In this document: positions 1 through 64,000 of the stretch, piece by piece
Layout of the letters: every line of letters begins with the position of its first letter
How positions within the stretch are numbered: position 1 is the first letter of the stretch
Origin: Pseudomonadota bacterium
GTDB taxonomy: Bacteria > Pseudomonadota > Alphaproteobacteria > Rhizobiales > Aestuariivirgaceae
NCBI GenBank assembly: GCA_963205315.1
Contig: CAUJIO010000078.1
Location: 1-64,000, forward strand
Direction of reading: 5' to 3'
DNA length: 64,000 nucleotides
Notes under the pieces: generated by a model
Told to the model about the DNA's origin: nothing
What the model saw: only the letters and a program-made list of their open reading frames with translations
The model's database searches: none
Position numbers and translations under genes: made by a program

Positions 1-68
1 CTGCCGAAAAACCACTATCTTCGAAAGTCATTGAGAAGATTGGTTTTTTGGACAGGAGCGAAGCGACG

Positions 69-132
69 CAGTTGGTAGAGCACTGTGTTCACATCGCAGG
101 GGTCACTGGTTCGAGTCCAGTATCGCCCACCA
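69..132 (+). tRNA. tRNA-Val(CAC) 3' fragment, 5' part degenerate
   Basis: The D-loop half, anticodon arm (stem CTGTG/CGCAG, anticodon CAC at 90-92), T arm (ACTGG/CCAGT around TTCGAGT) and the 3' acceptor strand ATCGCCC followed by ACCA (129-132) are all intact. The sequence before position 69 does not supply a matching 5' acceptor strand (GGGCGAT expected) or the GCTC half of the D stem. I therefore read this as a 3' tRNA fragment, of the kind left at an integration site. The decayed recombinase starts 200 bases downstream. A functional but badly diverged tRNA is less likely. Confidence 0.6.
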
Positions 133-205
133 TCCAGTCCACCCTCAAACAGCCTGCTCATGCCAGTCTCGGAATAGCCACGACATTCCCGGGGCTTGGC
201 CGATA
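124..205 (+). repeat. Left copy of a tRNA-3'-flank direct repeat (att-like)
   Basis: The tRNA end and its flank (CCACCATCCAGTCCA) and a second block 50 bases on (GACATTCCCGGGGCTTGG, 182-199) recur at 20291-20372. The CCA end and GACATTC are exactly 50 bases apart in both copies. Each copy is followed on the minus strand by a serine recombinase C-terminus. The pair is a plausible relic of attachment sites or of a tandem island insertion; that role is inferred. Confidence 0.55.
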
Positions 206-335
206 TAGGGGGGCGTTCGGCTGGCCGTGAGACGGTGAAATCGGCCGGATTTGGCGGCGAATGCGCGGGCAGTCTCAGAGTGCCATTTCCGGCGTCCAAA
301 ACTTTTCCGGGGCGATGCTGTTGCGGCTGGAGAAC

Positions 336-1973
336 TCAGGCAGATTTCGCGGGCACGAAGCCCAGAATTCGCCGCTGTTCGGCCCATGATACAGGGAGCG
401 GCTTCAGGCGTTTGAGATAGCGGATGGTGAGTGCGACAGGCTGACAACCCTGTACAATCGCTTCGACAATGTCGGGCGCCAGGAACGCAAGCGGCAGTAC
501 CCGGCTGATTTCACCATCGTCGATACAATCCTCACGGGCCATTTCGGCGGTGGTCTTCGTCGCGCCGCTGGTCAGGCGATGCATCCAGTTCATGGCCTTG
601 GCGATGGTATCGATCAGCCGCTGGTCGACAGAAGGAGGTCTCTGTTGTTCAACTCCGATCACCAGGCGGGATTCAACACCCCGCCGGCGGACATGAAGTG
701 GCAGGATGATCGTTGCAGGTGCAAGTTCAGGCGACGACCTACCATCTGTCTCGCGAGGCAGATTTGCGATCCCGAGGCAGCGGCAGAGACCATCGCGCGA
801 TAGGTTCAGGGTCATTTGACCCGGTTCGACGTCGAGGCGAGCGATGATCGCGTGGAGAGTCTCAGCGACGTGTTGATCAAGCGGCGCCGACAACGATTGA
901 CCAAGGTTTGCCGCTCGATCCATGACTGCCTTGATCGCAGCGGCATCCCTGCCCTCAACACCGATGAGCCCACACAGCTGCCGGTGATCCCCGAGAAGTG
1001 TCCGCATCGCCGCGAGGATCGTTGCCTCCAGTTCCTCCGCCGGAAGCCGCCACCCCGAGGCGTCATGCTTCCGCGCCTTCATCAGCCGCTGCGAGATGTA
1101 GTAGCGATAGCGCCGGCCATTCTTGATGGCGTGAGACGGCGTCAGGCGATCACCAGTCTCATCATATAATAGTCCGCCGAGGAGACTGCCACCCACCATA
1201 TTGCCAGACCTCGATCGCCCGTTGGTCTGGCCTTTGATCGCCGTCTGCACGGCGCCCCAAAGGTCCCGATCGATTATCGCCTCCTGCTGGCCGGAGACAA
1301 TCTGTTCCTTGTGCCGGATGTTGCCCACATAGATCGGATTTGTCAGGAGCCAGTGCAGGTGGCCGCGGGTGAAGGGCCTGCCGCCGGACACACGACTTGC
1401 GGGATGGTTCAATGGATTGGAGGCGTTCGCAGTGGTCGCAGACATGTCTCCTACAATCGATCTACTGGCTTGCCCTCTCACCTTGGTCACCAGCCCCAAT
1501 TCGTCCACCTTCTCTTTCAGCAGCCTCACCGAGCCCACGTCCAGATAGAGCATGAAGATTCGCCGAATGACCTCTGCTTCCTTGGAATTGACCAGCAGCT
1601 TCTTGTTGCGTGCTTCGTATCCCATGGGCACGGCACCGCCCATCCACATGCCCTTCTGCTTGGAAGCTGCGATCTTGTCGCGAATGCGTTCTGCCGTGAC
1701 CTCGCGCTCGAACTGGGCAAAAGAGAGCAGCACGTTGAGCGTCAGCCGGCCCATCGAACTCAGGGTATTGAACTGCTGCGTCACCGACACGAACGACACC
1801 TTCTGGGCATCGAAAACTTCGACGATCCGGGCGAAGTCCATCAGCGACCGGGTGAGCCGGTCGATCTTGTAAACGACGACAACGTCGATCTTGCCAGCCC
1901 GGATGTCAGACAAGAGTTCCTGCAATGCAGGTCGTTCCATGGTTCCGCCGGAGATGCCGCCGTCATCATAGTG
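336..1973 (-). pseudogene. Large serine recombinase, N-terminus lost
   Basis: The reading frame begins at a YDDGGISGG motif and continues through DVVVVYKIDRLTRS, FVSVTQQFNT and FAQFEREVTAERIRDK. These belong to the second half of the resolvase catalytic domain, followed by the recombinase (PF07508-type) and C-terminal regions, ending FLAPDIVEAI...RRILGF. Members of this family start with about 60-70 more residues carrying the catalytic serine, and those are absent. Upstream, the frame runs directly into an IS3-type transposase tail with no stop. The first internal ATG is at 1940. The protein, if made, should lack strand-cleavage activity. A similar C-terminus recurs at 20521-20703. Confidence 0.8.
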
Positions 1974-2102
1974 TCTGATCCTTTCTCGTTCCAGCAGGAT
2001 GGTCTGGCCGCGTCCGAAGTAGACGTCGGCCGGCGTCAGGTTTGTGGCGCTCTCGTGGTATCGCAGGTGGTTACCCGGCCGGCTCTCGGGCAGCTCTGGC
2101 CT
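1974..2102 (-). mobile_element. IS3-family transposase C-terminal fragment fused to the recombinase
   Basis: Read on the minus strand this encodes RYHESATNLTPADVYFGRGQ and then TILLERERI, which is the characteristic end of an IS3-family OrfB integrase. It continues in the same frame into the recombinase at 1973, replacing the normal transposase tail. An in-frame stop lies at 2103-2105, so only about 43 codons survive. A second copy of this tail is at 6252-6430 in the same orientation. Confidence 0.75.
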
Positions 2103-2270
2103 CTAAATACTTCCTCGTGGCAGAAATGACATGAGTCTGGATGTTCCGTCTTTAGTGCCCGACATCAATCCATCCTAACCTGATCAGCGGAGTTGCAATG
2201 CGGTGGAGCATCGCTTTTTCAGCCGCTGTGATTCCGCAATTGATTTCTATCCTTATCCAGGAGGTTGATC

Positions 2271-2774
2271 ATGGGACGCGGAAAGTCTGCTTACATCTCG
2301 AGGACGATCACTGCATTGGCAATCGCCGGCTCGCTGGCGACAGCTGGTCCGAGCTTTGCGGCCGGTACGACCGCCGCGGTGTCTGGCGACAGCAAGCCGT
2401 CAGATTGCGGTTCAGCCAAGAAGGCCAGCTACTCCCTGGAGCTCAGCGGCAGCCTGGCTGGCTGCTGGTCGGTCTTCGTTGCCCATTTCAACTGCCAGGA
2501 AATGAACGGCTTTGCCCTCTATACCGAGATCGGTCGTGAAGAGTTCGCCGGCAAGGCTGACGGGAAGAATATGACGTTTGACACGCAGTACACATTCAAC
2601 GGCATATTCCCAACTGGCTCTTGCCCTGAGCCTGCGGCCGAAAAGGAGATCGTCGGCGGCTGCGTCCACTATATCACCGGCAAGGGGCTTGTTGGGGTGA
2701 TGCGTTTCTATGACGTCATGTACAGCAATGGCGCGCCGCATTACTTTTACGAGGGGACGCTCTCGCCCACCTAG
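2271..2774 (+). CDS. Secreted protein of unknown function
   Basis: This 167-residue protein has a clear Sec signal (basic GRGKS start, hydrophobic ITALAIAGSLATAG, likely cleavage after PSFAA), so it should be periplasmic or outside the cell. The ATG at 2271 is preferred to the upstream TTG at 2265 because AGGAGG ends 6 bases before it. The mature part has five cysteines and aromatic patches (GCWSVFVAHFNC, GCVHYITGKG, MRFYDVMYSNG, HYFYEGTL). No family is recognised. It stands alone just beyond the recombinase and IS3 remnants and may be cargo of the mobile region. Confidence 0.65.
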   Translation: MGRGKSAYISRTITALAIAGSLATAGPSFAAGTTAAVSGDSKPSDCGSAKKASYSLELSGSLAGCWSVFVAHFNCQEMNGFALYTEIGREEFAGKADGKNMTFDTQYTFNGIFPTGSCPEPAAEKEIVGGCVHYITGKGLVGVMRFYDVMYSNGAPHYFYEGTLSPT

Positions 2775-3121
2775 GCCGCACACTCGATAATTGCCACCTT
2801 TGCGGATCGAACTCTCAACCGGGGAGGCCGGGCCATACCCCACTGCGGCAGCCTTGCCGAAAGATCTGCCCGAAGGTGCATGCCATCTGGCAGATCGTGG
2901 CTCTGTTGCGGACTGGGTCTGGGCGCCGATATGAGTACAAGGCTCCCCTGATGCGGATTCCGACGATGTGGCCCGGTCACACCGATTTCATCTCGCCCAG
3001 GATTTCGAGATAATCAGAGCACAGCTCGCCCGCGTAGAGGTGCAGTCCTTGACACAAACGCCAAAGGCACGATACCCAATTAGTCATTTGGTGCTATGCA
3101 GGGTTAAGAGCGACGCCGGTC
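2775..3121. other. Intergenic, no gene seen
   Basis: No coding signal was found on either strand. TTGACA at 3049-3054 could be a -35 element for the oxidoreductase at 3122, but no good -10 box follows at the right distance, so I do not call a promoter. Confidence 0.4.
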
Positions 3122-5233
3122 ATGGATGCAAAGACACTGTTTCGCGCCGCTGGACTAGCGTTCGGAGCTCCCGGACAGCGACATTTCCCCCTGCTCCTCT
3201 CGCCAATTACTATCGGCAAAGTTTCCCTTCGCAACCGCTTCGTGTTTCAGCCGCATTTCACTGCGCTAGGTAACATTGATGGAACACCATCTGATGACCA
3301 TGCAGCCTATCATGAAGAGCGTGCGCGGGGCGGCGTGGGCCTCATTGTGTTCGAGAGTCAGGCCGTACACCCAACGGGAAAGATGTCGCGTCGCTTCGTC
3401 GATTGCTGGGACCCTAAGATCATTCCGCATCACCGAAAGATTTCGGAAGGGGTCCATGCCCATGGCGCGAAAATCTTTGGGCAGTTGACCCATGCGGGCC
3501 ATACGTCGCTGGAACGCCCTCCACACATCTTATGGGCGCCAACCCAGATGCCTGAACCTTCGAGCCATTTTTCGACTAAGGCCATCGATGAAGACGACAT
3601 CCGCGCGGTGGTTGATGGGCACGGCGTAAGCGCACGCAATCTTGTCGAATCTGGATTTGACGGCATTGAGGTGAAGGTGGCCCATGACGGGTTGCTGCGC
3701 GCTTTCTGCTCACCGTTTTTTAACCACCGCACCGATCGCTACGGTGGCACGTTCGAGAACCGTATGCGGCTATCGATCGAATGCTTCGAGGCCATTCGCA
3801 AGGCAGTGGGTGACGATGTTCCTGTAGGTGTGAGGCTGTGCGTCAACGAGTTCACGACCTTTGGCTATGACAGCGAGTATGGCCTGCAAATGGCGGCGCA
3901 TTTTCAGGCCAGCGGACTTGTTGATTACTTCAATTCTGATGCTGGATCGTTCTCAAGCTATTGGATGGAAATCCCGCCCGCCGCAGTTGCTGCCGAAGAT
4001 TTCCGAAAGATCAACAGGGAGTTGAAGTCTGTTAGCAAACTGCCGGTCATCGGCTTCGGCCGAATGAACTCCCCGCAATTGGCGGAGGAAGCGTTGCAGG
4101 CGGGAGAATGCGACTTGATCGGCATGGCGCGCCAGCTCATCGCCGATCCGTGGACGGCAGAAAAGACGCGTGCGGGCCGCGCTGACCTCGTGCGCCGCTG
4201 CATTGCTTGCAACGATGGTTGCATAGAGCAAGTGAACCAGAGCAAGGCCATACGCTGCGTACAGAACCCTGGTGCCGGCCGCGAGCGCCACGTCAATGAA
4301 CGGATTCTGGCCCCCATCGCGAGGCGAAGCCATGTTGTCGTCGTGGGCGGAGGGCCCGCCGGATTGAAGGTGGCCGAGACTGCAGCGCGGCGTGGTCATC
4401 GGGTAACGCTGTTTGAGCGCAACCGCGCTTTGGGTGGCCAACTGCTGCTGGCCGAAAAGCAGCCCGAACATGCCAACGTCGCAGAAGTGACGAGCCATCT
4501 CGAAATTGTCGCGGATGAGGCTGGCGTCGATATCCGACGCGGCCTTAATGCAAGCATTGACGACATACATGCGCTCTCACCCGATGTCGTCGTTGTGGCC
4601 ACGGGCTCGGAGCCCAATCTGCCGCGCGTGTCCATGGACGATGTCAGCCTTTCGCAATCATTGGGCCGTCAGATCCTTCCGGACATCCCGGGGCTCAACC
4701 GCGAATTCGTAGTGTCTGGAGATGATGTTCTAGGGGAACGCGTTCAGCTTTCGGGCCGCGTGGTATTGGTCGACAACAACGGCCATTGGGAAGCGGCAGG
4801 CACGGCGGAGTACCTGGCAGACCAGGGCTGCGAAGTAATCGTGGTGGCGCCACATGCTGTGGGCAGCGATCTTGAAGGCGGGTCGCGGGCGTTGTTCTTT
4901 AGGCGTGCTGCGATCAAAAACATCAAGCTTCGCAGCGCAATGTTGCTCGTCGAAGTCGCCGATCACCGCGTCCAGGTTTCGCCGGTATTCAGCGGCAGCG
5001 ATGCAATCGGCTGGGCCAAATACCTGCTGATGCCAGGTGACGGCGAGTGGATCGAGGATGTCGATTGGGTGGTGCCGGTGATCGGCCGCCGCTCACGAGA
5101 GGATCTCTACTTGAAACTGAAGAGAGATTCACGTTTCGACGGATTGCGCGTTGAACGCACCGGTGACTGCGTTGCCCCGCGGCTGATCGAGAGCACCATT
5201 GCAGAGGCGTTTCTGCTGGCACAGACACTTTAG
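3122..5233 (+). CDS. FAD/FMN iron-sulfur NADH:flavin oxidoreductase (dienoyl-CoA reductase / N-methylproline demethylase type)
   Basis: The 703-residue protein has the architecture of 2,4-dienoyl-CoA reductase and stachydrine/N-methylproline demethylases. An old-yellow-enzyme TIM barrel covers about 15-350 (LLLSPITIGKVSLRNRFV start, HRTDRYGGTFENRMR). A 4Fe-4S cluster site has cysteines near 360, 363, 367 and 379 (CIACNDGC...RCVQNPG). A Rossmann FAD/NAD domain begins at about 401 (VVVVGGGPAGLKVAE). The substrate cannot be told from sequence; a methylated amine or enoyl compound is plausible. No convincing ribosome site precedes the ATG. The epimerase-like gene starts 14 bases downstream, suggesting an operon. 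Confidence 0.8.
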   Translation: MDAKTLFRAAGLAFGAPGQRHFPLLLSPITIGKVSLRNRFVFQPHFTALGNIDGTPSDDHAAYHEERARGGVGLIVFESQAVHPTGKMSRRFVDCWDPKIIPHHRKISEGVHAHGAKIFGQLTHAGHTSLERPPHILWAPTQMPEPSSHFSTKAIDEDDIRAVVDGHGVSARNLVESGFDGIEVKVAHDGLLRAFCSPFFNHRTDRYGGTFENRMRLSIECFEAIRKAVGDDVPVGVRLCVNEFTTFGYDSEYGLQMAAHFQASGLVDYFNSDAGSFSSYWMEIPPAAVAAEDFRKINRELKSVSKLPVIGFGRMNSPQLAEEALQAGECDLIGMARQLIADPWTAEKTRAGRADLVRRCIACNDGCIEQVNQSKAIRCVQNPGAGRERHVNERILAPIARRSHVVVVGGGPAGLKVAETAARRGHRVTLFERNRALGGQLLLAEKQPEHANVAEVTSHLEIVADEAGVDIRRGLNASIDDIHALSPDVVVVATGSEPNLPRVSMDDVSLSQSLGRQILPDIPGLNREFVVSGDDVLGERVQLSGRVVLVDNNGHWEAAGTAEYLADQGCEVIVVAPHAVGSDLEGGSRALFFRRAAIKNIKLRSAMLLVEVADHRVQVSPVFSGSDAIGWAKYLLMPGDGEWIEDVDWVVPVIGRRSREDLYLKLKRDSRFDGLRVERTGDCVAPRLIESTIAEAFLLAQTL

Positions 5234-5246
5234 GGATACACACGAC

Positions 5247-6071
5247 ATGAAAATCGCGTTCAACACCTGGGCCTACTCGAGCTTTCCCGTATGGGTGCCG
5301 GCCTATCCGCTGGATTACGTTGTGCCTACGCTTGCCGGCATCGGTTACGACGGCATCGAGCTTGGGGCTGCGAGCCCGCACGCCTATCCGGATTTCACCA
5401 GCGCGCAGCGGCGCCGGGAGATCAGGCAGCTGTTCGAGCACAACAATATTGCACTGGTTTCGATGCTCCCTGCCCCGGGCGGTGGACCCGGCTTCAATGT
5501 CGCTTCACCTATTCCGGAGGAACGTGCCGGGGCGATTGAACAATACAAGAAAGTGGTTACTCTCTGTGCTGAGCTGGGTGGCAAGATCGTGATTTATGTG
5601 GCGGGTTGGCAGGTGTTCGGCACGACACGCGAACAAGCCTGGGGCTGGAGCCGGGCGGCGCTTGAAGACGTGGCGCGATCAGCGGAAACCAACGGCATTA
5701 CCATATGCATCGAGCCCACATCGGCGGATAGCAACCTAGTCGACAGCGCGGATGATGCACTAAAGCTTCAGTCGGAAGTGTCCGCGCCGAACATCAAGCT
5801 GATGTTCGACACCTATCACACAATCTATCGCAATGAAGTTGCGACCGACTACGTGCATCGCTTTGGCAAGGACCTCGTCCACATTCACCTGGCCGACAGT
5901 AACCGGCTTCCGCCTGGCGAAGGTACAGGCTCATTCCCGACTCTAATCGGTACGCTGAAGAAGACCGGTTTTGAGGGCTATCTCACCATGGAGATCGGTT
6001 TCAATCGCCGGGATGTCGACCCCGATGCATTTGCGAAGCGGGCCTATGACTACATCAAGGATCTGCTGTAA
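5247..6071 (+). CDS. Sugar phosphate isomerase/epimerase (AP endonuclease family 2 fold)
   Basis: The 274-residue protein is an xylose-isomerase-like TIM barrel. It starts MKIAFNTWAYSSFPVW and carries GYDGIELG, ITICIEPTS, IKLMFDTYHT and DLVHIHLADSNR, which together supply the usual Glu/Asp/His metal ligands. TMEIGFNRR near the end gives the last catalytic glutamate. Relatives include D-psicose/tagatose 3-epimerases and inositol-catabolism enzymes. The start at 5247 follows the preceding stop by 14 bases, so the two genes are probably co-transcribed. The exact substrate is unknown. Confidence 0.8.
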   Translation: MKIAFNTWAYSSFPVWVPAYPLDYVVPTLAGIGYDGIELGAASPHAYPDFTSAQRRREIRQLFEHNNIALVSMLPAPGGGPGFNVASPIPEERAGAIEQYKKVVTLCAELGGKIVIYVAGWQVFGTTREQAWGWSRAALEDVARSAETNGITICIEPTSADSNLVDSADDALKLQSEVSAPNIKLMFDTYHTIYRNEVATDYVHRFGKDLVHIHLADSNRLPPGEGTGSFPTLIGTLKKTGFEGYLTMEIGFNRRDVDPDAFAKRAYDYIKDLL

Positions 6072-6184
6072 TTCGCTGCATTGTTTCCAAGTCCGCAACG
6101 TTGTTGATGCTGCTATTGGTAACGAGAGGTGTGCAAGCAGCGATAAGCCGTGAGTATTCTTATCAAAAATCTGGCCTCTGTCCG

Positions 6185-6430
6185 TCGTCAGATAATTTGA
6201 GGCTGATGGCTGCATGATCGAAGAGAGGATCTGGCGCATCTGGTTTTGATGTTATGCGGCATGACCGCAGTGTTGCAAGCGTCGGGTTTTGATGGTGTCG
6301 CGTTTGATCTTTTCTCTTTCCAGCAAGATGGTTTTACCGCGCCCGAAGTAGACGTCGGCCGGCGTTAGGTTGCCGATTTTCTGTTCGAGATACCTATTGT
6401 GATGCCAGCAGACAGCACTTGCACGATCTC
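6185..6430 (-). mobile_element. IS3-family element remnant: transposase tail plus IS end
   Basis: The minus strand encodes NRYLEQKIGNLTPADVYFGR and then GKTILLEREKIKRDTI...HCGHAA, ending at a stop at 6252-6254. This is a natural IS3-type transposase C-terminus. The 65 bases beyond the stop (about 6185-6250) resemble 15255-15325, consistent with the outer end of the same element. Upstream coding sequence is lost beyond about 6430. It lies in direct orientation to the fragment at 1974-2102; the oxidoreductase/epimerase pair sits between them. Confidence 0.7.
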
Positions 6431-6574
6431 GTCTGGTTAAAGCCGCTCAAGACCATCGCAGCGCGATTCCGCATCTTGGACGTCAGTTGCTGACAATCAA
6501 CGTCAAGATCGGTGTTTCGACGCCAGAACGGCGATATTAGGCGTGGGCGAAGACCGGCATGCCGACAACGCAGG
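6431..6574. other. Degenerate intergenic sequence
   Basis: No gene seen. This is probably decayed mobile-element sequence between the IS3 remnant and the MFS gene. Confidence 0.3.
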
Positions 6575-7999
6575 CTAAGCTATTGCCTCGGCTACCCGCC
6601 AGCTCGCATCCGAGGTCGCGCCCTTTGCTCTATCGTGACTAGAAAGAGATCTTCTGCAATTATAAATGGCAAGGTCGTCAGCTTCTTGATTACAGGGGGC
6701 ATACTGGACTTGGTTTCCGGCAACAGCCCCTCGACTAGCTTCCAGACCGGTGCGTAGAGATCTTTGACTTCGCTTTCCTGAATCGTGGAGTCTCCTGACG
6801 TTCGGGGAATTGCGTTTGTTAGTCCACGCAAGAGCTGTAACCGCAAGCAGAAGAGGAATGAACGAAAACCACAATACAGTGTCCCATCCGTATGCAATGA
6901 GCAGCCCGCCGGAAGAAAACGATCCGATCGCCGTGGTTCCGAATACCACAAAGTCATTGAAGGACTGGACGCGCGTCCGCTCTTCAGGACGGTGGCACTC
7001 GAGAACAAGCGTGGAGGCGCCGACGAAGCCAAAATTCCAGCCCAGACCCAAGAGTATCAGCGCGCCCCAGAAATGGGCAACATCATTTCCCGTTAATCCG
7101 ACAATAGTAGAAACGGCGGTAAGCGCCAATCCGGCAGCGACGACGCGGGGCGCTCCCCAACGTGAGATAATTCTTCCGGTGAAGAAGCTGGGTGCGAACA
7201 TTGCGATGATGTGCCACTGCAGGCCAAAGTTCGAGCTTTCCTGCAGCAATCCGCAGAGGCGCATTGCCAGGGGCGCTGCCGTCATGACGAAATTCATCAG
7301 GGTGTAGGAGACGACACCGCAGATCAATGCGGTGATGAAGCGGGGCTGTCGGAGAATTTCGGCAAGCGGGCGGCCTCCCGCGACCTCCGCTGCCGTTGGC
7401 ATCGGCACCCGCACGCCCAGCAACACAATTGCGGAAATCGCAGCAACAGCGGCTTGTGCGACATAGGTGGCAGCGAAGAAATAGGGCGGCCAGAGATTCA
7501 TAGTGTAGGTGACGAGCTGCGGTCCCAACACACCTGCGAAAACACCTCCCGTCATGAAGGCGGAAAGAGCCCGTGATTTCCGCTCCTTCGGCACACAGTC
7601 TGCGGCTGCGAACCGAAACGAAAGCACTACAGCCGCATAGGCGCCGCCGAACAGTGTTGCGAGGCTAAAGAGCCAGAACGAGCCGATGACCATCGCAACG
7701 GCAGAGAGAATCCCAGTGAGCACGCCGCAGCCCGTTCCCACCAGGAAGGCGGCGCGACGGCCATAAAGGCGGGCCAGAGATCCCATGGGAAGTGTGGTGA
7801 TTGCCATGCCAACGACAAAAAGCGAGATCGGCAGGGTCGCCAGAGCCTTGCTGGGCGCCAGCATGTTTCCTACGATCGCACCCGTGGCATAGACAACGGC
7901 AGAGTTGGCACCTGCCAGCGCCTGCGAGACCGCGAGACGCATGACATCTGCGTTGCCGGAGCGAGGGGATGGAGGCGGCAGGCTTCCGGCATCAAACAT
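6575..7999 (-). CDS. Major facilitator superfamily transporter
   Basis: The 474-residue protein has about 12 hydrophobic segments. The MFS loop 2-3 signature appears as GSLARLYGRRAAFLVGTG. FAGVLGPQLVTY lies in the region of TM5 and a second bundle starts after ILRQPRFITALICGV. The start at 7999 is chosen for the GAGGA 6-7 bases before it; a longer frame to 8194 lacks membrane character. The last roughly 70 residues are hydrophilic and family-atypical, perhaps read-through caused by a lost original stop. It is the last gene of a minus-strand set with a diheme peroxidase and a YtkA-like protein; the substrate is unknown. Confidence 0.75.
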   Translation of the reverse strand: MFDAGSLPPPSPRSGNADVMRLAVSQALAGANSAVVYATGAIVGNMLAPSKALATLPISLFVVGMAITTLPMGSLARLYGRRAAFLVGTGCGVLTGILSAVAMVIGSFWLFSLATLFGGAYAAVVLSFRFAAADCVPKERKSRALSAFMTGGVFAGVLGPQLVTYTMNLWPPYFFAATYVAQAAVAAISAIVLLGVRVPMPTAAEVAGGRPLAEILRQPRFITALICGVVSYTLMNFVMTAAPLAMRLCGLLQESSNFGLQWHIIAMFAPSFFTGRIISRWGAPRVVAAGLALTAVSTIVGLTGNDVAHFWGALILLGLGWNFGFVGASTLVLECHRPEERTRVQSFNDFVVFGTTAIGSFSSGGLLIAYGWDTVLWFSFIPLLLAVTALAWTNKRNSPNVRRLHDSGKRSQRSLRTGLEASRGAVAGNQVQYAPCNQEADDLAIYNCRRSLSSHDRAKGATSDASWRVAEAIA

Positions 8000-8102
8000 G
8001 ATAGTCCTCTTGATTTGAGCAGAGATCGCCGACGACAGTCGCAATCCCAGTGGGGTTTCGCAGTTCAAGCGACGGGTGCGCCACAAAGGGGGGCAATCCC
8101 GA

Positions 8103-9347
8103 TCATGAACTCCTCCCATTTGAGGGTATCGAGGCCGGGTCCAGGGTTCGCAGGAAAGCCTCGATGTCGTCGAGCTGATCTTCGGACAGGCCAAGTGCTT
8201 TCAATTCGGAATGCCCGAACGGAGCTGCCGGGGCCTTGTTGTAGTGAACGAGCAGCTCCCGAAGGGTCGCGAACTGGCCGGCGTGCATATAGGGTGCCCG
8301 CTGGGCAACACCGCGCAACGAAGGGGAACGAAATGCTCCTTCCAGATTCGGGCTGGAAGCCGTGATGAACCTGAGTTCCGAACAGTCTGTCGACTTGGCG
8401 TCACTGAAAGGTCCGAGGCAATTGAACGGGTCTGCCGCGACTTCCGCCAATGACGCCGCCCGTCCCCTGTCGCGTGCGGGATCGAACCCCGGCAGGCCAA
8501 TGTTGTGGAACGCATTGTCAGTGAACAAAGGACCATTGTGACATGTGACACAATTGCCCTTGCCCAAGAACAGTTTAAGGCCATTGCGCTCGCTTTCGGA
8601 CAGCAGGTTGTCAGCTCGCTTCTGGTCGCCCGCTGCCAATGCCGAAGCAAAACCGTCGAAGCGCGTGAGCTCCGGCTTGATGGTGCGTTCATAAGCTGCA
8701 ATGGCCTTGCCCAGATTGGCATAGGTGCGATTGATGTCGTTCTGCTGAACTGGCGTCATCGTGTTCCAGGCCGCATCGAGGCCGTTGGCGCCACCAGGCA
8801 TGGCATGACCGGGCAGCCCCTCGACACTCGGCAAGGGACTGAAGATCGATGTGTATTCCGGGGCATAGGCGGTGGAGACCAGGCGAACGGCCATCATACG
8901 ATCAGCGCCATGCTCGGCGGGGTCCTCTATCGGTCCGAGGGCTTGCGACCATTGGCTGTCCTTGCGACCATCCCAGAAGAGGAAAGGGACAAAGGCCGAA
9001 CCGGCGATGGGCATGGTCCGGCGGTTGCCCTTTGCGACGCCTTGCACCACCGGCCGACCATCCTGAAACTGCCGGTCGGGCTGATGACAGAAGGCACATG
9101 ACACCTTGCCATTGGCACTGAGGCGCGTGTCGAAGAACAACTTCTTGCCAAGATCCGCCGCCACCGGATCGTCAGAGACGCGATTGGACAGATCAGGTTG
9201 AAGCGGCGGCAGGTTGGCAAGCGAGAGTGACTGGATATGCTGGAGCTCAACTGTCGACCAGCTGGGCTGAAACATGGCGGCACTAACCCCCAGCACCAGG
9301 GGCACGGCGGCAAGTGCAGCGAGTGCGATCAAGAGTTGCTGACGCAT
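8103..9347 (-). CDS. Periplasmic diheme cytochrome c peroxidase (MauG/CcpA/MbnH-like)
   Basis: The 414-residue protein has an N-terminal hydrophobic signal (LLIALAALAAVPLVLGVSAA) and two heme-binding CxxCH motifs, CAFCH near residue 84 and CVTCH near 266. Family motifs are conserved: LGKKLFFDTRLS, WDGRKDSQWSQALGPI, and a C-terminal RSPSLRGVAQRAPYMHAGQF. Such enzymes reduce peroxide or oxidise protein side chains in the periplasm. The upstream YtkA-like gene ends 2 bases before its start, so the two are co-translated neighbours. This arrangement recalls MbnH-type peroxidases that travel with a small partner protein; that analogy is inference. Confidence 0.85.
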   Translation of the reverse strand: MRQQLLIALAALAAVPLVLGVSAAMFQPSWSTVELQHIQSLSLANLPPLQPDLSNRVSDDPVAADLGKKLFFDTRLSANGKVSCAFCHQPDRQFQDGRPVVQGVAKGNRRTMPIAGSAFVPFLFWDGRKDSQWSQALGPIEDPAEHGADRMMAVRLVSTAYAPEYTSIFSPLPSVEGLPGHAMPGGANGLDAAWNTMTPVQQNDINRTYANLGKAIAAYERTIKPELTRFDGFASALAAGDQKRADNLLSESERNGLKLFLGKGNCVTCHNGPLFTDNAFHNIGLPGFDPARDRGRAASLAEVAADPFNCLGPFSDAKSTDCSELRFITASSPNLEGAFRSPSLRGVAQRAPYMHAGQFATLRELLVHYNKAPAAPFGHSELKALGLSEDQLDDIEAFLRTLDPASIPSNGRSS

Positions 9348-9349
9348 GA

Positions 9350-9799
9350 TCAGAGCACCAGATTGAAAGTCGCGCTGTCGGGCCCCTCAGCACCGGCGAT
9401 TGAGAGGGTCAGTGTCCACCATCCGGCCATGCTGAATTTCACACCCTCGATCAAATGCTCGCCATTCCCGAGATTGGTCGTGACCGCGGGCTTGGTCGGA
9501 AGCCCATGTCCGTGCTGCGGCATGCCACCGTCGAGGGTGATGGTTACATCATCGGCCGGCTTTCCATCGGGTGTCGTCACCTTCACCTTCCAGGTTTGAA
9601 TGGTGCCTACAGGAATGGGAGACACGTCAGCGGACAACGACGCAACATAGAGTCCATGTTCGGTCGCCTTGCTGAGAGAAAGGTCGAGGTTCTCGGGAGG
9701 CGGCTCCATCATCCGGAGTGTGAATGCAGCACCGGCAACCGTGAGAACAGCGAGCGGCGCAAGCCATAGGATATGGCGACGAGAGAACCTGGTCGGCAT
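9350..9799 (-). CDS. YtkA/FixH-like membrane-anchored periplasmic protein
   Basis: The 149-residue protein starts MPTRFSRRHILWLAPLAVLT, a single membrane anchor or uncleaved signal. An immunoglobulin-like periplasmic domain follows, with WKVKVTTPDGKPADDVTITL and GGMPQHGHGLPTKP, the latter typical of YtkA-like domains. It ends WTLTLSIAGAEGPDSATFNL. It is encoded 2 bases upstream of the diheme peroxidase and may deliver copper or serve as its partner. Its first codons and upstream region are duplicated at 16541-16683. Confidence 0.7.
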   Translation of the reverse strand: MPTRFSRRHILWLAPLAVLTVAGAAFTLRMMEPPPENLDLSLSKATEHGLYVASLSADVSPIPVGTIQTWKVKVTTPDGKPADDVTITLDGGMPQHGHGLPTKPAVTTNLGNGEHLIEGVKFSMAGWWTLTLSIAGAEGPDSATFNLVL

Positions 9800-9905
9800 G
9801 ATGCAATGTCCCTTGAGTTTGCAATGTGTGCACGCTCAATAGGCCAGCTGGTGGAAGTGGACTTGAATGAAAGGGCTAAGCTGTCATCTGAAGTGATGCA
9901 GCAGG
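9765..9905 (-). repeat. Duplicated araC-ytkA junction, intact copy
   Basis: This segment holds the first codons of the YtkA-like gene, the 76-base gap and the last codons of the AraC gene. It matches 16541-16683 at roughly four positions in five by eye, including the shared GTGGACTTGAA block and GGGCTAAGCTGTCAT. The gap presumably carries the promoter for the peroxidase operon. Confidence 0.7.
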
Positions 9906-10661
9906 ATCTTCCTGTCGCATCGAACTGGGAGCAATTCCATACATCCGGCGCGCCGTGCGACTCAGATGCGCGGAGTCCGCAAAGTTCGTTGCGTGTGCCA
10001 CCTCGGTCCAAGGCATTCCAGAGAAACCGAGTTCCAGGGCTCGGTTCAATCTTGTCCAGAGCAGATGTGAGCGAAAAGCAATGCCCGTCTCTGCCACAAA
10101 GAGGTGCCTGAACCGGCCCGGCGAAAGACCGACATGGCGAGCGACATCCTCCAGCGTCAGTGGATCTGCAAGCCTCGTGGCCATGAAGGCGGTTGCTTGT
10201 GAGATGCGCGGATCGATTGCCGCTACCGGCAGATGCCCGGAAAGCGCAAACAAGGTTTCAAGGGCAAGATGTTCCAGTTCCTCTTCCGATGCCTGATTGT
10301 TATAGGCTGAGCGCAAAGCCGAACCATGCGGCTCAATATCCGCAGTTGCCATGCCCATAATCGAATTCATTTCGAACCGGGCCGATATGCCGCGACCTAT
10401 TGCCGACTCCGGGTCACAGAAGAGATGCGCAATAGTCTTGCCTGGAGCCTGAAAGATATGTGGAAAGTCAGGTGGAATGATTGCCGCTCCGAACGAGACC
10501 CAAGTGGCGTTGTCATCCGTCCGGAATTGCACGTGGTCAGATAGGCCAATGCTGACCTGAATCGCATGATGGGCGTGCAGCTCCGCGGGCATGTAAGCTT
10601 GCCCTATCCACAGGCTGCCGCCTGACCAGAAGATGATCCTGCCAATCCCCGCAATCTGCAT
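9876..10661 (-). CDS. AraC-family transcriptional regulator
   Basis: The 261-residue regulator has a cupin-like sensing N-terminus and a C-terminal double helix-turn-helix. The helices are DPLTLEDVARHVGLSPGRFR and WTEVAHATNFADSAHLSRTA, followed by RRMYGIAPSSMR. The ATG at 10661 is preferred to a TTG at 10691. A TATACT box lies only about 5-10 bases before that ATG, so the message could be nearly leaderless. It is encoded just upstream of the YtkA-like/peroxidase/MFS genes on the same strand and is their likely regulator, though this is inferred only from position. Confidence 0.8.
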   Translation of the reverse strand: MQIAGIGRIIFWSGGSLWIGQAYMPAELHAHHAIQVSIGLSDHVQFRTDDNATWVSFGAAIIPPDFPHIFQAPGKTIAHLFCDPESAIGRGISARFEMNSIMGMATADIEPHGSALRSAYNNQASEEELEHLALETLFALSGHLPVAAIDPRISQATAFMATRLADPLTLEDVARHVGLSPGRFRHLFVAETGIAFRSHLLWTRLNRALELGFSGMPWTEVAHATNFADSAHLSRTARRMYGIAPSSMRQEDPAASLQMTA

Positions 10662-10871
10662 TTTTTCAGTATACCACAGCCCGGCCTGCAAGGGGAATGA
10701 ACCGGCCTCGCCATTCTACCGCAGATGTCCTTTCTTCTGAAAATGACCCTCACGGCCGTCGACGGCCTGCGACCGCATGCTGGTAGCCCCTTCGTTCAAT
10801 CGCGCGTCCTCAGTTGGCTCTAGGCACCGGCCACGCAACCAGCAATCAGACACGTATCCTAGAACAGAAGG

Positions 10872-11324
10872 ATGACTGCGATGGAATATATAGTGGGGAT
10901 TTCGCTTGCACTTGGCGTGGCGGTCTTCGGTACTCTGTCCAGATTTGACAGGGATCGAGCATTCTATCCTACTATGGCAATTGTTATTGCCTCCTACTAC
11001 GAGTTGTTCTCAGTCATGGGCGGATCGCCCCATGCTCTGGGACTTGAATCCGTGGCATTCCTCGGGTTCGTGGCTATGGCCGTTTTTGGCTACAAAACGA
11101 ATCTCTGGATGGCTGTGCTGGCAATAGCGGGTCACGGTGTTTTTGATATTGTGCATCCTCATATCGTAAGCAATCCCGGCGTACCTGCGTGGTGGCCGAT
11201 GTTCTGCATGACTTATGATGTTACTGCCGGACTGTACTTGGCCTATCTGCTGGCGTCCTCGAAAGTCCAAGCCAGGCAACCGGCCCAACAGACCTTCCCA
11301 GTCTTGACGCCTGACGCACCCTGA
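10872..11324 (+). CDS. Small integral membrane protein, unknown function
   Basis: The 150-residue protein has four or five predicted membrane helices (IVGISLALGVAVFGTL, TMAIVIASYYELFSV, VAFLGFVAMAVFGY, WMAVLAIAGHGVFDIV, VTAGLYLAYLLA). HGVFDIVHPH and PAWWPMFCMTYDV are conserved-looking polar spots. AGAAGGA lies 3 bases before the ATG. It ends 28 bases before the alcohol dehydrogenase-like gene, so the two are probably co-transcribed. I do not recognise a named family. Confidence 0.7.
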   Translation: MTAMEYIVGISLALGVAVFGTLSRFDRDRAFYPTMAIVIASYYELFSVMGGSPHALGLESVAFLGFVAMAVFGYKTNLWMAVLAIAGHGVFDIVHPHIVSNPGVPAWWPMFCMTYDVTAGLYLAYLLASSKVQARQPAQQTFPVLTPDAP

Positions 11325-11352
11325 GTGGCTTGTCTTGCGGAAGGAGAAAAGA

Positions 11353-12333
11353 ATGAAAGCGCTCACCTATCGCGAGTACGGCGGACCTGACGTCGTCACC
11401 TTAACCGAGGTTCCAAAACCCGTCCCAGGTCCGAATGCCGTTCTGGTTCGCATCATGGCGACAACTGTATCCTCGGGTGACTGGCGGGCGCGGAGCCTGA
11501 ACATGCCGGTCGGCTTTGGGCTACTCGGCCGCCTGGTGTTTGGTCTCACCGGACCTCGGCAGCCCATTCTAGGGACGGAGCTCACGGGAATTGTCAATGC
11601 GGTAGGTTCCAAGGTGACACGGTTCAAGCCAGGTGACGAAGTTGTTGCCTTTCCTGGCCGCCGTTTCGGCAGCCATGCCGAGTTTCGGACGATGCCGGAA
11701 GACGGCATGGTCGCACACAAGCCTCACAATCTGACCTTCGAAGAGGCCGCATCGCTCTCCTTTGGAAGCACCACCGCGCTCCCGTTCTTGCGTGACAAGG
11801 CGAAGGTCAAACGCGGCGACCAGCTCCTGGTCGTTGGTGCGTCAGGTGCCGTAGGCACTGCAGCAGTTCAGATCGCCAAACATTTTGGCGCTGAGGTGAC
11901 GGCCGTCACCAGCACCGGCAACGTTGACCTCGTCCGATCAATCGGCGCGGACAAGGTTATCGACTATACGCAGGCTGATTTCGCAGACACGGGCGGGACC
12001 TGGGACATCATCCTCGATACTACGGGAACTGCACCGTTCAGGCGGTGCGCGAAGTCGCTCAATCCTGGGGGGCGTCTCGTCATTGTGAACGGGACGTTCG
12101 CACAAGCGCTTGGTATCGGCAGGCCGTCAAAGGCGAGCGGCAAGCAGGTTATCACGGGGACCGCTCCGGCCAACCCTGAAGACCTGCGCTATATCATGAA
12201 GTTGGCTTCCAGCGGCGAACTGAAGTCCGTGATTGATCGTATCTACCGAATTGAGGATGCTGTTGGGGCCCATGCCTATGTGGATACCGGCCGCAAACGC
12301 GGCAGTGTTGTGCTGAGGGTGACAACCAACTAG
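11353..12333 (+). CDS. NAD(P)-dependent zinc-free alcohol dehydrogenase / quinone oxidoreductase (MDR family)
   Basis: The 326-residue protein starts MKALTYREYGGPDVVTLTEV and has an N-terminal GroES-like domain (GTELTGIVNAVGSKVTRFKPGDEV). The NADPH-binding Rossmann fold is at about 150-175 (LLVVGASGAVGTAAVQIAKH), followed by SIGADKVIDYT. There is no CGICGTD zinc site or cysteine-rich lobe, which points to the quinone oxidoreductase branch. The ATG at 11353 has AAGGAG 7-12 bases before it and is preferred to the TTG at 11335. Confidence 0.85.
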   Translation: MKALTYREYGGPDVVTLTEVPKPVPGPNAVLVRIMATTVSSGDWRARSLNMPVGFGLLGRLVFGLTGPRQPILGTELTGIVNAVGSKVTRFKPGDEVVAFPGRRFGSHAEFRTMPEDGMVAHKPHNLTFEEAASLSFGSTTALPFLRDKAKVKRGDQLLVVGASGAVGTAAVQIAKHFGAEVTAVTSTGNVDLVRSIGADKVIDYTQADFADTGGTWDIILDTTGTAPFRRCAKSLNPGGRLVIVNGTFAQALGIGRPSKASGKQVITGTAPANPEDLRYIMKLASSGELKSVIDRIYRIEDAVGAHAYVDTGRKRGSVVLRVTTN

Positions 12334-12479
12334 CTCGGGATCATGACTGCGCGAGACAAGACAAGTATGTCTCTATTGGAAGCTTGCCTCGGCCGTATAG
12401 ACGGGGTGTCGAGCAAGGCAGGACCTTGCAACGCAGTATACGCTGCACAGCCGAATTTTATTGTTCCCAGGAGTTTAAA

Positions 12480-13115
12480 CTATGAATGTTGCAGGCTTTG
12501 CACGAGGAGCTTTAACTGGCTGATCTCGGCCTCAAGCTCGGCAATGCGCGTGTCACGTCCGGCGAGGGCAGCGGCAACGTCAGCGGCTTCGAAGCGCTGG
12601 GGAATATGCTGCGGGCAATTGGCGTCCCAGGCTGAAACGGTGAACAGCACCACCTGTTCGGGCCTGGCCTTGTAGTCCTCCGGCATCAATTGGCCGAGCA
12701 GAGCCTCATCACCTTCGATCACGCGCGCGGTGCCCCAGATCTTGATCCGACGGCGATGCGCATAGTCGATCAGGAACAGGAAAGCCTTCGGGTTGTCGAG
12801 CAGGTTTCCGGACGTGATGTACTGCCGGTTGCCGGCATAGTCGACAAAGGCGATGGTGCGCTCGTCCAGCACCCGCAGGAAGCCAGGTGGCCCTCCACGG
12901 TGCTGGATATAGGGCTGGTCCTCTGCATTGGCTGTTGCGAGGAATACGCTGGTCTGCGTCGCGACGAAGGCGGCGAGATCTGGCGTGATGGCGGTGTCCC
13001 AGGAGCCATCCTGTTCCATCCGCGCATAACCCCGGCGCGAACCCTTCCTGGCCTGCAGGGCCTTCACCGTATCGGTGAAGGCGATATCGCTCGCGTAAGA
13101 TGTCGCGCTGTCCAT
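12480..13115 (-). CDS. Pyridoxamine 5'-phosphate oxidase-family FMN-binding protein
   Basis: The protein is about 211 residues. SVFLATANAEDQPYIQHRGG, FVDYAGNRQYITSGNLLDNP and FLIDYAHRRRIKIWGTARV are the split-barrel FMN-binding motifs of the family. The C-terminal 35 residues form a short coiled coil (DTRIAELEAEISQLKLLVQ). I place the start at 13115, 11 bases after the preceding gene's stop; an overlapping ATG at 13160 is possible. It is the last of three minus-strand genes (AhpD-like, DUF1348, this one) that look like a stress or detoxification operon. Confidence 0.8.
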   Translation of the reverse strand: MDSATSYASDIAFTDTVKALQARKGSRRGYARMEQDGSWDTAITPDLAAFVATQTSVFLATANAEDQPYIQHRGGPPGFLRVLDERTIAFVDYAGNRQYITSGNLLDNPKAFLFLIDYAHRRRIKIWGTARVIEGDEALLGQLMPEDYKARPEQVVLFTVSAWDANCPQHIPQRFEAADVAAALAGRDTRIAELEAEISQLKLLVQSLQHS

Positions 13116-13125
13116 GGCATCTTTC

Positions 13126-13599
13126 TCAAAGTCCGTGGGCCGACAGACCGGGGTGATCATCTGGGCGACGGCCCTGCGGCCAGCGGAACTTGCGGTCCTC
13201 CTCGCGGATCGGCAGGTCGTTGATGCTGGCGAAGCGCGCCTGCATCAGGCCGTGGGCATCGAATTCCCAGTTCTCGTTACCGTAGCTTCTGAACCATTGG
13301 CCGCTGTCGTCGTGCCATTCATATGCAAAGCGCACAGCGATGCGGTTACCGTCGAAGGCCCACACTTCCTTAATCAGTCGGTAGTCGAGTTCGCGCGTCC
13401 ATTTGCGCGTGAGGAACTGCTGGATCGCGTCCCGGCCTTCGATGAATTCCGAGCGGTTGCGCCAGCGCGAGCCTGGCGTATAGGCCAGAGCCACGCGAGC
13501 CGGGTCGCGGCTGTTCCAGGCATCCTCGGCCATGCGCGCCTTCTGGGCTGCGGTCTCGACATTGAAAGGCGGCAATGGCGGGCGGTCTGTGGAGGTCAT
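13126..13599 (-). CDS. DUF1348 / SnoaL-like NTF2-fold protein
   Basis: The 157-residue protein starts [20 protein letters not shown]. Its family-typical motifs are [56 protein letters not shown] and [15 protein letters not shown], which match the DUF1348 family of small NTF2-like proteins. Function is not established. The start at 13599 is taken because AAGG lies upstream and the family begins here; the frame stays open to 13650. Confidence 0.85.
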
Positions 13600-13683
13600 A
13601 ATCCGAAACCTTGTTGAATAGGGGGAGAATTGTACGACACGGCTCCGCATCCGGGAACGCGGAGCCGTTTTGAGGTTGCGTGT

Positions 13684-14238
13684 TCAGGCGGCGTTGGCCG
13701 TTGCCTCCACCACCGGGAAGTCGATCGCGGTCTTGCCCACTTCGTTGATGTAGTTCGTCCAGGTGTTGAGGGCCACGTGCTGCATGATCTCGATCACCTG
13801 GGCATCGTCATAGCCGGCCATCTTGACGGCGCGGACATCCTCGTCGCCGACGTGGCCACGGGCCGTCGCGACCTTGGCTGCGAAGCGCACGGCGGCGGCG
13901 GCCTTCGGATCATTCGAAGTTCCGGCGCGGTTGGCCGCAATCTCGGCATCGTCGAGCTTGGCGGCGTTCTTGCCGAGATAAGTATGGGCCGAGAGGCAAT
14001 AGCTGCAGCCGTTGATCTGGGCCACCGCAAGCGCAATCCGCTCGCGGGTCGCCGGTGGCAGCTTGCCCTTGGCGAGCGCGCCGGACATTCCAAGGTAACC
14101 TTCGAGTGCAGCGGGGCTGTTCGAGACCAGACGAAACAAATTCGGCACGACGCCCAACTGCTTCTTGACGGCGGTGAGCAGGGACCGGGAGGCCTCGGGA
14201 GCGTCTTCGATGGTGGCGGGGGTCGGGAGGCGTGACAT
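13684..14238 (-). CDS. AhpD/carboxymuconolactone decarboxylase-family peroxidase-like protein
   Basis: The 184-residue protein carries the CxxC redox pair in GCSYCLSAH near the middle, with the histidine a few residues later, as in alkylhydroperoxidase AhpD. LGVVPNLFRLVSNSPAALEGY and NEVGKTAIDFPVVE are typical of the uncharacterised peroxidase-related branch. It should be cytoplasmic and act against organic peroxides. It is the first gene of the three-gene minus operon and diverges from a LysR regulator across 107 bases. Confidence 0.85.
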   Translation of the reverse strand: MSRLPTPATIEDAPEASRSLLTAVKKQLGVVPNLFRLVSNSPAALEGYLGMSGALAKGKLPPATRERIALAVAQINGCSYCLSAHTYLGKNAAKLDDAEIAANRAGTSNDPKAAAAVRFAAKVATARGHVGDEDVRAVKMAGYDDAQVIEIMQHVALNTWTNYINEVGKTAIDFPVVEATANAA

Positions 14239-14345
14239 AGTTGGATCCTTTCGGTGATCGGGTTGACGACGCCTAGATATTTCTTTCTGCGCTTGAGAGG
14301 GAGACGCTATGATATGAAGTATTCCTTCCATTTTTCGGGAGCCAT
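14239..14345. promoter_or_regulatory. Divergent promoter region between ahpD-like gene and lysR
   Basis: A 107-base gap separates divergent starts, the usual layout for a LysR regulator and its target. It contains the partly symmetric element GAAGTATTCCTTC near 14315-14327, which fits a LysR T-N11-A type site only loosely. No exact promoter boxes are called. Confidence 0.4.
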
Positions 14346-15248
14346 ATGAACCGCCTCGAAGCCATGTCGACCTTTCTGGCCGCGATTGATGCCGGAAGCC
14401 TGTCTGCTGCATCGCGCAAGCTTGACCTGCCGCTGGCCACCGTCAGCCGCAGGGTGTCGGACCTTGAAGCCCACCTACGGACGAAGCTTCTGGTTCGCAC
14501 CAGCCGCCGCCTTGAGCTTACTGATGCCGGCAGATCCTATGCCGCGGCCTGCCGTGATATCCTGGGCTCGATTGAAGAGGCCGAGCGCGCCGCATCGGGC
14601 GAGTACATCGCGCCAGTGGGGCATATTCTCATTACCGCGCCCATCGTCTTCGGCCGCCTGCATGTGCTTCCCGTGGTCGCGGATTTTCTGAAAACCTATC
14701 CCGAGATCAGCGCCCGGCTGATCCTTACCGACCGGCTTGCCGACTTTGTCGAGGATCGCATCGATGTCGCGGTGCGCATCGGCGCTTTGCCGGACAGCAG
14801 CCTGATCGCCAAGCGGATCGGCAGCGTCCGGCGGGTGATCTGTGCCAGCCCCACCTATCTTGAGGCTCATGCCCCGGCACCGCAGCGGCCCCAGGACCTC
14901 GAAGGCCACGAATGCATCACGTTCGAAGGCCTCACGTCGCCTGTGGTCTGGACCTTCCTGCAGTCCAAATCAGAGATTTCAGTCGCGATCACGTCGAGGC
15001 TCGTCGTCAACACCGCAGAAGCGGCCATCGACGCCGCCGTGGCCGGTCTCGGCGTCACGCAGGTGCTGAGCTATCAGGTTGAAGCCGCCCTGCAGGCTGG
15101 CACACTGAAGCTGATCCTCAATGATCTAGAGACTGAACCGTCACCGGTTAATCTCGTCTATTCCGGCCAAGGCCTGCTTCCGCTCAAGACCCGCGCCTTC
15201 ATCGACTTTGCAAAGGAACGTCTCCGGCGCGGACTCAAGGATCTTTAG
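14346..15248 (+). CDS. LysR-family transcriptional regulator
   Basis: The 300-residue protein has the N-terminal winged helix (MNRLEAMSTFLAAIDAGSLS, then LPLATVSRRVSDLEAHLRTK) and a substrate-binding domain. VGHILITAPIVFGRLHVLPV, LADFVEDRIDVAVRIGALPD and VICASPTYLEAHAPAPQRP are typical of the LTTR subgroup that controls oxidoreductases. It diverges from the AhpD-like/DUF1348/PNPOx operon and probably regulates it. This regulatory link rests on position alone. Confidence 0.9.
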   Translation: MNRLEAMSTFLAAIDAGSLSAASRKLDLPLATVSRRVSDLEAHLRTKLLVRTSRRLELTDAGRSYAAACRDILGSIEEAERAASGEYIAPVGHILITAPIVFGRLHVLPVVADFLKTYPEISARLILTDRLADFVEDRIDVAVRIGALPDSSLIAKRIGSVRRVICASPTYLEAHAPAPQRPQDLEGHECITFEGLTSPVVWTFLQSKSEISVAITSRLVVNTAEAAIDAAVAGLGVTQVLSYQVEAALQAGTLKLILNDLETEPSPVNLVYSGQGLLPLKTRAFIDFAKERLRRGLKDL

Positions 15249-15254
15249 AGCACG

Positions 15255-15325
15255 GTCATGTCCATAGTCAGGGAATTTGAGGCTGTTGGCTGCGTGATCG
15301 AAAAAATGATCCGGTGTATCTAGTT
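15255..15325 (-). mobile_element. IS end fragment, similar to the 6185-6250 remnant
   Basis: AATTTGAGGCTGTTGGCTGC and the following TGATCGAAAAAATGATCC match the region outside the transposase stop at 6185-6250 at roughly three of four positions. No transposase codons remain here. It is probably the outer tip of a third copy of the same IS3-like element. Confidence 0.5.
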
Positions 15326-15373
15326 ATATGCTCTCCATTGGCACGCACGAGCAATTCGACTCGGCGTCGACCA

Positions 15374-15541
15374 TCACCTCGGATGATTGGCTATCCATTC
15401 TCGCGCCAGTTTCTGAGCCTCACCAAGGGCTAATTCGCTACCCTCGAAATGAGTCACGAATTCACGCTCGTCCCGTGGCGGACGGTGATCGATCGCCAGC
15501 CCGGACGTGGGATCACGGACGTAGTTCAGGGTGGATCCGTC
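15374..15541 (-). pseudogene. Gene fragment of unrecognised family
   Basis: The minus strand reads GSTLNYVRDPTSGLAIDHRP, then DEREFVTHFEGSELALGEAQ and a terminal WIANHPR before a stop at 15374-15376. It has the look of real coding sequence (helical, charged, conserved-looking), but an in-frame TGA closes the frame at 15542 and no ATG is available. I read it as the 3' end of a broken gene next to an IS scar. The family is not recognised. Confidence 0.35.
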
Positions 15542-15597
15542 TCATGGCAACTCGGACGACAAGAAGGATTGGGTCACTAAGCGCCTAGAATGCCGAT

Positions 15598-16497
15598 TCA
15601 ATCGGTCGATGCCCTTCGAGCGGTTCGGTCAATCGCCTCCCCAACCTCTCGATATAACGCAGGCGGCAAATCATGCCCCATACCGTCGATTAAAATGAGA
15701 TCCGCGTTCGGGATCGAGGCGGCGGTATCCTTACCACAGGCGGGGAGGATGAGCGGATCATCCACCCCGTGGATGACCAGCGTCGGCACGTTGATAGTTG
15801 CCAGACGTGCGCGTCGGTCGCCAGTCACGGCCATTGCGGCGATCTGCCGCCCGGAGCCGCCCGGATCGTAGGCACGACCGACCTCTTCCAAAACGATAAG
15901 GCGATGAGCCTCATCGTCAAATGCATGGCCTGTGCCAGCGATACGGCGCGCGAATGCAAGGCTATGTGTAAGGAATCCGGCCTCGTCCGTGAAGGGATTG
16001 GGCGTGGGGCGCATCATCATCGCCATGATCTCAGGCGCAGCTTGGGGAAGTGTCGGATTGCCGGTGCTCGACATGATCGACGTCAGGGACAGCACCCGCC
16101 GCGGATGCTCGCTCGCCATGATTTGTGCGATCATCCCACCCATTGACCGTCCGACGACATGTGCCCGGGTAATGGCGAGAGCATCGAGCAAGCCAATGGC
16201 ATCCGAGGCCATGTCATGGAGCGTATAGGGAACGTCCGGTCTCTGCCCTGCCATTAGCGCAGAGACCAGTGCACGAAAATCTGGGGGTGTGCATTCGTGG
16301 AAATGGGTTGAGCATCCTGTATCGCGGTTGTCGAAACGGATCACTCGATAGCCCCGCGCTGCCAACGCCTCGCAGAATGGCACTGTCCATCTGATCATCT
16401 GCGTACCCAATCCGGCAATTAGCAGGATCGTCACGTCTTCGTCGTTGCCGAAACTGTCAAAGGCCAGGTCAATTCTATCGGTTTTCAGGATATTCAT
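15598..16497 (-). CDS. Alpha/beta hydrolase
   Basis: The 299-residue protein has a complete catalytic triad: nucleophile elbow GRSMGG near residue 116, acid in VIHGVDDPL and histidine in DGMGHDLP. The oxyanion region ILLIAGLGTQMIRW and FDNRDTGCSTHF are typical of the esterase/haloperoxidase-like branch. It is likely cytoplasmic because no signal is seen. The substrate is unknown. It lies between an IS scar and the duplicated araC-ytkA junction scar, suggesting it was brought in by rearrangement. Confidence 0.85.
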   Translation of the reverse strand: MNILKTDRIDLAFDSFGNDEDVTILLIAGLGTQMIRWTVPFCEALAARGYRVIRFDNRDTGCSTHFHECTPPDFRALVSALMAGQRPDVPYTLHDMASDAIGLLDALAITRAHVVGRSMGGMIAQIMASEHPRRVLSLTSIMSSTGNPTLPQAAPEIMAMMMRPTPNPFTDEAGFLTHSLAFARRIAGTGHAFDDEAHRLIVLEEVGRAYDPGGSGRQIAAMAVTGDRRARLATINVPTLVIHGVDDPLILPACGKDTAASIPNADLILIDGMGHDLPPALYREVGEAIDRTARRASTD

Positions 16498-16540
16498 GGT
16501 CGCACTCCATCCGGCTCATGCCGGGATTTTTGTTGGCTGA

Positions 16541-16683
16541 GCCATAGAATATCGCGGCGAGAGAACCTGGCAGGCATGATGTATGTCCCTTGACTGTGCA
16601 ATGTGTGCGTATTCAATACGCTGGCAGGTCGGAGTGGACTTGAACGAAAGGGCTAAGCTGTCATTTGACATGTATCAGCAGTC
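16541..16683 (-). repeat. Diverged copy of the araC-ytkA junction; neither gene survives
   Basis: On the minus strand the scar ends in ATG-started codons MPARFSRRDILWLS, matching the first codons of the YtkA-like gene (MPTRFSRRHILWLA). Its other end holds QMTA-stop, the last codons of the AraC gene. The region between matches 9800-9875. It appears to be what is left of a second araC-ytkA locus, with both gene bodies lost. Confidence 0.65.
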
Positions 16684-16757
16684 GGCGTCAGGCGGAACTG
16701 GACTGCGAAGTGAAGCTGCAGTAGCCTTCAACGCGACTTCACTACGCGAGACCGGTG

Positions 16758-17915
16758 ATGACAATCAACAGTGTGCAGGCCGCCGTCATGACGGGACCGG
16801 GACGAATGGAGACGCGCTCCTATCCCTATCCCGACGCTGGTGCCGACGGCATGGTCATAAAGCTCGAAATGTGCGGCATCTGTGGCACCGACAAGCACAC
16901 ATGGCGAGGCGAGACGACACAGTACGGCGGCACCCCCGCCGAAACGAGTACGCCATTTCCGATCATTCCGGGCCACGAGATCGTCGGCACGGTTGCCGAG
17001 GTCGGGCGCAACGCCAAGGACAATCTCGAATATACAGGCAAGGTCCTGAAGGTGGGCGACCGCGTCGTGATGTGTCCCGACATTCTCTGCGGGCGTTGCT
17101 GGTATTGCCGCAACAGCTTCGGCTTTCCGCTATGCGAGAACATTCGCGGCTATGGCAATCACTTTACTGCAGATGAAACGCCGCATCTCATGGGCGGATG
17201 GGCCGAATACCTCTATGTGCGGCCCGATGCCTTCGTTTACAAAGTGCCGGATAGCCTAGACGCAGAGCTGGCGGTTATGACCGAGCTGATGGCGGTGACC
17301 TTCAATCTCGACAAGGCCAAGGAATTCTCGGCCATGGACGGCGAGGGTTTCGGCGCCGGATCTTCTATCGCCGTGCAAGGCGTGGGGCCCATGGGTCTGC
17401 TGCATGTGTTCAAGGCGCGGGTCATGGGGGCAGGCGACATCATTGCGCTGGACCGGTCGGACTTCCGGCTGGCGATGGCGCGCAAGTTTGGAGCCGACTT
17501 CACCATCAATGTCACCGGGCTCAATGGAGACGAAATCATCGCCCGGGTGCGCGACTTGACCGAAGGCCGCGGCGCCGACGTGGTTCTCGAATGTACCGGC
17601 TATCCGGAGGCAGTTGAGCAAGGCGTGCAAATGGCGCGCCGCGGCGGCATGTATGTCGTGGCGGGCGTCTTTGCCGATGTCGGTCCCATCACCCTCAATC
17701 CGCACCATATTGCGGCGCGGCAGCTGCGCTTGGTCGGAATGTGCAATCATCCCCCGCGCGGCTATCCCGCCAGCATGAAGTTGCTTGAGAAATTCAAGGA
17801 CACTTTCCCTTTGCGCGACTTCGTCACGCATCGCTTCAAGGTGGATGAAGCCGCCAGCGCAATGGCCAAGGTGCAGGATCTCGATAGCTGCATGAAGATT
17901 GTGATCACGCCCTAA
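16758..17915 (+). CDS. Zinc-dependent alcohol dehydrogenase (MDR family)
   Basis: The 385-residue protein has the catalytic zinc site (MCGICGTDKHTW, then PGHEIVGTVAEVG) and a structural-zinc-like cysteine lobe (CPDILCGRCWYCRNSFGFPLC begins at about residue 102). The NAD-binding fold is SIAVQGVGPMGLLHVFKARV, followed by IALDRSDFRLAMARKFGADF. It should oxidise an alcohol or polyol; sorbitol/threonine-dehydrogenase-like enzymes are the nearest group I recognise. The ATG at 16758 is preferred over the GTG at 16755. No strong ribosome site is seen. The duplicated junction scar ends 74 bases upstream. Confidence 0.85.
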   Translation: MTINSVQAAVMTGPGRMETRSYPYPDAGADGMVIKLEMCGICGTDKHTWRGETTQYGGTPAETSTPFPIIPGHEIVGTVAEVGRNAKDNLEYTGKVLKVGDRVVMCPDILCGRCWYCRNSFGFPLCENIRGYGNHFTADETPHLMGGWAEYLYVRPDAFVYKVPDSLDAELAVMTELMAVTFNLDKAKEFSAMDGEGFGAGSSIAVQGVGPMGLLHVFKARVMGAGDIIALDRSDFRLAMARKFGADFTINVTGLNGDEIIARVRDLTEGRGADVVLECTGYPEAVEQGVQMARRGGMYVVAGVFADVGPITLNPHHIAARQLRLVGMCNHPPRGYPASMKLLEKFKDTFPLRDFVTHRFKVDEAASAMAKVQDLDSCMKIVITP

Positions 17916-18023
17916 CTCCACTCGGGGGAAGCCGAAAGCTTGGGTACTCCAATGACTCCTTATGGCGAGGATGTTCGCATTCCAGCGCCAGTTGCGAGCC
18001 TGTGGAGTAGGTAGCGTTGGACG

Positions 18024-18186
18024 TCATATGTAGACGAAGCACCAAATCAGAAGACGATTTCTGGCGCCGGTGTTCCTCACTGCGGCACAGATGCCGCGTA
18101 CGCAGCCGCGCAGCCAGCTGTGGGCCTGATCGCCGTCCATGCGGGGATGCCAGAGCATCGAGACCGTAAACGGCCCCGCTGGCGCC
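18024..18186 (-). pseudogene. LysR-family regulator C-terminal remnant
   Basis: The minus strand reads AGPFTVSMLWHPRMDGDQAH and then SWLRGCVRGICAAVRN before a stop at 18024-18026. This is the characteristic end of a LysR substrate-binding domain. The frame is closed by a TAA at about 18187, so only some 53 codons remain. Confidence 0.6.
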
Positions 18187-18205
18187 CTACTTTACGGGGA
18201 CCAAT

Positions 18206-18448
18206 TCACCTGATCACATAGATGTATGCGGTGGGAACCACATACTTCTCGGCAAGCTTGGTGGCAGGTACGCCCTTGGCGCGGGCGGCCCAAATTTGGT
18301 CCTTCATTTTCGCGGCATCTGCCGAGGATCGGCAAAGCCTCTCTGATCCCTTGGTAGCGGGCTCTTTCCCTGCAAGGGTGATCATTTTCTTTGTCGTCAC
18401 GATGATGCTGTTCAGTCGAGCAATCTGCTGCTTGCTTATTTCCATCAT
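18206..18448 (-). CDS. Small conserved hypothetical protein
   Basis: The protein is 79-80 residues and basic, with AADAAKMKDQIWAARAKGVP- and ATKLAEKYVVPTAYIYVI-like segments. The last part resembles a short helix-turn-helix found in many small rhizobial hypothetical proteins. Start is at 18448 or 18445. DNA binding is possible but not shown. Confidence 0.5.
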   Translation of the reverse strand: MMEISKQQIARLNSIIVTTKKMITLAGKEPATKGSERLCRSSADAAKMKDQIWAARAKGVPATKLAEKYVVPTAYIYVIR

Positions 18449-18645
18449 GTATCCATTTCTGGATTCAGGCTCTTTTCTGCAGTCTAGGTTTTCGGCACTC
18501 TCAGGGCAATAGTCTCGAATCGCTTGCGGCGAGCTGACAAGCCCTTGTTGTGTGGCCTACATTCTCGAGAAAGACGAGATCGACCGGCAGCATTGTTCTA
18601 TGCTGGCGATCCGACCTGGTGGTCTGCAACAACAAGGTGCGTTGT
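18449..18645. other. Intergenic, no gene seen
   Basis: A 197-base stretch before the amidohydrolase with no coding signal. AAGG at 18634-18637 is the only ribosome-site candidate for the next gene. Confidence 0.4.
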
Positions 18646-20037
18646 ATGAATGATGCCGTTGACCATGATCCAGAAGAGATTGCCTGGAACGCCATCAAGC
18701 CGGAGATTGAGCGGCTCTTCTCTCAGCAATGGGCGGACCCTGAATTGCCATGCATGGAGTATCGCTCGTCCGCGCGCCTTGCAGAATGGCTGGAGACACA
18801 TGGCTTTGCGGTCGAACGCCAAGCAGGTGGAGTTCCGACGGCCTTCGTCGCGCGGCGTGCCGTCGGCACAGGTCCCGTCATTGGGTTCCTCTGCGAATAT
18901 GATGCTCTGCCTGGCCTCGGCAACGCGGCATCAGCGAAGCGTGAGGGAACAGGACAGATCGCCGGACATGCCTGCGGGCACAATCACATCGGTCCTGCCA
19001 ATGCCGGCGCTGCGATCGCAGCCGCTGCTCTCTGCGAGAAACTCGGCGTCGCAGGAGAGATCCGCGTCATCGGCTGCCCCGCGGAAGAAATCCTCTGGGG
19101 CAAGATCGCTCTACTGAAGGCGGGCGTGTTCGATGGGATTGATGTGATCCTCACTTCGCATGGCGACTATCAGACAGGAGCCCTGTCCCGGCCGTGCCAG
19201 TCGGTCATATCCGGGGAATTCGTCTTCAATGGAGAGGCTGGCCATGGCGGTCAGCAGGGGCACAAGAATGCACTCCTCGTCGCCGAGCACGTCGTTGCCG
19301 CTGCAGAAAGGATCTGCGCGGAGACATACCCGAGTATTCGCCTGCGGCACGTGCTTCGCCGCGCCGGTGTCATGCCATCGATCACGCCTGCCGAGACCCG
19401 GGTCTGGTTCACAACGCGCGGCTATGACTTCAAGACAACGAATGACGCCTACACGGCCATCGTGGCAGCGGCGGAGAAGATTGCCCGAGAAGGAGGCGTC
19501 GCCATCCGGGAACAGTTCATCTCGGAGACTCGCGGTTACCTACCGAATGATACGATTGGCAGAACGTTGTTCGAGGTCATGTCTTCTCTTGGGCCGCCAC
19601 AATGGACGGAGTCGGATATTGCCTTCATGCAGTCTCTGGTGGCGAACTGTTCACCCGGCGCTGTGATGACCTTGGACCGGGATGTCCGATTTTTCGACAG
19701 TGGCGAGGACTACTATGGCCAGGATGACGGCGAGGTGAGCTGGCGCATTCCGCTGGGCCGGGTGAACTGGGCATATCCTGAGGAAGTGCCGATCCACCAT
19801 TGGGCGTGGACGGCGCTGTCGGGTCACCTCGCTAGTTCCCCTGGCCCGCTCTTGGCAGCCCGGACACTCGCCCAGACAGCCGTCAGACTTCTCACGTCGC
19901 CAGCCATCATTGACACCGCGAAAGCAGAACTGAAGAAACTGGTCGATGGGATCGCACTTGGGGAGCCGCGGCTCGGGGCATTCGAAGTCCTCACGAAGGA
20001 CCCGCAGTCATTCTGGGACGCGACATGGGTGAGTTGA
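18646..20037 (+). CDS. M20-family amidohydrolase, AbgB-like (p-aminobenzoyl-glutamate hydrolase type)
   Basis: The 463-residue protein follows the M20 pattern: EYDALPGLGN (metal-ligand region), GHACGHNHIGPANAGAA with the catalytic cysteine-histidine of amidohydrolases, and CPAEEILWGKIALLKAG. The dimerisation domain starts SVISGEFVFNGEAGHGGQQG. WRIPLGRVNWAYPEEVPIHH and TVWFT-like strands resemble AbgB. It probably cleaves an N-acyl or aminobenzoyl-glutamate type amide in the cytoplasm. Start is taken at the ATG at 18646, where family similarity begins. AbgA/AbgT partners are not in the window. Confidence 0.8.
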   Translation: MNDAVDHDPEEIAWNAIKPEIERLFSQQWADPELPCMEYRSSARLAEWLETHGFAVERQAGGVPTAFVARRAVGTGPVIGFLCEYDALPGLGNAASAKREGTGQIAGHACGHNHIGPANAGAAIAAAALCEKLGVAGEIRVIGCPAEEILWGKIALLKAGVFDGIDVILTSHGDYQTGALSRPCQSVISGEFVFNGEAGHGGQQGHKNALLVAEHVVAAAERICAETYPSIRLRHVLRRAGVMPSITPAETRVWFTTRGYDFKTTNDAYTAIVAAAEKIAREGGVAIREQFISETRGYLPNDTIGRTLFEVMSSLGPPQWTESDIAFMQSLVANCSPGAVMTLDRDVRFFDSGEDYYGQDDGEVSWRIPLGRVNWAYPEEVPIHHWAWTALSGHLASSPGPLLAARTLAQTAVRLLTSPAIIDTAKAELKKLVDGIALGEPRLGAFEVLTKDPQSFWDATWVS

Positions 20038-20122
20038 TGCCGCAAAGGACCCCGAACCGGCTTGGTCCTGTTCTTTCGCACTGCGTTCTCTGTTCAGCGC
20101 CAAAACGATCCCTGATCCAGTA

Positions 20123-20265
20123 AACAAATTCCCTGTTATCTCGCGTAGGGAATTCTGAGCTAACCCACTGGATTTTCGATGTTTTTCGAGGGTCAGGAGG
20201 CCGCCAGGAGCCTCATTTTCCGGAAATTTCCCTGTATTTTCCCTGTTACCAGGGAATTCTGGGCT
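20123..20265. repeat. Intergenic repeats built on TTCCCTGTTA
   Basis: ATTCCCTGTTATC, TTTCCCTGTATTTT and TTCCCTGTTACCAGGGAATT recur within 140 bases, with partly inverted arms (TTCCCTG/CAGGGAA). Motifs of this kind occur scattered in rhizobial genomes near recombinase genes as far as I recall. No coding function is claimed. Confidence 0.45.
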
Positions 20266-20290
20266 GAGACGGGTTCGTCACAGACTGCGT

Positions 20291-20372
20291 CCGCCACCAT
20301 TCAGTCCAGCGACATATCTCGGTCTCAGTCCGCTCCCACAACAGAGTGGACATTCCCGAGGCTTGGCCGATA
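20291..20372 (+). repeat. Right copy of the tRNA-3'-flank direct repeat
   Basis: CCGCCACCATTCAGTCCA (20291-20308) and GGACATTCCCGAGGCTTGGC (from 20348) match 124-141 and 181-200. The distance between the CCA and GACATTC is 50 bases in both copies. The tRNA part upstream is only faintly recognisable (GGGTTCG at 20271-20277). Confidence 0.5.
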
Positions 20373-20520
20373 ACCAGCATCGACAAGTTGGGCGAGAGAC
20401 GCGGAATCTGGGCCACTCGGGACTACAATGCCGACCCATCTAAGATGGCCATTTTCCGTCCCCTTTCCGCACACGAAAGCGGATGACGACCATGACCAGT
20501 ATGTGCGGTCAACCGGAGGT

Positions 20521-20703
20521 TCAAATCGCGGGGAACTTCAGCGCGCGGCGCTGATCAATCCAGAGCGCCGGAGGCGGCTTCAGGCAAATAGGCTTGCGTG
20601 AGTTGAGATCAACCGGCTGCCGCTCATGCATCATTGCTTCGACACGATCGGGCGCAAGGAAGGCGATCGACGTTAGTCCCGTCCGCTCTACCAAGCAGAT
20701 CAT
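20521..20703 (-). pseudogene. Serine recombinase C-terminal remnant
   Basis: The minus strand reads IAFLAPDRVEAMMHERQPVD, then PPPALWIDQRRALKFPAI and a stop. This aligns with LAFLAPDIVEAIVQGCQPVA and PLPVSWAEQRRILGF at the end of the recombinase at 336-1973. Only about 60 codons survive. It sits beyond the right-hand direct repeat in the same order and orientation as at the left end. Confidence 0.65.
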
Positions 20704-20862
20704 TTATGTTTGACAATGAAACGTTCCTCTGAGGTGTTTCATCCCGCAGTTGCCGTGGCTTGCGTCAAAACCAAAGACAACGGGGCCGGATTGGTGCGGA
20801 TTGCAGAGGTACGATCTAGGGGTGAGCCAGGCCGTATTATCCTGGCCGGCGGTCCCATTTCA
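20704..20862. other. Short intergenic stretch
   Basis: No gene seen between the recombinase remnant and the end of the HlyD gene. No clear terminator hairpin with a T-run is visible. Confidence 0.3.
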
Positions 20863-22176
20863 TCACGCGTCTCTGAACGAACGGTCGAGATAGTCCAGAA
20901 CGGGCTTCAGCACATAGGTCAATGGCGTCCGGCTTTCGGTCGCCATAAACGCTTCGACCGGCATGCCCGGCAACAGATCGTGCTTGCCAAGCTTGGCAAG
21001 CTCTTCCGGCCGCAACGAGATCTCGACCTCGTAATATAACTTGAGAGTCATGGCATCCTTGAATGCGTCCGGGGAGATGCGGCTGACTTGCCCCAGAATG
21101 ATCGGCAGCCTTCTGCGGTTGAAGGAGAGGAACTTGACTGACGTCATCTGGCCGACGAAGACCTGATCAATATCGGTGGCGGCAACCCTCACTCCCACCA
21201 CGAAGGGCTTGTCGCGTGGAACGATGTACATGAGAGGATCGGCGGCCACCACGACAGAACGCTCGCCCTGAACCTTGAGATCATGAACCCGTCCAGCCAC
21301 GGGCGCCCGGATCTCGAGCTTGGTCAAACTGTCGAGAAGGGCACTTCGCCTTTCCATGGCGCGGGCCCTTTCCGGCCTTACCTTGTTGAGATCCTCGGCG
21401 ATCTTGTCGCGCGCGTCTGGAATGACCGCGAGCTGCGCGAGTTTCAGCTCGGCGATCTTCCCCTTCAGTTCGGCGATCCGGGCCGTGATCTGGCCGATTT
21501 CGCCCTCATTCTTGAGATCCTCTTTCTGCAGCACATAGAGCTGGCCAAGCTTCACCAGCCCCTTGTCGGCGAGCTCACGCATTTGCTCGAGTTCCAGCTG
21601 GATGGGCTTCCGCGACTCGATCTTTGCCGCGAGTTCGGCCTCGTTGCCGGAAATCTGCTCAGCAACCTGGCCCATCTGTTCGGTCAACAGGTGGGCCTTC
21701 GCATCGAGTGACTGATAGTAGGTTTCGAGCTGGCGCTCCTGCCGCCGGACGAGGGCTTCGATCTGCGGATCACGGGTGGCCGCATCCTTCAGCATCGGAT
21801 CGAAACGAAGGTCGCGGCGGCCTTCGAGAATGGCTTCGAGCCGCGCCTCGCTCGCGAGGGCCTCGAAGAGATCGGTTTCGACGAGCTTCAGGTCGGACCG
21901 GAGCATCGTGTCGTCGAGACGGATCACAATCTGCCCAAGCTCAACGCTGTCGCCGCTGCGCGCGAGGACCTCGGCAATGACGCCGCCGATCGGGTGCTGC
22001 ACTGCGGTCATGTTGGTGGAAACCTCAACCTTGCCGCTGCCCAAAACGGCGCCGGCAATCTGCACGTTGGCACCCCATATACCGACGGCGCCGAACACCG
22101 CGGCGACGGCAATGACCCCGATGGCCATCGGCCGGGCGATACTCCATGTGCGGCGCGGCTTTGTGGCAGGTTCCAT
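20863..22176 (-). CDS. Type I secretion periplasmic adaptor, HlyD/PrsE family
   Basis: The 437-residue protein has one N-terminal membrane helix (about 16-36, PMAIGVIAVAAVFGAVGIWG) and a lipoyl-like half motif (TAVQHPIGGVIAEVLARSGD). A long coiled-coil hairpin covers about 90-280 (repeated QMRELADKGLV, AELKGKIAELKLAQ). The second lipoyl half is TKLEIRAPVAGRVHDLKVQG and the beta-barrel has LLPGMPVEAFMAT. It should span the periplasm between the ABC exporter and a TolC-like channel, which is not in the window. Its start is 4 bases after the ABC gene's stop, showing one operon. Confidence 0.9.
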   Translation of the reverse strand: MEPATKPRRTWSIARPMAIGVIAVAAVFGAVGIWGANVQIAGAVLGSGKVEVSTNMTAVQHPIGGVIAEVLARSGDSVELGQIVIRLDDTMLRSDLKLVETDLFEALASEARLEAILEGRRDLRFDPMLKDAATRDPQIEALVRRQERQLETYYQSLDAKAHLLTEQMGQVAEQISGNEAELAAKIESRKPIQLELEQMRELADKGLVKLGQLYVLQKEDLKNEGEIGQITARIAELKGKIAELKLAQLAVIPDARDKIAEDLNKVRPERARAMERRSALLDSLTKLEIRAPVAGRVHDLKVQGERSVVVAADPLMYIVPRDKPFVVGVRVAATDIDQVFVGQMTSVKFLSFNRRRLPIILGQVSRISPDAFKDAMTLKLYYEVEISLRPEELAKLGKHDLLPGMPVEAFMATESRTPLTYVLKPVLDYLDRSFRDA

Positions 22177-22180
22177 AGCG

Positions 22181-23911
22181 CTATTCGGCTCCTCCGCCGG
22201 TGGCGATCTTCTTCTCTGCCTTCTTGTCGCTCAGCTGGGTGACATTCTCCGGCACCGGGAAAGGCTTCAGGCGGCCGCCATCAAGCAGCAACTGGCCCGA
22301 GGTCATGGGCAATGACAGGCGCTGACGCGAGAAGATCAGGACGATGCAACCGCGGCTCTTGAGGTCGGCAAGAACGGGCCTCAGGCTCTTGTTCAATGCC
22401 TCCCGCATGCTGGCATCGGGCTCGTCGATCACCAGGATTTGGGGATCGTTGTAGAGCGCGCGGGCAAGGCCGAGGCGATAGCGGTCGCCGCGCGAGAACC
22501 CCGTTCCCGACTGGTCGAGCCGCATCATGTAGCCCTCGGGCAGCGCCAGGATGGTGTCGTGAATGCCGGCAGCCTTGGCGGCGGCAACGACCTTGTCGCG
22601 GCTTGCGTCGATATCCAGCCGCGAGATGTTTTCCTCAATCGTGCCGGCAACAAAGGTAACTGTCTCCGGAACGTAACCATAAATCCTCGAGGTTTCAGCC
22701 TCGGACAGGCGGCTGATGTTGCTGCTGCACAAGTGGATACTGCCGGCCGACAGCTTCCAGCCGCCGAGGATCGTCTCCGCGAGCACCGTCTTGCCGGAGC
22801 CGCTTGCACCGATGATCTCGATCACCTTGCCGGGAGCGACGTTCATGTTGACGCTGCGCAGCAGCGTGCGACCGGTGACCGGCGACTTCACCGACACGTT
22901 GCCGAGAGACAGCCTCAGGCGGTTGGCTGGAATGGCTTCACCGTTGGGATCGGCGAGTTCGGCATCCTTGGCGGCCAGCACCGCCTTGAGCTCGCGCCAA
23001 CGGCTGGCCGCTCGGCAGAGTTCCGGAAAATCACCGGCGAAGGATTCGACCGTTGCGAAGACGCGCGAGGTCAGAAACATGCCCGCCACCATGGCGCCGA
23101 CGGTCAATTCGTTGTGGAGGGCGTAGTAAGCGCCAACGGCCAGGACAGTGTATTGGAGCAGGACCCGCATCTGGCGCGTTGAAACGTCGAACCAGACTGT
23201 CCAGTCCTTGAACTCGATGGCGCGGTCGCGAGACTCTTGGCGTGCCAAAAGCCAGCGCTGCTTCAGAGACGCGCCCATCTCCTGTCCGCGGATGACGTTA
23301 CGCGACGAGACCATGATATCCTTCATTTCGGCAATGCGGCGGCTGGCCTGCTTCGCCCGGTCCTCCCTGGCGCCAGACGTCAACATCTGGACCAGGACCA
23401 CACAGACGAGCAGCGCGATGGCACTGAGGCAGAGCCAGCCCAGCATCGGGTGAAGGACAAAGACCATCACCACGAACATCGGCATCCAGATCATATCGAG
23501 CATCGATATCAATGCTCCCGAATTGAAGAAGGATCTCAGTCCATCGACCTCATCAAGGCCTGACGTCGGCTTCGATTGCGCCCGCGCGAAGAACTCGTTG
23601 CGTGAGGTCGCGGTGAAGAGGCGGGTTTCGATGCGCTCCTGAAACTGCGCCCCAAACCGCGCCATGATGCGGCGGCGCGAGTAATCGATGAGCCCCATCA
23701 GCAACACGAAAACCACCACCAGGCCGAACAGCGCCACGAGTGTTTCTTCAGATCGCGCCGGCAGCACGCGGTCGTAGATGAGCAGCATGAACAGCGGCCC
23801 GGTGAATCTCAGCAAGTTGAAAACGAAGCTCAGTACGAGTGCGACGGCCACGATGAAGCTGCCGCGCCACATCGCGTCCTTCATCGTGCTTTCGATCGTT
23901 TGTCCCGTCAT
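22181..23911 (-). CDS. Type I secretion ABC exporter, PrsD/PrtD-like, with altered ATPase motifs
   Basis: The 576-residue fusion has a six-helix membrane domain (about 15-310; VALVLSFVFNLLRFTGPLFM, MLLIYDRVLPARSEETL) and an ATPase domain. Walker A is GASGSGKT near 370. The signature region reads FSRGDRYRLGLARAL instead of LSGGQ. Walker B is LVIDEPDA near 495. The H-loop position reads VLIFSRQR rather than a THR-type motif with histidine. Catalysis may be slow or unusual. Start 23911 has GAGGAG 5-6 bases before it. A longer frame to 24145 overlaps the oxygenase gene and is rejected. Confidence 0.85.
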   Translation of the reverse strand: MTGQTIESTMKDAMWRGSFIVAVALVLSFVFNLLRFTGPLFMLLIYDRVLPARSEETLVALFGLVVVFVLLMGLIDYSRRRIMARFGAQFQERIETRLFTATSRNEFFARAQSKPTSGLDEVDGLRSFFNSGALISMLDMIWMPMFVVMVFVLHPMLGWLCLSAIALLVCVVLVQMLTSGAREDRAKQASRRIAEMKDIMVSSRNVIRGQEMGASLKQRWLLARQESRDRAIEFKDWTVWFDVSTRQMRVLLQYTVLAVGAYYALHNELTVGAMVAGMFLTSRVFATVESFAGDFPELCRAASRWRELKAVLAAKDAELADPNGEAIPANRLRLSLGNVSVKSPVTGRTLLRSVNMNVAPGKVIEIIGASGSGKTVLAETILGGWKLSAGSIHLCSSNISRLSEAETSRIYGYVPETVTFVAGTIEENISRLDIDASRDKVVAAAKAAGIHDTILALPEGYMMRLDQSGTGFSRGDRYRLGLARALYNDPQILVIDEPDASMREALNKSLRPVLADLKSRGCIVLIFSRQRLSLPMTSGQLLLDGGRLKPFPVPENVTQLSDKKAEKKIATGGGAE

Positions 23912-23969
23912 TCGGCTCCTCAGCCCAATTGGTCCCAGTGGCCAGACCCAACCGCTACGCCGAAGGTCC

Positions 23970-24635
23970 TCATATCTTTTGCTGGTTGAGGTTGAAGCTG
24001 ATGATGATGCGATGACCAGCGCGGCCTGCTTCCTTCGACATGTTGGGATCGACGCCGTGATAGAGCCAGCTTGGAAACAACAGCATGCGATCCGGTTTCG
24101 GCGTGAAGCGCACCTTCGTCCAGCATTCCTTTGGGCGCTTGGCATTCGGCCGGTATTTCGGCTGGTTCATCAGGTGGGCGGTGCGCGGCTCGATGAACTC
24201 GATGTCGCCCGCCCCCTTTGGCGCCTGGATGTAGTAGACGCCGCTCCACATGCAGCCCGGATGCACGTGGGCGCGGTTGGAACTGCCGGGCGGATTGATG
24301 ATCGACCACATGGTGCCGATCTTCATTGCGTGATTGGCCGAGTAGCTGAGCTCGCTCGACATGCGTTCCGTGGCGACACGAATGTGATTGACGAGCTCGG
24401 TGTATTCCTTCTTCTTGTGCAGGTCAGGCTGGCTGTGCCAGCCGCCAAGTTCCTCGTAGTTCGACCGTGCAATGCCCTTCTGGTCGCGATCCCGCTCGGC
24501 ATAGATTGCCTCGAGAAGTTTCGTGTTCAAGGCGTCGGCATTTGCCACTTCGATCTGGAAAATAACTGTCGGAAAGTACGTTTTCATCACGAAGCTGCTC
24601 ATCAGCCCCGTATCCGTCTCATTCTTCGTCAGCAT
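23970..24635 (-). CDS. 2OG-Fe(II) oxygenase-like protein (TIGR02466 type)
   Basis: The 221-residue protein has the cupin-fold motifs of this oxygenase group. The iron-binding region is SNRAHVHPGCMWSGVYYIQA, the distal histidine is in LLFPSWLYHGVDPN, and the 2-oxoglutarate-binding arginine is in GHRIIISFNLN. GGWHSQPDLH and WSIINPPGS are also typical. Such enzymes hydroxylate side chains or small molecules; the substrate here is not known. It is the first gene of the operon with the ABC exporter and HlyD adaptor, 58 bases upstream of the ABC start, so its target could be the exported polypeptide (inference). Confidence 0.8.
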   Translation of the reverse strand: MLTKNETDTGLMSSFVMKTYFPTVIFQIEVANADALNTKLLEAIYAERDRDQKGIARSNYEELGGWHSQPDLHKKKEYTELVNHIRVATERMSSELSYSANHAMKIGTMWSIINPPGSSNRAHVHPGCMWSGVYYIQAPKGAGDIEFIEPRTAHLMNQPKYRPNAKRPKECWTKVRFTPKPDRMLLFPSWLYHGVDPNMSKEAGRAGHRIIISFNLNQQKI

Positions 24636-24814
24636 TCAGCCCTCCCAAGCCATCGGCTGGTCAACGCCCTACACAAAAACCTTAACACTTCCTTAGTTGA
24701 ACTCAAGATCCCGTAGACCACCCGTTGCATCAGGGTTAACTTGAGCAGATACTTTCCAGCCAGATATTTTGCACCTGCCAGCAGGCGGGCACGGTGAGCG
24801 AGGAGCAGGTCGCG
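24636..24814. promoter_or_regulatory. Divergent intergenic region of the exporter cluster
   Basis: A 179-base gap between divergent starts of the oxygenase/exporter operon and the metallopeptidase-like pair. It is locally AT-rich (around 24670-24745, CTTAACACTTCCTTAGTTGA) and should hold promoters for both directions. No exact boxes are called. Confidence 0.4.
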
Positions 24815-25660
24815 ATGGGCAGCCGAAACATTGCACACCGGGGCTCGCTGCACGCCTGGCTTGCCGCTGCGGCTCTGTTCGCGTTCCTGATGATCTTCAC
24901 AGAGGGTGAGGCACTCGCCGGGGCGGAAGGCGATCCGCCTTTCAGCGACACGGCCGGGACCGTATTCGACATCATCCAAAAAGGCGATCCAACGGCCTTC
25001 GTCTGCCTCGATGCATCAGGCCGTGGCGAACGCCAGATCTGGGACAAGCGGGTCGACGGCGAGCCGGTGGTCAATGCCTACCTGTTTCACGCTCGCTTCA
25101 GCGATGGCACAAATATCGAGGTCGCCGTCAATCCGGAGTTCGGTTCGCGTGAAGCCGCCGAGAAGGAGGCCAGCCGCTACACGGCGGCTCTGGGACAATT
25201 GCCCACCAGCCTCCGGAGAGGCATCAACCGCGTCAGCGTTCATGAGGGCCGCAAGAGTTTTCATGCCGGAACCGGCCAGATCGTATTCTATGCCGGGACG
25301 GCAACGGAGCGGGAAAGCTACAATCACCTCGAAGAGTCGATCTTTCATGAAGCGGTTCACGCCTCGTGGGACGCCGAGCATCGCCTTGTCCCTGCATGGG
25401 TGAAAGCGCAACGTGACGATGGCGGCTTCCTCACCAGCTACGCCAGCAGGAGTCCCGACCGCGAGGACCTGTCCGAAACCGCTCTCTTCGCTTTCGCGAT
25501 CCTCTACCACCCGGACCGCCTCCCGCCGGCAGATACCGAGGCAACTCTGAAAGCTGTGCCGAACCGCATCGCCTATATCCGCGGGCTGCTGCCTCCGGAC
25601 AAGCCGCTCTTCGTCGATGACGGACCGCCGCAGGGCTGCGCGGCAAAGTCCGTGGACTGA
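24815..25660 (+). CDS. Exported HExxH metallopeptidase-like protein, family not recognised
   Basis: The 281-residue protein has an N-terminal signal or anchor (AWLAAAALFAFLMIFTEGEA, likely cut after ALAGA). A central HEAVH zinc motif sits in LEESIFHEAVHASWD near residue 185. DREDLSETALFAFAILYHPD downstream could give the third ligand. The ATG at 24815 has AGGAG 9-10 bases upstream; a GTG at 24794 is possible. It is followed 11 bases later by a second metallopeptidase-like gene. The likely site is the periplasm, where it could process the exported acidic protein (inference). Confidence 0.65.
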   Translation: MGSRNIAHRGSLHAWLAAAALFAFLMIFTEGEALAGAEGDPPFSDTAGTVFDIIQKGDPTAFVCLDASGRGERQIWDKRVDGEPVVNAYLFHARFSDGTNIEVAVNPEFGSREAAEKEASRYTAALGQLPTSLRRGINRVSVHEGRKSFHAGTGQIVFYAGTATERESYNHLEESIFHEAVHASWDAEHRLVPAWVKAQRDDGGFLTSYASRSPDREDLSETALFAFAILYHPDRLPPADTEATLKAVPNRIAYIRGLLPPDKPLFVDDGPPQGCAAKSVD

Positions 25661-25671
25661 GCGGCCGACAC

Positions 25672-26427
25672 ATGACGGGAACTATAGAACGATCCGCAAG
25701 GCACAGGCTGGACGACTGGCTGACGCTTCACGGCATCACAGCGGATGACTGCGAGCGACTCCTGTCGAGGATACCGGGTCAGCCAACCATCAGCACTGCT
25801 GATTTCGCGGCCAGCGCTCAGGTTCCATCTGGACACTCGGCGGAAGAAGCATGGACGTTCGTCAATCACGCGATGGCGCGGCAGTGCCCGTCCCTTTCGG
25901 ACGTTATCAAGTCCGTGGTGGTGAACACGGCCGTCAACCCGGCGCCCGACCGGAAGAGATTTCCCGCCCCGTTCACGCTTCATGATGGCGGCAATGGTTA
26001 TCCTTATGTCTCTTGCCATCATGACGGAGGCATCGGCAGTCTCATCTGCCTTGCGCATGAAGCGGGTCATGCCATTCAGTCCGTCATGAGCGGCGGCGCG
26101 TTCGTTCCTCCCATCACGCGGGAGGTCGCGGCGTTCGTCTCCGAAACGGCCTGCGAAGCGCTCATCGATGCCGAATGTTCCGGCCTGAGCCCAGCGATTG
26201 GCGAACTGCGTACCGCGCTCGACGCGCGCTATCTCGGCCGTTACGCAAGGCGCCTGCGCAAGGCTCTATCCTCTGCCCAAGAGAATTACGACTATGTCTG
26301 GAACTATCCGCTGGCGCGCCTGCTGGCGCGGGGATTGACGGGCCCCCTTGCTTGTTCCGAATGCACCGCACTCTTCAGCGGCCGTTTGCCGCTCAGGGAA
26401 CTCGCCGACCGGGTGCTCCGACCCTGA
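25672..26427 (+). CDS. Zinc metallopeptidase-like protein with HEAGH motif (M3-like)
   Basis: The 251-residue protein carries ICLAHEAGHAIQSVM near residue 130. REVAAFVSETACEALIDAEC lies about 22 residues later, a helix placed like the third-ligand glutamate helix of M3 oligoendopeptidases. YPYVSCHHDGGIGSL precedes the motif, resembling the substrate-binding loop of that family. It is much shorter than a full M3 enzyme (about 600 residues) and has no signal peptide. It is likely co-transcribed with the exported HEAVH protein 11 bases upstream. Confidence 0.65.
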   Translation: MTGTIERSARHRLDDWLTLHGITADDCERLLSRIPGQPTISTADFAASAQVPSGHSAEEAWTFVNHAMARQCPSLSDVIKSVVVNTAVNPAPDRKRFPAPFTLHDGGNGYPYVSCHHDGGIGSLICLAHEAGHAIQSVMSGGAFVPPITREVAAFVSETACEALIDAECSGLSPAIGELRTALDARYLGRYARRLRKALSSAQENYDYVWNYPLARLLARGLTGPLACSECTALFSGRLPLRELADRVLRP

Positions 26428-26543
26428 AGGAAACCGGCATGGCAACCTGGCGAAAGGGTCCGGCCTCCCGGACCCTTCACGATGATCGAGGTGACACTCA
26501 GGCCGCGCGGCGAGTGGCCGGCGGATTATGCAGCGCCGGGTAA

Positions 26544-28379
26544 TCAGGCCGATTCGTCACCTTCATTACCCTCGTTGTTTTCGTCACCCTCATCCTGCTC
26601 GTCGCCTTCGTCGCCTTCATCATTCTCGTCGAGTTCATCGCCCTCGTCGGTTTCGTTACCTTCGTCGTCCTCGTTGCCTTCGTCGTCCTCATTGCCCTCA
26701 TCAGACTCGTCGTCCTCGTTCCCCTCGTCACCTTCGTCTCCGTCTGGGATGAGAGCCTCGTCTGCTTCATCGCCTTCATCGCCCTCATCATCCTCATCGG
26801 CTTCGTCGCCTTCGTCGCCTTCGTCGCCTTCGTCGTTCTCGTCGCCTTCGTCGGCCTCGTCATTCTCGTCGGCCTCGTCGTTCTCGTCGCCCTCGTCGTC
26901 TTCATTGTTTTCGTCCAGTTCGTCGCCTTCATCGTCCTCATTCGTTCGGGCATCGCCGCTCGCTACTTCGTCACCTTCGTCGCCTTCGTCGTTGTCGGCG
27001 TCTTCGTTGCCTTCGTTGGTCTCGTCAATTTCCTCGCCCTCGTCACCCTCATCACTCTCATCGGCTTCGTCGGCTTCGTCGTTCTCGTCGTCCTCGTCCG
27101 ACTCCTCACCTTCGTCGCCTTCGTCGCCCTCGTCGGATTCATTGTCCTCGTTGGCTTCGTTATCCTCGTCGTCCTCGTTGCCCTCGTCGTCGGCGTTGTC
27201 CTCGTTGGCTTCGTCGTCCTCGTCGCCCTCATCACCGTCCGAATCCGAGCCTAGGCCAGTCTCGTCGCCCTCATCGGCCTCGTCACCTTCATCAGATTCA
27301 TCTGACTCGTCGGCCTCATCGGACTCATCGCCCTCATCGTCCTCGTTGTCCTCGTCGGCATCGAAATCCTCGTTGAACTCGTTACCCTCGTCGCCTTCGT
27401 TGTTCTCGTCTGATTCGTCGCCCTCGTTGCCGAGCACCGGACTTGGCTCGTTGCCTTCGTCACCTTCATCCGCCTCGTCACCTTCGTCGTTCTCGTCGTC
27501 CTCGTTGCCCTCGTCGCCCTCGTCGTCTTCGTCGCCCTCGTCGAACTCATCGTTCTCATCGTTCTCGTCGGATTCGGTGCCCTCATCGGATTCGTTGCCT
27601 TCGTCCGCCTCGTCCCCCTCGTCGCCTTCGTCATTCTCGTCCGACTCATCGCTCTCGTTGCTCTCGTCGGACTCATTGTCCTCGTCGTCCTCGTCGGCTT
27701 CATCCCCCTCGTCGTCCTCGTTGCCTTCGTCAGCTTCGTTGTCCTCGTCGTCCTCGTCGCTCTCGTCGGCCTCGTCGTCTTCGTTGCCTTCATCGGACTC
27801 ATTGTCCTCGTCGCCCTCATCAGCTTCGTCGGCTTCGTCGCCCTCGTCGGATTCGTTGCCCTCGTCGGCTTCGTTCTTCTCGTTGCCTTCGTCGCCTTCA
27901 TTTCCCTCGTCTGACTCGTTGCCTTCATCACCTTCGTTGTTCTCGTCGCCTTCGTCTTTTTCGTCGCCCTCGTTGCGCTCGTCGCCTTCGTCGCCCTTGT
28001 CGCTTTCGTCACCCTCGTCGCCTTCGTCGTCCTCGTCGCCTTCGTCGTCCTCGTTGCCCTCGTCGTCTTCGTCGGACTCGTTGCCTTCGTCGCCCTCGTT
28101 CTTCTCGTCGCCTTCGTCGCTCTCATCGCCTTCGTCGGCTTCATTGGCTTCGTCGGACTCGTTGCCCTCGTTGCCTTCGTCGTTCTCGTCACCTTCGTCC
28201 TTCTCGTCGCCTTCGTCAGCCTCGTCGTTCTCGTCGCCTTCGTCGTTCTCGTCACTCTCATCGCCTTCGTCACCATCGACAGTGGCAAAACTGACCGGCG
28301 CGAACAGATCATACGAAGCAAGACGGATTTCTTCTTCGAGGTCATCAATTGCGGTCGTAAGAGAAGACGGATTCGACAT
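26544..28379 (-). CDS. Giant acidic tripeptide-repeat protein, (X-[D/N]-E)n
   Basis: The 611-residue protein starts with 35 ordinary residues (MSNPSSLTTAIDDLEEEIRL, then ASYDLFAPVSFATVD). From residue 36 to the end it is a near-perfect tripeptide repeat: X (mostly G, also S, A, N, D, K), then D or N, then E. There are about 190 units. Short breaks occur at PSPVL, GSDSDG, ASGDART and ALIPDG. GGAGA-type ribosome site CTGGAGA lies 6-8 bases before the ATG. There is no RTX nonapeptide and no Sec signal. The protein should be disordered, strongly anionic and metal-binding. It converges on the metallopeptidase pair and lies near the type I exporter, making it a candidate substrate. Confidence 0.75.
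   Translation of the reverse strand: MSNPSSLTTAIDDLEEEIRLASYDLFAPVSFATVDGDEGDESDENDEGDENDEADEGDEKDEGDENDEGNEGNESDEANEADEGDESDEGDEKNEGDEGNESDEDDEGNEDDEGDEDDEGDEGDESDKGDEGDERNEGDEKDEGDENNEGDEGNESDEGNEGDEGNEKNEADEGNESDEGDEADEADEGDEDNESDEGNEDDEADESDEDDEDNEADEGNEDDEGDEADEDDEDNESDESNESDESDENDEGDEGDEADEGNESDEGTESDENDENDEFDEGDEDDEGDEGNEDDENDEGDEADEGDEGNEPSPVLGNEGDESDENNEGDEGNEFNEDFDADEDNEDDEGDESDEADESDESDEGDEADEGDETGLGSDSDGDEGDEDDEANEDNADDEGNEDDEDNEANEDNESDEGDEGDEGEESDEDDENDEADEADESDEGDEGEEIDETNEGNEDADNDEGDEGDEVASGDARTNEDDEGDELDENNEDDEGDENDEADENDEADEGDENDEGDEGDEGDEADEDDEGDEGDEADEALIPDGDEGDEGNEDDESDEGNEDDEGNEDDEGNETDEGDELDENDEGDEGDEQDEGDENNEGNEGDESA
26556..28272. repeat. Nine-base tandem repeat array inside the acidic protein gene
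   Basis: The DNA repeats in 9-base units, on the plus strand CTCRTY plus a variable codon, matching the tripeptide X-[D/N]-E read on the minus strand. Third positions vary between units (CTC/TTC, GTC/ATC/GTT), so the array is kept by selection on the peptide as well as by slippage. Stop codons are absent in several frames on both strands as a consequence. Confidence 0.8.
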
Positions 28380-28503
28380 GGCATTCTCCAGCAGAAAGGC
28401 CGGCGCAAGCGGGCGCGATGTTCATGGGGATTTCGGGGATTTGGAGAAGGCTGCCGACGCGAAGACGCGGCGGAATCCCTGCTGGCCGTACCCGGACATT
28501 TGA

Positions 28504-28878
28504 CGATCAGGATCGCAAGACATCTGGCCAAAGTGATCGGCCTAAGCCGCCACAGCCACGGGTCGTCTGATAACTGTGATCAGATTTGCACAGGCCACTG
28601 GGGAGTCAAGCGAAATCATCCCGCTCCTGTTTCCAGAGCACATGTGGAGTTGCGTGGCTCTTGATGTCTCGCACATCAGGAAGCGGAGTAGACTATTCTC
28701 CTGGCCTGGTTCCCGCTGACCCTAACGCAACTGGCTGGTGGGCGACGCAATCTTGAATCCTCTGGATAACTTTGGCGCTGCCTTCAAGATCACAGCTTTC
28801 ATTGAAGCCAGCAGACGCAAGATCAATCGAGTGGCCAAACTCAACCAGCCAAAAAAGGGAAATCCCCCGCGACCTGGC
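28504..28878. other. Intergenic, no gene seen
   Basis: 375 bases upstream of the acidic repeat gene's leader and downstream of the LOG gene. Frames here are short and not coherent. The promoter of the acidic gene should lie around 28400-28600, but I cannot define boxes. Confidence 0.4.
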
Positions 28879-29670
28879 TCACGGATAGGAAACTCTTGGC
28901 TTGATGCCACTCCGGATCCATTCGATTGCATCGCCGATATCGTCGGTAATCTTCACGATGCCAAGGTCCTCTTCATTGATGAGGCCCATTCCGACCATCT
29001 TTCCCCGGATGAACTGCCTGAGAGGGTCCCAGAACTCAACGCCCACCAGCACGATCGGAAACTTCGAGAGTTTTCTCGTCTGAATCAGAATTGCAATCTC
29101 AAAGGCTTCGTCCAATGTGCCGAAGCCTCCCGGCATGATGACGAATGCACAGGAATACTTGACCAGCATCACCTTTCTGACAAAGAAGTGTTCAAACTGA
29201 ACAAACGTGTCCAGATAGGGATTGGGCTCCTGTTCGTGCGGCAACGTGATGTTGCAGCCCATGCTGAAGCCGCCCGCTTCCTTGGCGCCCCGGTTGGCAG
29301 CCTCCATCAACCCTGGACCGCCACCTGTCATGACCGCGAAGCCCGAGGATGCCAAGGTAGCGCCAAGCTTGCGGGCGAGGTCATAGTGTGGGTCGCCCTC
29401 GAGCAGACGCGCCGAACCAAACACCGTTACGCACGGGTCCGGAACATCAAAAAGCTCGAACCCTCTCAACAATTCGAGGAAGATACCCACCGCACTTTCC
29501 ACATCGGCCTGCTTCTTGCGGCGGCCGGAGAGAAAGGCCTCCTCAGCACCTTTGATCAATTGCAACATGGAGTGTTGAGCGGTGTTGATCTCCGGCGCGA
29601 CGTCTTCCAAGGGCCCCACTCCAGGATGGTTTCGGCAGGATCTTGACGGGTCTTGAGAACAACTGACCAA
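28879..29670 (-). CDS. LOG-family Rossmann-fold protein (TIGR00730-like)
   Basis: The 263-residue protein has the LOG signatures FGSARLLEGDPHYDLARKLG, VMTGGGPGLMEAANRGAKEA and PGGFGTLDEAFE, the last being the PGGxGTxxE motif of cytokinin riboside phosphohydrolases and of the wrongly named lysine decarboxylases. PHEQEPNPYLDTFVQFEHFF places it in the longer branch, whose substrate is probably a nucleoside monophosphate. The first 30 residues are not conserved-looking and the true start may be downstream (an ATG at residue 35). A TTGAC-N4-GTCAA site lies 33 bases upstream. Confidence 0.8.
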   Translation of the reverse strand: MVSCSQDPSRSCRNHPGVGPLEDVAPEINTAQHSMLQLIKGAEEAFLSGRRKKQADVESAVGIFLELLRGFELFDVPDPCVTVFGSARLLEGDPHYDLARKLGATLASSGFAVMTGGGPGLMEAANRGAKEAGGFSMGCNITLPHEQEPNPYLDTFVQFEHFFVRKVMLVKYSCAFVIMPGGFGTLDEAFEIAILIQTRKLSKFPIVLVGVEFWDPLRQFIRGKMVGMGLINEEDLGIVKITDDIGDAIEWIRSGIKPRVSYP

Positions 29671-29702
29671 GCAAGTGCTAGCACTGCGCCCACGAGAGGC
29701 AC

Positions 29703-29716
29703 TTGACCTGAGTCAA
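29703..29716. promoter_or_regulatory. TTGAC-N4-GTCAA palindrome, FNR/FixK-like box
   Basis: TTGACCTGAGTCAA has perfect 5-base inverted arms with a 4-base centre, matching the geometry of FNR/FixK sites (TTGAT-N4-ATCAA and the looser TTG-N8-CAA). It is centred about 40 bases before the LOG gene start. A second exact-spacing copy is at 44194-44207. Confidence 0.4.
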
Positions 29717-29841
29717 TGGTGATCAGCCATCCAGCATCGACGCCTCGCTTTGCCATGAGCCCGGCTCAGGAATGAAATAGCCTTTTAGCAGGCTATTCTT
29801 CCCAGGTCTGTTCGACGTGGGATTGGCAATGCACAGACCGA

Positions 29842-30243
29842 CTAGTCAGTATCAGAATGGTTCACTTCCAACACCTTCAACCACCGACTTCCACCTGTCC
29901 GGTCAATCCAGGACATGACCTGTCCTTCCGACAGGCCGATCAGCGCTGTTCCGATGGGTGACAGGATCGACAGGCGATCACGGATGATGTCGGCGTCCTC
30001 GGGATAAACAAGTTCGATGCTGTGTTCCGTACCTCTGTCGGTCACAAACCGGACGTTGGACTGCATACGCACGACGTTAGGAGGAACCTGCCCGGCCGGA
30101 CACTTCTCCGCGCGCTCCAACTCCGTCATCAGTTCGTCAGCGATATCCTCGAACTTGTCCGCAGCGCTGCGAGCAATCTTATGCAACTGGTTCGTTTCAA
30201 CATCGCTGATCAGGATGGGTGGACGTGTGTTGACAGCATTCAT
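29842..30243 (-). CDS. rnk: Nucleoside diphosphate kinase regulator Rnk (GreA/GreB C-terminal fold)
   Basis: The 133-residue protein has an N-terminal coil (VETNQLHKIARSAADKFEDI) and a C-terminal FKBP-like domain shared with GreA/GreB. VRFVTDRGTEHSIELVYPED, then LSILSPIGTALIGLSEGQVM and SWIDRTGGSRWLKVLEV identify the Rnk type. It binds RNA polymerase in E. coli and affects NDP kinase levels; cytoplasmic. It stands alone. Confidence 0.85.
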   Translation of the reverse strand: MNAVNTRPPILISDVETNQLHKIARSAADKFEDIADELMTELERAEKCPAGQVPPNVVRMQSNVRFVTDRGTEHSIELVYPEDADIIRDRLSILSPIGTALIGLSEGQVMSWIDRTGGSRWLKVLEVNHSDTD

Positions 30244-30676
30244 GATTGGTTTCCGGTCAAAGGCGAACGCAATGTTGCGCCATGCAAGATGAGGGGAACG
30301 TGAGGATCAAAACAGAGACAGCCCCGGCCCCGTTCCTGCGAACTACGCCGAGGCTTGAAATCCAAAGATCAGTCTGGTGGTCTCGAGTGCCTCACACATA
30401 CGAACCAAGCTATGATGAGAGAGCTACGTTTTCAAGTGCCGCCGACCAATTTCTTCCATCTCGCAGAATGGCAACGAAGAGTGGCGAGTCCCGGCACATC
30501 GCCTCTGGCTGTTGCTTCGGCCATGAACATTCTTGTGCGTCTATCGGCGCAAGTCTTGATCGGCGCCGATATAGAAGCGAAGAGACAACGCCGAGGCTTG
30601 GCGCAAGCCACCAGAACTGGCTAGGATCGCTTCTGGACGATCAGGTGCAGGCGGCTTCAACGGTGCCGGACGGAAT
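30244..30676. other. Intergenic, no gene seen
   Basis: 433 bases between rnk and the HAD gene with no coherent coding sequence. It may mark the boundary between the mosaic segment and the polyol locus. Confidence 0.4.
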
Positions 30677-31348
30677 ATGAGCAAGACTTTCGACCTCGTT
30701 ATTTTTGACTGCGATGGCGTACTCGTCGACAGCGAGATGCTGAGCGCGCGCGTGCTGATGGGCATGATGGCAAAGGCCGGTTTGCCGATTACCCCTGAGA
30801 TCTTCCGCAACGATTTTCTCGGCCGCAGTTTTGCCAGTGCTGCAGCGCGCGCCGAAGAACGGTTTCAGCGAAAGTTGCCGGACAATTTTCAGATCGACTA
30901 TCGCAGTCAATTGCTTCTCGCCATGCGCGCCGAACTGCAACCCATGGCGGGCATCGGTGAACTGCTTGGCAGGATGGCCGTGCCTTATTGCCTGGCGACA
31001 AGCAGCAGCCCCCAGCGCCTGGCGCTTTCACTCGAGGTGACGGGCCTTGATGGCTATTTCACCGGCCGCTGTTCGACGGCCTCGGAAGTCGAGCATGGCA
31101 AGCCGGCGCCTGACCTGTGTTTTCTGGCCGCCCGGAAAATGTCGGCCGATCCCGCCAGCTGTCTGGTGATCGAGGACAGCGAGATGGGGGTTCGTGCGGC
31201 GCGCGCGGCGGGCATGAGCGTCTGGCATTTCGCCGGCGGCGCCCATGTCAGGGCGGGCTACCGGCTGCCGCCGGACGTGGTCGCGGATCGTACGATTGCC
31301 GACGTGGCAGCGCTCGAAATCGCCTTCCGTGAAAATCATCTTTGCTGA
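30677..31348 (+). CDS. HAD-superfamily sugar phosphatase-like hydrolase
   Basis: The 223-residue protein has all HAD motifs: nucleophile DCDGVLVDSE at 11-20, motif II threonine/serine in CLATSSSPQ, lysine in EHGKPAPDLCFLAARK and the acidic pair in CLVIEDSEMGVRAA. The cap is of the beta-phosphoglucomutase/YfbT-like type. It probably dephosphorylates a sugar or polyol phosphate. It ends 46 bases before the SorC-type regulator, and polyol loci of rhizobia often carry such a phosphatase. Confidence 0.85.
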   Translation: MSKTFDLVIFDCDGVLVDSEMLSARVLMGMMAKAGLPITPEIFRNDFLGRSFASAAARAEERFQRKLPDNFQIDYRSQLLLAMRAELQPMAGIGELLGRMAVPYCLATSSSPQRLALSLEVTGLDGYFTGRCSTASEVEHGKPAPDLCFLAARKMSADPASCLVIEDSEMGVRAARAAGMSVWHFAGGAHVRAGYRLPPDVVADRTIADVAALEIAFRENHLC

Positions 31349-31394
31349 AAAGCCGCTGACGGCATAGGTTCCCCCGGACAACAGGAAGGACCCC

Positions 31395-32351
31395 GTGGCG
31401 CGCAAATCCGATTCAGAAACAGACCGGCTCGATGACGCCGCCCGCGCAGGCTGGCTGTATTATATTGCCGGAAATACGCAGGACGAAATTGCCCGCAAGC
31501 TCGGCGTGTCGCGGCAGACAGCGCAGCGTCTGGTGTCGCTGTCGGTCAGCGAGCGGCTGATCCGCGTGCGGCTTGATCATCCGATCGGCCGATGCCTTGA
31601 ACTGTCCGAGCGGGTCAAATCAACCTATGGGCTCGAAACCTGTGAAGTCGTTCCATCCGATCCGGACTCGCCCTCGACAACGATCGGCGTGGCCGAGGCG
31701 GCGGCGGCGGAACTCGAACGCTATTTGGTGTCGCAGCACACGGTGATCGCCGGCATGGGCACAGGACGGATGCTGCGCGCCATGGTGGAACAGCTGGCGC
31801 CCATGGATTGCCCGCAACACAAGGTGGTGTCGCTGGTCGGCAACATCGGACCGGATGGCTCGGCCTCCCAATATGACGTCGTCAGCCGGATCAGCGACCG
31901 CGTCAAGGCACCCCACTATCCGATGCCGCTCCCGGTCATCGCGTCGACGGTGCATGAAAAGTCCCTGCTGTTGGCACAGAAGACGCTACGCAACGTGCTT
32001 GATCTTGCGAGCCAGGCGGATGTGTCCTTCGTCGGCATCGGTACTGTGGATGATGACGCGGCCTTGCTGCGCGACGGCTTCGTGCGTCCCGATGAGTTGC
32101 GCTCGCTGGTGCGGGCAGGTGCTGTCGGTGAAATCGTCGGGTGGGCCTATGATGCCGAAGGCTGCATCATCGAGGGGCTGACGAACGACCGGGTTCTCAG
32201 CGTCCCGCTGGAGCAACCCGCCAAGCGCCGTGTCATCGGCGTGGCAATGGCAACGCCGCGGCTGCGTGCGGTGCGCGGCGCACTTCGCGGACGACTCATC
32301 AACGGGCTCATTACCAACGAGCGCATGGCAGAGCTTTTGCTGGATTCCTAG
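31395..32351 (+). CDS. smoC: SorC/DeoR-type sugar-binding transcriptional regulator (SmoC-like)
   Basis: The 318-residue protein has an N-terminal HTH (WLYYIAGNTQDEIARKLGVS, then RQTAQRLVSLSVSERLI) and a sugar-binding domain. HTVIAGMGTGRMLRAMVEQL, VSLVGNIGPDGSASQYDVVS and the C-terminal IGVAMATPRLRAVRGALRGR are typical of the family. It starts with GTG; AGGAAGGA lies 5 bases upstream. It precedes the polyol transport genes in the same direction and probably controls them through the palindrome at 32402-32431. Confidence 0.85.
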   Translation: MARKSDSETDRLDDAARAGWLYYIAGNTQDEIARKLGVSRQTAQRLVSLSVSERLIRVRLDHPIGRCLELSERVKSTYGLETCEVVPSDPDSPSTTIGVAEAAAAELERYLVSQHTVIAGMGTGRMLRAMVEQLAPMDCPQHKVVSLVGNIGPDGSASQYDVVSRISDRVKAPHYPMPLPVIASTVHEKSLLLAQKTLRNVLDLASQADVSFVGIGTVDDDAALLRDGFVRPDELRSLVRAGAVGEIVGWAYDAEGCIIEGLTNDRVLSVPLEQPAKRRVIGVAMATPRLRAVRGALRGRLINGLITNERMAELLLDS

Positions 32352-32401
32352 GCAAAAGCCTCAGTCGCGATTTCCTCAATCAGTCTCCTGAGATAGCAAT
32401 T

Positions 32402-32431
32402 TTGCTGCGCTGCAATAATGCATCGCAGCAA
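32402..32431. promoter_or_regulatory. Perfect inverted repeat, candidate SmoC operator
   Basis: TTGCTGCG and CGCAGCAA are perfect 8-base arms separated by 14 bases, in the gap between the regulator gene and smoE. The position and size fit an operator for a SorC-type protein; binding is inferred. Confidence 0.5.
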
Positions 32432-32441
32432 CGAATGTCGA

Positions 32442-32456
32442 TTGACACTGAGTCAA
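32442..32456. promoter_or_regulatory. TTGAC-N5-GTCAA palindrome, possible -35 region of the smo operon
   Basis: TTGACACTGAGTCAA contains the -35-like hexamer TTGACA. A GAGTAT hexamer follows 17 bases later, a weak -10. Five-base arms flank a 5-base centre, so it is not spaced like an FNR site. It lies 63 bases before smoE. Confidence 0.4.
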
Positions 32457-32518
32457 GGTTTTGTGAGTATCTGCCCACTTGCTTGGCAAAAGCCCACGCA
32501 AGTCAATGGGAGGAATTC

Positions 32519-33823
32519 ATGAAATCACTGCTGTCAGGCGTCCTCGGCGCCTTCGCATTTGCCGCGCTGGCCACGACTGCCATGGCGGAAACCACACTGA
32601 CGATCGCCACAGTGAATAATGGCGACATGATCCGCATGCAGAAGCTGACGGATGACTTCACGTCGGCCAATCCGGATATCAAGCTGAACTGGGTGACGCT
32701 CGAAGAAAACGACCTGCGCCAGAAGGTGACGAAAGACATTTCCACCAAGGGCGGGCAGTACGACATTCTCACCATCGGCATGTATGAAACGCCGATCTGG
32801 GGCAAGAAGGGATGGCTTGTCGAACTCAGTGGCCTCGATGATCCTGCAGATATTCTCCCGGCGGTTTCCGGTGGCCTGTCGGCCGATGGCAAGCTCTATG
32901 CCGCACCATTTTACGGCGAGTCGTCTTTCGTCATGTACCGCAAGGACCTGATGGAGAAGGCAGGCCTGACGATGCCTGACGCACCGACCTGGGACTTCAT
33001 CATCGACGCCGCCAACAAGATGACCGACCGCGCCAACGGCGTGAACGGCATCTGCCTGCGCGGCAAGGCCGGCTGGGGCGAGAACATGGCCTTCATCGGT
33101 TCGATGGCCAATTCCTTCGGCGCCCGCTGGTTCGACGAAAACTGGAAGCCGCAGTTCGACACGCCGGAATGGAAAGACACGCTCACCACATATCTGAAGG
33201 TCATGAAGGACGCGGGTCCGGATGGCGCTTCGGGCAACGGCTTCTCGGAAAACCTCGCGCTGTTCCAGTCCGGCAAGTGCGGCATGTGGGCAGACGCGAC
33301 GGCCGCAGGTTCGTTCGTGATCGACCCGAAGGCCTCCTCGGTTGCCGCGAATGTCGGCTTCACGCTGGCCCCCGACAAGGGTCTCGGCAAGCGTGCCAAC
33401 TGGCTGTGGGCCTGGGCTCTGGCGATCCCCGCCGGTTCGCAAAAGGTTGATGCCGCACAGAAGTTCGTCGGCTGGGCAACGTCCAAGCATTACGCCGAAC
33501 TGGTCGCTTCCAAGGAAGGGTGGGCCAATGTTCCGCCGGGCACGCGCATCTCGCTCTACAACAACCCGGAATACCTGAAGGTGCCGTTCGCGCAGATGAC
33601 GCTGAACTCGATGAACGCCGCCGATCCGACCAAGCCGACGGTGAAGCCGGTGCCATATGTCGGCGTCCAGTTCGTTGCCATTCCTGAGTTCGCAGGTATC
33701 GGCACGAAGGTCGGTGAACTCTTCTCTGCCGCTCTTGCCGGCCAGATGAGCGCCGACGATGCACTGGCGCAAGCTCAGACTTACACGACCGACGCCATGA
33801 CCAAGGCCGGTTACATCAAGTAA
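32519..33823 (+). CDS. smoE: Polyol ABC transporter substrate-binding protein (SmoE-like)
   Basis: The 434-residue protein starts with a Sec signal (MKSLLSGVLGAFAFAALATT, then AMA, cleavage before ETTLTIATV). The mature protein is a family 1 solute-binding protein with YDILTIGMYETPIWGKKGWL, FYGESSFVMYRKDLMEKAGL and NWLWAWALAIPAGSQK. It should capture sorbitol/mannitol in the periplasm. The ATG at 32519 follows GGGAGGA by 5 bases. The stem-loop after its stop probably raises its share of the operon message. Confidence 0.9.
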   Translation: MKSLLSGVLGAFAFAALATTAMAETTLTIATVNNGDMIRMQKLTDDFTSANPDIKLNWVTLEENDLRQKVTKDISTKGGQYDILTIGMYETPIWGKKGWLVELSGLDDPADILPAVSGGLSADGKLYAAPFYGESSFVMYRKDLMEKAGLTMPDAPTWDFIIDAANKMTDRANGVNGICLRGKAGWGENMAFIGSMANSFGARWFDENWKPQFDTPEWKDTLTTYLKVMKDAGPDGASGNGFSENLALFQSGKCGMWADATAAGSFVIDPKASSVAANVGFTLAPDKGLGKRANWLWAWALAIPAGSQKVDAAQKFVGWATSKHYAELVASKEGWANVPPGTRISLYNNPEYLKVPFAQMTLNSMNAADPTKPTVKPVPYVGVQFVAIPEFAGIGTKVGELFSAALAGQMSADDALAQAQTYTTDAMTKAGYIK

Positions 33824-33829
33824 TCCAGG

Positions 33830-33863
33830 AAGCGCCCTTCTTCCTCGCGGAGGGAGGGCGCTT
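33830..33863 (+). terminator. Stem-loop after smoE (mRNA stabiliser or attenuator)
   Basis: AAGCGCCCT (33830-33838) pairs perfectly with AGGGCGCTT (33855-33863), with further partial pairing inside. There is no T-run after it, so full termination is unlikely. Such hairpins commonly protect substrate-binding protein messages. Confidence 0.65.
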
Positions 33864-33945
33864 GCCATTTTGGACCGGACTTTCCCGCGCAATGCCGGAA
33901 AGGTGATATCGTTCATTGCCAAGCCGATCGGGGTGGGACAGGATC

Positions 33946-34812
33946 ATGGCAACACGACAAGCTCAGGCACTCGGCAGGCTGGCGCTGGCGCCGTCGGTCA
34001 TCGCACTGGCCGCATGGTCATTCGTGCCACTCGCACTGACCATCTACTTTGCCTTCTTGCGCTACAACTTGCAGGATCCTGACAACACAGGCTGGGCAGG
34101 CTTCTCGAATTTCTACTATTTCTTCAAGGATCCCTATTTCCTCAAGGATCTGATCAACACGCTTCTGCTGGTCGGCAGCGTCATCGTAACGACGGTCGTC
34201 GGCGGCGTGCTTCTCGCACTGCTTCTCGACCAGCCCTTCTGGGGCCGCGGTATCGTCCGTCTGCTGATGATCTCGCCCTTCTTCATCATGCCGACAGTGT
34301 CGTCACTGGTCTGGAAGAACCTCATCATGCATCCGGTGTTCGGATTGCTTGCGGGCATCCAGCGGCTCTTCGGCGCGCACCAGCCAATCGACTGGTTCGG
34401 CACCTATCCGCGGTTTTCAGTGGCGCTCATCGTATCATGGCAGTGGCTGCCTTACGCCGCACTCATCTTGCTGACGGCACTCCAATCCCTTGACGAAGAG
34501 CAAAAGGACGCCGCCGCCATGGATGGCGCGCCGCCTCTCAGCTATTTCTATCACATCGTGCTGCCGCATCTGGCGCGCCCCATCACGGTGGTCATTCTCA
34601 TCGAGACGATTTTTCTTCTGAACATCTTCGCGGAAATCAAGGTGACGAGCGTTGGCGGATTCGCCGGCAACCTGACCTATCTCGTGTTCTCGCAACTCAA
34701 CGACGCCACGGATGTCGGCATGGCCGCGGCTGGCGGCCTCGTCGCGGTGGTTCTCGCCAACATTGTTTCAGCCTTCCTTGTCCGCATGGTCGGCAAGAAT
34801 CTGGAGGCCTGA
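33946..34812 (+). CDS. smoF: Polyol ABC transporter permease (SmoF-like)
   Basis: The 288-residue protein has six membrane helices (LAPSVIALAAWSFVPLALTI first) and the coupling-loop motif EEQKDAAAMDGAPPLSYFYH, a form of EAA-G. QPIDWFGTYPRFSVALIVSW and FAEIKVTSVGGFAGNLTYLV are typical of the mannitol/sorbitol subgroup. It starts at the ATG at 33946, with AGGA close upstream. smoG begins 3 bases after its stop. Confidence 0.9.
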   Translation: MATRQAQALGRLALAPSVIALAAWSFVPLALTIYFAFLRYNLQDPDNTGWAGFSNFYYFFKDPYFLKDLINTLLLVGSVIVTTVVGGVLLALLLDQPFWGRGIVRLLMISPFFIMPTVSSLVWKNLIMHPVFGLLAGIQRLFGAHQPIDWFGTYPRFSVALIVSWQWLPYAALILLTALQSLDEEQKDAAAMDGAPPLSYFYHIVLPHLARPITVVILIETIFLLNIFAEIKVTSVGGFAGNLTYLVFSQLNDATDVGMAAAGGLVAVVLANIVSAFLVRMVGKNLEA

Positions 34813-34815
34813 CAC

Positions 34816-35862
34816 ATGGCCCGCAAACAATCCACGCGCCGCACCATTGTTCTGACCGCTGTGGCCTGGACAATCGGCATTCTATTGTTCTTTCCGATTT
34901 TCTGGACGGCCGTGGCCGCCTTCAAGACGGAGTCGGATGCCTATACCCTGCCGCAGAATTTCCTCACGACCCCATGGACTCTGGAGAATTTCGGCATCGT
35001 GCAGGAGCGCTCCGATTATCTGCGCTATATCTTCAACACCAGCGTCATCGTCATTTTGTCGACGCTGCTCGGCCTGCTGCTGGCAATCCCGGCCGCTTGG
35101 TCCATGGCGTTTGCGCCACAAGCCGAAGCAACCAGCAAGCTGAGTGGCTGGACCTGGCTGGCCATCATCCTCGCTTCGCTCGTCATTTGTTTTCTCGGCC
35201 TCTACTTCACGGACTGGAAGCCCGCCAATGCGTTCGTGGGTATTGTGCTGCTGCTGATCTTCGTCGTGCCGGCGTCACTCTGGGCCTGGACCCGGAGGAC
35301 GCATGATGGCTTGCTCTGGATGCTCTCGACCAAGATGATGCCGCCCGCCGGGGCACTGATCCCGATCTACCTGATCTTCAACCGCAACGGCCTCGTGTTC
35401 AAGGATTGGGGCTGGATCAACCTGTCCGACTACAACATCATGGACAGTTTCTGGGGCATGGTGCCGCTGATGACGCTGCTCAACCTGCCCATCATCATCT
35501 GGATGCTGTTCACCTACTTCAAGGAAATCCCGGTGGGCATTCTCGAGGCGGCGCGCATGGACGGTGCTTCGCTGTGGAACGAACTGGCCCGCGTCCTGAC
35601 GCCCATGGCATTGCCCGGCATCGCTTCAACGTGCCTGCTCAATCTCATCCTGTCGTGGAACGAAGCGTTCTGGTCGCTCAATCTGACCAACAAATACGCG
35701 GCTCCGCTGAGCTTCTTCATTTCCGAATACTCGAGCCCCGAAGGACAATTCTGGGCAAAGCTTTCGGCGGCATCGATCATGGCGATTGCGCCCATTCTGG
35801 TGATCGGGTGGTTCTCGCAAAAGCAACTCGTACGTGGCCTGACATTCGGAGCGGTGAAATAA
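34816..35862 (+). CDS. smoG: Polyol ABC transporter permease (SmoG-like) with an extra two-helix insert
   Basis: The 348-residue permease has the coupling loop [20 protein letters not shown] and RGLTFGAVK at its end, as in SmoG. It is about 70 residues longer than the usual 270-280. The extra part (about 108-163) contains two hydrophobic segments, [20 protein letters not shown] and [20 protein letters not shown]. The insert precedes [20 protein letters not shown], which is conserved. Its stop overlaps the smoK start by one base (TAATG). Confidence 0.9.
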
Positions 35863-36869
35863 TGGGAACGATCTCACTCAAAAAAGTCCGCAAGGCGTTT
35901 GGCGACGTTGTGATCATTCCGGGTGCCGACCTTGATATCAAGGACGGGGAGTTCATCGTCTTCGTCGGCCCGTCCGGGTGCGGCAAGTCCACGCTGCTCC
36001 GCCTGATCGCCGGGCTTGAGGATATGACGTCAGGCAAGATCGAGATTGACGGCCATGACGTTACCGATGTGGCGCCAGCAGGCCGCGAACTGGCAATGGT
36101 GTTCCAGTCCTACGCGCTCTATCCGCATATGAGCGTGCGGAACAATATCGCGTTCCCGTTGAAGATGGCGAAGGTCGACAAGGGCGAGATCGAGAAGAAA
36201 ATCGCGCATGCGGCCGAAATCCTCAACCTGACGGAATATCTTGATCGCAAGCCGGGGCAGCTGTCCGGCGGCCAGCGTCAGCGCGTTGCCATCGGCCGGG
36301 CCATCGTGCGGGAGCCCAAGGCATTCCTGTTCGATGAGCCGCTGTCGAACCTCGACGCGGCACTCCGCGTCAACATGCGCGTGTTCATCATGCAGCTTCA
36401 CAAGAACCTGGCCACGACCATGATCTATGTCACTCACGATCAGGTCGAGGCCATGACCATGGCGGATCGAATCGTGGTGCTCAACAAGGGCACCATCGAG
36501 CAGGTCGGCTCGCCGCTCGAACTCTACAACAAGCCGAGGTCGCTGTTTGTGGCAGGCTTCATCGGTTCGCCGAAGATGAATTTCATCTCTGGCAAGGAAG
36601 CGGCGCAACTGGACGCCCACACGATCGGCATTCGTCCTGAACACATCGACGTCACAGCCTCGAAGGGCCTGTGGAACGGGACCATCCTGCTGGCGGAACA
36701 TCTGGGATCGGATTCATTCCTGCATGTCGACGCCAGTGATGCCGGGCGTCTCGTGGTGCGTGCGCCAGGTGAATTTGCCGGAAAGCCCGGCGACAAGATC
36801 TCCCTCAAGCCGGTATCGGACCGCCTGCATCGCTTCGACAGTGCGGGTCTGGCCCTCGCACGTGGCTGA
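35862..36869 (+). CDS. smoK: Polyol ABC transporter ATP-binding protein (SmoK, UgpC/MalK class)
   Basis: The 335-residue ATPase has Walker [10 protein letters not shown] (about 36-44), signature [19 protein letters not shown], Walker [13 protein letters not shown] and H-loop [17 protein letters not shown]-terminal TOBE/regulatory domain follows, with [11 protein letters not shown]. It energises import through SmoF/SmoG. It is somewhat shorter than MalK because the regulatory domain is compact. Its start overlaps smoG and its end overlaps the GMC gene by 8 bases. Confidence 0.95.
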
Positions 36870-38469
36870 TTCTTTCGACTATATCATCGTCGGCGGCGGC
36901 TCGGCGGCCTGCGTTGCGGCCTGGCGGCTGGTTAAGGAGAAGCAAGTCAGAGTCCTGATGCTGGAGCGAGGTCCAGCAAGAGCATGGGCGCTCTCCTCAT
37001 TCCTGCTTTCGATGCCTGCCGGCTGGATGAAAGGCATTCAGGGCAGCCCCATCGTCGAAATGCACCAGCCGGTGCCGCAGAAACATCTGAACAACCGGGC
37101 GCCGGCGGTAGGCCAGGCGGCCATTCTCGGCGGCGGCACATCGGTCAATGCGATGGTCTACACGCGCGGCCAGCACGAGGACTATGATCACTGGGATGCA
37201 TTTCTTGGAGGCAACAGCGGCTGGTCCTTCGCCGATATGCTCCCGCACTTCCGCAACATGGAGTGCAACCATCAGTTCAATGATCAATGGCATGGCATTG
37301 GCGGTCCGCTGCATGTCTCTGGCACCGGCACCACGTGCCAGCTGACGGAGGACTATGTTCTCGCGGTTCAGGGGCTCGGCTTTCCGCTCAACCCGGATTT
37401 CAACGGTGCGCGGCAAAGAGGCGTTGGCACGATGCAATATACCACGCGCCAAAGGCGGCGCTGGAACGGTGTCGATGCGTTTCTCAGCGAGATCAGCAAT
37501 GACCGGCGTTTCAGCGTACGGACAGGCTGCACGGTTTCGCGCGTGATGCTCGAGGGACAGCGCTGCGTCGGCGTCGTCTATGTGAAAGATGGTGCCGAGA
37601 CGGCCGTCCGTTGTGATGGCGAGGTCCTGATGGCGGCAGGCACCTACAATACGCCGAAGATCCTCATGTTATCTGGCATCGGCCCTTCGGCACATCTCGG
37701 TCAATCAGGCATCAAGACATTGCACGAACTCAATGGCATCGGCGAGAACCTGCAGGACCATCATGAAGTTCCCGTCGTTGCCGCCACCAACGGCCACTAT
37801 GGCTATTTCGGCGAGGACAAGGGTTGGCGGGCGGTGCGCAACGGACTGCAATATCTGCTGTTCGGTACGGGCCCCGTCACCAGCACCGGAGTCGAAGGCT
37901 GCACCTATATGGATCCAGACGGCAGTGATCGCCCGTCGATCAAGCTCTACTGCGTGCCGACGGTTTATCTGGATGGCGATATCACCGACGTGAAGAGCCA
38001 GGACGGCGTCACGCTCAACGCCTGCCTGCTGCGGCCGAAGTCGCGCGGCACGGTGCGCCTGAGATCCGGCAATGTGTTCGACAAGCCGGTCGTCGACAAT
38101 AACTACCTGGCCGAACCAGACGACCTGCGGCTGGAAATTGCAGGCCTGCGATTCGCACGCGAGGTGCTGCAGCAGAAGCCTCTTTCAGGACGCATTGCCG
38201 CTGAACTCATCCCTGGCAAGGATGTCACCGATGATGCCGGATTGGCCAACCATTGCCGGCGAACCGTGAAAACCAATTGGCATCCCGTCGGCACCTGCCG
38301 AATGGGGGCCGATGGCGATGAAATGGCAGTCCTCGACGGCAAGCTGCGGGTGCGCGGTCTTGACGGCTTGCGGGTGATCGATGCATCCGCCATGCCGTTT
38401 GTTCCGTCTGGCAATACCAACGCTCCAACAATGGCGCTTGCCAGCCGGGCAATATCGTTTCTTCCCTGA
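36862..38469 (+). CDS. GMC-family FAD oxidoreductase (choline dehydrogenase-like)
   Basis: The 535-residue enzyme begins [20 protein letters not shown], an ADP-binding motif in which the usual GGGSAGC is GGGSAAC. The GMC signatures are [20 protein letters not shown] and [20 protein letters not shown]. The catalytic histidine is in [11 protein letters not shown], followed by [13 protein letters not shown]. It should oxidise an alcohol, here probably a polyol or related sugar alcohol. The GTG start at 36862 overlaps smoK by 8 bases. Its presence inside a smo operon is unusual as far as I know. Confidence 0.85.
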
Positions 38470-38484
38470 TTGACGAGGTTTGAC

Positions 38485-39255
38485 ATGCGACTGAAGGACA
38501 AGACAGCAATCATCACGGGGGGTGCCCGCGGCATTGGCGGGGCAATCGCCGAGGGCTATGCGCGCGAAGGCGCGAAAGTCTGTGTTGCCGACATCGAGTT
38601 TGAAGTCGCACAGGAAACCGCCGCTCGTATTGGCAATGGCGCCTATGCCTTCAAGCTTGACGTCACCAGGATGGACTCGATCAAGGCTTGTGTGGCCGAA
38701 GCCGAAGAGCGTTTCGGCGGCATTGACATCCTCGTCAACGGCGCCGCTGTCTTCGACATGCAGCCCTATGGGCAGATCACCGAGAAGAGCTACGATTTCG
38801 TCTTCAACGTCAACGTCAAGGGCCTGCTGTTCATGCTGCAGGAGGTGGGCGAGAGCATGAAGCGGCGCGGCAAGGGCGGCAAGATCATCAACTTCGCTTC
38901 ACAGGCCGGCCGCCGCGGCGAACCGCTGGTCGCGGTCTATTGCGCCACCAAGGCAGCAGTCATTTCAATCACGCAGTCTGCCGGCCTCGCGCTCATCAAA
39001 CACGGCATCAACGTCAACGGCATTGCACCCGGTGTTGTCGATACACCGATGTGGGACGTGGTCGACCGTCAGTTCGCACAATACGAAGGCCGGCCGATTG
39101 GCGAGAAGAAACGCCTGGTGGGCGAAGGCGTGCCCTTCGGCCGCATGGGCAAGCCCGAGGATCATATCGGCTGTGCAGTGTTTCTGGCCAGCAACGAGAG
39201 CGACTATGTCGTCGCGCAAACCTTCAATGTGGATGGTGGCCAATGGATGAGCTGA
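38485..39255 (+). CDS. smoS: Sorbitol (L-iditol) 2-dehydrogenase, short-chain dehydrogenase
   Basis: The 256-residue SDR has the NAD site TGGARGIGGAIAEGYAREGA at about 10-29 with DIE after the second strand (NAD preference). The NNAG position reads NGAA. The catalytic serine is in FASQAG and the YxxxK pair in AVYCATKAA. Sequence and context match SmoS, which oxidises D-sorbitol to fructose and galactitol to tagatose. ATG 38485 has GAGG upstream. It overlaps mtlK by 13 bases. Confidence 0.9.
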   Translation: MRLKDKTAIITGGARGIGGAIAEGYAREGAKVCVADIEFEVAQETAARIGNGAYAFKLDVTRMDSIKACVAEAEERFGGIDILVNGAAVFDMQPYGQITEKSYDFVFNVNVKGLLFMLQEVGESMKRRGKGGKIINFASQAGRRGEPLVAVYCATKAAVISITQSAGLALIKHGINVNGIAPGVVDTPMWDVVDRQFAQYEGRPIGEKKRLVGEGVPFGRMGKPEDHIGCAVFLASNESDYVVAQTFNVDGGQWMS

Positions 39256-40727
39256 AGCCGCAAACTCTCTCTCTCAAGACGCTGCACGCGCTTGGGCCCA
39301 ACGTCGCCGTTCCACGCTATCAGCGCAGCGATCTGTCGCCGGGCATCCTGCATTTTGGCCTTGGCAATTTTCACCGCGCGCATCAGGCCCGCTATCTCGA
39401 TGCGCTTTTCAATCAGGGCAAGAATCTCGATTGGGCGATCGTCGGTGCAGGCGTTCTTCCCGCCGACCAGCGGATGCACGATGCGCTGAAGGCGCAGGAC
39501 TGGCTGACCACCGTGGTGGAGCAGGAAGCGACGTGGAGCAAGGCGCGCGTCATCGGCTCGATGATCGATTTCATTCCGCCCACGGAGAAATCTCGGCTGA
39601 TCGCAATGCTGGCCGATCCACGCATCCGCATCGTCTCGATCACCATCACTGAAGGCGGTTATTTCATCAATCCGGCGACGGGCATGTTCGATCCGACCGA
39701 TCCCAAGATCAAACAGGACGGCGCCAATCCCACCGATCCTGCCACAGTTTTCGGCCTTATTGCGCTTGGCCTGGCGAAGCGTCGGGCCGCCGGCATCACA
39801 CCCTTCACCGTCATGTCCTGCGATAACATTCCGCACAACGGCGTCGTGGCCCGCAATGCCGTGGCCGGCGTGGCGCGGCTGTCGGATCCGGCACTGGCGG
39901 ACTGGATCGAAGCCAACGTCGATTTCCCGAATGCCATGGTGGACCGCATCGTCCCCGCGACGACGGACCGCGAGCGCAAGCTTCTCGAGCAGGACTACGG
40001 CATCATCGACCGCTGGCCGGTGTTCTGCGAGGACTATATCCAATGGGTGATCTCCGGCTCCTTCTCGAACGGCCGGCCGGCGTATGAAGAGGCCGGCGCG
40101 CAATTCGTCGAGGATGTGACGCCCTTCGAATTCATGAAGATCCGCATTCTCAACGGCGGGCATGCGGCAATTGCCTATGCGGCGAGCCTGCTCGACATCC
40201 ACTTCGTGCATGATGCCATGGCGCATCCGCTGGTCGGCGGCTTCTTCGCCAAGATCGAACACGACGAGATCATGCCAACGGTTGGCCATGTGCCCGGCGT
40301 CAAGCTTGATGACTACTATGAACTCATCAAGCGCCGCTTCTCCAATCCGAAGATTGGCGACACGATTCCCCGGCTGGCCTTCGATGGATCCAACCGGCAG
40401 CCTAAATTCATCGTGCCGCCCGCGGCCGACCGGCTGAAGGCGGGCCACAGCGTCAATGGCCTGGCACTTGAATCCGCCCTGTGGTGCCGCTTCTGCTTTG
40501 GAACCACCGAGAGCGGCAAGACGATTGCGCCCAATGATCCGATCTGGGACCGGCTGCAGCAGACGGCGCGCGCCGCGAAGGACAATCCAGCAGCCTGGCT
40601 GGCGATGGACGACATCTATGGCGAGGTCGGCCGCAATCCGGTCTTCGCCAAGGCCTTCGATGCGGCGCTCAGGCAATTGTGGTCCGTTGGACCCACGCGT
40701 ACCCTGCAGGCCTATCTCGCCGGATAG
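39243..40727 (+). CDS. mtlK: Mannitol 2-dehydrogenase
   Basis: The 494-residue polyol-specific long-chain dehydrogenase has the N-terminal motif ILHFGLGNFHRAHQARYLDA and the catalytic motif KIRILNGGHAAIAYAASLLD with its lysine, asparagine and histidine. ITEGGYFINPATG and VMSCDNIPHNGVVARNAVAG are also family features. It converts D-mannitol (and arabitol or sorbitol) to ketoses with NAD. It is the last gene of the smo operon; no fructokinase follows in the window. Confidence 0.95.
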   Translation: MDELKPQTLSLKTLHALGPNVAVPRYQRSDLSPGILHFGLGNFHRAHQARYLDALFNQGKNLDWAIVGAGVLPADQRMHDALKAQDWLTTVVEQEATWSKARVIGSMIDFIPPTEKSRLIAMLADPRIRIVSITITEGGYFINPATGMFDPTDPKIKQDGANPTDPATVFGLIALGLAKRRAAGITPFTVMSCDNIPHNGVVARNAVAGVARLSDPALADWIEANVDFPNAMVDRIVPATTDRERKLLEQDYGIIDRWPVFCEDYIQWVISGSFSNGRPAYEEAGAQFVEDVTPFEFMKIRILNGGHAAIAYAASLLDIHFVHDAMAHPLVGGFFAKIEHDEIMPTVGHVPGVKLDDYYELIKRRFSNPKIGDTIPRLAFDGSNRQPKFIVPPAADRLKAGHSVNGLALESALWCRFCFGTTESGKTIAPNDPIWDRLQQTARAAKDNPAAWLAMDDIYGEVGRNPVFAKAFDAALRQLWSVGPTRTLQAYLAG

Positions 40728-40732
40728 TCTGT

Positions 40733-41167
40733 TCAGGCGCTGGCGGCTTCACCCTCTTCGGCGATCTCGACAACATGTTCGATGGTCGCCGATTTGCCGA
40801 TCATGATCGAGGCCGAGCAATATTTCTCAGCCGAGAGATTGACGGCACGCTCGACATTGGCGCGCTTGAGCCCATATCCTCTCAGCTTGTAGATCAGCTT
40901 CACATGGGTGAAGACTTTCGGGTCCTCGCTGGCACGTTCTGCTTCGAGTGCGATGTCCATACCCGTCACCTTCTCGCGCATGCGCTCGAGGATCATGACG
41001 ATATCGAATGCCGTGCAGCCGCCCATGCCCATGAGCAGCATTTCCATCGGCCGGACGCCAATGTTGCGGCCGCCGGCTTCGGGTGCGCCGTCCATCACGA
41101 CGGCGTGGCCCGATCCCGATTCAGCAACGAACGCCCTACCGTCCAGCCATTGTACCCGTGCTTTCAT
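40733..41167 (-). CDS. OsmC/Ohr-family protein
   Basis: The 144-residue protein has the two cysteines of the family: GMGGCTAFDIVMILERMREK and LSAEKYCSASIMIGKSA. These small dimeric proteins reduce organic hydroperoxides. The YhfA-like subgroup is closest (VRPMEMLLMGMGGCT). It converges with mtlK, with 5 bases between their stops. Confidence 0.9.
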   Translation of the reverse strand: MKARVQWLDGRAFVAESGSGHAVVMDGAPEAGGRNIGVRPMEMLLMGMGGCTAFDIVMILERMREKVTGMDIALEAERASEDPKVFTHVKLIYKLRGYGLKRANVERAVNLSAEKYCSASIMIGKSATIEHVVEIAEEGEAASA

Positions 41168-41223
41168 GCTCTCTACTCCCGGTTTTCCGGCGCTCTCTTA
41201 GCGGGAAATGACGGGACAGCCAA

Positions 41224-41769
41224 TCACAGCGGGCTCAGCAGGGCTGCATAAACTGTCGCGCCCCCGGCCTCGATCATCACATGCTCCGCGGCAATTGCAG
41301 CATCGCCCTGCTGCAGGATCCCGCCGTTGACCGTCGCAGCGCCCTTTAGCGCAAAGACGAGGATTTGGCCGGGATGGGTGAGATCGGCGTTGCTCGTCAG
41401 GATATCGACATCCGCTCTGTACTGTCCGCGCCGCAGGAACAGGTTCAGCGCCCGGCAAGAACCGCCGCGCAGGCGGCAGAAGGTGTCGACATCGCAGGCA
41501 TAGACATGCGGCACGAAAGGCTGGCCGACGGCCAGTGTCCGGCCGCCCGCAAAATCGAGATCGAGGCCCTTGCCCTCGATCAGGGTGAAGATGCGGTCGG
41601 TGTCCGGATAATTCGAAAACGGTACGTCGGCATCGATCCGGGCGATGGCGAAGCGCCAGCCGAATTCAGTGCTGCCGCTGCCCGGCGGCTCGCTGGCAAT
41701 ATCCCAGGAAACGCCCATGCCGTTGCGCCAGCGGCCTTCGACGAGTTCAGACTTGCGGATGATTCTCAT
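41224..41769 (-). CDS. HutD/Ves-family cupin-like protein
   Basis: The 181-residue protein starts MRIIRKSELVEGRWRNGMGV and has WRFAIARIDADVPFSNYPDT, DRIFTLIEGKGLDLDF and RALNLFLRRG, which match the HutD/Ves bicupin family. HutD is linked to histidine utilisation and regulation in Pseudomonas. No hut genes are here, so its role in this place is unknown; it may belong with the adjoining N-heterocycle-like catabolic genes. Confidence 0.8.
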   Translation of the reverse strand: MRIIRKSELVEGRWRNGMGVSWDIASEPPGSGSTEFGWRFAIARIDADVPFSNYPDTDRIFTLIEGKGLDLDFAGGRTLAVGQPFVPHVYACDVDTFCRLRGGSCRALNLFLRRGQYRADVDILTSNADLTHPGQILVFALKGAATVNGGILQQGDAAIAAEHVMIEAGGATVYAALLSPL

Positions 41770-41874
41770 GGCCCATTCCTAGCACTCGCGGCGCCGCCCC
41801 TCGACAGTGCAGCGCGCCTATCGCAGTATGCGCCTCCAAGCTTCCCGAGAAGCTACACCATTGCAGGAGGACAC

Positions 41875-43074
41875 ATGGCCCATGATGCCGCCGCACCCAC
41901 AACGGGACCGCAAATACTGGTGATCCGAAATATCGGGCTGATGCTGTCCGGCGCCCTCGAAAGCCCGATCATCGAGGCTGACACCATCGTTGCCGTGAAC
42001 GGCCGGATCACCGCCATCGGCCGCTCCAAGGATGTCGATCAGGAACACGCCACCACGATCATCGATGCCAATGGCACGGCCGTCACGCCAGGCCTCATCG
42101 ACAGCCATGTGCATCCGGTCGCCGGGGACTGGACGCCGCGGCAGAACCAGACGGGGTGGATCGATTCCAATCTGAACGGCGGCGTCACCACGATGATTTC
42201 GGCGGGTGAAGTTCACACGCCGGGCCGCCCGCGCGATGTCGTCGGCCTCAAGGCCCTGGCGATCTCGGCGCAACGGCAATTCGCGAATTTCCGGCCGTCC
42301 GGCGTCAAGGTGCATGCCGGGGCGCCCTGCATCGAGCCCGAAATGGTCGAGCAGGATTTCAAGGACCTTGCCGATGCCGGCGTGACGCTTCTGGGCGAAG
42401 TGGGCCTGGGCGGCGTCAAGGATGGCCCCACTGCCCGGCGCATGGTCGCCTGGGCGCGGAAGTACGGCATCCAAAGCACCATCCATACGGGTGGCCCCTC
42501 CATTCCCGGTTCCGGCCTCATCGACAAGGACGTGGTGCTGGATGCCGATACCGATGTCGTCGGCCACATCAACGGTGGACACACGGCGCTCCCCGACAAC
42601 CAGATCCGTTGCATCTGCGAGGGTTGCAAACGCGGCCTCGAAATCGTCCACAATGGCAATGAACGCGCGGCGCTCTACACCCTGCGGCTGGCGCGGGAAA
42701 TGAACGAGCTCAGCCGCGTCATCTTGGGCACCGATGCGCCGGCAGGCTCGGGCGTGCAGCCGCTCGGCATCGCCCGCATGGTTTCGATGCTGTCATCGCT
42801 TGGCGATCTTCCGGCCGAACTCGCCATCTGCCTTGCAACCGGCAACACGGCGCGCATGCGCAAGCTCGACACCGGAATGATCGAGATCGGCCGCGCGGCG
42901 GATTTCGTCTTCATGGACAAGGCGCAGCATTCGGCCGGTGACGATCTGCTCGACAGCATTCATCTCGGCGACCTGCCCGGCATCGGCATGGTGGTGATCG
43001 ACGGTCACGTGAAGTGCCATCGCAGCCGGAACACTCCACCCGCCACCCGCATTCCCACTCTCGTGAAAGGTTAA
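41875..43074 (+). CDS. Enamidase-like amidohydrolase
   Basis: The 399-residue enzyme has the amidohydrolase metal motif GLIDSHVHPVAGDWTPRQNQ. The other ligand regions are GEVGLGGVKDG, IHTGGPSIPG, GHINGGHTALPD and ILGTDAPAGSGVQPLGIARM. The set resembles enamidase of nicotinate fermentation, which opens a cyclic enamide to a formyl dicarboxylate plus ammonia. AGGAGG precedes the ATG by 4 bases. Its substrate here should be a lactam or enamide intermediate. It is 4 bases upstream of an SMP-30 lactonase gene. Confidence 0.8.
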   Translation: MAHDAAAPTTGPQILVIRNIGLMLSGALESPIIEADTIVAVNGRITAIGRSKDVDQEHATTIIDANGTAVTPGLIDSHVHPVAGDWTPRQNQTGWIDSNLNGGVTTMISAGEVHTPGRPRDVVGLKALAISAQRQFANFRPSGVKVHAGAPCIEPEMVEQDFKDLADAGVTLLGEVGLGGVKDGPTARRMVAWARKYGIQSTIHTGGPSIPGSGLIDKDVVLDADTDVVGHINGGHTALPDNQIRCICEGCKRGLEIVHNGNERAALYTLRLAREMNELSRVILGTDAPAGSGVQPLGIARMVSMLSSLGDLPAELAICLATGNTARMRKLDTGMIEIGRAADFVFMDKAQHSAGDDLLDSIHLGDLPGIGMVVIDGHVKCHRSRNTPPATRIPTLVKG

Positions 43075-43078
43075 GTCC

Positions 43079-44017
43079 ATGTCTGCCAAGCACGCTGCCT
43101 GCCTCGCTCCCGACAGTCCGAAATTCCTCGATCTTTTCCCGGCAGGTGCTGCCCTCACGAAGCTGGCCACCGGCTTCATCTGGGCCGAGGGTCCGGTGTG
43201 GTTTTCGGAGTTCAACGAACTGCGCTTTTCCGACATCCCCAACAACCGGATGATGCGCTGGTCGCCGGTCAACGGCCTTTCGACCTTCCGCCAGCCATCG
43301 CAACGCACCAATGGCCACACCCGCGACCTTGAAGGCAACATGATCAGCTGCGAGCACGGCGGGCGTTGTGTCAGCCGCACCTATCTTGACGGCCGCTATG
43401 AGATGATCGTCAGCCACTGGAACGGCAAGCGGCTCAATTCCCCCAATGACGTGGTGGTGAAATCCGATGGCACCATCTGGTTCACCGACCCGCCCTACGG
43501 CATTATTTCCAATCACGAAGGCATCAAGTCCGAGAGCGAGATCGGCAAGAACCAGGTTTACCGCTTCGACCCGGCGACGAACGACCTGAGTGTCGTAGCC
43601 GACGACTTCGACCGGCCGAACGGCCTGGCCTTCTCACCAGACGAGTCGGAACTCTACATCGCCGATTCAGGCTATGCACGGGGCGACGGATTTGGATTCG
43701 AAGAGGGCCGGCCACATCACGTCCGGGGCTTCACGGTTGTGAACGGCAAGACGCTCACGAACAGCCGGGTCGTGGCCGATATCCAGCCGAAGGTACCGGA
43801 TGGCCTGCGCGTCGATACCGGGGGCCTGCTGTGGATCTCCGCGGGCGACGGCATCCATTGCTATACAAAGGATGGCGAACGGCTGGGCCGCATCCTCGTG
43901 CCGGAGACGGTTGCGAATCTCACCTTCGGCGGCTTCGGCAAGTCGCGGATGTTCATCTGCGCCACTTCGTCACTCTATGCGATCGAGACCGCGCGGACCG
44001 GCGCGCAATGGCCGTAG
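43079..44017 (+). CDS. SMP-30/gluconolactonase-family lactonase
   Basis: The 312-residue beta-propeller has FIWAEGPVWFSEFNELRFSD (metal-binding glutamate), NGHTRDLEGNMISCEHGGR, LNSPNDVVVKSDGTIWFTDP (asparagine-aspartate site) and RPNGLAFSPDESELYIADSG with the catalytic aspartate. It hydrolyses a lactone with a divalent metal. No signal peptide is seen. It is co-transcribed with the enamidase-like gene and ends before a clear hairpin. Confidence 0.85.
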   Translation: MSAKHAACLAPDSPKFLDLFPAGAALTKLATGFIWAEGPVWFSEFNELRFSDIPNNRMMRWSPVNGLSTFRQPSQRTNGHTRDLEGNMISCEHGGRCVSRTYLDGRYEMIVSHWNGKRLNSPNDVVVKSDGTIWFTDPPYGIISNHEGIKSESEIGKNQVYRFDPATNDLSVVADDFDRPNGLAFSPDESELYIADSGYARGDGFGFEEGRPHHVRGFTVVNGKTLTNSRVVADIQPKVPDGLRVDTGGLLWISAGDGIHCYTKDGERLGRILVPETVANLTFGGFGKSRMFICATSSLYAIETARTGAQWP

Positions 44018-44036
44018 CAGAACGCACCAAGAAAAA

Positions 44037-44057
44037 GGGCTCCGTATTGCGGAGCCC
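44037..44057 (+). terminator. Hairpin terminator after the lactonase gene
   Basis: GGGCTCCG pairs perfectly with CGGAGCCC around TATTG. Five A's precede the stem, and the following run is only GATTATT, so it is a modest intrinsic terminator that may also work in the opposite direction. Confidence 0.6.
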
Positions 44058-44193
44058 GATTATTGGAGGCGGGGGGACCCAGGGAAAGGGGGGAACGAAG
44101 CGACAGCTGACTTTCTCGAGGATCCGCCCCGCCAGCGCGATGGCTTGTGACCACCGTGCCTTTGTTAATTAAATGGATCAGCCTGCCCTCGCC

Positions 44194-44207
44194 TTGACTT
44201 GAGTCAA
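44194..44207. promoter_or_regulatory. TTGAC-N4-GTCAA palindrome, FNR/FixK-like box
   Basis: TTGACTTGAGTCAA has the same arms and spacing as 29703-29716. It is centred about 53 bases before the M20 deacylase start at 44254. Confidence 0.4.
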
Positions 44208-44253
44208 ACCTCCCGGCTTTGACTTGCACTTCTCCCCGTGACAATGAGCCTCT

Positions 44254-45405
44254 ATGACATCTTCGCTCACGCATCTTGAAAAGCTCATCGCCTTTCCCAG
44301 TGTCAGCCGGGACAGCAATCTTGATCTGATCGGCTATGTGAAGGACGTATTGTCGGGACTGGGCATCGCCTCGATCCTCGTTCACAACGAGGATGGGCGG
44401 AAGGCCAATCTCTGGGCCACCATCGGTCCCGCAGACACGCCAGGCGTGGTGCTCTCGGGCCATACCGATGTCGTGCCCGTCGAAGGCCAGGCCTGGACGT
44501 CGGACCCCTTCCACCTCACCCGGCGCGATGGCAATCTCTACGGCCGAGGCTCGGCCGACATGAAGGGCTTCATCGCCTGCTGTCTCGCGATGGCGGAACG
44601 GGCCGTCACGGCGCCGTTGAAGTCACCCATCCATTTTGCGTTTTCCTATGACGAGGAAATCGGCTGCGTCGGGGTCCGGCGGCTGCTTGATCTTTTGAAG
44701 GATGCGCCGATCCGCCCCCGTCTGTGCATCGTCGGTGAGCCGACGCTGATGCAGGCGGTCACCGCCCACAAGGGCAAGCTCGGCTTCCGCGTCACGGCGC
44801 ACGGGCTCGAGGCGCATTCGAGCCTCGCCCCCATCGGTGTCAACGCGATCTACATGGCAGCCGACCTGATTGCGGCGATCCGCACCCTGCAGAAGGACAT
44901 CGCCGAACGCGGCGCGCGCGATGGCGACTATGAGGTTGCCTATACCACCTTGCACGTCGGCAAGATGCAGGGGGGCGAAGTCATGAACATCGTTCCCAAC
45001 CGTTGCACCTTCGATTTCGAGATCCGCTACCTGCCGGAAGAGAATGAACACGCCATCGTCAACCGCATCAAGGCGGCGGCGGAGACAGTCGCCGCTTCCT
45101 ACCGCGATGTCTTCGCACAGGCGCGCTTCGAGTTCATGGACCTGCAGAGTTATCCGGCGATGAACACGCCCGTCGACAGCGAGGCGGTGAAATTCGTCCA
45201 CGCGCTGACGGGCGGCAACTCAACGGGCAAGATCACTTTTGGCACCGAGGGCGGGTTGTTCCAGAAGGTGCTCGGCACACCCGCCGTCGTCTGCGGCCCC
45301 GGCAACATCGCCGTGGCGCACAAGCCTGACGAATATGTCAGCGAGGCCCAGATGGCAGCCTGCGACAGGATGCTGGCAAGGCTCGTGGAGAAGCTCAGCG
45401 CCTAA
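44254..45405 (+). CDS. M20 deacylase, acetylornithine deacetylase (ArgE)-like
   Basis: The 383-residue enzyme has SGHTDVVPVEGQAWTSDPFH, GRGSADMKGFIACCLAMAER and FSYDEEIGCVGVRRLL with the catalytic DEE. GHKGKLGFRV-type and AHSSLAPIGVNAIYMAADLI mark the dimerisation domain. The C-terminal FGTEGGLFQ and NIAVAHKPDEYV are as in ArgE. In this setting it more likely cleaves an N-acyl catabolic intermediate than acetylornithine. Its stop overlaps the convergent DUF1028 gene's stop by 4 bases. Confidence 0.85.
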   Translation: MTSSLTHLEKLIAFPSVSRDSNLDLIGYVKDVLSGLGIASILVHNEDGRKANLWATIGPADTPGVVLSGHTDVVPVEGQAWTSDPFHLTRRDGNLYGRGSADMKGFIACCLAMAERAVTAPLKSPIHFAFSYDEEIGCVGVRRLLDLLKDAPIRPRLCIVGEPTLMQAVTAHKGKLGFRVTAHGLEAHSSLAPIGVNAIYMAADLIAAIRTLQKDIAERGARDGDYEVAYTTLHVGKMQGGEVMNIVPNRCTFDFEIRYLPEENEHAIVNRIKAAAETVAASYRDVFAQARFEFMDLQSYPAMNTPVDSEAVKFVHALTGGNSTGKITFGTEGGLFQKVLGTPAVVCGPGNIAVAHKPDEYVSEAQMAACDRMLARLVEKLSA

Positions 45406-46079
45406 GGATCGCCCGGCACGCCGTAACTCGGCGCTTTGGTCGGGTCGATGGCGCGCTGCAAGTAGGCGCCCATCTGCGACTTGTAGTCTTCCCACAGGCG
45501 CCGCAGCACCTTGATGGGATTTTCGTCATCCCAGTCGACGCGCAGGTTCACCAGCGGGAAGGCCTGCTCGTGATAAACGATGAGTGCCGCTGAATGTACA
45601 GGCCCCTCCTCGCCACCTGATGCCAGTCCGGCCTCGAGCGATCGCAACAAGCGCTCGGCCAGATGCTGGTCAGCATTGGCCGCGAAGGCGTCAGTCATGA
45701 CCGTTGCAAGCGATGCGGACTTCAGGAGATTCCCGGCCGCAACGCAGTCGCGCTGTTCCGAGACAGCGTGAACCCCAAGAATATTCCTGCCCGACCACGA
45801 GGCCGAAAGGCCGTTGCGGTCCACCGCCGTCAACTGGCGGTATTCAATGTGGGGCCGGTCCCTGATTATCCTGTCGATTGAATCCCTTGCGCTCAATCCT
45901 TGAGCCATCAGATCAAGCAGCAGGGGTCCAAGATTGGGGTCCGTTACATTCTGTGTTGCCACTGCTCCCACGCCGGCTCTGGCATGCGGGCAGCGCGCAC
46001 CGACGGCAATCGACGAGGTGGTGATGGCAACGCCGAAGGCGCCCGATCTGGCGCAACGGCCAGCGATTGAAAAGGTCAT
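45402..46079 (-). CDS. DUF1028 (Ntn-hydrolase-like) protein
   Basis: The 225-residue protein begins MTFSIAGRCARSGAFGVAIT and carries TSSIAVGARCPHARAGVGAV, ATQNVTDPNLGPLLLDLMAQ and GRNILGVHAVSEQRDCVAAGN, which define DUF1028. Members are proposed as Ntn-type hydrolases of peptides or amides. It is the last gene of the five-gene minus operon from flavin reductase to here, 12 bases after the Rieske gene. Confidence 0.85.
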   Translation of the reverse strand: MTFSIAGRCARSGAFGVAITTSSIAVGARCPHARAGVGAVATQNVTDPNLGPLLLDLMAQGLSARDSIDRIIRDRPHIEYRQLTAVDRNGLSASWSGRNILGVHAVSEQRDCVAAGNLLKSASLATVMTDAFAANADQHLAERLLRSLEAGLASGGEEGPVHSAALIVYHEQAFPLVNLRVDWDDENPIKVLRRLWEDYKSQMGAYLQRAIDPTKAPSYGVPGDP

Positions 46080-46091
46080 CGCAATCTTCCT

Positions 46092-47252
46092 TCACTCATC
46101 AGCGGGCAGCCGTTTGGCGAGATAGCGGGCAAAGTCATGGATCTCGCGTTCGAGCCAGCTCAGCGGACCTCGGGACGCAAGCGGCGCCTTCGACCCGTTG
46201 AAAATGCCTTCGACCACGAACTTGTCTTCGGCGTTCACCCGATCGAAGAAATCGGTAAGTTCACTCACCCATGCGTCGCGCTGCTCGCCAAGCGCTTCAT
46301 GCACCTCCGGCGCCAGCGCGATCCCAAAGCGCAAATGCACTTCGCCGACGCCGTTTGGCCGCAACGACAGATACCAGAGGTGATCCGGCGCCAGCACATA
46401 CATGTGGCTCGGGAAGATCGTCGGCAGAATCGACGTGTACCGCCACTTGCCGTCGAGCCGCGTGTTGCTGGCATGAGCGCGGCCATATTTGGCGTTCTCG
46501 TCCTTGGTAAAAGTCTGATAGGTGAAGGCATCGAAAACCTCGTCGGGAAACACCGTGTCTTCGACCGGGAACCAGGCCCCGACCGTCGCCCGGTGGGCCA
46601 CTGGAAGATGGTAGCCTTCCATGAAGTTCTCGTTCAGGAGTTTCCAGTTGGTCTTCCAGGTGTGGTCCTGGTTCACGACCGGAATGTAACCCGCCATGGC
46701 GTAACGTTCGACGACTGGCAGCAGCGGCGCCAGAAGATCGGCAATTGCCGGGGCGTCGCGGTTCAGGGTCACATAGATCCAGCCTTCCCAGATTTCGGTC
46801 CGCAGTTCCGGCAGGCGATACTGCTTCTTGTCGAAGGCCGGGTCTCGTCCGCCCATGTGGCCGGCGCCAATGACCTTGCCCTCGGTATCGTAGGTCCAGG
46901 CGTGATACGGGCAGACCAGCTTGTTGCCGCATTTTCCCCTGCCCTCTACCAGCGGCATCATCCGATGCAGGCAAACATTAGAGAAACTGCGGATCACGCC
47001 GTCACGGCCACGCATTACGAGGATCGGCTGATCGCCGATCGAGAAGGTAATGTAGTCACCAGGCTGTGGGATATCGGCCGCCAGCCCCGGGCAGGCCCAC
47101 TCGCGCGCAAAGATTAGCTGCTGCTCAAGCTCCAGTACGGCTTCCGAGCGATAGAGCAGCGGCGGAATGGTGTCGGCCTGCGAAAACGGCGTGGCCGCCA
47201 CGGCGGTGAGCGCCGCCAGGGCGTCCCGCAGCTCGTTTGGCAGTTCGGTCAT
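46092..47252 (-). CDS. Rieske non-heme iron oxygenase, alpha subunit
   Basis: The 386-residue protein has the Rieske cluster motif CLHRMMPLVEGRGKCGNK and LVCPYHAW (C-x-H...C-x2-H) near 90-115. The mononuclear iron site is in NENFMEGYHLPVAHRATVG, where the bridging residue is Glu-Gly-Tyr-His instead of the more frequent Asp. It hydroxylates or demethylates an aromatic or quaternary amine. No ferredoxin or reductase gene is adjacent, so it must borrow one. Start is set at the ATG at 47252, 7 bases after the RidA gene's stop. Confidence 0.85.
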   Translation of the reverse strand: MTELPNELRDALAALTAVAATPFSQADTIPPLLYRSEAVLELEQQLIFAREWACPGLAADIPQPGDYITFSIGDQPILVMRGRDGVIRSFSNVCLHRMMPLVEGRGKCGNKLVCPYHAWTYDTEGKVIGAGHMGGRDPAFDKKQYRLPELRTEIWEGWIYVTLNRDAPAIADLLAPLLPVVERYAMAGYIPVVNQDHTWKTNWKLLNENFMEGYHLPVAHRATVGAWFPVEDTVFPDEVFDAFTYQTFTKDENAKYGRAHASNTRLDGKWRYTSILPTIFPSHMYVLAPDHLWYLSLRPNGVGEVHLRFGIALAPEVHEALGEQRDAWVSELTDFFDRVNAEDKFVVEGIFNGSKAPLASRGPLSWLEREIHDFARYLAKRLPADE

Positions 47253-47259
47253 GCCCGCC

Positions 47260-47676
47260 TCAATCCGGAATGACGGCGGTGACTTCGATCTCGACAACCC
47301 ATTCAGGCCTGGCGAGTGCTGTTATCACCAGACCGGTCGAACATGGGAACACGCCTTTCAGCCACTTGCCCATCTCCTGATAGACATCCTGCCGGTAGCG
47401 GATGTCGGTCAGATAGACCACGATGCGGCAGATGTGATCCATGTGGCCGCCGGCCTCTTCCATCAGCATCTTGATGTTGGCCATGGTCTTCGCCGTCTGC
47501 TGCTTGGCATCGCCAACATGCAGGGATTCGCGCGTGTCGAGATCCTGGGAGACTTGCCCGCGCAGAAAGACCATGGTGCCGCGGGCGACGACGCCCTGGC
47601 AGAGGTCATTGTCGAGCTTCTGCTCCGGATAGGTCGCCTTCGTATTGAACGGACGAATTCTCGTATGTGCGGTCAT
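47260..47676 (-). CDS. RidA/YjgF-family enamine/imine deaminase-like protein
   Basis: The 138-residue protein has VVARGTMVFLRGQVSQDLDT, AKQQTAKTMANIKMLMEEAG, ICRIVVYLTDIRYRQDVYQE and a final TALARPEWVVEIEVTAVIPD in which the family's catalytic-arginine region reads ARPEWVVEIE. It probably hydrolyses a reactive enamine or imine made in the pathway. The start overlaps the stop of the monooxygenase gene by one base (TAATG), so translation is coupled. Confidence 0.85.
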   Translation of the reverse strand: MTAHTRIRPFNTKATYPEQKLDNDLCQGVVARGTMVFLRGQVSQDLDTRESLHVGDAKQQTAKTMANIKMLMEEAGGHMDHICRIVVYLTDIRYRQDVYQEMGKWLKGVFPCSTGLVITALARPEWVVEIEVTAVIPD

Positions 47677-49142
47677 TATTCTGCTGCCTGCTTTTTGACG
47701 CCCCAGATATTGTCGGATAGTCCACCCGCCTTCTGGGCGAACTTCAAGGTGCTGTTCCAGTCGAAAGTGCGATAGACGGCCGCCGATTGGGCAAAGGGCG
47801 GCGACTGCGCGAAGAGCTGGAACGTCAGCCGGTGGCCGGCGTAGTCCGAGTTCAGCAGGTCGCGGGCCAGCGCCAGCAGTTTGCGGCGGTCCTCGGCCTG
47901 CCACTCGTCATTGACCGTGTAATACTTGTCCATCCACTTCTTGGTCTCGGGATGATCGAAGACCGCGGCATCCGGCGTGACGCAGATCTGGCCGCCGCAA
48001 AGTTCGCGGGCGATGTGCATCATCTTCGGCAAATTGTTCAACGCATGGCAGCGGCCGGTCATCAGCAGCGACTGGTTCGGCATCAGCAGGCCATTCGGAC
48101 TCTTTTCCCCCGTGGCAACGGCCGCCGTCAGATGGGCGTTGATGCCTTCCCGCCAGATGGCAAGGTCAGCCAGCTTCTCTTGTACGGCCTGCTGCTTGTC
48201 GAGGCCGGTCTGCCGGGCGTTCCACAACGCAGCACCGATGATGAGGTCGGCATAGGACAGGGTGCGCTGCACGAAGGGGAAAGCCGAATAGCGATGCAGC
48301 GTCTGGCGGATGAAGGCCGCCGCGCGCGTGTGCTGGTAGAAGAGCACGTCCTCCCAGGGGATCAGCACATTGTCGAGGATCATGATCGTATCCACCTCGT
48401 CGAACTTGTTCGACAGCGGATAGTCGCGTTCCGCGGCGCGGCCTGTGAAACCGGTGCGGCAGATGTGCTTGACGCCCGGCGCATCCATCTTGACGATGCA
48501 GCCCAGCGCATATTCCGACAACTTGGCGTCGCCCCAGTTGGCGATCGTCGGCTTGAGGAAGGCCTGATTGGCATAGGCCGCCGCGGTTTCGTACTTGGCG
48601 CCGCGGATGATGATGCCGGCATCGGTCTCCTTCACCACATGCACCAGCATGTCCGGGTCCTGGTCCTGCGGGCGCTTCGAACGGTCGCCCTTGGGGTCGG
48701 TGTTCGCGGAGACGTGGAAGGGATCGTTCTTGATCGCCAGCTGGATGTGGCGCTCGATATTCTGGGCGAAGCGCGGGTCGATCTCGTTGAGGATGTCCTT
48801 GCCGTCCCACAGCGACCACATTTCGCCGATGGTCTCGTCACCCACTCGCGTCACGACGCCGCCGATGTCATTCATCACCGTATCGACGGCCTTGCGCTTG
48901 TCGTCCCAGTCCTGCTTCTCGAATGGCAGGCGTGTGCCGATGGCAAAGCGTTCGCCATGTTCCTCATGGGTCATCACATCGCGCGTCGCGGCCTCGTGCT
49001 GCATGTCGTAGATGCGGGCGCGGATGTCGACCAGAGGCTTGAACTGCGGATGGCGGGTGACGTCCCTCACCTTCTCGCCATTGATCCAGACCTCGCGTCC
49101 GTCGCGGATCGAGTCACGGTATTGTTCGCCTGTCCTGATCAT
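47676..49142 (-). CDS. FADH2-dependent monooxygenase, 4-hydroxyphenylacetate 3-hydroxylase (HpaB) family
   Basis: The 488-residue protein starts MIRTGEQYRDSIRDGREVWI and has MNDIGGVVTRVGDETIGEMW, KETDAGIIIRGAKYETAAAY, DNVLIPWEDVLFYQHTRAAA and ELCGGQICVTPDAAVF, all typical of HpaB/PvcC-type group D flavin monooxygenases. It hydroxylates a phenolic or other aromatic ring using free reduced flavin from the reductase 4 bases upstream. The family is broad, so the true substrate cannot be named. Confidence 0.9.
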   Translation of the reverse strand: MIRTGEQYRDSIRDGREVWINGEKVRDVTRHPQFKPLVDIRARIYDMQHEAATRDVMTHEEHGERFAIGTRLPFEKQDWDDKRKAVDTVMNDIGGVVTRVGDETIGEMWSLWDGKDILNEIDPRFAQNIERHIQLAIKNDPFHVSANTDPKGDRSKRPQDQDPDMLVHVVKETDAGIIIRGAKYETAAAYANQAFLKPTIANWGDAKLSEYALGCIVKMDAPGVKHICRTGFTGRAAERDYPLSNKFDEVDTIMILDNVLIPWEDVLFYQHTRAAAFIRQTLHRYSAFPFVQRTLSYADLIIGAALWNARQTGLDKQQAVQEKLADLAIWREGINAHLTAAVATGEKSPNGLLMPNQSLLMTGRCHALNNLPKMMHIARELCGGQICVTPDAAVFDHPETKKWMDKYYTVNDEWQAEDRRKLLALARDLLNSDYAGHRLTFQLFAQSPPFAQSAAVYRTFDWNSTLKFAQKAGGLSDNIWGVKKQAAE

Positions 49143-49145
49143 GTG

Positions 49146-49661
49146 TCAGTTCCCTTCGTGAGCGGTGATGCGCCGAAAGGCGCGATTGCAATAGACCAGC
49201 GGTTCGGCGTCGCCCTTGTGGGCGGCGATAACGCGGCCGATGAAAATCCGGTGTGTGCCGGCATCGAGACTCTCATGCGTCTCGCATTCGAAGATGGCGG
49301 TCGCATCAGTCACCAGCGGCAGGCCAGTGTCACCTTCCCGCCAGTCATGATTGTCAAAATCGAAGGGCTTGCCTTCGCGCGGACGGCCAGAGAAGGTTTC
49401 GGCATAGGCCCGGTTTTCGACGCCCAGGAGGCTCACCGCGAAGGTGCCGTTGACATCGAGCGCGGAGAGCGCCGGGCTCTTGCGGTTGATGCAGATGAGG
49501 ACCAACGGCGGATCGGCAGACACTGAGGAAACGGCGCTGACCGTCAGTCCAAAGCGCCCTGCCGGTCCGTCCGTCGTCACCACCGACACCCCGGTCGCGG
49601 CAAGTCCCATCGCAGATACGAAATCCTGTGATGCCACAGGCGGTTTGGCCATCGCGTTCAT
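49146..49661 (-). CDS. Flavin reductase (HpaC-like) partner of the HpaB-type monooxygenase
   Basis: The 171-residue protein has the split-barrel flavin reductase motifs MGLAATGVSVVTTDGPAGRF, TVSAVSSVSADPPLVLICIN, NGTFAVSLLGVENRAYAETF and the terminal HRIFIGRVIAAHKGDAEPLV. It supplies reduced FAD/FMN to the HpaB-type enzyme and is the first gene of the five-gene minus operon. It diverges from the LysR gene across 93 bases. Confidence 0.9.
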   Translation of the reverse strand: MNAMAKPPVASQDFVSAMGLAATGVSVVTTDGPAGRFGLTVSAVSSVSADPPLVLICINRKSPALSALDVNGTFAVSLLGVENRAYAETFSGRPREGKPFDFDNHDWREGDTGLPLVTDATAIFECETHESLDAGTHRIFIGRVIAAHKGDAEPLVYCNRAFRRITAHEGN

Positions 49662-49754
49662 CTGTCCGTTCCCTCCGTTCAGATGAAGGAAGACTGACAG
49701 AGTGCATGGCTTCGGAAAAATAGATTATATTGGCATCTTGAATAGGATTGTTCG
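49662..49754. promoter_or_regulatory. Divergent promoter region between the monooxygenase operon and lysR
   Basis: A 93-base gap with an AT-rich stretch (AAAAATAGATTATATTGGCA near 49718) that should carry promoters and a LysR site. No exact boxes are called. Confidence 0.4.
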
Positions 49755-50669
49755 ATGTTAAGATTTACTCTGCGGCAAATCGAATATGCGGTGGCCATCC
49801 TGGATCACGGTTCGGTGGCGGCAGCCTCGGTGCATCTGGGCGTTGCCCAGCCCACGCTGTCGGCCGCACTGGCGAAGCTTGAGGACCAGGTTGGACTACA
49901 GCTTTTCATCCGCCACCATGCTCAGGGTGTCAGTCCCTCGCCCGCCGGCCTGAAGTTTCTCGCCGAAGCCCGAAACCTTCTGACCCACGCCCAGGACTTG
50001 CAGCGCGACACCGAATCGGCCGGAACGGCGATCGCCGGAGTATTGTCGCTGGCGAGCTTCGCCACCATTGCACCGGCCATCGTGCCTCAGCTCATTTCGA
50101 GCTTCATGGCGGTTCATCCGGCGGCCTCCATCCACATGGCGGAAGGCACTCAGGACGAACTCTTTGCCGGATTGCGCGGCGGACAGTTCGAACTGGCGCT
50201 TCTTTACGATGTCGACATGCCGGACGACCTGAGCGTCACGCCACTCGCGTCGGTCGCGCCATATGTCCTGCTACCCGAAGGCCACCGGTTGACCCGTCTG
50301 CGCCAGGTGCCACTGGTGGCCCTGAAGGATGAGCCTTTCATCCTGCTCGACATCGCACCGAGCCGAACCTATTTCACCCGCATCCTGGAGGCAGCCGGCA
50401 TTACACCGCGCGTCGCGTTCTCCTCTCCTTCCCTGGAGGTCGTGCGCGGATTGGTGGGACAGCGACTGGGCTATTCGATTCTGGTGACGCGGCCACATGG
50501 CGATCACTCCTATTCGGGCGAAGCACTGGCCGTGAAGCCCATCGCCGACGATGTCGAACGCGGCGTCATTGCACTTGCGGCCTTGAAGCAGATGCGCAAG
50601 ACACGTCTGGTCTCGGCCTTCGAGGCGCATTGCATCAATACCTTCAGGAAGACCGGGAGCAACCTGTGA
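49755..50669 (+). CDS. LysR-family transcriptional regulator (OxyR/CysB-type effector domain)
   Basis: The 304-residue regulator starts MLRFTLRQIEYAVAILDHGS with the HTH AAASVHLGVAQPTLSAALAK. The effector domain has GVLSLASFATIAPAIVPQLI and LRGGQFELALLYDVDMPDDL. It diverges from the flavin reductase/HpaB operon and overlaps the DadA-like gene downstream by 4 bases (GTGA), so it probably controls both; that is inferred from layout. Confidence 0.9.
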   Translation: MLRFTLRQIEYAVAILDHGSVAAASVHLGVAQPTLSAALAKLEDQVGLQLFIRHHAQGVSPSPAGLKFLAEARNLLTHAQDLQRDTESAGTAIAGVLSLASFATIAPAIVPQLISSFMAVHPAASIHMAEGTQDELFAGLRGGQFELALLYDVDMPDDLSVTPLASVAPYVLLPEGHRLTRLRQVPLVALKDEPFILLDIAPSRTYFTRILEAAGITPRVAFSSPSLEVVRGLVGQRLGYSILVTRPHGDHSYSGEALAVKPIADDVERGVIALAALKQMRKTRLVSAFEAHCINTFRKTGSNL

Positions 50670-51916
50670 GCCATCTCAACGCGACGATCATCGGGGCGGG
50701 AATTGTCGGCATGTCGACAGCGGCGTTCCTGCAGCGCAGTGGTTACAAAGTGACGGTCATTGACCGTTTGCCGCCCGGCCAAGGCTGCTCCTTCGGCAAC
50801 GCCGGAGGGCTGGCATTTGCCGAAATCACTCCGACGATCCATCCCAAAGTCCTGCTGAAGATTCCTGGCTGGCTGATGGACCCGCTGGGACCGCTGACCA
50901 TCCGGTGGTCCTATCTGCCAAAGGCGTTGCCGTGGTTTCTGGCGGCCGGACGAAATGCCATGCCACACCGGGTGAAGCAGATCACCGAAGCGCGCGCCAA
51001 TCTGGCGCTGCGTGTCGTGGCCGATTTCGAGACCCTCCTCAAGGCAGCAGGAACAGCAGATCTGATCAAGTATCAGGACACGCTGCGCCTCTATGACAAT
51101 GAACACCAGTTCCAGTCAGAAGCCGGCGAACGCGAAACCAAGAAATCCTACGGCTTCGAGATGAAGCGCCTCTCCGGTGGAGAGGTGCGCGAACTTGAAC
51201 CCGCCATCGGGACGAATGTTCATTGCGGCGTCTTCCATGGTGGCTGGTATTTCGTCACCAATCCGGAACGCGTGGTAACTTCGATCGCTGCAGACGTCGT
51301 GAAGAATGGCGGCGTCATTCTCGCCGACGATGTCGTATCGCTTGAACGGACGGGCAATGCTGTCAGCCATCTCCAGCTCAAGTCGGGCGCGCGCATCGCC
51401 GTCGACAAGCTGGTCGTATGTGCGGGAGCCTATTCGCATCTGCTGGCAAAGCAGCTGGGCGAACGCATTCCGCTTGAGGCCGAACGCGGCTATCACATGG
51501 TGCTGCCGAATTCCGGCGTGTCGCTTTCGCGCTCGATCACTTATGCCCGCACACCGGGAGCGGCAACGCCCATGGAGATGGGGCTGCGGCTCGCCGGAAC
51601 CGATGAATTCGCAGGCCTCGATGCCGAACCAAACTATGCGCGCGCCGACAGGCTATGGTCCCTTTTCAAGGCCGTGTTACCGGGTCTGCGAGAACCGGAT
51701 GGCACCACGACCCGGTGGATGGGCAGGCGTCCAGGTACGCCAGATTCGCTTCCCGTGATCGGCCCGTCGAAGACGGCGTCGAATGTCTGGTATGGTTTTG
51801 GCCATGGCCACATGGGTCTGACGTGGGGGCCTACCACCGGACGGCTGATTTCCGAGCAGATTACCGGGGAACGTAGCAATATCGATCTCTCAGCCTACCG
51901 GGCCGATCGCTTCTAA
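50666..51916 (+). CDS. FAD-dependent D-amino acid dehydrogenase-like oxidase (DadA family)
   Basis: The 416-residue protein begins VSHLNATIIGAGIVGMSTAA (FAD-binding GxGxxG) and has GCSFGNAGGLAFAEITPTIH, AVDKLVVCAGAYSHLLAKQL, EAERGYHMVLPNSG and a C-terminal MGRRPGTPDSLPVIGPSK with GHGHMGLTWGPTTGRL. It oxidises an amine or amino acid, passing electrons to the membrane. The GTG start overlaps the lysR stop. It may act on an amine released in the catabolic pathway. Confidence 0.85.
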   Translation: MSHLNATIIGAGIVGMSTAAFLQRSGYKVTVIDRLPPGQGCSFGNAGGLAFAEITPTIHPKVLLKIPGWLMDPLGPLTIRWSYLPKALPWFLAAGRNAMPHRVKQITEARANLALRVVADFETLLKAAGTADLIKYQDTLRLYDNEHQFQSEAGERETKKSYGFEMKRLSGGEVRELEPAIGTNVHCGVFHGGWYFVTNPERVVTSIAADVVKNGGVILADDVVSLERTGNAVSHLQLKSGARIAVDKLVVCAGAYSHLLAKQLGERIPLEAERGYHMVLPNSGVSLSRSITYARTPGAATPMEMGLRLAGTDEFAGLDAEPNYARADRLWSLFKAVLPGLREPDGTTTRWMGRRPGTPDSLPVIGPSKTASNVWYGFGHGHMGLTWGPTTGRLISEQITGERSNIDLSAYRADRF

Positions 51917-52369
51917 GGCCAGGATTTCTATTTCGCCGCCAGCGAAATCCACCGCATCTCCGACGCTTCGGCTCATGACAGCGCGGGCCAGAGGCGCCGT
52001 ATAGGCGATGTAACCTTTCGCCGGATCGGCTTCGTCTTCTCCTACAATGGCAAAGGTCTGGGTACGGCCATCGGCGCGGGCAATCTTCACACGCGTGCCA
52101 AATGCAACGGCATCGACGGGGTTCGGTGCCGTCTTCGGCTGCGCGGTTGAACGCCTTAGCATCCAGTATCTGAGATCGCGCGACGCACGCGCGATTGCCG
52201 CCTTGTCCGCATTGCGCTGACCATTCGCGAGCAAACGGCGAGCCTCGTCGATCTCAGCATCGATCAAACGCAGTCCGCGCACCGTCACGACATTGGGATT
52301 GGGGCTGACCGGACGCTCGGCAAGCTCCTCCGGCTTGTCATCTTGTTCTTTGACAAAGGCACGGCTCAT
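51890..52369 (-). CDS. GreA/GreB-family transcription elongation factor-like protein
   Basis: The 159-residue protein has VTVRGLRLIDAEIDEARRLL (coiled-coil part) and a C-terminal FKBP-like domain with FGTRVKIARADGRTQTFAIV, VGEDEADPAKGYIAYTAPLA and the SVGDAVDFAGGEIEILAL end. This is the GreA/GreB pattern. Residues at the coiled-coil tip are not clearly acidic as in GreA, so cleavage stimulation is uncertain. It overlaps the DadA-like gene's 3' end by 27 bases in convergent orientation. Confidence 0.75.
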   Translation of the reverse strand: MSRAFVKEQDDKPEELAERPVSPNPNVVTVRGLRLIDAEIDEARRLLANGQRNADKAAIARASRDLRYWMLRRSTAQPKTAPNPVDAVAFGTRVKIARADGRTQTFAIVGEDEADPAKGYIAYTAPLARAVMSRSVGDAVDFAGGEIEILALEAIGPVG

Positions 52370-52404
52370 GGGTTCAATGCCTGCAACACTTTCAACTGGA
52401 CGTC

Positions 52405-55056
52405 ATGCCGATGCAAACCGAGACACCACAACCTGTTCTGCTCAAGAATTATTGTCCAGCGCCCTATAGCATAGATTCCGTCAATCTCGACATCTCGCTC
52501 GATCCCACTCTCACGACGGTCCGCGCCATCTTGAAGCTCAGGCCAAATCCCTCGAGCAGCGAACCTGATGCCGCGCTGGTGCTGGATGGCGAGCGGATTT
52601 CATTGCAGTCGATCGCCATCGACGGTGTAGCGCTGTCAGCCGATCAATGGGAAGCCTCCGCCGAAACCCTGACCATTTTCCGCGTGCCGCAGCTGGAATT
52701 CGTGCTCGACATGGTGACGGTGTGCAACCCGAAATCCAACACCGAACTGTCAGGGCTCTACATCTCGAACGGTGTCTTCTGCACGCAATGCGAGGCAGAA
52801 GGCTTCCGCCGCATCACCTACTATTACGACCGCCCGGATGTGATGGCGCGGTTCAGCGTGCGGCTCGAAGCAGACCGCACGTTGTTCCCGGTTTTGCTGT
52901 CCAACGGAAATTTGCGGATGAAGGGATCTGTCGGCGAGACCGAAAGGCATTTCGCCTTGTGGGACGATCCGTTCCCGAAGCCGTCGTATCTGTTCGCCCT
53001 CGTTGCCGGTGACCTGGGATCCGTCCACGATACGTTCATCACCTCGTCCGGCCGCAAGGTTGAACTTGGCATCTATGTCGAAAAAGGCAAGGAAGGCCGC
53101 TGCGCGTGGGCGATGGAAGCATTGAAGGCCTCCATGCGCTGGGACGAGGAACGCTTCGGCCGAGAGTACGATCTCGACATCTTCAACATCGTTGCAGTGC
53201 CGGACTTCAACATGGGCGCCATGGAAAACAAGGGCCTCAATATCTTCAACGACAAGTACATTCTGGCACTCCCTGAAACGGCAACCGATCTCGACTATGT
53301 GAATATCGAAGCCATCATCGCACACGAGTACTTCCACAACTGGACCGGCAATCGCATCACTTGCCGTGACTGGTTCCAGCTCTGCCTGAAGGAAGGACTG
53401 ACGGTTTTTCGCGACCAGGAGTTCACATCCGACCTGCGATCCCGCGCCGTCAAGCGCATTACCGACGTCAAGACGCTGCGGGCGCGGCAATTCCCGGAAG
53501 ATGGCGGGCCGTTGGCGCATCCGGCGCGGCCGTCGTCGTATATCGAGATCAATAATTTCTACACGCCCACTGTCTACGAAAAGGGCGCCGAAATCTGCCG
53601 TATGATGCAAACGCTGATCGGCAAGGATACTTTCCGCAAGGCGATGGACCTGTATTTTGCGCGGCATGATGGCGAGGCAGCCACAGTCGAGGATTTCGTT
53701 CAGTGCATGGCGGATGCATCAGGCCGCGATCTCGCGCAGTTCTTCACCTGGTATGAACAGGCTGGAACACCACATGTCATCGCCGAGGGAGCATTCGACG
53801 CGGCAACTCGAACCTACACGCTGACTCTCGAACAACGGACTTCCCCGACGCCCGGACAAAGTGAAAAGGTTCCCCTTCACATTCCGCTGGGCATAGGCCT
53901 CGTTGCTGCAGACGGCGAAGACATTGCCCTTGATCTCGAAGGGGTCGGCGTCCTCAACGAGCCGATGCTCGAACTCAAGCAGCAAAAGCAGACGTTCCGC
54001 TTCCGCAATGTGGCAAAGCGGCCGGTGCTGTCGCTCAACCGTGGATTCTCGGCGCCGGTCCAGACGACGGCCAACACGTCACCCGATGATCAGCTGTTCC
54101 TGATGGAACGCGACAGTGACAGTTTCAACCGCTGGGAGGCAGGACAGACGCGGGCCCGGGCGCTCATTCTGGAAAGATTGAGCGGTAGCGCAGATGACAC
54201 TGCGACTGCCCGCTACGGCGAGGCGCTCAGGCACATCCTGCTGGACCCTCGGGCCGACGATGCCTTCAAGGCGCTGATGCTGGGTTTGCCGACTGAAAGC
54301 GACATTGCTGCCGCCATTGGCAAGGATGTCGACACGGATGTCGTGCGGCAGGCGCGCGACAGCATTCGCAGTGAGTTGGGCCTACGTCTGATGTCAGAGC
54401 TTGAGCGGATCTGGATGGCGAGCCGAGAGACCGGCGCCTATCGCCCCGACCCCGCAGGCACGGCACGCCGGGCCCTGCGCTACGCTGCATTGCAGCTGAT
54501 GCTGTTCGGCAACGCCGAGAAGGGAATCGCGGCCGCGGTCGCCGAGCTCGACGCGCCTCATAGCATGAGCGCCGAAATCGGCGCACTGTCTGCACTGGTG
54601 CAGATTGAATGTGACGCTCGCGAATTGCAGCTGGCGCGCTTCCACGCCCGCCACGCGACGGATCATCTGCTCATCGACAAATGGCTGATGCTCAACGCGC
54701 AATGCGTGGGGCCAAATGCAGCAGCGCGGATTGAGGCCTTGACCAGCCATCCCGACTTCCGCTGGACCACGCCGAACAAGGTCTATGCGCTGATCTCAGG
54801 CTTTGCCGCAGGCAATACCTCAGGGTTCAATGCGATCGATGGTTCCGGTTACAAGATCGTCGCCGATGCCATCATCAAGCTCAATCTTGTCAACCCACAG
54901 GTGGCCGCCCGGCTGTCGACCAGTTTCCGCAGCTGCCGCGTGTTGAACGAGACAAGGCGAACCGCTGCCGAGATGCATATGAGACGGGTGCTGGCGGAGC
55001 CCGAGCTGTCACGCGATGTGTTTGAAATCATGTCACGTATTCTGCAGTCCGCCTGA
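52405..55056 (+). CDS. pepN: Aminopeptidase N, M1 family
   Basis: The 883-residue enzyme has the exopeptidase motif GAMENKGLNIFN near 271 and zinc site HEYFHNWTGNRITCRDWFQL with glutamate in LKEGLTVFRDQE near 307-330. Its length and the C-terminal helical domain match bacterial PepN. It trims N-terminal residues from peptides in the cytoplasm. ATG 52405 is used; an ATG 6 bases later is possible. Confidence 0.95.
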   Translation: MPMQTETPQPVLLKNYCPAPYSIDSVNLDISLDPTLTTVRAILKLRPNPSSSEPDAALVLDGERISLQSIAIDGVALSADQWEASAETLTIFRVPQLEFVLDMVTVCNPKSNTELSGLYISNGVFCTQCEAEGFRRITYYYDRPDVMARFSVRLEADRTLFPVLLSNGNLRMKGSVGETERHFALWDDPFPKPSYLFALVAGDLGSVHDTFITSSGRKVELGIYVEKGKEGRCAWAMEALKASMRWDEERFGREYDLDIFNIVAVPDFNMGAMENKGLNIFNDKYILALPETATDLDYVNIEAIIAHEYFHNWTGNRITCRDWFQLCLKEGLTVFRDQEFTSDLRSRAVKRITDVKTLRARQFPEDGGPLAHPARPSSYIEINNFYTPTVYEKGAEICRMMQTLIGKDTFRKAMDLYFARHDGEAATVEDFVQCMADASGRDLAQFFTWYEQAGTPHVIAEGAFDAATRTYTLTLEQRTSPTPGQSEKVPLHIPLGIGLVAADGEDIALDLEGVGVLNEPMLELKQQKQTFRFRNVAKRPVLSLNRGFSAPVQTTANTSPDDQLFLMERDSDSFNRWEAGQTRARALILERLSGSADDTATARYGEALRHILLDPRADDAFKALMLGLPTESDIAAAIGKDVDTDVVRQARDSIRSELGLRLMSELERIWMASRETGAYRPDPAGTARRALRYAALQLMLFGNAEKGIAAAVAELDAPHSMSAEIGALSALVQIECDARELQLARFHARHATDHLLIDKWLMLNAQCVGPNAAARIEALTSHPDFRWTTPNKVYALISGFAAGNTSGFNAIDGSGYKIVADAIIKLNLVNPQVAARLSTSFRSCRVLNETRRTAAEMHMRRVLAEPELSRDVFEIMSRILQSA

Positions 55057-55182
55057 TCTCCCGAGACGACTGGACAAATCACCCTCATTTCGAATCAATA
55101 GAGGGTGATTCGGGTCATCGTCACGTTGTGTGTTTGGGGGTCTCTTCCGCCTTTGAGTTCTGGTGGGAGTGAGAGGAAAATC

Positions 55183-57474
55183 TTGGGCAAAACTCAAATC
55201 GGCGAGCTGTTTTTCAAGGAGCGGGTGCTACGGCTTCCGTCGCCTTGGCCAGAGCGCTTCAGGATCGCGATCTCGGAACGGAACCTGCGGCTGCTCATCA
55301 CGTCGCTGATCGTGCTGTTTCTTCTGGTTCTCGGTTCGGCGCTGCTCATACAGCTGATGGAAAGCCGCACCACGCATGTCAACGAGCAGAACCGCCTTTC
55401 CGCACTTCACGGCCAGCTTGCCGCCCAGCATATCAAGACGGACTTTGCCACGGCAGCGGCGGCGGGAGGAGCGGTTCCGGATGTCGATCTCGCCTATCTG
55501 GGAAGGCTATTGCCCGCGGATGCACTGAGCGAACAGCGCATATTCGCCATCGCCGAGAATACAGGCAAGATCATTGCCAGCCTGCCAGCAAAGGAAGGCC
55601 TGGACGGCAAGCTCATCACGTCGGTCCTGTCGCCCAACTTCGTGACCGACACGGAACTGAACAGCGGCCGCATGGCGCCTCTGCTGCTGGCGACCGGAGA
55701 AGACGCGTTCGTCGCACTCTATGACCTCGGTGGTTTTCCGGGCAGCCTGATCGTCATCCAGAGGCAACAGGATGTGCTCTCTGCCTGGCGTTCAAGCGTC
55801 ACGCAGGTCACCACCTTGTTCACCGTCACGCTGTTTGTGCTCATGCTGCTGGGCGCCGCGTTCCATTGGCAGGCGGGCAAGGCAGCCGAGGCCGATTCAA
55901 TACTTGGGGTCGCCACTGCACGGCTCGACAAGGCACTGGATCGCGGTCAATGCGGCATGTGGGACTGGGACGTTTCGAAGGGCATTATCTTCTGGTCGCG
56001 CTCGATGTTCGATATCCTGGGCATGCCGGTGAAGGGCGATTATCTCAGCTTTGCCGAAGTCGTCGAGCGTATCCACACAAGCGACACGCAACTCGAGGCG
56101 GCAGTCGAAAGCCTGCTCGATGGAGAGATCACATCCTTCGACCGCGAATTCCGCATGCGCCACGAGGACGGCAACTGGGTTTGGCTGCGCGCGCGCGTTG
56201 CACTGGCGCCAGGCGAGGCAGAGGATCAGCCTCACCTGATCGGCATCGTCTTCGACATCACGCAACAGAAGCTGGCCGACCGGCTGAACAAGGAGGCCGA
56301 ACTCCGTCTCATGGATGCGGTTGAAAACATTTCGGAAGCCTTTGTGCTGTGGGACGCGGACAACCGTCTGGTGCTGTGCAATTCGAAATATCAACAGTTC
56401 CATTCACTGCCTGCTTCGGTCTGCGTTCCCGGAACCGCCTATGAAGATGTCGTGCGCTCCGCCAAGGAACCGGCAATCCGGAAGCGCATCGGCCTGTCGA
56501 AAGGCGACAAGTCGGAAGGCCGTTCCTCCGAAGTCCAGCTCGCCGACCGCCGCTGGCTGCAGATCAACGAACGCCGCACGAAGGATGGTGGCTTCGTGTC
56601 GGTCGGCACCGATATTTCAGAACTCAAGATGCAGGAAGAACGCCTGCTGCTGTCGGAACGCGAGCTGATGATGACGGTGCGCGATCTGCAGAAGGAGCGC
56701 CTGCTCGCCGATCAGCAGGCACAGAGGCTGGCAGAACTTGCCGACAAATATGCGCGAGAGAAAACCAGGGCCGAAGCTGCCAACCGGTCGAAATCCGAGT
56801 TTCTCGCCAACATGAGCCATGAGTTGCGAACCCCTCTCAATGCCATCATCGGCTTCAGCGAAATCATGCAAGCGCAGATGTTCGGGCCGATGGGGTCGGA
56901 AAAATATTCCGAATACGCGAACGACATTCATCGCAGCGGACAGTTCCTGCTCGACGTCATCAACGACATCCTCGACATGTCGAAGATCGAAGCTGGCCGT
57001 ATGCAAATGGAGCCGGAAATGCTTCATCTTGATGGGTTGCTTGACGAAGTAATGCGGCTCGTCGGTCCGCGGGCCTATGAAGGACGCGTTGCCGTCGAGC
57101 GCGCAGTCCCGGCGGGGCTCACTCTCTTCGCCGACAAGCGGGCCATGAAGCAGGTCATTATCAACCTGATGTCGAACGCCGTGAAATTCACACCGGAAGG
57201 CGGGAAGGTGATCATCAAGGCGACGAAGACGGAGGGCGCGGTTGCGATCTCGATTCAAGATACGGGCATCGGCATCCCGTCGCGCGATATCGAAAAACTC
57301 GGCCGGCCCTTCGAGCAAGTCGAGAACCAGTTTACGAAATCCAAGGGCGGGTCCGGCCTCGGACTGGCGATTTCGAAATCCTTCATCGAATTGCACAATG
57401 GCAGCCTCGGCATTCGCAGCGCAGTCGGTCAGGGCACTGAGGTCACCGTGAAACTTCCCGACAGAGCCGCCTGA
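55183..57474 (+). CDS. PAS-domain membrane sensor histidine kinase (PleC/DivJ-like)
   Basis: The protein is about 763 residues. Two membrane helices (LRLLITSLIVLFLLVLGSAL and TTLFTVTLFVLMLLGAAFHW) flank a periplasmic domain. Two PAS domains follow (CGMWDWDVSKGIIFWSRSMF; AFVLWDADNRLVLCNSKYQQ), then a coiled coil and the kinase core. The phospho-acceptor box is FLANMSHELRTPLNAIIGFS, with N box NLMSNAVKFTPEG and G boxes DTGIGIP and GSGLGLAISKSF. I prefer TTG 55183, which has AGAGGA 5-6 bases upstream, to GTG 55105. The kinase is like PleC-type alphaproteobacterial kinases. Confidence 0.85.
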   Translation: MGKTQIGELFFKERVLRLPSPWPERFRIAISERNLRLLITSLIVLFLLVLGSALLIQLMESRTTHVNEQNRLSALHGQLAAQHIKTDFATAAAAGGAVPDVDLAYLGRLLPADALSEQRIFAIAENTGKIIASLPAKEGLDGKLITSVLSPNFVTDTELNSGRMAPLLLATGEDAFVALYDLGGFPGSLIVIQRQQDVLSAWRSSVTQVTTLFTVTLFVLMLLGAAFHWQAGKAAEADSILGVATARLDKALDRGQCGMWDWDVSKGIIFWSRSMFDILGMPVKGDYLSFAEVVERIHTSDTQLEAAVESLLDGEITSFDREFRMRHEDGNWVWLRARVALAPGEAEDQPHLIGIVFDITQQKLADRLNKEAELRLMDAVENISEAFVLWDADNRLVLCNSKYQQFHSLPASVCVPGTAYEDVVRSAKEPAIRKRIGLSKGDKSEGRSSEVQLADRRWLQINERRTKDGGFVSVGTDISELKMQEERLLLSERELMMTVRDLQKERLLADQQAQRLAELADKYAREKTRAEAANRSKSEFLANMSHELRTPLNAIIGFSEIMQAQMFGPMGSEKYSEYANDIHRSGQFLLDVINDILDMSKIEAGRMQMEPEMLHLDGLLDEVMRLVGPRAYEGRVAVERAVPAGLTLFADKRAMKQVIINLMSNAVKFTPEGGKVIIKATKTEGAVAISIQDTGIGIPSRDIEKLGRPFEQVENQFTKSKGGSGLGLAISKSFIELHNGSLGIRSAVGQGTEVTVKLPDRAA

Positions 57475-57996
57475 TCAGTCACCCCCGTCACGCGACTCCT
57501 TCTTGCGTCCACCGTCGTCGCGCATGCGGATATGATGGGCCAGCAGCTTGCGTTCTTCGGGTGTCAGCTTTTCGATGAGAGTCAGGGCCGCCTTGCCGCC
57601 ATCGCCTGTCAATGCAGCGCTGCGGGCCGAAAAACTCTCGACTGCGGCTTTCACCTTCAGGGCGTCATAAGGCTCGGCATCGAGTGCGGCCGCGAGGCTT
57701 GCCACGTCCTCGCGTGCTGCCTTGCGGCCATCGCGGAAGGCAGGCGCAAAATCGCGAAAAACCTTCATCAGTTCAGCGCGGCGGGTGCGGTCGAGATCGC
57801 CAAGAAACTTGCGAGGAATGAGTTGCATCTGGCTGACGCCGCTCATGCGTTCGGGCGGGCCGTGGGTTACAAACCGCGCGATGCCGCCGCCAATGAAGAT
57901 TAGATTCACGGCGAGAGAGGCGACAAGTGCCAATTTCAGTCCGTTGCGGCGCCACCACGGCGCAAGCGGGGGCGTGGTTGAATCGATCGATGTCAT
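57475..57996 (-). CDS. Periplasmic heavy-metal sensor / CpxP-Spy-like protein
   Basis: The 173-residue protein has an N-terminal membrane segment (LKLALVASLAVNLIFIGGGI) and a helical periplasmic part with RKFLGDLDRTRRAELMKVFR, AREDVASLAAALDAEPYDAL and LTPEERKLLAHHIRMR, as in the heavy-metal-resistance (Metal_resist/CpxP) family. It is the last gene of the ECF sigma operon, overlapping the anti-sigma-like gene by 4 bases. It may sense periplasmic stress or chaperone proteins. Confidence 0.8.
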   Translation of the reverse strand: MTSIDSTTPPLAPWWRRNGLKLALVASLAVNLIFIGGGIARFVTHGPPERMSGVSQMQLIPRKFLGDLDRTRRAELMKVFRDFAPAFRDGRKAAREDVASLAAALDAEPYDALKVKAAVESFSARSAALTGDGGKAALTLIEKLTPEERKLLAHHIRMRDDGGRKKESRDGGD

Positions 57997-58448
57997 GTTA
58001 CGTTGTCCTCTGCGTAGGCATCAAGCTCGCCTACGCCGCCCAGATCGTCGGCGGGATCATCGCCCAGCGCCACAGCGCCGGTGATGGCGGTGGGCAAAGC
58101 CAGATCGAGATCGCCCTGGGCACCCAGGTAGATTCCGAGCGCCAGTGAAGCCGCAAGCGGAAGCGCCGCATAGCGGAAGAAAGGTGTACGGCCCGTCTTG
58201 CGGGGTGGGAAGGCGATGACGGTTGCAGGCTGCGCCGCCGGGAGTTCTGCAAGCATCCGTGCCAGAGCGCCTTCCGGCACCGTTGGCCGGGATGCGAGAT
58301 CAAGCAGCTTGTCGATGTGCAATGCCTCGGCTTCCGCCTCGGGCGATCCCTGGCCTTCTGCCACATACCCCGCACGCGCCCACCGGCTCCTGTCAGCGCC
58401 ATAGCTCGCCAGCATTTTGTCAGGGCTCGCGCCCTTGCCGTTTTCCAT
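57993..58448 (-). CDS. Membrane protein, probable anti-sigma factor of the ECF operon
   Basis: The 151-residue protein has a cytoplasmic N-terminus (HIDKLLDLASRPTVPEGALA) and one central hydrophobic segment (FFRYAALPLAASLALGIYLG). The acidic tail is LGDDPADDLGGVGELDAYAE. This topology and its place 9 bases after the sigma gene's stop suggest an anti-sigma factor. No ZAS zinc motif is seen, so the call rests on context. Confidence 0.6.
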   Translation of the reverse strand: MENGKGASPDKMLASYGADRSRWARAGYVAEGQGSPEAEAEALHIDKLLDLASRPTVPEGALARMLAELPAAQPATVIAFPPRKTGRTPFFRYAALPLAASLALGIYLGAQGDLDLALPTAITGAVALGDDPADDLGGVGELDAYAEDNVT

Positions 58449-58457
58449 ATCAGGCCC

Positions 58458-59051
58458 TCAACGTCCCGTTTCCATCAATCCACCCAGCAGCTCGCGCCAC
58501 TGCGGTGACAGGCTTTCCTTCAAACTCCGCCGCGCCCGCGCCAGCAGCGACTCCACGGCTTCGACTGTCGATTCCATTGCGCTGGCCGCCTCGATATTGG
58601 TCAGGCCCTCGAAATAGACCAGCGACAAAGCCAGCCTTTGGCGTTCGGGCAAGGCGGCGATCCTGGCATCGATCATTTGCGCCGCCTCGGCCCGGTCCAA
58701 CGGCGCATCGGGCCTCGCCAGCGGATCTTTCAACTCGGGTTCGGCATCGAGATCGCCATGCCGCGGCTTGCGGCTGCGGTCGATCACTGCATTCGACGCC
58801 ACACGCATCAGCCAGCCCTTGAGGGCAGCCGCCTCGCGCACCTGCGCCGGATTCTGCCACAAGCGCAAAAAGGCTTCCTGCGTGATGTCCTCGCAGTCTG
58901 CCTTGCCGCCCGTCATGCGCCAAACCAGCCGGTAAACCGGCTGGTAGTGGCGCGTTACGATTTCGGCAAATGCTGCGCGATTCTGAGCGGCGGCGGCCTC
59001 GAGCAGGCCGCCATCCGTCATCCGACCAAAGGTCGTTGCATCGCTGGTCAA
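58458..59051 (-). CDS. ECF RNA polymerase sigma factor
   Basis: The 197-residue protein has region 2 (AFAEIVTRHYQPVYRLVWRM, DITQEAFLRLWQN) and region 4 (LPERQRLALSLVYFEGLTNI, EAASAMESTVEAVESLLARA). It is followed by a membrane anti-sigma-like protein and a CpxP-like protein in one operon, pointing to envelope or metal stress control. Confidence 0.9.
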   Translation of the reverse strand: MTSDATTFGRMTDGGLLEAAAAQNRAAFAEIVTRHYQPVYRLVWRMTGGKADCEDITQEAFLRLWQNPAQVREAAALKGWLMRVASNAVIDRSRKPRHGDLDAEPELKDPLARPDAPLDRAEAAQMIDARIAALPERQRLALSLVYFEGLTNIEAASAMESTVEAVESLLARARRSLKESLSPQWRELLGGLMETGR

Positions 59052-59072
59052 TCGCCGGTCCGTAGCCTTGCG

Positions 59073-59522
59073 TCAGTTTGAGCTCTCTCCCGTAGCGGGT
59101 TTGCGCAATTTGGCAACCCGGTACTTTTTGATTTCATCGAGCGAGACGCCGCCATCGCCGTCGGCGTCGGCCGTTTCAAGCATCTTGGCGACGTAGCTGT
59201 CGAGTTCAGCCTTGCTGACGCTCCCGTCTGCATTGGCATCCATGGACTTGAGGATGCGGTCACGGCGCATCTGCACCGCCTTCAGCAACGACTTGTCGAT
59301 CTCGGCAGCGCTCACCGCACCGTCCTTGTCACCGTCCAGCTTCAGAAAGCGTTTCTCAGCCTTGGGCTGGATTTCGTTGAGCGAAATCTTTCCATTGGAA
59401 TCGGTGTCGAGCTTGGCAAAGACCTTGGGCGATTTGGGCAGATAGGGCTCCAGGGCGAAGGCGGCTGCCGGTACCGCACAGATGCCTGAGAACAATGCGA
59501 TGGCGAGCGTGAATTTGTTCAT
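59073..59522 (-). CDS. Secreted four-EF-hand calcium-binding protein
   Basis: The 149-residue protein has a Sec signal (MNKFTLAIALFSGICAVPAA, cut near AFALE). Four EF-hand loops are complete: DTDSNGKISLNE, DGDKDGAVSAAE, DANADGSVSKAE and DADGDGGVSLDE, each with acidic residues at positions 1, 3 and 12 or close to that. It should bind calcium (or lanthanide) in the periplasm. AGGAGG lies 9 bases before ATG 59522. It precedes the ECF sigma gene by 21 bases and may belong to the same operon. Confidence 0.85.
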   Translation of the reverse strand: MNKFTLAIALFSGICAVPAAAFALEPYLPKSPKVFAKLDTDSNGKISLNEIQPKAEKRFLKLDGDKDGAVSAAEIDKSLLKAVQMRRDRILKSMDANADGSVSKAELDSYVAKMLETADADGDGGVSLDEIKKYRVAKLRKPATGESSN

Positions 59523-59590
59523 GGGACGGTTCCTCCTGTTTGTCCTGTCACTCAAGACGAAACAGGAACACGGATTCCGTCGCCGGAAAG

Positions 59591-62470
59591 TCAGGCTGGA
59601 TTGCCAATGATCCTGTCAAAGATCGCCGCCACGGCTAACTGGTTGTCCGCCAAGAGGGATTCGGCTGTCGGGATATCGGGACAGGCGGCGGCTGCCGCAA
59701 CCATCTGATTGAGAGCCGGCAATGATTTCGACGGATCATAGGGGCCATCGACGCAGAGCCGCAGGACCTGTGTCAGGCGATGGTAAAGATGTCCCGCCTG
59801 CTTCAGCGTTTCGGCCTGCCGGGCATCCAGCACGCCGATTGCGGCGAGCTTGGCCAACGCACCGAGCGTGTTGGTATCGAGCACGGCCGGATGTGCGGGC
59901 GCATGGACCAGTTGAAGCGCCTGGGCGATGAATTCGAGTTCGACCAGGCCGCCGCGCACCCGCTTGATATCCCAGACACTGGCTGGCCCCTGTTCCCTGA
60001 GCATCAGCTTGCGCATGTCGAGCACGTCGGCCATGGTTTGAGCGGCATTGCGCGGCGTACACAGGGCTTCGGAGATTGCGCTTGAGAGCTCATCCACCAG
60101 CCGCCTGTCACCGCAAACCGGCCGGGCTCGCGTGAGCGCCAGTTTCTCCCAGGTCCAGGCCGAATCCTTCTGGTAGGCGCGGAAGCTTGACAGGCTGGCG
60201 GCAACCGGCCCCTTGCTGCCCGATGGCCTGAGCCGCATGTCGACCTCATAGAGCACGCCTTCGGACGTGGGCGCCGACAATGCCGCAATAAGCCTTTGGG
60301 CCTGACGCGCATAATACTGGTTGACGCTCAGCGGCTTGGCTCCATCTGTCATCTCTGCACCGTCGGCAGCATCGTAGACGATGATCAGATCGAGATCAGA
60401 GCCGGCGGTCATCTCGCGGCCACCGAGCTTGCCCATGGCAATGACAGCACTCCTTCCGCCCGGTGCCAATCCATGGCGCTGCGCAGCTTCGGCCCCCACA
60501 GCCGCATGCAGCCTCGCCAGCAAGAGACCGGCGAGCTGCGAGAAGGCCGTGCCGGCCTCAACCGCGCTGACGGTCTCCGACAGCACACGGACACCGATGC
60601 GGAAGGCGAGTTCCTTGCCGATCACACGCGACCGGTCAGCAGCTTCGTCGAGAACAAGACCGTCCGGAATGGCTTGTTCGATGATGGCGCGTATGGTCGC
60701 CTCAGACGGCATCGGCCCGAAGAAGCCGGGATCGAGCACGGCATCGAGCACCTTTGGCCGGCGGCTCAGTTGCTCAGCCAGGCGCGGCGCCGAACCCAGG
60801 ATGGTAGCCAGCAGGTCAAGCAGTTTGGGATTGGCCTTGAGCAGCGAAAACAGCTGCACGCCCGCCGGCAGACCGGCCAGAAAGCGGTCGAAGGCCAGGA
60901 AAGCCAGATCGGCATCACCCATATCTGCAAGGGCGGAAAGCAGGCGCGGCATCAACTCGGTCAGGAGTTCGCGGGCCCTGGCGCTGCGCGTGGCAGCATA
61001 GCGGCCAAAGTGCCAGCCACGAATCGTGGCAGAGACCTCACTCGCTTGCCTGAAGCCCATCCTGACAAGCGTTTCGAGAGTCTCCGGATCGTCCTCGCCG
61101 CCAGTGAAGACAAGACTGCCGGCGTCGGTGCCTAAGTCGGAAGCCTGCTCAAACAGCCGGGCATAGTGGCCCTGCACGCACTCGAGCGTGGCGCGAACCT
61201 TCGCGTCGAATTCGGCCGAACCCGAGTAGCCCGCAAAACGGGCCAGGCTCTCGAAAGCGCCGTCATCGGCAGGCAGATTGTGGGTCTGTTCGTCATTCAC
61301 CATCTGCACGCGGTGCTCGATGGTGCGGAGGAAACAATAGGCGTCCCGCAGTTCGGCGGCAGCCTGCGGCGTGATCCATTGCGCCGCGGCCAGCGCATCG
61401 AGCATCTCGAGAGTGCTCCGTCCACGGAGTTTCGGATTGCGGCCACCGGCAATAAGTTGCTGGGTCTGCACGAAGAACTCGATTTCGCGAATGCCACCTC
61501 GGCCAAGTTTGAGATTGTGACCGCGCACCTTGATCTCGCCGTGGCCCTTGACGGCGTGAATCTGCCGCTTCAATGACTGCACGTCGGCTATTGCCGCGAA
61601 GTCCAGATACTTCCTCCAGATATAGGGTTTCAGCCGGTCCAGAAACTCGGCGCCCAAGTCGAGATCACCGGCTGCCGGCCTCGCCTTGATCATCGCGGCG
61701 CGTTCCCAGTTCTGCCCCTGGTTCTCGTAGTAAAGTGCTGCGGCTTCGATTGAAATGGCCACCTGCGTCGCCCGTGGGTCCGGCCGCAGGCGGAGGTCGG
61801 TGCGGAAGGCGTATCCGTCCTCGGTCACATCTTGCATCAACTGTACGAGCCGCCTCGTGAAGCGCACGAAGAAGGTCGCCGGATCGGCGTCGCGGTCAAG
61901 GATGGCCGTCGCGGCGTCGTAAAGAATGATGAGATCGACATCGCTGGAATAATTCAGTTCATGGGCGCCCTGCTTGCCCATGGCCAACACGACATAACCA
62001 CAGGACTTGGACGGCTGCTGCGGGTCGCCGAGTGAGACCTTGCCTGATCTTTCGAAATCACGCAGGAGCCAGTCGGTCGCTGCCTGCAACAAGCTGTCGG
62101 CGAGCCGGGTGAGCGCATCCGTCACCTGCATGACGCTCCACCTCTGGAGAATGTCCGCCACCGCGATCAGCAAAGCTGCACGCGCCTTGGTCTGACGCAA
62201 CAGGCGCATGACATCGGCCTGCTCCAGCACCGTTGCACCGGCCTGCAACTGTTGCACCACTTCATCCAGCAGCGTGTCGGGCGCCTCGGCAAAGGCCCTC
62301 CCCGCGAATACCTGATCGCGCAACATCAGCTGGCGCAAATAGGGTGAGCCTCCGGCAATATTGCGAGACACTTCCGCGAAATCGTCGGGGATGATGCCGT
62401 CCGCCATGTCCTGCTGGAAATGCGAAACGGCGTTCTGGTCGAAGGCGGGCGGAAGCACGGGGTGCGGCAT
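59591..62470 (-). CDS. glnE: Glutamine synthetase adenylyltransferase/removase
   Basis: The 959-residue bifunctional enzyme has two nucleotidyltransferase domains: N-terminal ELNYSSDVDLIILYD (adenylyl-removing) and C-terminal REMTAGSDLDLIIVYDAADG (adenylylating). GRGGIREIEFFVQTQQLIAG is the signature between them. It modifies glutamine synthetase in nitrogen control, and its length is typical of alphaproteobacteria. It follows the histidine kinase gene by 9 bases on the same strand. Confidence 0.95.
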   Translation of the reverse strand: MPHPVLPPAFDQNAVSHFQQDMADGIIPDDFAEVSRNIAGGSPYLRQLMLRDQVFAGRAFAEAPDTLLDEVVQQLQAGATVLEQADVMRLLRQTKARAALLIAVADILQRWSVMQVTDALTRLADSLLQAATDWLLRDFERSGKVSLGDPQQPSKSCGYVVLAMGKQGAHELNYSSDVDLIILYDAATAILDRDADPATFFVRFTRRLVQLMQDVTEDGYAFRTDLRLRPDPRATQVAISIEAAALYYENQGQNWERAAMIKARPAAGDLDLGAEFLDRLKPYIWRKYLDFAAIADVQSLKRQIHAVKGHGEIKVRGHNLKLGRGGIREIEFFVQTQQLIAGGRNPKLRGRSTLEMLDALAAAQWITPQAAAELRDAYCFLRTIEHRVQMVNDEQTHNLPADDGAFESLARFAGYSGSAEFDAKVRATLECVQGHYARLFEQASDLGTDAGSLVFTGGEDDPETLETLVRMGFRQASEVSATIRGWHFGRYAATRSARARELLTELMPRLLSALADMGDADLAFLAFDRFLAGLPAGVQLFSLLKANPKLLDLLATILGSAPRLAEQLSRRPKVLDAVLDPGFFGPMPSEATIRAIIEQAIPDGLVLDEAADRSRVIGKELAFRIGVRVLSETVSAVEAGTAFSQLAGLLLARLHAAVGAEAAQRHGLAPGGRSAVIAMGKLGGREMTAGSDLDLIIVYDAADGAEMTDGAKPLSVNQYYARQAQRLIAALSAPTSEGVLYEVDMRLRPSGSKGPVAASLSSFRAYQKDSAWTWEKLALTRARPVCGDRRLVDELSSAISEALCTPRNAAQTMADVLDMRKLMLREQGPASVWDIKRVRGGLVELEFIAQALQLVHAPAHPAVLDTNTLGALAKLAAIGVLDARQAETLKQAGHLYHRLTQVLRLCVDGPYDPSKSLPALNQMVAAAAACPDIPTAESLLADNQLAVAAIFDRIIGNPA

Positions 62471-62479
62471 CAGCCGCTT

Positions 62480-63868
62480 TTAGCTGGCTGGCCTGTAGAG
62501 GGGAAGCACCAGCTTGGCGGCAAGCCCCGGGTGATTGTCCTCAAGAACGAGTGTCCCCTTGTGCAGTGTCATGACACCCGACACGAGGCTCAGGCCAAGA
62601 CCGTTCCCGGGCTGTGACCGGCTGGCATCAAGTCTCACAAAGCGCTCCGTCACCCGACCGCGGTCAGCCACCGGAATTCCTTCGCCATGATCGCGGACGG
62701 CGATGACCACCTTGTCGCCTTCGATTCCGGCCGCCACTTCAATCTGCGGCGTCTCGCCGGGAGACGCACCATATTTCAGCGCATTATCCAGCAAGTTGGT
62801 CATCGCCTGCGCAAGCAGTTGGCGATCTCCCAAGACGTTCAATCCGGACGACATGCTGCTGGTCAGCGTGCCGCCCGCATCTTCCGCCATCGGCTCATAA
62901 AGTTCAGCGACCTCGGCGACAATGGCACTGACGTCGAGCGGCCGCAAACCTGCACGAGCCTCACCGGCCTCGGCACGGGCAATCGACAGCAAGGCATTGA
63001 ACGTTGCGAGAAGCCGGTCGCTTTCATCCACCGTCTGTTCCAGGGCCTGCCGGTATTCGGGCTCAGCGCCCGAGCGCAAGGCCGCTTCCACCCTGGCCTT
63101 GATGCGAGTCAGCGGTGTCTTGAGATCGTGCGCCACATTGCTCGATACTTCCTGCATGGCGGCCATCAGGCGTTCGATCTGGTCGAGCATCTCGTTCAGT
63201 GACAGCGCGAGCCGGTCGAGTTCATCGTTGGAGCCCTGCACCGGCATGCGGCCCGACATATTTCCCGCCATGATCGTGCGGCTCGCTTCGGTGATGGCAT
63301 CGACGCGCCTCAGAAAATTGCGGCTCATCAGCACGCCTCCACCCAGGCCCAGGACCAGGGCAATGGCGAGCGCATAGTAGATCGTGCTGCGGATGATGTT
63401 TGCAAACTGGCGCAATGCCTCGACATCGCGGCCGACGACGAGTTCGAAGTCACCCTCCAGGTCGGTATGGAAAGCGCGGGCAACGTGGTGTTCGCGCGAC
63501 GGCCCGCGATCGATCTCGAGCGGAAACTCGATCCAGCTGGCCCGGTCTTCCGGCATGGCGGGAAGCGAGACCAGATTGCCGGCAATGCGGCGGCCCGTTG
63601 CATCGGCCAGCAGATAGACAGAGCCGCCATCATCCGCACTTCGGCGGCGGATGGTGTCGATAATTCCGTTCAGGCCGCGGATGCGATACTGATCTGCGAG
63701 TGCCTGCACTTCGGCGCGGATGGTGTCGTCGGTCTGGCGCTCGAGCAGGACAGCGGTATTCCAGTAAACATACCCCAGCAAGGCCGCGACAGAGATCGCG
63801 AACAGGACGAGGTAGAGGGCCGCCAACCGGAACGTCGAAGTCCTGAGGAGATTGAACCTAGCTGTCAC
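62480..63868 (-). CDS. Membrane sensor histidine kinase (HAMP, HisKA, HATPase)
   Basis: The 462-residue kinase has two membrane helices (LAALYLVLFAISVAALLGYV and IYYALAIALVLGLGGGVLMS), a periplasmic sensing domain between them, HAMP (SRTIMAGNMSGRMPVQGSND) and the phospho-acceptor SSNVAHDLKTPLTRIKARVE. The ATP domain has NLLDNALKYG, DHGEGIP and GNGLGLSLVSG. The GTG start at 63868 overlaps the regulator's stop by 11 bases. The pair upstream of glnE matches an arrangement I recall from rhizobia. Confidence 0.9.
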   Translation of the reverse strand: MTARFNLLRTSTFRLAALYLVLFAISVAALLGYVYWNTAVLLERQTDDTIRAEVQALADQYRIRGLNGIIDTIRRRSADDGGSVYLLADATGRRIAGNLVSLPAMPEDRASWIEFPLEIDRGPSREHHVARAFHTDLEGDFELVVGRDVEALRQFANIIRSTIYYALAIALVLGLGGGVLMSRNFLRRVDAITEASRTIMAGNMSGRMPVQGSNDELDRLALSLNEMLDQIERLMAAMQEVSSNVAHDLKTPLTRIKARVEAALRSGAEPEYRQALEQTVDESDRLLATFNALLSIARAEAGEARAGLRPLDVSAIVAEVAELYEPMAEDAGGTLTSSMSSGLNVLGDRQLLAQAMTNLLDNALKYGASPGETPQIEVAAGIEGDKVVIAVRDHGEGIPVADRGRVTERFVRLDASRSQPGNGLGLSLVSGVMTLHKGTLVLEDNHPGLAAKLVLPLYRPAS

Positions 63869-64000
63869 GGATCATGTATCCCGCCCCTCGCACAGTCTGG
63901 AGGATCGGTTCGTCATAACCCTTGTCGATCTTGGAGCGAAGCCTGGAAATGTGCACGTCGATCACGTTGGTCTGCGGGTCGAAGTGATAGTCCCAGACAT
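63858..64000 (-). CDS. OmpR-family response regulator, C-terminal end only
   Basis: The last 46 residues are visible (WDYHFDPQTNVIDVHISRLR, then SKIDKGYDEPILQTVRGAGY), the winged-helix DNA-binding end of an OmpR/PhoB regulator. The rest lies beyond the window. It is the partner of the overlapping histidine kinase. Confidence 0.9.
   Translation of the reverse strand, partial: VWDYHFDPQTNVIDVHISRLRSKIDKGYDEPILQTVRGAGYMIRDS

Follow-up and report, generated by a model that had tools for sequence, protein, structure and literature searches.

A gene cassette for a candidate secreted, oxygenase-modified tripeptide-repeat polymer

An earlier note on this DNA had placed an ABC/HlyD pair, a 2OG-Fe(II) oxygenase, two HExxH genes and a 611-residue X-[D/N]-E protein at 20863–28379, and the open reading frame list and profile searches located all of them in that interval of the window (the whole 64,000-nucleotide stretch analysed here):

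20863–22176, minus strand: HlyD, adaptor protein of type I export in the periplasm (TIGR01843 above cut-off; orthologues in eight other cassettes)
22181–23911 (annotated reading frame to 24145), minus strand: ABC, PrtD-like exporter permease/ATPase (TIGR01842 E 8e-119, under cut-off)
23970–24635, minus strand: OXY, TIGR02466/PF13759 2OG-Fe(II) oxygenase with an HxHP motif
24794–25660, plus strand: MP1, HEAVH protein with a putative signal peptide
25672–26427, plus strand: MP2, HEAGH protein, reduced M3-like peptidase and candidate leader peptidase (weak TIGR02290 match, PepF-type structures by sequence)
26544–28379, minus strand: acidic protein, a leader with DLFAPVSF, after which X-[D/N]-E repeats continue up to the C-terminus (reading frame and repeat counts)
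28245–28379, minus strand: leader at the N-terminus of the acidic protein, spanning about 36–45 residues (leader comparison)

HlyD, ABC and OXY share one strand, and the acidic gene lies outside this exporter transcription unit, with MP1 and MP2 intervening on the opposite strand. Because orthologues of ABC begin to align at about residue 76–80 of the listed frame (22181–24145), its start is likely the ATG at 23911, directly after the end of OXY. HlyD scored 297 bits against TIGR01843 (cut-off 208.65) and belongs to that adaptor family. ABC contains FSRGD and exceeds the cut-offs of Pfam ABC_tran and ABC_membrane. As in type I secretion of the PrtD/PrsD kind, the two form a pair, but ABC falls outside the PrtD family as modelled by TIGR01842 (397.6 bits, cut-off 510.15), and the H-loop His is absent in the eight exporters examined. 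The substrates differ too: no common C-terminal tail was seen among nine putative substrates, which carry a conserved N-terminal leader instead.

The acidic reading frame encodes 611 residues, including 174 D, 184 E and 61 N, with a net charge of about −350 and 176 [D/N]E dipeptides; it had no Pfam match, and thus none to RTX nonapeptide repeats. Tandem Repeats Finder reported a 9-bp unit at 26598–28271 (184.7 copies, 64% match). Across 2825 units counted from the proteins, D or N occupies position 2 in 2726 and E in only 14, N being as frequent as D, while position 3 is E in 2751 and D in 13. Position 1 is Gly in 1821 units overall and in 65/159 of those in the window, being otherwise D, N, A, S, F or others. 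Glu is preserved in the acidic frame although the third codon base varies, and we therefore rejected a 673-residue S/P-rich frame on the opposite strand as an artefact of the 9-bp repetition.

OXY is assigned to TIGR02466 (228.4 bits, cut-off 62.5) and PF13759 (83.6 bits, cut-off 27; E 1.4e-23). HxHP is present in 32/32 aligned rows and a distal His..Asn..Arg pattern in 29/32; since HxH stands where HxD is usual, we regard the iron site as putative. Histidines H109, H111 and H179, in the numbering of the OXY alignment, are invariant. The predicted structure (pLDDT 77) resembles those of 3bvc and 2rg4 and of numerous 2OG oxygenases, prolyl hydroxylases among them. The proteins of 3bvc and 2rg4, TIGR02466-like and from marine alphaproteobacteria, share the predicted fold and the HxH motif but only about 25% identity with OXY; both entries are titled uncharacterized, and our literature search found no function or substrate for either. 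Among the papers covered by that search, from which most subscription papers were absent, one, on a cyanophage, names TIGR02466 and none names TIGR04463 (a maturase model considered below).

The earlier note, whose interpretation is supported in part, would have been refuted by a lack of co-occurrence of exporter and acidic gene in relatives, and such a lack was not observed: repeat, OXY, ABC and HlyD recur together in nine genomes, the window's included, with MP2 in 8/9. Sulfitobacter maritimus, Aliiroseovarius sp. KMU-50 and Mesorhizobium sp. L-8-3 are among the carriers. In the genus of the window, only G000 showed the complete set. At the thresholds used, OXY was detected in 19/394, 3/297 and 1/61 genomes, and in the family of 394 genomes true repeats occur in 11/19 OXY-positive versus 0/375 OXY-negative genomes (Fisher 1e-16, a value to be read in light of the common ancestry of these species). 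Close relatives of MP1 (E 1e-110 or better) occur in 9/340 genomes, all nine OXY-positive, and one cassette (L090 in G733) has neither MP1 nor MP2.

The repeat was not clearly seen in 7/19 OXY-positive genomes, of which one falls in the type A oxygenase clade (L037 in G448, with no cassette) and another three belong to type B; weak matches with loci in G448, G569, G665, G670, G762 and G767 lack any stretch of three consecutive [D/N]E units, and G517 gave no repeat match. Matches in seven OXY-negative genomes proved to be other sequence (EGH/GHE in L114 and L119, GNV, TEP, VGS, and collagen-type in two), as did those in the G000 relatives G011, G018, G042 and G046 and on contig 30 of G000, all collagen-type. 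Counting against the pairing, another relative of the window genome (G005) has a 12-unit X-D-E run lacking N in an unrelated protein; its oxygenase is only 32% identical and lies on a different contig. The OXY loci of G244 (42% identity), G350 (41%) and G1005 had neither cassette nor repeat within the 20 kb read, and the set was not annotated near plasmid matches from Pseudooceanicola, Limimaricola and Sulfitobacter, the first of which was also searched by sequence. The titles and abstract openings listed in the literature search, again with most subscription papers out of reach, yielded no description of this system.

The pairing of oxygenase and repeat extends beyond the cassette type of the window, an observation missed in the earlier note. 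OXY relatives are likewise found with the repeat where it is part of GG-leader proteins with a C39 peptidase and a radical SAM maturase, of RTX-like proteins and of a signal-peptide protein, and G009 has a two-gene arrangement of a repeat and a 33% identical oxygenase. Across architecture types A to E the leader, exporter and peptidases vary, and OXY plus the repeat is the element common to all. The oxygenase clades track architecture, with ten rows plus one extra in type A (support 98/95) and nine in type B (100/99). Repeat quality varies; in L092 it is loose, with 9/17 flanked units perfect.

The acidic proteins have a RiPP-like anatomy of leader plus repeat, and the systems resemble the radical SAM/C39-exported RiPP systems (TIGR04463) in having a ribosomal precursor with an N-terminal leader, a presumed dedicated modifying enzyme and ABC-type export genes. 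Type B clusters come closest, with a GG leader and a TIGR04463-like maturase that scores under the TIGR04463 cut-off, whereas radical SAM and C39 genes are absent from the type A stretches read. RiPP products are by convention peptides under about 10 kDa; in contrast, those described here are protein-sized, from 207 (the shortest complete type A protein) to over 1000 residues, and the 611-residue protein of the window lies outside that convention.

We consider it reasonably likely (probability roughly 0.6) that this gene set is a dedicated line for making a secreted, enzyme-modified tripeptide polymer. Because OXY and the repeat stay paired across otherwise different proteins, the repeat is quite probably the substrate of OXY. 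Position 2 takes D and N alike and almost never E, which favours Asp/Asn as the modified position over mere charge, and we judge that assignment rather more plausible than its opposite; the [D/N]-E constraint appears to fit Asp/Asn beta-hydroxylation better than it fits bulk charge. By analogy, ASPH and FIH both accept Asp and Asn, as exchange of D and N at position 2 would require (PMC4543633), but their substrates are EGF and ankyrin domains, unlike the tripeptide repeat of the cassette.

In the proposed mechanism, the acidic gene product would begin with a short leader and continue as X-[D/N]-E repeats, and cytosolic OXY would hydroxylate the Asp/Asn preceding each Glu along the unfolded chain, most likely at the beta-carbon. 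The leader may then direct the protein to the exporter formed by the PrtD-like ABC and HlyD, as their linkage suggests. MP2 would cut or destroy the leader at ..SF, as the counterpart of the C39 peptidase in the GG-leader form, and MP1 would work on the exported side. The product should be strongly anionic and probably disordered, and might bind metal ions; this last step is the weakest of the scheme, and we hold it doubtful.

The proposal that both metallopeptidase-like proteins trim a leader gained support for MP2 only, from its co-distribution with a leader motif; MP1 shows linkage to the cassette. The motif, ..SF, is common to 8/9 cassette leaders read, the L090 leader lacking SF, and MP2 was present in 9/20 genomes, every one with a ..SF leader. 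The exception is G450 (an incomplete 1.9-Mb assembly), which has a ..SF leader protein and in which MP2 was not found; this lowered our odds on trimming by MP2 slightly, to somewhat short of even. MP2 weakly resembles M3 peptidases (TIGR02290 E 3e-6, far below cut-off) and matches PepF-type structures by sequence in the PDB (best E 4.8e-5). Its alignment contains an invariant HExxH-type motif, an invariant Glu 29 residues past the first His, and YxYxWNYP; this distal Glu and YxYxWNYP have roles in M3 peptidases. MP1 matched no Pfam or NCBIfam profile, its signal peptide was judged by eye, and a PDB search by sequence returned one chance-level row (E 0.84); a single-sequence model was set aside (pLDDT 35).

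These same features of MP2 bear on an alternative in which the repeat is modified by MP1 and MP2, both being 2OG-dependent HExxH oxygenases rather than peptidases. Such enzymes do hydroxylate Asp, His, Asn and Gln runs in RiPP precursors (PMC12636437), yet MP2 resembles PepF-type M3 peptidases and keeps the distal Glu and YxYxWNYP. Furthermore, 2OG is cytosolic, whereas MP1 has a signal peptide, and we consider this alternative improbable. A collagen-like triple-helical stalk, stabilised by OXY as collagen is by its hydroxylases, would explain the period of three, the resemblance of the oxygenase model to prolyl hydroxylases among others, the Pfam Collagen match to G-N-E runs (E 1e-20 in L091) and the below-cut-off matches of several repeats to NCBIfam collagen-like adhesin models. 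Collagen and its prolyl hydroxylases are indeed alike in logic, in that a 2OG oxygenase modifies a repeat of three residues. However, a triple helix requires Gly at each third place, and the position-1 counts show that Gly here is optional; Pro is absent, and the conserved residues are [D/N]-E. Because Gly is not obligatory, we rank this reading low, as very improbable.

It is also possible, though unlikely, that the repeat is a plain secreted polyanion and that OXY modifies the leader, the exporter or another part of the pathway, with co-occurrence produced by a shared mobile island. The patchy distribution of the cassette would suit such an island, as would the seven OXY-positive genomes in which no repeat is known. 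Against this stand the persistence of OXY and the repeat while leader, exporter and peptidases change across types A to E, and a position 2 that behaves unlike bulk charge.

Enzymatic modification of the repeat by OXY remains our preferred reading, and its association with the repeat across architectures provides a concrete substrate prediction for TIGR02466-like oxygenases, a group for which our literature search found no function. In a bolder and tentative form, to which we give less than even odds, one clade of TIGR02466 oxygenases would be a class of bacterial Asp/Asn beta-hydroxylases for a single motif, X-[D/N]-E, grafted onto varied secreted proteins, and the window cassette would yield a poly-hydroxyaspartyl polymer, hydroxylated at far more than a hundred sites, a giant ribosomal metal ligand that follows a collagen-like logic with an acidic repeat. 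If the substrate assignment is true, it would reveal a bacterial oxygenase devoted to a tripeptide repeat of secreted proteins, for which repeat number and D/N ratio would be natural variables.

All the gene elements claimed by the earlier note are present in the window as it described them:

20863-22176 (-), HlyD-like protein (HlyD)
22181-23911 (-), PrtD-like ABC exporter
23970-24635 (-), TIGR02466 2OG-Fe(II) oxygenase (OXY)
24794-25660 (+), HEAVH protein (MP1)
25672-26427 (+), HEAGH protein with a predicted reduced M3-like domain (MP2)
26544-28379 (-), 611-residue acidic protein of X-[D/N]-E repeats

The acidic frame of the repeat gene is the coding one, because Glu is kept at unit position 3 while the third codon base varies (GAA 1636, GAG 1115), as it also does in the Asp and Asn codons (GAC 1264, GAT 186, AAC 1123, AAT 153). 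Among 2825 units from 21 repeat ORFs of 16 genomes, each with a perfect unit on either side, position 3 is Glu in 2751 (97.4%) and Asp in 13, and position 2 is Asp in 1450, Asn in 1276 and Glu in 14; this counting is biased towards intact arrays, and the repeat proteins of L104, L130, L145, L157, L164 and L165, read later or left out, fall outside it. D-to-E and D-to-N are each one-base changes, so the fact that D and N swap freely at position 2 whereas D and E hardly ever do points to selection; bulk charge alone would permit Glu and disfavour Asn. The Mesorhizobium repeat (L038, 6217-7677) includes a short other-frame stretch (GKETKADEG..QQRRATKG), as if two frameshifts had cancelled.

OXY at E 1e-60 or better is encoded by 19 of 394 genomes in the family to which the Sulfitobacter locus belongs. 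The L035 repeat protein matched 18 of the same 394 genomes (E 1e-4), and one match read from each identified true repeats in 11, all OXY-positive (G447, G455, G475, G488, G552, G556, G558, G578, G705, G733 and G776; loose in G552); the matches in seven OXY-negative genomes proved not to be the repeat, G-H-E runs accounting for two. With two candidates scored per genome, true repeats occur in 11/19 OXY-positive versus 0/375 OXY-negative genomes (Fisher 1e-16, among species that share ancestry). Scoring all candidates in the other eight OXY-positive genomes gained one, G621, with short NEG stretches, and found no repeat in seven (G448, G517, G569, G665, G670, G762, G767); G670 carries a fragmented TIGR04463-like radical SAM gene. 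Fetched stretches from the family contain the repeat in 9 of 17, and for the eight stretches that do not, two genomes (G558, G705) carry repeats elsewhere. The G-H-E runs, in OXY-negative G499 (L114) and G823 (L119), are long and amount to a histidine variant of the three-residue period.

True repeats were seen in three of 61 relatives of the window genome: G000 itself, G009 and G005. The G009 repeat sits immediately upstream of an oxygenase that shares 33% identity with OXY. G005 encodes an X-D-E run of 12 units in which X is hydrophobic and Asn does not occur, followed by an Ala/Arg-rich part, in a 326-residue frame (L157, contig 64); its oxygenase, 32% identical to OXY, is on a different contig and the genome has no close OXY, which speaks against strict exclusivity of the pairing. 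The genome of the window has, in addition, a gene for a collagen-like G-X-Y protein (L062, G000 contig 30, 66122-67039).

The co-occurrence of acidic gene and exporter expected by the earlier note was borne out in nine genomes, window included, which hold repeat, OXY, ABC and HlyD together. A contig scan with OXY returned six orthologues (56-70% identity), four of them belonging to a gene set that includes an acidic X-[D/N]-E protein, namely those of Pseudorhodobacter (L034, the second gene part with the leader being on a separate contig, L060), Aliiroseovarius (L035), Sulfitobacter (L036) and Mesorhizobium (L038). At L037 (G448) neither cassette nor repeat was found; in G450 (L039) NEG repeats lie away from the OXY locus, in a small protein that has a ..SF leader and in an RTX-like protein, on whose contig an MP1 relative also lies. 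Four further cassettes (L088, L089, L090 and L165) came from family samples. MP2 is present in eight of the nine genomes (exception, L090); MP1 lies inside the locus in seven and outside it in L035/G446, and was not found in L090/G733. In the window's own genus the cassette was seen in G000 only, and the next best OXY match, in G009, is 34% identical.

Architectures of repeat proteins associated with OXY-like oxygenases
Type A (window kind): leader and repeats, PrtD-like exporter
Type B (G455, G556, G558, G578, G705): GG-leader repeat proteins
Type C (L091, L055, L104): NEG runs in RTX-like proteins, ahead of a GGKP..DLDGDG stretch
Type D (L092): Ig-like-domain protein with acidic tail, upstream of OXY
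Type E (G009): NEG repeats and, by eye, a signal peptide

Across these types the oxygenase and [D/N]-E are constant, while leader, exporter and peptidases vary. The oxygenase tree places L037 with the nine type A rows in one clade (98/95) and collects type B in another of nine rows (100/99), three of which lack a known repeat; two type C rows join the type D row (93/92), and the positions of L104 and of the distant rows are unsure. G558 has a tandem pair of OXY copies (L098, 9174-10552). Type B open frames span 333-1692 residues; six starts read (L093, L094, L097, L106, L107, L130) show a leader with a GG end, then a short P-rich stretch, and seven of nine proteins read have Cys-rich tails (CGADACAxDAGG type in L093, L094, L097, L107 and L110). 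HlyD-like and C39-peptidase-like genes adjoin the L093, L094 and L097 repeat genes; C39 was scored with Pfam in L097 alone (E 1.8e-18), and that C39-like gene showed no ABC ATPase domain. All five type B genomes encode a TIGR04463-like radical SAM maturase (460-486 bits, below the cut-off of 525), in G705 far from both OXY and repeats, and a second modification of the Cys-tailed proteins is likely. The L091 locus (G776, 9473-19900) brings together OXY, small lipoprotein-like genes and RTX-like proteins in which the NEG runs are long. It also has an MP2 relative with additional fused sequence and two proteins whose starts carry ..SF, one being a 74-residue leader protein.

All 32 aligned oxygenase rows have HxHP, and 29 of the 32 show a distal His..Asn..Arg pattern; the usual motif of such enzymes is HxD. 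A model of OXY from seven sequences (mean pLDDT 77, pTM 0.79) best matches 3bvc and 2rg4, which have the same HxH, followed by 2OG oxygenases, among them PHD2 and prolyl hydroxylases of bacteria and viruses. We put the probability that the repeat is the OXY substrate at about three in four, and somewhat favour Asp/Asn as the modified site. A beta-carbon hydroxylase would accept both residues, fitting position 2, much as ASPH and FIH do (PMC4543633).

Nine of 20 genomes searched whole encode MP2 proper at E 1e-56 or better (G000, G445, G446, G447, G449, G475, G488, G776, G998), and each of these has a ..SF leader on a repeat protein. The other eleven have a leader lacking SF (G733), GG leaders or starts not read (five type B genomes), other starts (G009, G552, G621) or no repeat (G448), with one exception. 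The exception is G450, with a ..SF protein and no MP2 in an incomplete 1.9 Mb assembly; because of it, leader trimming by MP2, already short of even odds, is given slightly less weight. MP1 relatives at E 1e-110 or better occur in 9 of 340 genomes, all OXY-positive; weaker ones bring in a further four with OXY and eight that are OXY-negative. We retain as a rival to peptidase function that both HExxH proteins are themselves 2OG oxygenases, for which RiPP pathways supply precedent (PMC12636437).

Export of the acidic protein by ABC/HlyD is inferred because the genes are linked; no C-terminal signal common to nine repeat substrates was found. The ABC signature varies (FSRGD, LSRGQ, FSKSE, LSNFE and others) and the expected H-loop His is absent in 8/8 aligned exporters (window, L034, L035, L036, L038, L088, L090, L165); the ATPase of these exporters may therefore be slow or degenerate.

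The component parts are each of known kind, and none of the titles and abstract openings listed in literature searches describes the oxygenase-repeat pairing. Metal binding by the polymer, as the earlier note envisaged, is judged less likely than not. The whole set is best read as a system that modifies and secretes an acidic tripeptide polymer under the guidance of its leader, alike in logic to RiPP systems but differing in its protein-sized product.
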